Virus record (IMG/VR): IMGVR_UViG_3300006737_006138
Location: 1-21,218 of that record
DNA from: a virus
DNA length: 21,218 bases
Reading direction: 5' to 3' (one strand)
Part shown: positions 1-21,218 of the stretch, piece after piece
Numbering within the stretch: position 1 is the first letter of the stretch
Layout: every line of letters begins with the position of its first letter
The notes under the pieces: generated by a model
Seen by the model: the letters and a program-made list of their open reading frames with translations, nothing else
The model's database searches: none
What the model was told of the DNA's origin: nothing
Translations under genes and position numbers: made by a program

Positions 1-584
1 ATACCTTCTGTGTTCTTACACTTATCAATTAATGCTTTGTGCTCCTTGTCTCTCTCAGGCCACCCATACAACTTGAAACTAGAGTATACATGTAGATTAA
101 CTGGTTTCTTTATACTCTGAAAGTGATTGTTTCTCATCTCCTCAAACACAGGAACCAATATATCCAACCCTCTATGTGGTGTTGAAAAGTATACGAGATT
201 GATTTCATCTGTTGGCTTTTCATGATCTTCAATTGGATCAATAGCATTTTGAAGAACATAACCTGATGAGTGAGGTATACCAAGATGATACATATAGTCT
301 TGAAATTGCCAATGAGATACAAACACAAGTTTGTCATACTTCTCATGACCACCATCTTTCAGATGTTCAACTTCAGGATCTTGTGCTAGATCATGACACC
401 AAAGTATCTTCTTCTTATCTTCTTTTAGCTTACGAGGTCTTGAACAAATAATTTGGAATTGATCAATCAGATCTTTTGGCATCTCCTTATACAATCTATT
501 TTGCATAAGCTCGGTACCACCCCAAGCATTTTTATTCAACTCATTTTTTTCTGGACCACTGTCCATTATTGTCAATTTTACCAT
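1..584 (-). CDS. GT-B family glycosyltransferase, N-terminal part (runs off window)
   Basis: I translated this frame by hand. It is open from an ATG at 584 to the window edge, giving 194 residues and no stop, so the C-terminal part is missing. Family hallmarks are WGGTEL at residues 21-26, FVSHWQ at 87-92, a VLQNAIDP segment at 109-116 like the linker before the donor-binding domain of GT4-type enzymes, and STPHRGLDIL at 133-142. Such enzymes move a sugar from an activated donor to an acceptor, usually in the cytoplasm; donor and acceptor are unknown here. A weak GGAAG lies upstream, and the gene starts 6 bases after the glutaredoxin stop, so it is probably the continuation of the same transcript. 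It could decorate phage DNA, a virion protein or a glycan made with the neighbouring enzymes; this is inference. I am confident of the frame and fairly confident of the family. Confidence 0.8.
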   Translation of the reverse strand, partial: MVKLTIMDSGPEKNELNKNAWGGTELMQNRLYKEMPKDLIDQFQIICSRPRKLKEDKKKILWCHDLAQDPEVEHLKDGGHEKYDKLVFVSHWQFQDYMYHLGIPHSSGYVLQNAIDPIEDHEKPTDEINLVYFSTPHRGLDILVPVFEEMRNNHFQSIKKPVNLHVYSSFKLYGWPERDKEHKALIDKCKNTEG

Positions 585-590
585 AATAAA

Positions 591-845
591 TTATCTTCCG
601 CTCTGTACTGATTCCTCAACATATACTTTGAAGTCATCAAAGCCACCAATGTGTAGGTTACCAACAAATATTTGTGGAACAGTAGTTGTTCCAGGAGGTA
701 CTTTTGAAAGTAACTCATCTCTGTGGTGTGGATGTGATTCAAGATTAAGTTCTTCGTATGGAAGACTCAATGAATCCATAAGTGCCTTTGCTGCATCACA
801 AAAGCCACATAGATCTCTGGTGTAAATAGTATATAGTGCCATCAT
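591..845 (-). CDS. Glutaredoxin
   Basis: An 84-residue protein with the thioredoxin fold signature of small glutaredoxins. The redox site CGFC is at residues 13-16 after a YTIYTRD strand, a TVPQIFVG segment carries the cis-proline, and a GGFDD motif follows, as in glutathione-binding glutaredoxins. It would reduce disulfides or mixed disulfides in the cytoplasm; phage glutaredoxins often serve ribonucleotide reductase. Here it lies downstream of an array of iron-sulfur enzymes, so help with thiol or cluster chemistry is possible but unproven. The start is the first of two adjacent ATGs, placed 5 bases after GAGG and directly after the stop of the upstream 39-residue gene. The length is normal for the family. 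Confidence 0.93.
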   Translation of the reverse strand: MMALYTIYTRDLCGFCDAAKALMDSLSLPYEELNLESHPHHRDELLSKVPPGTTTVPQIFVGNLHIGGFDDFKVYVEESVQSGR

Positions 846-965
846 TCATTCCTCATAGATAAATGGATCGTGTTTACGGATCTCTGCAAGTCTCTTTCTT
901 CTTTTGTATCTTATGTATGGATATGTTATCCAATCAATAAAACTATTCCAAATCTGGATAAGCAT
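846..965 (-). CDS. Small basic protein, 39 residues, function unknown
   Basis: A short reading frame with an ATG at 965, a well-placed GGAG seven bases upstream, and a TGA that directly abuts the glutaredoxin ATG. The start overlaps the end of the SGNH-like gene by 23 bases, the spacing style seen throughout this region. The protein begins with a hydrophobic and aromatic stretch (IWNSFIDWITYPYI), continues with a cluster of basic residues (RYKRRKRLAEIRK) and ends HDPFIYEE. It could be a membrane-associated amphipathic peptide, but no transmembrane helix of normal length is obvious. Without this gene about 97 bases of an otherwise gapless operon would be empty. Function unknown. Confidence 0.7.
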   Translation of the reverse strand: MLIQIWNSFIDWITYPYIRYKRRKRLAEIRKHDPFIYEE

Positions 966-1836
966 TAATTATCTCCGGGTAAATATGTTCTGCCCAATCT
1001 ATATGAGCTTGTTCTCCAAGATGCCAATATGTTTGGCTTTTTGGTGAATGACCTTTAACCTCAGTGCACCATCTATAGTAGTTGAAGTGTTTGTCCATAG
1101 GCTTGTAATAAAATTTTTCATCAATGTTGTAGTAAATCTTTTGATTGCCTACAAAAGGAGGGAACGTAATCTCTTGATGTGGCTTAGGAGGGTTTGATGT
1201 ATGTGTATCATAAAAGTTTTCTATTGCATTGAACATATAATATTTGTATGGAGATGTAATCATCATACCTTGTATGGCATAAATGTAGGATGCAAGTCTG
1301 TTAGCAGCAATTACATCATCTGCCCAAACATATGCCATATCAAATGCCTTACGTATCTCTTTGTCTTTAAGCATAAGTGGATTAGTACCAACAGTTGCTG
1401 GAATGTATTTGTTGTCTGCTCGTGCACCATAATCACCAGCTTGTTTCCACTCATTTTCATCTTCTTGTTTGTATCTCATATCGAGTCTATTCAGACTAGT
1501 CCATCCTATCAGAAAGAAGTAATTGTAGTCTTCTCTTATAGGAGCATAGTAACCATATCCAGTTTCTATATCATTCATTATTGTACAGAACTGATCAAAT
1601 ATTCTATGATTGCTACCACCACACTGTGCATAGTTTAAGTGTTGGTAGTTCCACTTCTCTGCTATCTTGGCACCGTAAGATAACTGTCTTTGCTCATCGC
1701 TATCACCAACACCTAGAGTCTCACTACCAGCTGTATGACTACAACCAAGAGATATAAGCACACCATTGTAACTATCATATCCCTTCCAACTAGATTTGTT
1801 AGCTTCGTATATGTGATCAAATTCTACTTCAGACAT
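943..1836 (-). CDS. SGNH/GDSL-hydrolase-like protein
   Basis: A 297-residue protein that fits a divergent SGNH hydrolase. A strand-turn block LISLGCSHTAG at residues 27-37 would place the nucleophile Ser33, a GGSN block at 73-76 matches the oxyanion-loop Gly/Asn region, and a C-terminal segment YWHLGEQAHIDWAEHI (270-285) resembles the block carrying the catalytic His. The Asp normally three residues before that His seems to be replaced by Thr269, so esterase activity is not certain. SGNH proteins add or remove acyl groups on sugars, lipids or peptides. The ATG overlaps the stop of the upstream radical SAM gene by eight bases (ATGTCTGA), implying translational coupling. Its place beside a carbamoyltransferase and a glycosyltransferase suggests glycan tailoring, an inference. 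Confidence 0.7.
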   Translation of the reverse strand: MSEVEFDHIYEANKSSWKGYDSYNGVLISLGCSHTAGSETLGVGDSDEQRQLSYGAKIAEKWNYQHLNYAQCGGSNHRIFDQFCTIMNDIETGYGYYAPIREDYNYFFLIGWTSLNRLDMRYKQEDENEWKQAGDYGARADNKYIPATVGTNPLMLKDKEIRKAFDMAYVWADDVIAANRLASYIYAIQGMMITSPYKYYMFNAIENFYDTHTSNPPKPHQEITFPPFVGNQKIYYNIDEKFYYKPMDKHFNYYRWCTEVKGHSPKSQTYWHLGEQAHIDWAEHIYPEIINAYPDLE

Positions 1837-3187
1837 ACTGACTCATCCATGGTAGGTAATCGCTTCCTTTTAATTTTCTAAATTTATCTGACGCTCTTTG
1901 CACATCTAAGAATTGATCCCACATATGAGGATCACGGTCTTCCATAATAATTTTTGCTAGGTTATTTAGGTTGTTAAGATTATCTTGTTCCCAATCATTT
2001 TCTATTGTACCCTTTACTCGATTATAAGTCAACTCTATTTGTTTAACTGCTTGGTGTTTCAACTCAATAGGTAGATGGCGGATATGGTAATACCTAGGAA
2101 AGTCAACAATATTGATATGAGGAAGTATGTTAATATAACCGTGAGGAGCCCTGGCTTCTCTATCGAAATAGTGAAATTTCTTATATTGATTCCTCGAAAA
2201 CTCATACACTTCGCCGATGTCTAAGATGTTAAGCATACTGACTGTAGTATGCAGTTGCACATTGATATGCTTAACCTCTTTACACCTTTGTCTTAGTTTG
2301 TCGAAGTTTTTTTCAATCACTGACCATTTACTAGGATGCCTTATATAGTATGCCTTATCACCCACTGCATCAACACTTATACCAAGATTTACATGCTCAA
2401 AGTGTGCCCAAAGATCAATCAATGCATTAGGTATCGTAGTTCCATTAGATGTGTACTGTAGTGTCTTATTCTTTGCCCATCCTTTGTTTATGATATGTTT
2501 CAACCACTCATAGTGTTCCTTTACAACCAATGGTTCTCCACCAAGAAAGTTTATTGTTCTTATTTGACCAAGTATAGGATCAAAGAATCTTTCTCTAAAT
2601 GCTTTTACATACCAAGGCTGTTCTCTACCTTGCTTTAAGTAAGGAATGTATTCTGGTTTGTGTTCTTGGTGAGGTATAACTTGCGCTTCTTCTATCCAGT
2701 TGTGACTACTCCATGGATTGCATGTCTTGCATTGTAGATTACACACATTACCAAGAGTTATATCTAAGTATGATATGTGTTCCATATTGATCATCACACC
2801 ATCTTTTTCTTGAATAGAATCTTCATGTATAAGATGTTTGTGAGTTTCATTTGCATCCATTCTATATGAGTATCCACCTTGGTCCTCAACATAAAAACAT
2901 CTTTCACATTCAGCAGGTCTTCTATTCTTCTTCAGTTTCTCTCTTAGATGACATAAAACAGGATCATTGAGAAGTTCTTTGACGTGTTTCATTGCTTGGA
3001 TCTGTGGTTGGAATCCAAACTTACCATTATCCATTTTGATTGGCCATGTATTGATATAGTCTAAGTCATGAGAGTTGATCACACCAGGAGCTCCTGATAT
3101 AGACTTAAAAGTTTTTGCAACACAACACGGTCTTACTCTACCAAAGTTGTTTATACTCAAACCGTTCATAGCATAATAACAATGCAT
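1829..3187 (-). CDS. Radical SAM protein with N-terminal twitch-like Cys domain (array member 6)
   Basis: A 452-residue radical SAM enzyme and the last of the tandem array. The cluster motif CNLQCKTC has Cys149, Cys153 and Cys156, followed by FLGGEPLV with the SAM-binding GGE at 216-218. In front of the core is the Cys-rich region seen in four other array members: Cys3, Cys21-Cys22 in VRPCCVA, and CERC at 94-97. These probably hold an auxiliary iron-sulfur cluster, as in proteins known as N-terminal twitch radical SAM proteins. Radical SAM enzymes use a 4Fe-4S cluster to cleave S-adenosylmethionine and start radical chemistry on a substrate; the substrate here is unknown. The ATG shares one base with the stop of the preceding gene (TAATG). 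It lacks the FC-x-LPW lead-in, starting directly at MHCYYAMNG. Confidence 0.88.
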   Translation of the reverse strand: MHCYYAMNGLSINNFGRVRPCCVAKTFKSISGAPGVINSHDLDYINTWPIKMDNGKFGFQPQIQAMKHVKELLNDPVLCHLREKLKKNRRPAECERCFYVEDQGGYSYRMDANETHKHLIHEDSIQEKDGVMINMEHISYLDITLGNVCNLQCKTCNPWSSHNWIEEAQVIPHQEHKPEYIPYLKQGREQPWYVKAFRERFFDPILGQIRTINFLGGEPLVVKEHYEWLKHIINKGWAKNKTLQYTSNGTTIPNALIDLWAHFEHVNLGISVDAVGDKAYYIRHPSKWSVIEKNFDKLRQRCKEVKHINVQLHTTVSMLNILDIGEVYEFSRNQYKKFHYFDREARAPHGYINILPHINIVDFPRYYHIRHLPIELKHQAVKQIELTYNRVKGTIENDWEQDNLNNLNNLAKIIMEDRDPHMWDQFLDVQRASDKFRKLKGSDYLPWMSQYV

Positions 3188-4149
3188 TATATTGGACCTT
3201 TTGCAATATTGAAATCAGCAGCACAATGGCAATGATGCTTTGGACAAATTATAGGTTTGATATTACTTGAGTCAAACTTGCCAGCTATATTACCTACTAT
3301 TGGTCCTACACCACAACTGGCTTGTCTTATTCTTCCATCTGGATATATGTGGAGACTGTCTTGTATATTACACTCCCAACCCTTCCAGAAGTTCCAACCA
3401 TTTTGCATTATCATATTTGATTCTATTGGCATTTCTTCACCATCAACAACCATATTTGCATAAGCATAATTTGGATCTTTGAATATAGTAAAATTGGTTG
3501 TCTTTACATCTGGATTAGATTTGAAAAACTCAATCTGATAGTCCTCATCATAATGATATTCTTCTGTGTCTGGTCTGAGAGAATCTAACACTGGCACATA
3601 GTCAATAATGTGGTTTGTACACTCTTTGAGTCTCTCTGTCATAGCAATACATTGGTCCCACTTATCTTTATGCATCATTACTCTGGCACACATATATGCT
3701 ATTCTTGTACATAACCAATTATAGTTCTCAAAGTATCTGTCATCTTTTGTAAATTCTGCATGATAGCTTGCTACTATGTCATCAAACAAAGTGTAGTTTT
3801 CTTGCCACCATTTCAGACCTCTTGATAGGTTTGTATTGATACCAACACAGCTTCCAGGGAACTCTACACGCTCTCTAAACAGTTCTATGGTTGGTATGAG
3901 TCCTGGCCATAGAGTAGGCTCACCACCACTTAGAAACAGTTTAAAGTAGCGATAACCACGATCCTGATACAGATCTATGATGTAGTCTAATGTTGTGAGG
4001 ATCTTATCAATATCATCCTCATGTTTAAACCTACCACCCCAGTTTCCTTCATTACAATATGTGCAACGAAAGTTACAAAAGTCGTTTACTTGCCAAACAA
4101 TACTCAACCATTTTTCTTTGGCAGGTACAATTTTAGTCAGGGTGGGCAT
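3187..4149 (-). CDS. Radical SAM protein with C-terminal auxiliary cysteines (array member 5)
   Basis: The shortest radical SAM enzyme of the array, 320 residues. The core motif CNFRCTYC (Cys25, Cys29, Cys32) lies close to the N-terminus after a KWLSIVWQVNDF strand, and SGGEPTL places GGE at 75-77. Unlike its neighbours it has no N-terminal Cys domain. Instead the last 65 residues hold Cys260, Cys279, Cys302, Cys307 and Cys309 around HIYPDGRIRQASCG, an arrangement like a C-terminal SPASM or twitch extension. It may therefore act on a different substrate or at a different step. The start overlaps the end of the preceding gene by 17 bases. The specific reaction is unknown. Confidence 0.88.
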   Translation of the reverse strand: MPTLTKIVPAKEKWLSIVWQVNDFCNFRCTYCNEGNWGGRFKHEDDIDKILTTLDYIIDLYQDRGYRYFKLFLSGGEPTLWPGLIPTIELFRERVEFPGSCVGINTNLSRGLKWWQENYTLFDDIVASYHAEFTKDDRYFENYNWLCTRIAYMCARVMMHKDKWDQCIAMTERLKECTNHIIDYVPVLDSLRPDTEEYHYDEDYQIEFFKSNPDVKTTNFTIFKDPNYAYANMVVDGEEMPIESNMIMQNGWNFWKGWECNIQDSLHIYPDGRIRQASCGVGPIVGNIAGKFDSSNIKPIICPKHHCHCAADFNIAKGPI

Positions 4150-5344
4150 GAGATATCACTTTAACCATATCTGGAAATACATCTTCAAATTTATACTTCC
4201 TATACTTATCAAGGAAGTGTATATACGTTCTCATTTTATTGATAAGCTCGCCTTTATACTTATCTGTATTTTTTGTATAGTTTATTATGTTGCGTATTGC
4301 ACCTTCATATTGTGTATCAAATGCTTGTAGTTTCTTTACTACGTCTATTCTCATTTCTTCTGGCCACACACAGCTGTGAATGTAATCTGGGCTTTCAAGA
4401 AAGATAGGAACAAAGTCTACTCTACGTTTTTGATTACGTTCTATCCATCTTATAACTTTTGTTACATCATATACATTCCATGCTTGATATACAAAGTATA
4501 CTTTTAGTATACACTTCTCAGTTAACTGCTGAGCCTTTGCAAAGTTCTTTTCTACTGATTTCCAATTGGTTGGATATCTTACATATGAGTTAGTCATTTC
4601 ATATCCATCAATACTCATCTGGATCTCTGACTCATCAAAGAATTCTAATTTGTCATAAAACTCATCTGGAAAATTAGTAAGATTGGTAGTCCAACAAACA
4701 TAACACTCATTGTTACCAACTTCTACTAACTTGTCTAGGATCTCTCTGTTTTTTTGGATGAGCGTTGGTTCTCCTCCCGTAAGATACAATCTTTTGAGAT
4801 TAGGCGCCACTCTATCAATGAATTTGTCAAACATTGGTGTATTGAACCAATCATAATCAAACTGATCAACACTGTCCAACTCATGTCGCCATACATTCTG
4901 TAACCATTGAGGAACCTTCTCATTATCAAGTATCCTTTTTCTTTCATTATATAATTGATCAGAACTTACAGCCCAGCATCCACTACACTTTAAGTTACAT
5001 ACATTACCAAGTCTTAGTTCAAGTAGATTTGGATCAAATACTGGATCTAAACTATCAGTGTGAAAGTTTTTGTTTGCCCATTGTCTTGAACTTTCCAATC
5101 CTTTCTCTTCATGCTCGTAGCATCTGTGGCATGCATCAATACGTTCACCTTGTAACATTGCCTTTCTAACATCTGTCATATACTTACCATGCCATATTTC
5201 ATCAAACTCTTGATGACCTAGAATAGCATACTTATCATCAATTGTTATATAATCTTCTGTATAGATGTTACAACATAGCTTACATCTACCATCAGTATTT
5301 GTATGAATATTTGTCCATGGATATATGCAAAATGTTTCAGCCAC
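4133..5344 (-). CDS. Radical SAM protein with N-terminal twitch-like Cys domain (array member 4)
   Basis: A radical SAM enzyme of 403 residues if it starts at the GTG at 5344, which I prefer: GGAAG lies five bases upstream, and the GTG overlaps the previous stop by eight bases (GTGGCTGA), as at other junctions here. An ATG at 5362 would add six residues but has no ribosome-binding site. Numbered from that longer start, the N-terminal Cys domain has Cys12 (FCIYPWTNIH), Cys27, Cys30-Cys31 and CHRC at 78-81. The radical SAM motif CNLKCSGC is at 122-129, and LTGGEPT gives GGE at 196-198. Cys27 is extra compared with the paralogues. Substrate unknown; the context places it in a multi-enzyme radical SAM pathway. 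Confidence 0.88.
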   Translation of the reverse strand: MAETFCIYPWTNIHTNTDGRCKLCCNIYTEDYITIDDKYAILGHQEFDEIWHGKYMTDVRKAMLQGERIDACHRCYEHEEKGLESSRQWANKNFHTDSLDPVFDPNLLELRLGNVCNLKCSGCWAVSSDQLYNERKRILDNEKVPQWLQNVWRHELDSVDQFDYDWFNTPMFDKFIDRVAPNLKRLYLTGGEPTLIQKNREILDKLVEVGNNECYVCWTTNLTNFPDEFYDKLEFFDESEIQMSIDGYEMTNSYVRYPTNWKSVEKNFAKAQQLTEKCILKVYFVYQAWNVYDVTKVIRWIERNQKRRVDFVPIFLESPDYIHSCVWPEEMRIDVVKKLQAFDTQYEGAIRNIINYTKNTDKYKGELINKMRTYIHFLDKYRKYKFEDVFPDMVKVISHAHPD

Positions 5345-6593
5345 GATTCTTCCAAAAATCATTTTTAAAATAATATTCTTTTAACTTGGCAAACTCAGAA
5401 TAAGTGTCAAAAAAGGATTCACCTCTCAGTTTATCTAACTGGATTACCTTATCAAAGAATACTGTCAAATGATGAGTCTTATCTTCTTCCCACATAAAAT
5501 GAATCAGACTTTCATAGTCACTAATAACTTTATCAACTCTGCTACCATATTGTCTAAGCTCTTTGATCCATTCAAGATACTTTTGTTCTACCATCTTTTT
5601 GCATTTTCTTGGTAGGCATTGTGTTCTATAAAACTCAGGATCTAACAACGGATTGATTCTAAAGTTCTCTGGTTCTAACAATCCTAGATCAACCCACTCT
5701 TTATGAAACTCAGCTACATTGAATACATTGAATATACTAACTGTAGGTGTTATCCAAAAGCTAACATTAGGACATTGTTCCATCATGTCTTTTCTATTTT
5801 GTACAACTCTATCCCACTTTAGATTCTTTCTAAGATACTCACCTCGTTCATGATTACCATCTAAACTAGCAGCCACCTCTACAGTATCAAATGAATTCCA
5901 ATATTCAAAGATAGTCTTCTTCTTAAATCTCATGTTAGTAAAGTTAGTAGTATAACTTAACTTAACATCAGTCATTTTGTGATGCAACCAATAGTCTAAT
6001 ACTCTATAATGTTCTTCTGTTATAATTGCTTCACCGCCTGCAAAGTATACTTTCTCCACATCAAGTAACATAGGTTCAAGTTCCTTGAAGAACGTATCCA
6101 TATCTTTACCAACTTTGAGTAGTTGAGGTATACCTGGATCACCATGCATCTTAACATGATCATCGTACCAACTTGTACTAAAGTTAGGTCCACAAGTACG
6201 ACATCTTAGATTACATAGGTTTGAGAAACGGATATCAAGGTATGCCATATTCACCATACCTGCACTTCCATCTGATTCTGTTTCTTCTACCTTCCACCAG
6301 TGATCAGCAAACTCTTTATTGCTGGACATTCTTAATGTTTGTATACCTGATTTTTCTTGCTCATAACATCTTCTACATTCAAGACTCTCTCTTCCTTCAA
6401 GCATATTATTTCTAATAGCTTTCATCTTATCATTGTTCCATAACTCTTGTATGGTATTATCATGAGAGCTTCCAATTGGCATTCTTGAATCTGCTAAACA
6501 ACAAGGATAGGTTTCACCATTGGGCCACATATGCAAATGAGTCCATGGCAACATACAAAATGTTTTGTTGTTGAGATAAGCCTCTTTAGTCAT
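5337..6593 (-). CDS. Radical SAM protein with N-terminal twitch-like Cys domain (array member 3)
   Basis: A 418-residue protein with the full array architecture. FCMLPWTHLH holds Cys13, YPCCLAD holds Cys31-Cys32, and CRRC is at 73-76; together these are likely ligands of an auxiliary iron-sulfur cluster. The radical SAM motif CNLRCRTC (Cys127, Cys131, Cys134) follows, with FAGGEAI placing GGE at 186-188. In the array consensus GGEPL the Pro is replaced by Ala here. The ATG overlaps the previous stop by eight bases (ATGACTAA) and has no ribosome-binding site of its own, so translation is probably coupled. Reaction and substrate are unknown; as a paralogue of its neighbours it may act on a related position of the same substrate. 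Confidence 0.9.
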   Translation of the reverse strand: MTKEAYLNNKTFCMLPWTHLHMWPNGETYPCCLADSRMPIGSSHDNTIQELWNNDKMKAIRNNMLEGRESLECRRCYEQEKSGIQTLRMSSNKEFADHWWKVEETESDGSAGMVNMAYLDIRFSNLCNLRCRTCGPNFSTSWYDDHVKMHGDPGIPQLLKVGKDMDTFFKELEPMLLDVEKVYFAGGEAIITEEHYRVLDYWLHHKMTDVKLSYTTNFTNMRFKKKTIFEYWNSFDTVEVAASLDGNHERGEYLRKNLKWDRVVQNRKDMMEQCPNVSFWITPTVSIFNVFNVAEFHKEWVDLGLLEPENFRINPLLDPEFYRTQCLPRKCKKMVEQKYLEWIKELRQYGSRVDKVISDYESLIHFMWEEDKTHHLTVFFDKVIQLDKLRGESFFDTYSEFAKLKEYYFKNDFWKNRG

Positions 6594-7800
6594 GTCGTAG
6601 ACACTGTTTGATAATGGGAATGTTCTCCGTCATCTCCTTGTATACATGTCTGAATCTTGAATGAAGATTGTGAACTAACTTGGATCGATCCCACGTATCC
6701 TTCTCCTTCATAAAAGATATGATTTGAGGGAATCCCCATCTGGGATGGGTCATCCGTCCAGAGTAGTTCTCTAGGTGTATTTCTAGGTATTGTTCAATCT
6801 CCCCTTTTATACTTCTTGGCATAGCTTGTATATTGAATTCTGGTGGGCTGAATGCTATATTGTACGACATTATACTTGTTTCGTCAACAATTCCTCTGTG
6901 TTCAAGATAGATATGAAACTTAGGAATATGATCAACATTCAGTATACTTATAACACTATCGATACCTAAGTTAATGTTGTCAATACCTTTGAGAGATAAT
7001 AAATTATCCTCAACTTGTTGCCACTTAGTACCAAGTCTTATCAGCTCTGCTCTTTCACCATATGCATCAATACTTGCTCCTACTTCAACCTTCTTAAACA
7101 TCTTCCACTTATCAACTACGTTGTATTTGTAGAAGTTAAGATTGCTCATATTGGTGTTGTATCTAAGAGTCATATCTGTTAGACCATGTTGTATTAGATA
7201 GTCAAGAATCTTATAATGTTCAGGCATCATTAATGGCTCACCACCAGTAAAATATATCTCATCAACAGTTGGTAAGTGTTCTTTGATCTGTTCCCATACA
7301 GACTCTTTTGAGTTGTCTTCTATTTTAAGGTTTGGACCTTTTGGTCCAATAATATATTTGTTCCAACCTGTGCTCCAAGAAGGACCACAAGTAAGACATG
7401 CAAAGTTACATTCTATACTAAACCTTATGTTTATAGACTTGAAATGAAACTCTTCTATACTACCATCTTCGTCTGTCAGATCTACAAGATTGTAATGCTT
7501 CTTGAATAGATTGTTGTTATGTTTTCTGTATGATGATCCTCCTGCATCATCAAACTGCCAACATCTTGTACAAGCATCATTTCTCTTGCCTTCCATCATA
7601 TCTTTTCTGAGCTTATTCCACTTATCAGAATGATATATTTCTGCTAATGTATTATCTTTGAGACTACCTTTTAGTTCTTCTATTCCTGGATATGGTACAG
7701 CCGTACAGCATGGAAACACATCACCGTTTGGTTCTGCGTACAGATGCATCCATGGAAGTATGCAAAAGTTTTCGTTATCAGATGGGTTCTTTATAGCCAC
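6586..7800 (-). CDS. Radical SAM protein with N-terminal twitch-like Cys domain (array member 2)
   Basis: A 404-residue protein starting at GTG (7800), with GGAG six bases upstream. Its N-terminal domain has Cys13 in FCILPWMHLYAEP, Cys31-Cys32 in FPCCTA, and CTRC at 77-80. The radical SAM core has CNFACLTC (Cys131, Cys135, Cys138) and FTGGEPLM with GGE at 186-188. By eye it is the closest paralogue of the adjacent gene at 7778-9139: both share FCILPW-HLYAEP-G-VFPCCTA, CLTC and FTGGEPLMMP, and a 37-base stretch is nearly identical in DNA. This suggests a fairly recent tandem duplication. It overlaps the upstream gene by 23 bases. Substrate unknown. Confidence 0.9.
   Translation of the reverse strand: MAIKNPSDNENFCILPWMHLYAEPNGDVFPCCTAVPYPGIEELKGSLKDNTLAEIYHSDKWNKLRKDMMEGKRNDACTRCWQFDDAGGSSYRKHNNNLFKKHYNLVDLTDEDGSIEEFHFKSINIRFSIECNFACLTCGPSWSTGWNKYIIGPKGPNLKIEDNSKESVWEQIKEHLPTVDEIYFTGGEPLMMPEHYKILDYLIQHGLTDMTLRYNTNMSNLNFYKYNVVDKWKMFKKVEVGASIDAYGERAELIRLGTKWQQVEDNLLSLKGIDNINLGIDSVISILNVDHIPKFHIYLEHRGIVDETSIMSYNIAFSPPEFNIQAMPRSIKGEIEQYLEIHLENYSGRMTHPRWGFPQIISFMKEKDTWDRSKLVHNLHSRFRHVYKEMTENIPIIKQCLRHD
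7223..7259. repeat. Near-identical 37-base duplicate between two radical SAM paralogues (copy 1; copy 2 at 8484-8520)
   Basis: This stretch matches 8484-8520 at 35 of 37 positions by direct comparison. It encodes the FTGGEPLMMP region of the two adjacent radical SAM genes. The match is longer than expected from protein similarity alone and suggests recent duplication or gene conversion between the neighbours. Confidence 0.75.
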
Positions 7801-9139
7801 CAGATTCTCCTATATCTTTGTTCCATCTATCAAATGGAGCATCACGTTCGTATATCATTTTCAACAATGGTATATGATCTAGTATTGCTTCTTTTGCAAA
7901 CGCTAGCGTGCTGTTTAAATGTTCAGAGAGCCTACCAGGCTTATATGTATCACGAGCATACATATAATCTATACACGTTTGCCAGTTTGCATTGATATAT
8001 CTGGCTTTGATTTTCATAGGCAACTTTTCCCATTCTGTTTTTAAGAATGTTTCTATAGTTGGTTTCATATCTGCAGGTATAGATGTGAGACTCAAAGGCT
8101 CAGGTTCATGAGCAATATTAGCAACCGTATTGGTATTGTACTTCAACAAGTCTTCATTATCAAAGTATGTTACCATTTTTGGTAAGTGGTATATGTTGAA
8201 GATACTGACAACTGTATCTATTGAATAACGTATATTATCATACTTTTTTATCTCTCTAATGTTAGCCATAACATCATTCCACTTTGTATTCCATCTTATA
8301 ATCTCTATATCTTTTTCAACTCCATCAATACTAAGTCCAAGATCAATCTCCTTGAACTTTGGCCAATAATCCATTGCATGTTGTTTACCAAATTTCAACT
8401 TACTCAAATTGGTATTGTATTGTAACTCTACTTTCTCTTCAAGATTATTATCAACCAGGTACTTGAGTATCTTCCAATGCACTGGCATCATTAATGGTTC
8501 ACCACCAGTAAAGTATATCTTTTCTATAGTGTGTAAATAAGGTTCCAATTCTTCCCATATAGGATACTTAGAGTTGTCATTAAGATCCAAAAGTTTTGTT
8601 CTAGTTGGATCTTTCCATAACCAAGGAGACTTATCATACCAAGAAGTACTCCATTGAGCATTACAAGTTAGACATGCCATGTTACAATGATTGCTGAATC
8701 TAACATTTAAGAACTTTAGATCAAGTTTTTTCAGACTTCCATCTTCATTTGTATTATCAATAGCATCTATAAACTGACCAAAGTGTCTTCTACCATAATG
8801 TCTATAGCTATCATTACCTACATCTTCAAACCTCTTACATCTTGTACAAGTACTTGGTAACTCTTCTCCATTCAACATTTCTAGTCTAAGTTTGTTGAAG
8901 TTTGGAGTGTTCAAAGCCTCTAATATAGACTTGTCTTTTATATTAGATTGCGCAAAGTAAGGATCAGTCCTAGTCCCAGGCTCGCCCATTTCACCATCCC
9001 ATAAAGGTGTTGCTGTACAACATGGAAACACTGTTCCATCTGGTTCTGCATATAAGTGAACCCATGGCAATATGCAAAAGCTCTTACGTTCATTTAAGAG
9101 TTCTTCTTTTTGCTTTGGGCTTCTGATAACGACTGACAT
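7778..9139 (-). CDS. Radical SAM protein with N-terminal twitch-like Cys domain (array member 1b)
   Basis: A 453-residue protein with the array architecture: Cys22 in FCILPWVHLYAEP, Cys40-Cys41 in FPCCTA, CTRC at 98-101, the radical SAM motif CNMACLTC (Cys152, Cys156, Cys159) and FTGGEPLM with GGE at 212-214. The start ATG lies inside the end of the upstream gene (46-base overlap), with GGAG 11 bases before it, a rather long spacing. It carries an insertion after the CC pair (around residues 46-66) relative to its nearest paralogue at 6586-7800. A role in radical-based modification is secure at the family level; the substrate is not known. Confidence 0.9.
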   Translation of the reverse strand: MSVVIRSPKQKEELLNERKSFCILPWVHLYAEPDGTVFPCCTATPLWDGEMGEPGTRTDPYFAQSNIKDKSILEALNTPNFNKLRLEMLNGEELPSTCTRCKRFEDVGNDSYRHYGRRHFGQFIDAIDNTNEDGSLKKLDLKFLNVRFSNHCNMACLTCNAQWSTSWYDKSPWLWKDPTRTKLLDLNDNSKYPIWEELEPYLHTIEKIYFTGGEPLMMPVHWKILKYLVDNNLEEKVELQYNTNLSKLKFGKQHAMDYWPKFKEIDLGLSIDGVEKDIEIIRWNTKWNDVMANIREIKKYDNIRYSIDTVVSIFNIYHLPKMVTYFDNEDLLKYNTNTVANIAHEPEPLSLTSIPADMKPTIETFLKTEWEKLPMKIKARYINANWQTCIDYMYARDTYKPGRLSEHLNSTLAFAKEAILDHIPLLKMIYERDAPFDRWNKDIGESGGYKEPI

Positions 9140-10497
9140 TGATCCATGAACTCCTTCATTTCAGGGAACGTGTTGTAAAAATTTGTATTCCGTCTTCTGT
9201 CAAGTTCATTAAACCAATTGTAAAAATCAATACGACCTTCTAATACTCTTTCATTGGAATAGTTTGTTAGTTGCATGTAATCAACAACTCTCTTAAACTT
9301 CCAGTACTCAAGGTCACTAAACTTTTTAGGATCGCCTTCTTTAACATTATCTTTCATAAATTGTAAAGAGTCATTCATATAATGCATAAACTGATTCTTG
9401 GGTAACAGGTTCATATCATACTGTAATGGTTCTTTTAGATATGGTGTATCAAAACGAACACGATGTAGTTGTCCTGCCCCATTTGTCACATCAGGGTACT
9501 GTTCTCTCCACTCTAATATTTTCTTTAACAAACTCTTGAATGTGGTGACGGTCAATATGTTAAACGTCATCATAAATGTAATGTTGGCATTGGTCTCCGT
9601 TAGATATGTATGAAAATTTTCTTCCCATACTTTTAGATCAAGACCAGTTCTTATATACTCAGCTCTTGAGCCCCACGTATCTAGTGAAGTGAATAGTTTG
9701 AATCTTTTGATCTTATTTTCATCTTCAAACTCTCTTACAAACTTGGATAATCTCTTGACTATTCTATTGGTCATACCAAGATTACTATTTGTATTGATCT
9801 CAAGATCTGGTAGTGGATATTTAGAAATGTTTTCAAACAACTTCCAAGTACTTTGCTGAAGTAATGGCTCGCCACCAGTTATCCTCAATATACTAAGAGT
9901 CTTTCTTACCTCAGGCCACCACTCCCACCAAGCATCAACATATGGGTTATCTTCTTCTCGTTTGAATAGTTTGATCCAATCAATATCCAATCTATGGTTT
10001 TCAACCATATCATATGGACCAAACTTCTCTATCTCTTTCCAGTAACTACTACTTGCTTTTGGATGACAGTATCCACATTTGAACTGACATTCATTACCAA
10101 AACTTATCTCAATGTACTCTGGATTTATATGATGATCGTAGCCATGTTTGACTATTTCATCTACTCTCTCATCTCTATGGATAGATGCATTACGTTCATG
10201 TCGATCGCTGACATATTCTTTACCTAGAGATTCAACATTCCAGCAATACTGACAGCCCTTAGGTTTTTTACCTTCGAGCATCAATTTACGTTCTTGTTTC
10301 TTTTGTTCAGTGTTATGTAGAGCTGAAGCATCCCGCTCAAGTTCTTTAAGCGGGATGTGATGTGGTGGTGGATGATAACAACTGTGAGTCTCACCAGTTT
10401 GTAGATATATTGTTACGTGATGAAACTTAGCCAAACAAAATGTTGGACTAACTTGATCAGCTAACTTATCTCTGATAAGTCCAATACGTTCATCCAT
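9094..10497 (-). CDS. Divergent radical SAM protein, first of the tandem array
   Basis: A 467-residue radical SAM enzyme: CQFKCGYC has Cys137, Cys141 and Cys144, and ITGGEPLL places GGE at 208-210. The N-terminal Cys region is present but altered: Cys21 (FCLAKFHH), a single Cys40 followed by Tyr where the paralogues have two Cys, then a His- and Pro-rich HPPPHH stretch, and CQYC at 82-85. The auxiliary cluster may thus have a different ligand set, perhaps including His, or be lost. A segment rich in Trp and acidic residues near 185-197 is also unlike the paralogues. The ATG overlaps the carbamoyltransferase stop by eight bases (ATGGATGA). It probably acts early or on a different group of the substrate; this is inference. 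Confidence 0.88.
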   Translation of the reverse strand: MDERIGLIRDKLADQVSPTFCLAKFHHVTIYLQTGETHSCYHPPPHHIPLKELERDASALHNTEQKKQERKLMLEGKKPKGCQYCWNVESLGKEYVSDRHERNASIHRDERVDEIVKHGYDHHINPEYIEISFGNECQFKCGYCHPKASSSYWKEIEKFGPYDMVENHRLDIDWIKLFKREEDNPYVDAWWEWWPEVRKTLSILRITGGEPLLQQSTWKLFENISKYPLPDLEINTNSNLGMTNRIVKRLSKFVREFEDENKIKRFKLFTSLDTWGSRAEYIRTGLDLKVWEENFHTYLTETNANITFMMTFNILTVTTFKSLLKKILEWREQYPDVTNGAGQLHRVRFDTPYLKEPLQYDMNLLPKNQFMHYMNDSLQFMKDNVKEGDPKKFSDLEYWKFKRVVDYMQLTNYSNERVLEGRIDFYNWFNELDRRRNTNFYNTFPEMKEFMDQCQSLSEAQSKKKNS

Positions 10498-11911
10498 TGC
10501 AAACTACTTCTACTCCATATTCGTCTGCAAATGCTTTTGCATCAGCACTATCATTGACCATAGGTTGACCCTTGATGTTTAAACTTGTGTTCAATAATGT
10601 AGGACACCCAGTTCTTTCATACCATACTTCAAGTATGTGTCTCAATGGTGAATGAGACCAAGTAGACCTGTCTACAGTATGTACTCTAGCAGAACCATCC
10701 TCATGCATAGTAGCTAGAAACGACTTATCTCTTGCTTTCACTACATTCTGCATATAGCTGTAGTCATGTTGTCTGAATGTTCTAAAATAATTATCAGCAT
10801 GTTCAGATAATATAGATGGAGCAAACGGCCTGAACTTTTGACGTTTCTTTATATCATTAACTCTATCTTTATTCTCTGCTGTTCTTGGATCACATAACAA
10901 ACTTCTATTACCTAGAGCTCTAGGTCCAAATTCTGCTTTGCCTGCTGCAACACCAACTGGCTCCCCTTTCTCTAACACATCAACAACATGTTGTATTTGA
11001 TCGAGCTTCAACATTTTTAATTCATAACCAAGAAATGAATGAGGATAATTTATCTTCTTTCTATGGACCAATGCAGCTGCACCTAATGAAGAACCAGCAT
11101 CACCAGGATTAGGAAACACATAGTGTTGCTTGTTTCTCAATACCAATCCATTTGCAACACTGTTAAGAGCAACACCTCCTCCATATACCATAGGAAGGTT
11201 AGGATCTAATTTGTTTACAAATGTTTTTAGTATATTCTCTACCAGCTTTTGTGCATTGAATGCTATATCAACATCATCATATTGTGATAGAAGACCATTC
11301 ATTCCTCTGTGAAGATTCTTCTTCAACATTAGCTGTCTGAGTTCTTCATACAGTACTTTATTAAATTTACCATATGCTGCCATGCCCATAGTAATGTATT
11401 CATCCTCCATAGGCTTGAGACCTACTCTAGCTGTCACAGCAGAATAGAACAAACCTATAGAAGTGGGATACCTCATAGATTTTATCTTTTTGTATACGGC
11501 TTTCTCATTGATATATTCACAATACCATACACTAACAGTATCCCACTCACCTATAGCATCTACTACAAGCGCATTTGCATTACTGAATCCAGAACATTGG
11601 AATGCGGCAGCAGCATGAGATAAATGATGATTAAAGCAATGATCGTACTTATAGTTAAGATGACGTGCTTTAAAAGCTGACTTCCATTGCCCCGCATACG
11701 CTTGACGGGTCCGTTTGATAAATGGCCGTTCGTAGAAAGCAATTGTATCAGCATTGTACTTTTCGACATAATCTTTCAACTCCTGACAAACGTATTTGTC
11801 ATTCTTCACTTTGGAGAACCTTTCACTGTGACCAGCAAAAAGTATCTCGCTTCCATCTAAAACAGTTACAGCGGCATCATGAAATCCTTCACTGAAGCCT
11901 AGGACTCTCAT
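10490..11911 (-). CDS. NodU/CmcH/TobZ-family carbamoyltransferase
   Basis: A 473-residue protein with the hallmarks of O-carbamoyltransferases, which use carbamoyl phosphate and ATP, through carbamoyl-AMP, to carbamoylate a hydroxyl. Visible motifs are the N-terminal GFSEGFHDAA strand, HHLSHA at 95-100 (metal site), VVDAIGEWDT at 117-126, DEYITMGMAAYG at 170-181, GGGVALNSVANG at 244-255, PGDAGSSLGAA at 269-279, EFGPRALGNRS at 327-337, RPFAPSIL at 361-368 and a C-terminal LLNTSLNIKGQPMV. It is somewhat shorter than common members of about 550-600 residues, but all blocks are present. Typical acceptors are sugars or antibiotic scaffolds. It starts with ATGA overlapping the upstream stop and leads directly into six radical SAM genes, so its acceptor may be their product or precursor. 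Confidence 0.92.
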   Translation of the reverse strand: MRVLGFSEGFHDAAVTVLDGSEILFAGHSERFSKVKNDKYVCQELKDYVEKYNADTIAFYERPFIKRTRQAYAGQWKSAFKARHLNYKYDHCFNHHLSHAAAAFQCSGFSNANALVVDAIGEWDTVSVWYCEYINEKAVYKKIKSMRYPTSIGLFYSAVTARVGLKPMEDEYITMGMAAYGKFNKVLYEELRQLMLKKNLHRGMNGLLSQYDDVDIAFNAQKLVENILKTFVNKLDPNLPMVYGGGVALNSVANGLVLRNKQHYVFPNPGDAGSSLGAAALVHRKKINYPHSFLGYELKMLKLDQIQHVVDVLEKGEPVGVAAGKAEFGPRALGNRSLLCDPRTAENKDRVNDIKKRQKFRPFAPSILSEHADNYFRTFRQHDYSYMQNVVKARDKSFLATMHEDGSARVHTVDRSTWSHSPLRHILEVWYERTGCPTLLNTSLNIKGQPMVNDSADAKAFADEYGVEVVCNG

Positions 11912-12162
11912 GCCGCATCTGCTTCTTGTACCTCGCCTTCGCCATCAACGTCTGCATTAGGATCTCTAGCACCAGTAAGTGTTGCTAGAATAACGACAAT
12001 CAAAGGATCTCGTTCTTTCTTCAACCAAACATTTAGATAGTTTTGCTCAAACTCATCGAGCTCAATACCATCACAGTTATATCTGATTGTTGTATCAATC
12101 ATTGCAGCCATCTTAAATAGCTTCTGATCGATATGACTCATATCTGTATCGTCTTTTGCCAT
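11908..12162 (-). CDS. Small acidic protein of unknown function
   Basis: An 84-residue protein not assignable to a family. I chose the second of two adjacent ATGs (12162) because AAGGAG lies six bases upstream; an upstream ATG at 12183 has no such site. The sequence has a helical N-terminal half (MSHIDQKLFKMAAMIDTTIR), a single Cys, a hydrophobic LIVVILATLTG stretch too short to be a clear membrane span, and a strongly acidic tail (DPNADVDGEGEVQEADAA). It is the first gene after the promoter at 12194-12222 and overlaps the carbamoyltransferase by four bases (ATGA). It could be an accessory or carrier-like protein for the downstream enzymes, or an unrelated phage gene. Confidence 0.75.
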   Translation of the reverse strand: MAKDDTDMSHIDQKLFKMAAMIDTTIRYNCDGIELDEFEQNYLNVWLKKERDPLIVVILATLTGARDPNADVDGEGEVQEADAA

Positions 12163-12193
12163 CATATACTCCTTATCAAGCAATTATAATTGT

Positions 12194-12222
12194 ATAATAC
12201 TACTAACGTGTTATTTAGTCAA
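12194..12222 (-). promoter_or_regulatory. Sigma70-like promoter overlapping a CTAAATA motif, upstream of the carbamoyltransferase/radical SAM operon
   Basis: On the minus strand TTGACT (12217-12222) and TATTAT (12194-12199) each match the -35 and -10 consensus at five of six positions with a 17-base spacer. The site fills the 39-base gap after the QueC-like gene. CTAAATA (12212-12218), similar to late-promoter elements of marine T4-like phages, overlaps the -35 box, so both an early host-polymerase signal and a late signal may be combined here. The next gene starts about 30 bases downstream with AAGGAG. Confidence 0.6.
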
Positions 12223-12876
12223 CTAATTTGTACTGGGATCTACCATATTGTTTTCTGTGAAGCCCCATTGTCTTTCCGTACACTGCCAGCAATGTATTGT
12301 TTCTGTTTGTAGGTAACATCTGCCTTCATCAAACTCTGTACACGTATGAGAGGCTTCAAATAACCACTCTATGTCAAGTCTCCTTACCATATCAATAGTT
12401 TCAGCTTTGTTCAATTCAATAAATGGTATCTCAAACTTGTCATACTTTTCCACTGCTTTGTTAGCTACTGACCTATCTGGGGCTGCTGTAGTTGACATAA
12501 GAGGCTGAGGAGGATTAGAAGTATTGCCGCTGTACAATACATCCAAGCCGTCGATGTAGTCATCAAGTATGTGTCTAAAAGCAGTTTTACCTGTAATACC
12601 CAGTGAAGCAATCTCATTTTCCTTCCCGCCTTTGACTGTGTGTTGTTCCCATTTGTTTCTCAAGTTGCTCTTTTGTATGATATCTGCAGAGTACTTTAGA
12701 CTGCCATCAGGCTTGTCCATTGTAAAGATTACAAAAGTGCAATCGTCGCAAGCAATATCAAGCAAGTTAAGTAAAAGCCCCGAGTCCATACCCCCTGATA
12801 AGAGTATTCCAACCCTCTGTTTTTTCCTATAGGGTATTTGAATAGTATTGTCATTCGATGATTGGAGTATCAACAA
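12223..12876 (-). CDS. QueC/ExsB-like PP-loop ATP pyrophosphatase
   Basis: A 217-residue protein, close to QueC in length. The PP-loop SGGMDS is at residues 27-32 after an RVGILL strand. The C-terminus has Cys179 (SHTC), Cys187, Cys196 and Cys199 (HCWQCTERQWGF), spaced like the zinc site of QueC. QueC turns 7-carboxy-7-deazaguanine into preQ0 using ATP and ammonia. The middle, however, has SGNTSNPPQPLMSTTAAPDRS where QueC normally has a conserved YPDCR-type segment, so the substrate may differ and I give no gene symbol. No QueD, QueE or FolE is in the window. The start is TTG, with GGGAG nine bases upstream, inside the end of the preceding PP-loop gene (26-base overlap). Confidence 0.8.
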   Translation of the reverse strand: MLILQSSNDNTIQIPYRKKQRVGILLSGGMDSGLLLNLLDIACDDCTFVIFTMDKPDGSLKYSADIIQKSNLRNKWEQHTVKGGKENEIASLGITGKTAFRHILDDYIDGLDVLYSGNTSNPPQPLMSTTAAPDRSVANKAVEKYDKFEIPFIELNKAETIDMVRRLDIEWLFEASHTCTEFDEGRCYLQTETIHCWQCTERQWGFTENNMVDPSTN

Positions 12877-13810
12877 CTATTTCATCTCCCAGCCTGCACC
12901 ATTCTCTACTGAACTTCATAACCGTAGTTCCCTTTTCAATACGTTCAAAAAACTCTTCCATCTCAACACCAATAAATGACCTTTGAGGATAACAATCATA
13001 TAAGTGCCTCGTATCATTTATATCATATTGATATATACCTCTTGTTCTATCATATACTAGATCTGAAAAATATGGAAACCTGTCGTTGTTAAGTTTCTGC
13101 TTGATCTTGTCAGCTACTTCTGGAAAGTGGTGTTCAAAGAATGTATGTTTATACCAGTATTCCCACTTACCTGTTTCCAACTCTCTTACTTGTTGTTTGT
13201 ATAGATCATCAAACAATGCATAACACACTGATGGATTATCATAGAACACACCAGTGTAATCATACTCTCTGAATCCAATTGTCTTCCATAGATTAGATGG
13301 AGCAAATGACCATCTCTTGTCTTCTCTCCAACCAAATTTGTATATGTTGTATGGTGATGAACAACTAACTAAGAATACTTCATTAGGATCAAACTTATTG
13401 TCTAGATCACACTGAATAGATGAGTGTACACTAGTTGGAAACTCTTTTACAAATCTATCTTGAAAGTATTTTGACTTCTGATACTTCTTTACATCTATAT
13501 CTACAAACTCTGTCTCTGGTGGAACTATACCAGCTTCTTGCCAGTTTAGATAAGCACCATCTAGTAGATATCTTTGATGCATGACTCTGTGTGGGATTTC
13601 GAGATAATCGAAACCCCACTTTACTAATTGTGAGTCTGCTCCACCACTAAAGCAAATTACTAACTCTTTTGTGGTCTTGCTGGCAATGTCAATTAACGTC
13701 TCGAGAAAAGCATCCCTGAACGATAGCTCGTTTTCAGTAAAGGTAAATTCAAGCTCAACGTGGTCAGGAAATATTTCAGGTTTGATCCCACCTTGCTGTT
13801 CTGATGACAT
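12851..13810 (-). CDS. PP-loop ATPase of the asparagine-synthetase/N-type superfamily
   Basis: A 319-residue protein. The one sure signature is the PP-loop CFSGGADSQLV (SGGADS at 55-60) after an ELVI strand, the nucleotide-binding loop of N-type ATP pyrophosphatases, which adenylate a substrate and often then amidate or thiolate it. The rest is not recognised: a segment rich in aromatic residues (YNIYKFGWREDKRWSFAPS), several scattered Cys and a YQYDINDTRHLYDCYP stretch. No glutaminase domain is present, so it is not a full asparagine synthetase. The ATG at 13810 has GAGG nine bases upstream and follows a late promoter and a long leader. With the next gene it forms a pair of PP-loop enzymes, perhaps successive activation or amidation steps. 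Confidence 0.8.
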   Translation of the reverse strand: MSSEQQGGIKPEIFPDHVELEFTFTENELSFRDAFLETLIDIASKTTKELVICFSGGADSQLVKWGFDYLEIPHRVMHQRYLLDGAYLNWQEAGIVPPETEFVDIDVKKYQKSKYFQDRFVKEFPTSVHSSIQCDLDNKFDPNEVFLVSCSSPYNIYKFGWREDKRWSFAPSNLWKTIGFREYDYTGVFYDNPSVCYALFDDLYKQQVRELETGKWEYWYKHTFFEHHFPEVADKIKQKLNNDRFPYFSDLVYDRTRGIYQYDINDTRHLYDCYPQRSFIGVEMEEFFERIEKGTTVMKFSREWCRLGDEIVVDTPIIE

Positions 13811-13972
13811 AATATATTACCTCGAGTTTTCAATAAAGCTATGTGGCTTTTTTTTGTACGTTCTTTTTTTAGATATTGGTTGATTGCATATCTCACAGCA
13901 CCCTCCTTTGTTAAAAGTAAGATGCGTTCCTTCGCTTTCGCTACTTCCGCCCTATATGGGTGAACGTATATG
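13811..13972 (-). other. 5' leader between late promoter and PP-loop gene
   Basis: A 162-base gap, the longest in the window. On the minus strand it holds CCCATATAGGG (a small possible hairpin), GCGAAAGCG-type repeats, then AGGAGG (13902-13907) five bases before a GTG at 13896. That GTG opens a 67-codon frame running into the PP-loop gene in another frame. A short hairpin AAAGC/GCTTT lies just upstream of the PP-loop ribosome-binding site. A regulatory leader or a small unlisted peptide is possible. Confidence 0.5.
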
Positions 13973-13980
13973 TATTTATA
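13973..13980 (-). promoter_or_regulatory. T4-type late promoter TATAAATA
   Basis: An exact TATAAATA octamer on the minus strand, the -10-type element recognised by the T4 late sigma factor gp55. It sits directly after the stop of the PhyH-like gene, at the start of the longest intergenic gap, and points at the PP-loop and QueC-like genes. Position and exact match make it likely to be used. Confidence 0.65.
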
Positions 13981-14829
13981 TCAAATAGGAGTGAAGTCTT
14001 TAAGAGTCATCCATTTCTTACGGTCATTTGTGATAGGCCATTGCGTTTTATTATCTATGTGATTGTAACATACGCAAAAAGTACGTCGATCCTTCGTCGA
14101 AAGATTCTTAGGACTCATATGCCACACATTGGAATGAAAGACTAAAGCATCCCCAGCATTGGCTTCTATTCTTTCAATTGGGTATGTAGGACCATCTGCA
14201 GGTCCTCCAACATAACTGGGTGCAGTGAATGTATTGGAAGCCGTGCTTCCTCTATCATGGCTAGGATTGTCACCATATTCTGCATGAGTAAAGCTATCTG
14301 GTAAATCAAATCCCTCCTGCAACTGAAGATCAACTTTGTGACTGCCTGGTGCAAAATGAAACTGTCCGTTAGTCTCATTCATATCATCTAGTAAGTAGAA
14401 CACACTCAATCCATTCATATTCTGCCACTTATCATGATACTTGAATACAGTATAATCAGAATGCCATCCAAATGCTCCACCACCATTAGCTAATTTGTAG
14501 TTGAAGTGCAATTGGTTTATATAAACCTGGCCACCCATCAAATACTTAACTGCAGGAAGTACTGGATTGTTCCTCGCATAGCTTTCTAACCACTTACCCC
14601 AGTCTTCCCAATGTGGAGCCCATACTGTCCTTGCACGTCCATCATATTCACCAAAGAATCTATCGTCATTGATATCCTCAGCTTGCCTTGAGGCGTATCT
14701 CAATGCATCAACCTCTCCTGGTAGATTGACACCCTTTACAATAAAATATCCTTTATCGTTCCATTGCTCAACTTGTTTTTGTAATATACCATTAGCACTG
14801 CTAAGAACAATTTCTTCTGCTACTTCCAT
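13981..14829 (-). CDS. Phytanoyl-CoA dioxygenase (PhyH)-like 2OG-Fe(II) oxygenase
   Basis: A 282-residue protein of the PhyH family, enzymes that hydroxylate a substrate with O2, 2-oxoglutarate and Fe(II). Iron ligands are visible: His123 and Asp125 in FGWHSDYTVF and the distal His237 in NVWHMSPKNLS, with an Arg pair at 248-249 for 2-oxoglutarate. The helper blocks MNGLSVFYLLDDM, NGQFHFAPGSH and GDALVFHS are typical. Family members hydroxylate small molecules such as ectoine, fatty acyl-CoA or peptidyl intermediates; the substrate here is unknown. The ATG has GAGG four bases upstream and starts six bases after the B12-type radical SAM gene, so the two probably work in one pathway. The length is normal. 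Confidence 0.9.
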   Translation of the reverse strand: MEVAEEIVLSSANGILQKQVEQWNDKGYFIVKGVNLPGEVDALRYASRQAEDINDDRFFGEYDGRARTVWAPHWEDWGKWLESYARNNPVLPAVKYLMGGQVYINQLHFNYKLANGGGAFGWHSDYTVFKYHDKWQNMNGLSVFYLLDDMNETNGQFHFAPGSHKVDLQLQEGFDLPDSFTHAEYGDNPSHDRGSTASNTFTAPSYVGGPADGPTYPIERIEANAGDALVFHSNVWHMSPKNLSTKDRRTFCVCYNHIDNKTQWPITNDRKKWMTLKDFTPI

Positions 14830-14835
14830 GTAACC

Positions 14836-16407
14836 TCACAAATTCATAAGTCTTTCTAAGTAGTTGTATTGAACAACATCTTTACGTCTGTCACTTTCAT
14901 CATTAGTGAATCTTTCATTATCAAAGTCTTGTAATGTCCATCCAATATTTTGCATCCTGCCAAAGAATGTAAACTGGAACCTGGCTCTTTTCTTCTTCAC
15001 AAGCTGTCTGGAATAATACATTGCCAGGTCTTTAGCTTGTTGCTCTGTCATCCACTCACTATACCAGCTACCATTCTCATCCCATTGGTAACCATATTTA
15101 GCCATATTCAATCCCATTGATGAATCAGGACTGATTGTAAGAGCTGTAGGACTGAATGAATCAAGAGGACAATCATCTCTCAATAACCACTGATATGTTT
15201 CATGTATAGACTCTTCTGTCTCATAAGGAAGCCCAATAATGAAACCAGATGTTGTTACTATCTCATTCCAGCCAGGAGTAGCTTTAGCTTTAAATAACCC
15301 ATCCTTTATCTTTTCAGGATCCATACCTTTACCAATAGCTTTACCAGCTTGGTGGTTCAATGTCTCGATACCAAAGAACACACTACGCATACCACTCTCA
15401 TATAATAAAGGCATTGTCTCAGGCTTAGACACCATCATATCCGCCCGGGCATACGTTGAGAAGGTGGGTTGGAAGCTCAGGCTAGTGAATGCCTTATGGA
15501 ACCTCTCTACCTTGTCTATAGAGTCGTTATACGTGTCGTCACACACCATGAAGCCTGTGGATCCATACTTATCATACATCTCTTGAAGGTCTCTTGCAAC
15601 CAGGTCTGGGTTTCTGTTAAACTCCCAAACTTTTTTGCCAATAAGATTGTATGAGCAGAATGCACATTTGAATATACAACCTCTAGCAAGTTCTAAAGGC
15701 AACACTTCTTTTGGCATAATGATATCACTATCACTATATCTTATTCTTGATATAGTAAAATCATCTACTGGATAATCTTTCTCTTCAATGATCTTACATT
15801 TACCTTTTTGATATCCTACTTTGAGATCAGCATTATAGAATATATGATCAGCCAAAGCTACAACAGATGTATCAGCTTGGCCTCTTAAAACAAAGTCAAT
15901 ATATTCATTGAATGGAGGATCTTCTGCAAGATAAGCTCTGGCACCGCCAACCATCATAAGAGGATTGCCTCTTTCTCTGATACGATCAAATATCTCAAAC
16001 ATATCATCTCTACCAAACAACAAATTGGATATACCAGTTGCAGTGGCTGATTCTCTATCTTCAGTACCAACGTGACGGTCAGTTGCTACTCTACTACCAG
16101 GAGATGGTGTCGATTCGTCTAATGCATCTTCAACATTTTGTGTGTTGATAAGTTTTCTGATCTTTGATCTACCACCCCAGCCCATAGCTTTAGGCAAAAA
16201 GAATGTACAAGAAAAACCAACTAGTTTGGTTTCCTTTGTAATAAACTTATCAATGACTTTGAGTAGTTGTTCTTTGTCCATACGAGTAAAGAACTCAATG
16301 ACCTGGACTGTGTATCCTGAGTCTCTAAGTTCTGTGGCTACTCTGTATGTTCCTGCATATCTACCAAAACCTGGGTAACTAACCTCTGTGAAGATTACAA
16401 TTTGCAT
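14836..16407 (-). CDS. B12-binding-type radical SAM enzyme
   Basis: A 523-residue protein with an N-terminal Rossmann-like cobalamin-binding-type domain (residues about 1-190: FTEVSYPGFGRYAGTYR, VGFSCTFFLP, MMVGGARAYL, FVLRGQAD) and a radical SAM core. The cluster motif is CIFKCAFC (Cys244, Cys248, Cys251), followed by FMVCDDTYN, SVFFGIET and GFIIGLPYETEESI, normal for the Elp3/MiaB-like core. Such enzymes carry out methylations and other radical reactions, often on natural products or lipids. I see no DxHxxG, so cobalamin may be absent or bound base-on. Residues about 80-130 form an unusual insert rich in Ser, Thr and Arg between strands of the first domain. The ATG overlaps the end of the previous gene by 13 bases; the ribosome-binding site is weak. 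Confidence 0.9.
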   Translation of the reverse strand: MQIVIFTEVSYPGFGRYAGTYRVATELRDSGYTVQVIEFFTRMDKEQLLKVIDKFITKETKLVGFSCTFFLPKAMGWGGRSKIRKLINTQNVEDALDESTPSPGSRVATDRHVGTEDRESATATGISNLLFGRDDMFEIFDRIRERGNPLMMVGGARAYLAEDPPFNEYIDFVLRGQADTSVVALADHIFYNADLKVGYQKGKCKIIEEKDYPVDDFTISRIRYSDSDIIMPKEVLPLELARGCIFKCAFCSYNLIGKKVWEFNRNPDLVARDLQEMYDKYGSTGFMVCDDTYNDSIDKVERFHKAFTSLSFQPTFSTYARADMMVSKPETMPLLYESGMRSVFFGIETLNHQAGKAIGKGMDPEKIKDGLFKAKATPGWNEIVTTSGFIIGLPYETEESIHETYQWLLRDDCPLDSFSPTALTISPDSSMGLNMAKYGYQWDENGSWYSEWMTEQQAKDLAMYYSRQLVKKKRARFQFTFFGRMQNIGWTLQDFDNERFTNDESDRRKDVVQYNYLERLMNL

Positions 16408-17153
16408 CTCGTTAAGTAACCAACTCTTGGATCTGAGATCTGGCCATCTGCGTGATATATCTCTCCGTTGATATAGTTGTTATGGTAGACCCATCCCTTG
16501 GCTTCGTATTTCTTTATAAATTGTGTGCCATCACTTTGCCAGACAGGTACCATTTCAGTTCCTACTGGACCTTCGTGAACAACATCATTGCCAGTTCGTA
16601 GATGGATCTCAATAATCCTATTATCTAGAGCTGAACCACCATGATTGTCAGGAGATCCATTTCTCTTCCACTCAATATTTATAACACCACAGTCGCTAAA
16701 ACTATCTAACCAGGCTGGTAAAAGATGAGGAAAATTCTCTATAGTTTGCCAATGTGTAAACTTCCACATCTGGTCTGGATGGTTCTTTCCTATCGTTGTA
16801 CAGAATGGTTCCCAGTGACTGTGTATGCCACCCTTACCATCCTCAACCCAACGGTAGTCAATAGAGTAATGAGTACCCTCAAAGAACTCACACCAGAAAT
16901 GTCCTGCCGGTATAAACCTGTGGCTTTTTATATCTTCAGCATCTTGTATTCGAAGCCATTGCTTCTTAGCTCCAACACTCATACCATATAAGTTGTATAT
17001 CGGTCTTACAATATACATACCATCCTTTTCAACAGGAACACAGGCAGGGCCGCAATGGTAATCTAACCTGGTGGCTACATCTAATTTATTGAATACCCAT
17101 CTATGGTGTGGGAATGCTGCCCATGCTTCTTCGTCTTCGTCTATTCTTTTCAA
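16395..17153 (-). CDS. Conserved-looking protein of unknown function
   Basis: About 252 residues from a TTG at 17153, chosen because GGAG lies six bases upstream and this start clears the tRNA gene; an in-frame TTG at 17177 would lie inside the tRNA. No family is recognised. The protein is rich in aromatic residues and His (PHHRWVFNKLD, YHCGPACVP, GHFWCEFFEG, HYSIDYRWVEDG, HSHWEPFC), with few hydrophobic stretches, so it is probably soluble. The HYSIDYRW and HSHWEPF segments could hold a metal, but no known motif fits. It lies between the tRNA gene and the B12-type radical SAM gene, overlapping the latter by 13 bases. Confidence 0.75.
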   Translation of the reverse strand: MKRIDEDEEAWAAFPHHRWVFNKLDVATRLDYHCGPACVPVEKDGMYIVRPIYNLYGMSVGAKKQWLRIQDAEDIKSHRFIPAGHFWCEFFEGTHYSIDYRWVEDGKGGIHSHWEPFCTTIGKNHPDQMWKFTHWQTIENFPHLLPAWLDSFSDCGVINIEWKRNGSPDNHGGSALDNRIIEIHLRTGNDVVHEGPVGTEMVPVWQSDGTQFIKKYEAKGWVYHNNYINGEIYHADGQISDPRVGYLTRCKL

Positions 17154-17166
17154 TCTTATCTCCAAA

Positions 17167-17232
<66 letters not shown>

Positions 17233-17242
<10 letters not shown>

Positions 17243-17751
17243 ATAAACCATGCTGGAGGCATAGTATATTTGTATCTGGCAAACTTAGACTTCTCAAGAT
17301 TGTAACAAGTCCTGTATGCCTCAACAGTATCTTCAATATGTTTGAAGTTAGTGTTGGCATTAACAAACGGTGTCCTTTTCACTGCAGGCAAATCAGTGTA
17401 CTTCAATTGAGCTTCATAGATCATTGGAGTACCACCATACTTATGCATTTTTTTATACCGCCTCGTATACTCAAGAAGCATTTCTCTATGATGTGCTATC
17501 AACCACTTAACATTGTTGATAGATTCCATCAGCCACAAAGTACAAGGGTGCTTCCTAACAGACTTTGGATAGTTAGCCAACCCGAGAGTAACGTGAGGAT
17601 CCCCACCATCACCACGATGCTTATCAGAATAAGTAACATCCAACACTGCTGAAAGCATTTGACAATTTTCAATAAGCATCTTGACAACATGCTGATCACA
17701 TAATGACCTAGCTGCTACTCTTGGATCTTTGTCCACTACGAAAATGTTCAT
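17233..17751 (-). CDS. Unrecognised MNIFVVDKDP protein overlapping the tRNA
   Basis: A 172-residue soluble-looking protein that begins MNIFVVDKDPRVAARSLCDQ and continues HVVKMLIENCQMLSAVLD. The pattern DxDP, CDQHVVKM and later PCTLWLMESINNVKWL with an HHREML helix looks like a conserved all-alpha fold, but I cannot name the family with confidence. The ATG at 17751 lies 44 bases inside the end of the upstream oxygenase-like gene, with only a weak ribosome-binding site. The TAG stop at 17233-17235 lies inside the tRNA-Thr gene, so tRNA 5' processing would cut the mRNA within the last codons. A nucleic-acid repair role is conceivable but unsupported. Confidence 0.8.
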
Positions 17752-18508
17752 CTATTACAAACCCACCTTCCTCTACTAAGATTTTCAAGACTTTATTAAA
17801 TATTATAATCTCTAAATGCTGTGGAGTCAACGAATCATTTGAAGGCATGTTTAAGTCTTGCCCTGGTCTGTATGTGCCATCTTCCTTTACATTAGCAAGA
17901 TACTCATACACACCATCTACAAATAGATCATCAAAGTCTGGTCGTTTCAATACGCATGGTATTGTAAATGTAAACGATGGTTCATTGCTCCAGTTGATTA
18001 CACTATGAGGTTTCATATTGTTGAGTAGAACAACTCCACCTTCATCACAATATTCCATACCACCTATCTGTTGTTGGAATCTACGATGATAATTAGAGTG
18101 TCTGAATGTTGTAATAACTTGACCACGAGGTCTGATAGCAATGTTCATAGATGCACCCTTAGATTGATCTACATGCTGTTCAAATTGAACATTAGGACCA
18201 ACACCTAAGATCCAAGGTTGGATGTTACCAAACCTTTCATATATGAACGTGCAGAGAGGACATTTGAACATGATCTCTTTAGGAAAGTATGCATGATGGA
18301 ATGCATATTTGTTTGTTGGATCCCAGTGCTCAGTATCAAACCATTCACCTTCTGGTCCAGTAATTGAATCTAGATACTCTCTGGCTTCTTCTAGCATTGG
18401 GGTTTTGTTTGTAAAGTGTCTAAATAAATTTTTTGTGGATGCCTTCTTCATTACATCCTTGGCGCTTCGTTTGGATGCTCCTTCAGGGGCAGCAGATGGT
18501 ACGTTCAA
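17708..18508 (-). CDS. Aspartyl/asparaginyl-hydroxylase-like 2OG-Fe(II) oxygenase
   Basis: About 266 residues from a TTG at 18508, supported by AGGAG seven bases upstream; the TTG follows the previous stop directly. The core resembles the cupin-type fold of aspartyl/asparaginyl beta-hydroxylases: VQFEQHVDQ with His112 and Asp114, MNIAIRP strand at 121-127, GGVVLLNNMKPHSVINWS with the distal His168, and a final FTFTIPC strand. These enzymes hydroxylate Asp/Asn side chains or free amino acids using 2-oxoglutarate. A pair FKCPLCTF (Cys83, Cys86) sits just before the core. The first 35 residues are basic and probably disordered. It is the second candidate 2OG oxygenase in the window. Confidence 0.7.
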   Translation of the reverse strand: MNVPSAAPEGASKRSAKDVMKKASTKNLFRHFTNKTPMLEEAREYLDSITGPEGEWFDTEHWDPTNKYAFHHAYFPKEIMFKCPLCTFIYERFGNIQPWILGVGPNVQFEQHVDQSKGASMNIAIRPRGQVITTFRHSNYHRRFQQQIGGMEYCDEGGVVLLNNMKPHSVINWSNEPSFTFTIPCVLKRPDFDDLFVDGVYEYLANVKEDGTYRPGQDLNMPSNDSLTPQHLEIIIFNKVLKILVEEGGFVIDEHFRSGQRSKSSS

Positions 18509-18952
18509 TTAGCATCTCCTCTCAATAAAATTTTCATACAATACTTCTTGCAATTGGTAAGCCTCCTGCTCCCAAGGCAAGTCCTTGTATTTAGTATTGT
18601 CGTAAACCTTATTGCCATCCATCCAGTCAACCCTGTGACGTGGCATAAACCTTTCACGTAAATGACCCTTTGCATACTGACTTGCATGTACCATCTCATG
18701 CATTACAGTAACAAGAAGCTCTTCATCATTTTGTGTTTTATCTAACTCAATATCAAACTCTCTTGGCTTGATATTGTCATCGGCCCACATACAGAATCCT
18801 ACTGGTGTGCCATGAATCTTTTTTAGTTCAACATTGATCTCTAGGTTATCAGCTAAACGCCAATGACATAACTCATATGCAGCAAATACGATAGCATCAC
18901 TTATCTTGTTCCTCTGGCTCTTCCGTCCGCCTTTGATATGGATCTGTACCAT
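18509..18952 (-). CDS. SprT-like zinc metallopeptidase
   Basis: A 147-residue protein from the ATG at 18952, with GAGG four bases upstream; a TTG at 18964 is an alternative. The active site HEMVHASQYAKG (HExxH at residues 85-89) follows a strand-rich domain (NVELKKIHGTPVGFCMWADD, FDIELDKT), the layout of SprT-like proteases. In cells, SprT/Spartan-type enzymes cut proteins attached to DNA. Phages of the T4-like marine group often carry small versions of unknown target. The C-terminus ends with a single RRC and has no clear zinc ribbon. It overlaps the YkgJ-type gene upstream by 56 bases. Confidence 0.85.
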   Translation of the reverse strand: MVQIHIKGGRKSQRNKISDAIVFAAYELCHWRLADNLEINVELKKIHGTPVGFCMWADDNIKPREFDIELDKTQNDEELLVTVMHEMVHASQYAKGHLRERFMPRHRVDWMDGNKVYDNTKYKDLPWEQEAYQLQEVLYENFIERRC

Positions 18953-19358
18953 GTACCCTCTCAATCAATCCTTTAATAAAATCAAAATATTCTGGGTTTC
19001 TCTTTTGACCATTAGCAGCTGTAAAACAATTATATGCACTACACACATCAGGTCTATTTTTGTATATACCACACTTATATGTGTTGTGTCCATCCCAATC
19101 TTTCGATGGGCAAAAACCAGACTGCTTTAGATTGGGACACCATGTCACAACAGCAGCTTGATCACCTCTCTCTTCAACAAACGTAGTTGTACTCTGACTA
19201 AACATTTCTTTCAAGTATGGTATCTTATCAACTCGATGACCATTACGTTGAGCATTATTCCACCGAGGCTGCAACCATGTAGTCTTACAACATCTACCAC
19301 ATTGGGTGCAGACCTCGGAGGTTATTAGGTCTTCATTTAGCGGTCGGTATTCTACCAT
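18897..19358 (-). CDS. YkgJ-family cysteine-cluster protein
   Basis: A 153-residue protein rich in cysteines. Near the N-terminus is the CTQCGRCCKTTW motif typical of the YkgJ (UPF0153) group; further Cys occur in VTWCPNLKQSGFC, YKCGIYKNRPDVCSAYNC. The cysteines are thought to chelate zinc or iron-sulfur, and the biochemical role of the family is unsettled. I place the start at the ATG at 19358, which overlaps the preceding stop (ATGGTAG); a GTG six bases upstream (19364) is also possible. It may help supply or protect metal centres, but this is only suggested by the iron-rich neighbourhood. Confidence 0.85.
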   Translation of the reverse strand: MVEYRPLNEDLITSEVCTQCGRCCKTTWLQPRWNNAQRNGHRVDKIPYLKEMFSQSTTTFVEERGDQAAVVTWCPNLKQSGFCPSKDWDGHNTYKCGIYKNRPDVCSAYNCFTAANGQKRNPEYFDFIKGLIERVHGTDPYQRRTEEPEEQDK

Positions 19359-20038
19359 TTCCACTTTTTCGTTTCAGAATAATCACTCCACCTAGACTTG
19401 ACGGCCTCATATGCTCGAGCAGCTTGTTTAGGTGCTTCAGATAAGTTCCATTTCTTTTCGAAATAATTTGTTGCAGGCTTTGATTCAACCTTCTTATCTG
19501 GATCTACAAAGGGAACCGTCTTAGGTGCCTCTGTTACACGTTTGAATTGAAAGTTCTTAGGATCTACAACTTCTGGAAGTGTAACCTTAGGTGCCTCAGA
19601 TGATTGCTCAGGCTTTTCTTTTTTGAAGCACTCTTCTCTACCAATACCTTTCAAGCATAAGTCATATGGCATAGCTAGAATATCACAACGACAAGGAACC
19701 TTCTGTCCTTCGGGCCAAGGTCGTTCTGGTAGCTTACTAGGATCATGCATTGTTTGACCGAACTTAGTTGGCTTCTTCATGCATTCTTTCAACAGAATCA
19801 TATTCTGCATATCTTCACACTTATGTCGTTGCTTGACTTGTTTCATGAATCCAAGAATTATCTTCATTGGATCTTCTAGTTGTTTTGCTATATTCTGATG
19901 TGGTACACAAGCTGCACCTTCCACCATTTGTTGCTTTTCAACAACTGCTTTAGAAGCGATACATTGCTCCATTGAGTCATACACGACCTGATGTGGCTGT
20001 GCCATCCCCATTAACGCGACTATCAACATTGCTTTCAT
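19352..20038 (-). CDS. Secreted Cys-rich protein with disordered C-terminal half
   Basis: A 228-residue protein from the ATG at 20038, which overlaps the previous stop as ATGA and gives a compact signal peptide (MKAMLIVALMGMA, then QPHQ); an ATG at 20047 is an alternative. After the likely cleavage site come helices with spaced cysteines (MEQCIASK, GAACVPHQ, RHKCEDMQ, LKECMKKP, PCRCDILAMPYDLC, EECFKKEK), probably disulfide-bonded in the periplasm. From about residue 145 the chain is low in complexity, rich in Pro, Lys and Glu with VTEAPK, SEAPK and SSEAPK repeats, and ends in KKWKW. No family recognised. Export suggests action on the host envelope during infection. Confidence 0.78.
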   Translation of the reverse strand: MKAMLIVALMGMAQPHQVVYDSMEQCIASKAVVEKQQMVEGAACVPHQNIAKQLEDPMKIILGFMKQVKQRHKCEDMQNMILLKECMKKPTKFGQTMHDPSKLPERPWPEGQKVPCRCDILAMPYDLCLKGIGREECFKKEKPEQSSEAPKVTLPEVVDPKNFQFKRVTEAPKTVPFVDPDKKVESKPATNYFEKKWNLSEAPKQAARAYEAVKSRWSDYSETKKWKW

Positions 20039-21084
20039 TTTTGCCATCCTTTCAAGATGTCATCGGAGAAGTTATTCTTAGAAAACTCTTCTCGGTTCAC
20101 TAGCTTTGCAGCATATCCATCAGTATACATTGCATAGCCCTCATGGTCAACTGGTCTGTAAATACCACCAGCACATACAACTGTCGTCTTGAAAGACGTT
20201 GGCTGTCTGTTCAGTTCCATCAACAACATTTCTTTCGCATCAATCATCAACTCATAGTCATTGTTGAGACGAGTTATAACATTAGTTAGCTCGTTTGTAA
20301 TCGAACGATACTTCTCAATCTTTTCAGCTTTCTTATCTGCATCTTTAACAGAATTTACATCTTTCAACATACGATTGAACATAAAGTCTGTTATGTTATC
20401 ATCTTTTGTAATCGTACCTTTGATCTGAGCATTTCTCCACATCTTATATAGAGATTTTGTTTCATCAGATAGATCAGAATAACGACCAACAACAGACTTG
20501 ACAATACGAAGTGCAAGATCAATATCCTTAGGTTCAGATACTTCATCGTGAGCATTGATCATCCAAAGCTCATCAGTAATCCTGAACATCTCTTTGATCC
20601 TAGCACCGTATGTTACTTCATCATCGATGTATGCAGTATGCCATACAACACCAACGATAGCAGCTCTAGGAACAACAGTAGTTTCATATCGGATAGTATT
20701 AGGATGGAACACTCTGATTGGTCCACCGATTGTCTCAGAAGCAGACCATGTATCATTAGATCCATAGAACATCAGATCACCTTGAACCATAATGTTGGAT
20801 GGTCCAATATATGCATTCTGTAGATACACAAGAGTGTTCCACATTGCAGTCTTTAGCTCTTCAGGAAACTTAGGATCAGCATCAAAGTCTGATCTCGTAT
20901 AGTACTTCAGAGGGGTCTTGTTGAAGATACCCTTCCGAGCAATCCAATATCCATCTTCGTCCTTACCGAAGAAGATACTAGGAGCACCATCCCACTTACG
21001 GGTATACTCAACATCATTAGACTTGAATTTCTCAAGCAGCTCAAATCCCCAGGACTCGAATAACAAGTCCTCGAAATGTTCCAT
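20035..21084 (-). CDS. Nucleotidyltransferase/ligase-like protein with KWDG motif
   Basis: About 349 residues from the ATG at 21084. An ATG at 21105 would add seven residues, but it would sit at the expected transcript start of the promoter just upstream. The order of motifs is that of covalent nucleotidyltransferases (DNA/RNA ligases, capping enzymes): KWDGAP with the candidate adenylated Lys30, RKGIFNK near 51-57, GDLMF near 102-106 (motif III-like), HEGYAMY near 314-320 (motif IV-like) and AAKLVNR near 325-331 (motif V-like). A long charged helical region separates III and IV. I recall similar uncharacterised proteins in T4-like cyanophages, but no activity is known to me. RNA or DNA end joining or repair is the natural guess. 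Confidence 0.7.
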   Translation of the reverse strand: MEHFEDLLFESWGFELLEKFKSNDVEYTRKWDGAPSIFFGKDEDGYWIARKGIFNKTPLKYYTRSDFDADPKFPEELKTAMWNTLVYLQNAYIGPSNIMVQGDLMFYGSNDTWSASETIGGPIRVFHPNTIRYETTVVPRAAIVGVVWHTAYIDDEVTYGARIKEMFRITDELWMINAHDEVSEPKDIDLALRIVKSVVGRYSDLSDETKSLYKMWRNAQIKGTITKDDNITDFMFNRMLKDVNSVKDADKKAEKIEKYRSITNELTNVITRLNNDYELMIDAKEMLLMELNRQPTSFKTTVVCAGGIYRPVDHEGYAMYTDGYAAKLVNREEFSKNNFSDDILKGWQK

Positions 21085-21111
21085 ATGTGTGTTCTCTCTC
21101 ATCATTATTAT

Positions 21112-21140
21112 AGTATCCTACATATTCGCGTTACGGTCAA
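21112..21140 (-). promoter_or_regulatory. Possible sigma70-like promoter before the ligase-like gene
   Basis: On the minus strand TTGACC (21135-21140, five of six matches) and GATACT (21112-21117, four of six) are separated by 17 bases. The next gene starts within 30 bases. The region is AT-rich, so a chance match is possible. Confidence 0.4.
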
Positions 21141-21168
21141 CATCAAAAACGAAAAAAATACAAAATAA

Positions 21169-21218
21169 TTAAAGTGGTGGAGGTCTTTCTTGTGAGGGCA
21201 TCTCCGTTCCCACCAGAA
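21169..21218 (-). CDS. Possible C-terminal end of an upstream gene (partial)
   Basis: One minus-strand frame is open from the window edge to a TAA at 21169-21171 and would end in EMPSQERPPPL. The other two frames stay open further, so the assignment is weak. A T-rich stretch follows the stop. It would be the gene preceding the ligase-like gene. Confidence 0.3.
   Translation of the reverse strand, partial: LVGTEMPSQERPPPL

What the first reader, a model, noticed from the sequence alone, without database searches (positions are those of the whole stretch)
1829..10497. Six radical SAM genes in an unbroken tandem array on a phage-like genome
All six reading frames carry CX3CX2C and GGE motifs, and all are joined by overlaps. 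Five share an N-terminal Cys domain (FC...CC...CxxC) of the N-twitch type. Such a paralogue array with no interruption implies either stepwise modification of one repetitive substrate or several related reactions on one scaffold. Together with the carbamoyltransferase, PP-loop, 2OG-oxygenase and B12-type radical SAM genes it would be a full biosynthetic island inside a phage. I know of no described function for such a set.
Basis: partly seen in the sequence, partly recalled or inferred. Interest (0 to 1): 0.88.

Follow-up and report, generated by a model that had tools for sequence, protein, structure and literature searches.

The report
Ordered phage array of radical enzymes
A phage genome fragment carries seven radical-chemistry enzyme genes in one unbroken run, and other, more distant uncultured phages keep related genes in the same order, often near sugar-attaching genes, so they probably act together to build or tailor an unusual sugar or protein coat.

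Summary
The array is real and larger than reported: seven, not six, overlapping radical SAM genes on the minus strand at 1829-10497. Six belong to NCBIfam NF033640 (N-terminal-twitch radical SAM; 297-394 bits, cut-off 170); the seventh (3187-4149) is a short radical SAM protein. They are not a recent duplication. In a tree of 246 N-twitch proteins they fall into separate groups (A, B/C, D, E, F), and the order A-D-E-short-F recurs in other phages (A before D in 29 of 31 loci; E-short-F contiguous in 13 of 14). Cluster cysteines are nearly invariant; dN/dS is 0.035-0.128. Three records hold the same seven genes; another, 49-84% identical, keeps almost the whole island. T4-like phages with many radical SAM genes, and radical SAM cassettes in pelagimyophage host-recognition clusters, are in print; the ordered set and its function I did not find in print. 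Frequent neighbours are carbohydrate genes: glycosyltransferase-like in 39 of 59 loci, O-carbamoyltransferase in 12, StrB1-like amidinotransferase in 11. I favour stepwise radical tailoring of a glycan (0.42) over protein or small-molecule modification. No substrate is shown, and the window's own lineage lacks the neighbouring tail-fibre/GT8 block seen elsewhere.

The parts
9094..10497 (-). N-twitch radical SAM protein, group A (467 aa), first gene of the array
   Evidence: NF033640 306 bits; in a clade with members from 45 loci, support 0.90; Y/H in place of the second Cys of the CC pair in 61 of 63 members
7778..9139 (-). N-twitch radical SAM protein, group B (453 aa)
   Evidence: NF033640 338 bits; sister of group C, orthologue in L027
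6586..7800 (-). N-twitch radical SAM protein, group C (404 aa, GTG start)
   Evidence: NF033640 350 bits; orthologue in L027
5337..6593 (-). N-twitch radical SAM protein, group D (418 aa)
   Evidence: NF033640 394 bits; clade with members from 49 loci but support only 0.48; AlphaFold2 model pLDDT 92.5
4133..5362 (-). N-twitch radical SAM protein, group E (409 aa)
   Evidence: NF033640 297 bits; clade with members from 24 loci, support 0.85; D is directly followed by E in 15 of 16 viral loci holding both
3187..4149 (-). short radical SAM protein without N-twitch (320 aa), family f2
   Evidence: PF04055 30.9 bits, NF033640 only 23 bits; family in 25 of 59 viral loci; contiguous E-f2-F in 13 of 14 loci holding E and F
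1829..3187 (-). N-twitch radical SAM protein, group F (452 aa), last gene of the array
   Evidence: NF033640 302 bits; clade with members from 31 loci, support 0.71
943..1836 (-). SGNH-hydrolase-like protein, family f7, overlaps F by 8 nt
   Evidence: GCS block, GxxN and C-terminal H among invariant columns; the SGNH reading is by motif from recall; DUF6071 hit below cut-off; f7 plus four clusters judged similar by eye in 33 of 59 loci
591..845 (-). glutaredoxin
   Evidence: PF00462 61.8 bits
3..584 (-). glycosyltransferase, cut by the record end
   Evidence: phrog_2170 glycosyltransferase 1.4e-12; full-length orthologue in G003 hits PF00534 Glycos_transf_1 2.8e-11
10490..11911 (-). NodU/TobZ-type O-carbamoyltransferase, overlaps A by 8 nt
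   Evidence: PF16861 and PF02543; novobiocin carbamoyltransferase, GdmN and TobZ in PDB, E 2.7e-43 to 3.9e-30; family in 12 of 59 loci
11908..12183 (-). small acidic protein (91 aa)
   Evidence: orthologue in L027, 68% over 74 aa; no Pfam family
12223..12876 (-). PP-loop ATPase, QueC-like at its C-terminus
   Evidence: PF06508 31.2 bits; NCBIfam QueC 21.7 bits against cut-off 150
12851..13810 (-). second PP-loop-like protein (SGGADS motif)
   Evidence: motif read by eye; no hit in NCBIfam, Pfam or PHROGs
13981..14829 (-). PhyH-type 2-oxoglutarate/Fe(II) oxygenase
   Evidence: PF05721 83.5 bits
14836..16407 (-). B12-type radical SAM protein
   Evidence: PF04055 57.6 bits, B12-binding 15.4 bits below cut-off; nearest NCBIfam PhpK P-methyltransferase 75.8 bits against cut-off 600; family f6 in 19 of 59 loci

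Best explanation
The array encodes a set of different, non-redundant N-twitch radical SAM enzymes plus one short radical SAM partner, probably co-translated. They carry out successive C-H activation steps (oxidation, epimerisation or deoxygenation) on one glycan or nucleotide-sugar scaffold, and the neighbouring carbamoyltransferase, 2OG oxygenase, B12 radical SAM protein, SGNH-like protein and glycosyltransferase decorate and attach it. In many relatives the set sits next to tail-fibre genes and GT8-like glycosyltransferases, so the product most likely ends up on tail fibres or on the infected host's surface. Shown: the array, the family, the ordered conservation, intact cluster ligands, purifying selection, carbohydrate neighbours. 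Inferred: that the substrate is a glycan, that the steps are sequential, and where the product ends up.
For: Order A-D-E-short-F recurs in viral loci (A before D 29 of 31, A before F 22 of 22, E before F 14 of 14, E-short-F contiguous 13 of 14). Seven cluster Cys are kept in all or all but one of 246 proteins, the six of the window included. dN/dS between window and G002 is 0.035-0.128 for all seven genes. The N-twitch aligns with the C-terminal twitch of BtrN, E 3.1e-5; that BtrN is an aminocyclitol dehydrogenase is recalled. Neighbours: f0 in 39 and f3 in 29 of 59 viral loci. f3 matches glycogenin, 1.7e-6. The f0 model (pLDDT 84.6) matches mainly glycosyltransferases and some nucleotidyltransferases: Foldseek lists WrtF and a PBCV-1 capsid-glycosylation enzyme; VIA-align gives B4GALNT1 Z 10.7, 3.1 A over 141 residues, for residues 2-175 only. 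Carbamoyltransferase in 12 of 59; f14 in 11 of 59, one member matching StrB1 inosamine-phosphate amidinotransferase over its full length at 3.5e-18; f12, UDP-glucose dehydrogenase, in 12 of 59. f0/f1/f3 genes lie nearer N-twitch genes than random ORFs in G022, G040 and G045 (p<0.001). The window lineage has a GT1 glycosyltransferase two genes after the array's SGNH-like gene. A Halobacteriovorax locus has N-twitch genes near an epimerase, a carbamoyltransferase and a GT1. PMC7029224 (passages) places glycosyltransferases, mostly GT8 in these phages, and radical SAM cassettes in pelagimyophage host-recognition clusters.
Against: No substrate or product is known. Twitch domains also occur in peptide maturases, and the best Foldseek matches of the D model are peptide-modifying (SkfB, a sactipeptide enzyme, anSME, SuiB) as well as GDGT-MAS and viperin. 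In VIA-align anSME (Z 12.2, 4.0 A over 225), BlsE (12.0, 4.0 A, 221), SkfB (11.5, 4.2 A, 227) and DesII (11.2, 3.8 A, 232) are practically tied (substrates of BlsE and DesII recalled). In G003, the window's own lineage, no f0, f1, f3, f5 or f8 gene was found on the 128-kb fragment. In G011 the glycosyltransferase clustering is not significant (p=0.06); the two such genes of G045 are both of the unidentified family f1, which is also half of those in G022; the fibre test was significant only in G040, of four records with such genes. Neighbour families were defined from array-flanking DNA, so the test is biased towards them. f1 is heterogeneous and unconfirmed; without it 39, not 50, of 59 loci have a glycosyltransferase-like neighbour. 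13 of 59 loci had none of f0, f3, f11, f12, f14, f15, and 6 of these none even with f1 counted. f5 is called a fibre only by its place beside f8: it had no family hit.
Confidence: 0.42

Rival explanations
1. The enzymes modify a phage protein (tail fibre or another virion protein) post-translationally, RiPP-fashion, one enzyme per residue type or step.
For: Best Foldseek matches of the D model include SkfB, a sactipeptide enzyme, anSME and SuiB. Families f5/f8 lie in 24 of 59 loci; f8 matches tail-fibre PHROGs. f4, a small protein of about 110 aa, follows the f5/f8 genes and is in 27 of 59 loci.
Against: No precursor-like small protein is common to all arrays; f4 is absent from the window and from loci such as L084 and L091 that hold D-E-F. 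No PqqD/RRE-type hit in the Pfam scans of 20 of 23 window proteins (three not scanned). Glycosyltransferase-like neighbours (39 of 59) are commoner than f5/f8 (24 of 59).
Confidence: 0.25
2. The island makes a free small molecule (aminocyclitol- or nucleoside-like cofactor, inhibitor or defence compound) that acts in the infected cell or against competitors.
For: The carbamoyltransferase matches novobiocin carbamoyltransferase, GdmN and TobZ; f14 members match StrB1, SxtG and HsvA; structural matches to BlsE and DesII. 2OG oxygenase and B12 radical SAM genes are close by.
Against: No transporter or resistance gene was recognised in the family scans of the window. Glycosyltransferase-like and fibre genes beside many arrays point to a polymer or virion target. 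f14 is in only 11 of 59 loci and not in the window.
Confidence: 0.2
3. The set belongs to a 7-deazaguanine/queuosine-type nucleic-acid modification made by the phage.
For: QueE- and QueD-like genes in G003 and a QueC-like PP-loop gene in the window; a QueD-family gene lies near an N-twitch gene in Halobacteriovorax locus L106.
Against: QueE and QueD lie about 90 kb from the array in G003. The QueC-like protein scores 21.7 bits against a cut-off of 150. The arrays mapped are flanked by other families, though a dedicated Que search of those loci was not made.
Confidence: 0.06
4. Auxiliary metabolic genes that simply supplement host metabolism, with no joint product.
For: Fe-S assembly genes co-occur in some records (A-type carrier over cut-off in 9 of 35, PF01883 in 5 of 35, G001-G003 among both). 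Campylobacter phage radical SAM genes were read as improving host fitness (PMC2853527, passages).
Against: The conserved order, overlaps and separate groups point to one joint process. Most of the 35 records lack the Fe-S genes, though they may be fragments.
Confidence: 0.07

Closest known systems
NCBIfam NF033640, N_Twi_rSAM
   Same: Six of the seven proteins are members well above the curated cut-off.
   Different: A sequence subfamily without a stated reaction in the model's name. What is added here is a fixed multi-gene array of separate groups.
Radical SAM cassettes in the host-recognition cluster of pelagimyophages (PMC7029224; passages read)
   Same: Radical SAM cassettes, tail fibres, GT8 glycosyltransferases and UDP-glucose 6-dehydrogenase in T4-like phages; a similar setting was found here in G022, G040 and G011.
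   Different: In the window lineage (G003) the f3, f5 and f8 families were not found beside the array. The passages do not describe the composition or order of the cassettes.
T4-like environmental viral genome TARA_ERS488813_N000010 (PMC5332604; section 14 read)
   Same: 12 radical SAM genes with an A-type carrier, glutaredoxin and paaD; G003 has an A-type carrier and a PF01883/PaaD-type gene and an orthologue of the window's glutaredoxin.
   Different: Sequence identity with that genome was not tested; the section gives no array order or function.
Radical SAM clusters of Campylobacter phages CP220/CPt10 (PMC2853527; passages read)
   Same: 11 and 12 radical SAM proteins, clusters each with a putative glycine amidinotransferase, and a central module of five radical SAM genes called interchangeable.
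   Different: Models from another Campylobacter phage, F379, match the D model only weakly (E 1e-4), so probably another subfamily; CP220 itself was not compared.
BtrN (twitch radical SAM enzyme)
   Same: Twitch domain related in sequence to the N-twitch (E 3.1e-5).
   Different: Twitch lies C-terminal in BtrN and N-terminal here; these proteins are longer (404-467 aa against 269-270 in the solved chains).

Membership tests
NF033640 N_Twi_rSAM | whole-protein score over the curated cut-off of 170 bits | tested here: met
   six proteins 297-394 bits; 3187-4149 only 23 bits, so not a member
Radical SAM superfamily | CX3CX2C (and GGE) motifs | tested here: met
   7 of 7 ORFs; the three Cys and GGE kept in 246 of 246 aligned N-twitch proteins
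SPASM/twitch auxiliary-cluster domain | four conserved Cys for an auxiliary cluster | tested here: met
   four N-terminal Cys invariant in all six; BtrN twitch match. Cluster binding itself is not testable here
Prokaryotic viperin (NF038283) | score over the curated cut-off of 180 bits | tested here: not met
   19.9-44.8 bits for the seven proteins
RiPP maturase system | adjacent precursor peptide or RRE/PqqD domain | tested here: inconclusive
   no PqqD-type hit among 20 of 23 window proteins scanned with Pfam; small precursors can escape these methods
Pelagimyophage host-recognition cluster | tail fibres and GT8 glycosyltransferases beside the radical SAM genes | tested here: inconclusive
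   families f3, f5 and f8 not found in G003, a fragment, and other fibre families were not sought; found in G022, G040 and G011
QueC (TIGR00364), for 12223-12876 | score over the curated cut-off of 150.3 bits | tested here: not met
   21.7 bits
T4-like myovirus (relative G003) | T4-type clamp loader, tail sheath, head closure and baseplate hub | tested here: met
   phrog_168, 23, 218 and 150 at E 1.2e-52 to 3.8e-123; that these are T4 hallmarks is recalled

The most novel reading that the evidence does not exclude
The array is a phage-encoded radical-enzyme assembly line: five to seven dedicated radical SAM enzymes, in fixed gene order, convert one sugar or aminocyclitol unit stepwise into a so far undescribed, highly tailored (dehydrogenated, carbamoylated, in some phages guanidinylated) residue. 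Glycosyltransferases then place it on tail fibres or on the host surface, where it decides who can infect whom.
Probability: 0.2. Interest if true: 0.87.

Novelty: new variant of a known kind. Interest (0 to 1): 0.62.

Why it matters
Phages with many radical SAM genes have been noted in print since 2010 (PMC2853527), but the papers searched here give them no tested function. An ordered set of groups kept across diverged phages turns a gene count into a pathway that can be tested gene by gene. If the product is a new glycan or virion modification, it would bear on how aquatic phages recognise hosts or exclude competitors, and would add radical chemistry to phage coat biosynthesis.

Tried and rejected
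Recent tandem duplication: rejected; only B and C are sisters (clade of the two with their L027 counterparts, support 0.994), while A, D, E and F each group with proteins of other phages. Viperin-type antiviral enzyme: rejected, 19.9-44.8 bits against cut-off 180. Repetitive substrate in the window: no support; three tandem repeats of 20-27 bases. Double N-twitch fusion in phages: one search listed an 889-aa open frame over two matches in G025 and G026, but a TAA separates the two genes in L058, the G026 locus; ORFs with two full units were found only in bacterial loci L105 and L109 among the ORFs over 600 aa that I scanned. Fe-S assembly genes as a constant partner: not supported (9 of 35 and 5 of 35 records over cut-off), though records may be fragments.

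Led nowhere: searching with the six-protein alignment; PDB sequence search for f0 and f1; Pfam and PHROGs for f0, f1, f4, f5, f9; host of the single-cell virus AG-345-D19 (no paper). Structural matches of the radical SAM core do not separate sugar from peptide enzymes. Match rows beyond the listed cuts (for example) were not seen.

Searches used 35 of 53 viral handles. For counts of 59 loci I took the window and L027-L102 less 18 that looked like duplicates, chosen by eye from coordinates and scores. The tree used 246 of 380 hits (score over 140, 300-600 aa, not in dropped loci). Groups are the largest midpoint-rooted clades holding a single window paralogue, so they may lump; D has support 0.48. 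Neighbour families are single-linkage BLAST clusters and some (f0, f1) are mixed; each was identified from one member or one small alignment.


Full report
What is there. The stretch 1829-10497 on the minus strand holds seven radical SAM ORFs in a row, each overlapping the next by 1-46 nt, and the last overlapping a carbamoyltransferase gene by 8 nt. Six match NCBIfam NF033640 at 297-394 bits (cut-off 170); the seventh, 3187-4149, scores 23 bits there and is a short radical SAM protein. All six long proteins share four N-terminal cysteines plus the three of CX3CX2C. Residue shuffling gives 0.0005 proteins with both motifs per trial, against 7 observed.

Where it lies. The window is a 21,218-bp IMG/VR record. 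Three other records, of 50, 44 and 128 kb, carry the same seven genes in the same order. The array proteins of G003 are 91-99% identical to the window's and 84-98% to those of G002. G003 has T4-like clamp-loader, tail-sheath, head-closure, baseplate-hub and QueE/QueD-like genes, an A-type Fe-S carrier and a PF01883/PaaD-type gene. That mix resembles the T4-like TARA_ERS488813_N000010 of PMC5332604 (section 14 read: 12 radical SAM genes, A-type carrier, cas4, grx, paaD); identity with it was not tested.

A second, diverged copy of the island. Locus L027 keeps nearly the whole neighbourhood in the same order at 49-84% identity, from the B12 radical SAM gene through the PP-loop, carbamoyltransferase, A-B-C-D-E-short-F, SGNH-like and glutaredoxin genes to the glycosyltransferase; no match to the PhyH gene was listed there.

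How widespread. A scan of viral contigs with an alignment of B and C gave 419 stretches encoding relatives, of which 79 loci were returned. Of these I examined 50 records; 50 of 50 have an NF033640 match over the cut-off and 2-18 matches at E<=1e-10. They were picked because they hold a relative, so this is no measure of prevalence. A scan of genome contigs gave 12 bacterial loci, 8 of 12 with titles that I place, from recall, in Bdellovibrionota; 11 of the 12 genomes have matches over the cut-off, 2-12 each at E<=1e-20. In the phage collection, queries B and D found Vibrio phages at about 22-26% identity and one single-cell marine virus fragment.

Groups in order. A FastTree of 246 N-twitch proteins from viral and bacterial loci, the window's six included, puts A, D, E and F in separate clades with members from 45, 49, 24 and 31 loci (supports 0.90, 0.48, 0.85, 0.71); B and C pair only with L027. 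In viral loci A precedes D in 29 of 31 loci holding both, A precedes F in 22 of 22, D precedes F in 26 of 28, E precedes F in 14 of 14, D is directly followed by E in 15 of 16, and E-short-F is contiguous in 13 of 14. Not every phage has every group; several loci have A and D with other N-twitch genes and no E. Across 59 viral loci 125 of 176 neighbouring N-twitch pairs are within 60 nt and 111 overlap. Seven cluster cysteines are kept in all or all but one of the 246 proteins; the second Cys of the CC pair, an eighth, is Tyr or His in 61 of 63 group A proteins. dN/dS between window and G002 is 0.035-0.128 for the seven genes. So the paralogues are distinct, all apparently functional, and kept together.

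What the proteins look like. The D model is confident (pLDDT 92.5). The N-twitch matches the C-terminal twitch of BtrN by profile (E 3.1e-5), so the domain appears to sit at the other end of the protein. Foldseek ranks SkfB, a sactipeptide enzyme, GDGT-MAS, viperin and anSME first. VIA-align gives anSME Z 12.2 (4.0 A over 225 residues), BlsE 12.0 (4.0 A, 221), SkfB 11.5 (4.2 A, 227), MoaA 11.2 (4.5 A, 225) and DesII 11.2 (3.8 A, 232), practically tied. The fold therefore does not decide between peptide and sugar substrates. Among predicted viral proteins the best match is an uncultured Caudovirales phage protein (E 4e-39).

Neighbours. Among 59 viral loci: f0 in 39, f3 in 29, f2 (the short radical SAM) in 25, SGNH-like clusters in 33, f5/f8 in 24, B12 radical SAM in 19, carbamoyltransferase in 12, amidinotransferase f14 in 11, UDP-glucose dehydrogenase f12 in 12. 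f3 matches glycogenin, f0 folds like glycosyltransferases, one f14 member matches StrB1 over its full length (3.5e-18), f8 matches tail-fibre PHROGs while f5 has no family hit, and the window carbamoyltransferase matches novobiocin carbamoyltransferase, GdmN and TobZ. f1 (32 of 59) remains unidentified. In G022, G040 and G011 the array follows a block f8 - f5 - f4 - f3 - f3 - f0. f0/f1/f3 genes are closer to N-twitch genes than random ORFs in G022, G040 and G045 (p<0.001; both such genes of G045 are f1) but not significantly in G011 (p=0.06), and G003 has none; for f5/f8 only G040 is significant. The test uses families found near arrays and is biased towards them. PMC7029224 (passages) reports a similar setting: a host-recognition cluster with tail fibres and glycosyltransferases, GT8 the commonest family in these phages, in which two genomes differ by radical SAM cassettes; its authors think of O-chain modification.

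Best reading. Order, overlap and non-redundancy favour a single multi-step process. Carbohydrate neighbours in phages, and in a Halobacteriovorax locus (epimerase, carbamoyltransferase, GT1), favour a glycan as scaffold. I put this at 0.42. Protein modification (0.25) and a free small molecule (0.20) stay open, because no substrate has been seen and the radical SAM fold is shared by all three.

Prior print. Campylobacter phages CP220 and CPt10 carry 11 and 12 radical SAM proteins, with clusters that each appear to include a putative amidinotransferase (PMC2853527, passages); PMC3322345 (passages) notes radical SAM in a related phage. PMC7150976 (passages) reports radical SAM genes as prevalent in Tasman Sea phage samples. 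Together with PMC5332604 and PMC7029224 this makes radical SAM-rich T4-like phages known. Searches, judged from listings and from passages or sections of seven papers, showed no description of the ordered N-twitch array or its function; the library holds open-licence papers only.

Noticed in passing
window 17167-17242 (-): A tRNA-Thr (TGT) gene between the 16395-17177 ORF and a pyrimidine-dimer-glycosylase-like gene.
   Followed up: no
window 12851-13810 (-): A second PP-loop-like protein with no family hit; a remote relative (25%) is encoded in G003 at 97363-98403, not far from the tail-sheath gene.
   Followed up: no
G003 40397-40747 and 2857-3198: Phage-encoded A-type Fe-S carrier and PF01883/PaaD-type protein in the same lineage, which could help to load many Fe-S enzymes.
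   Followed up: partly
L105:3480-6800 and L109:13465-16095: Bacterial single ORFs with two N-twitch radical SAM units fused head to tail, a hint that paralogues work together.
   Followed up: partly
27 viral loci, e.g. L028:3381-3737: Family f4, about 110 aa with an NGG motif seen by eye, after f5/f8 genes and before glycogenin-like glycosyltransferases; one member scanned had no Pfam or PHROGs family.
   Followed up: no
L116 (marine virus AG-345-D19, single-cell origin): An 8-kb fragment with amidinotransferase-like, two SGNH-like (one by eye), carbamoyltransferase and N-twitch genes; knowing the sorted cell would give a host.
   Followed up: partly
window 18509-18964 and 17233-17751 (-): SprT-like metalloprotease (below Pfam cut-off) and a pyrimidine dimer glycosylase domain protein next to the island.
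   Followed up: no
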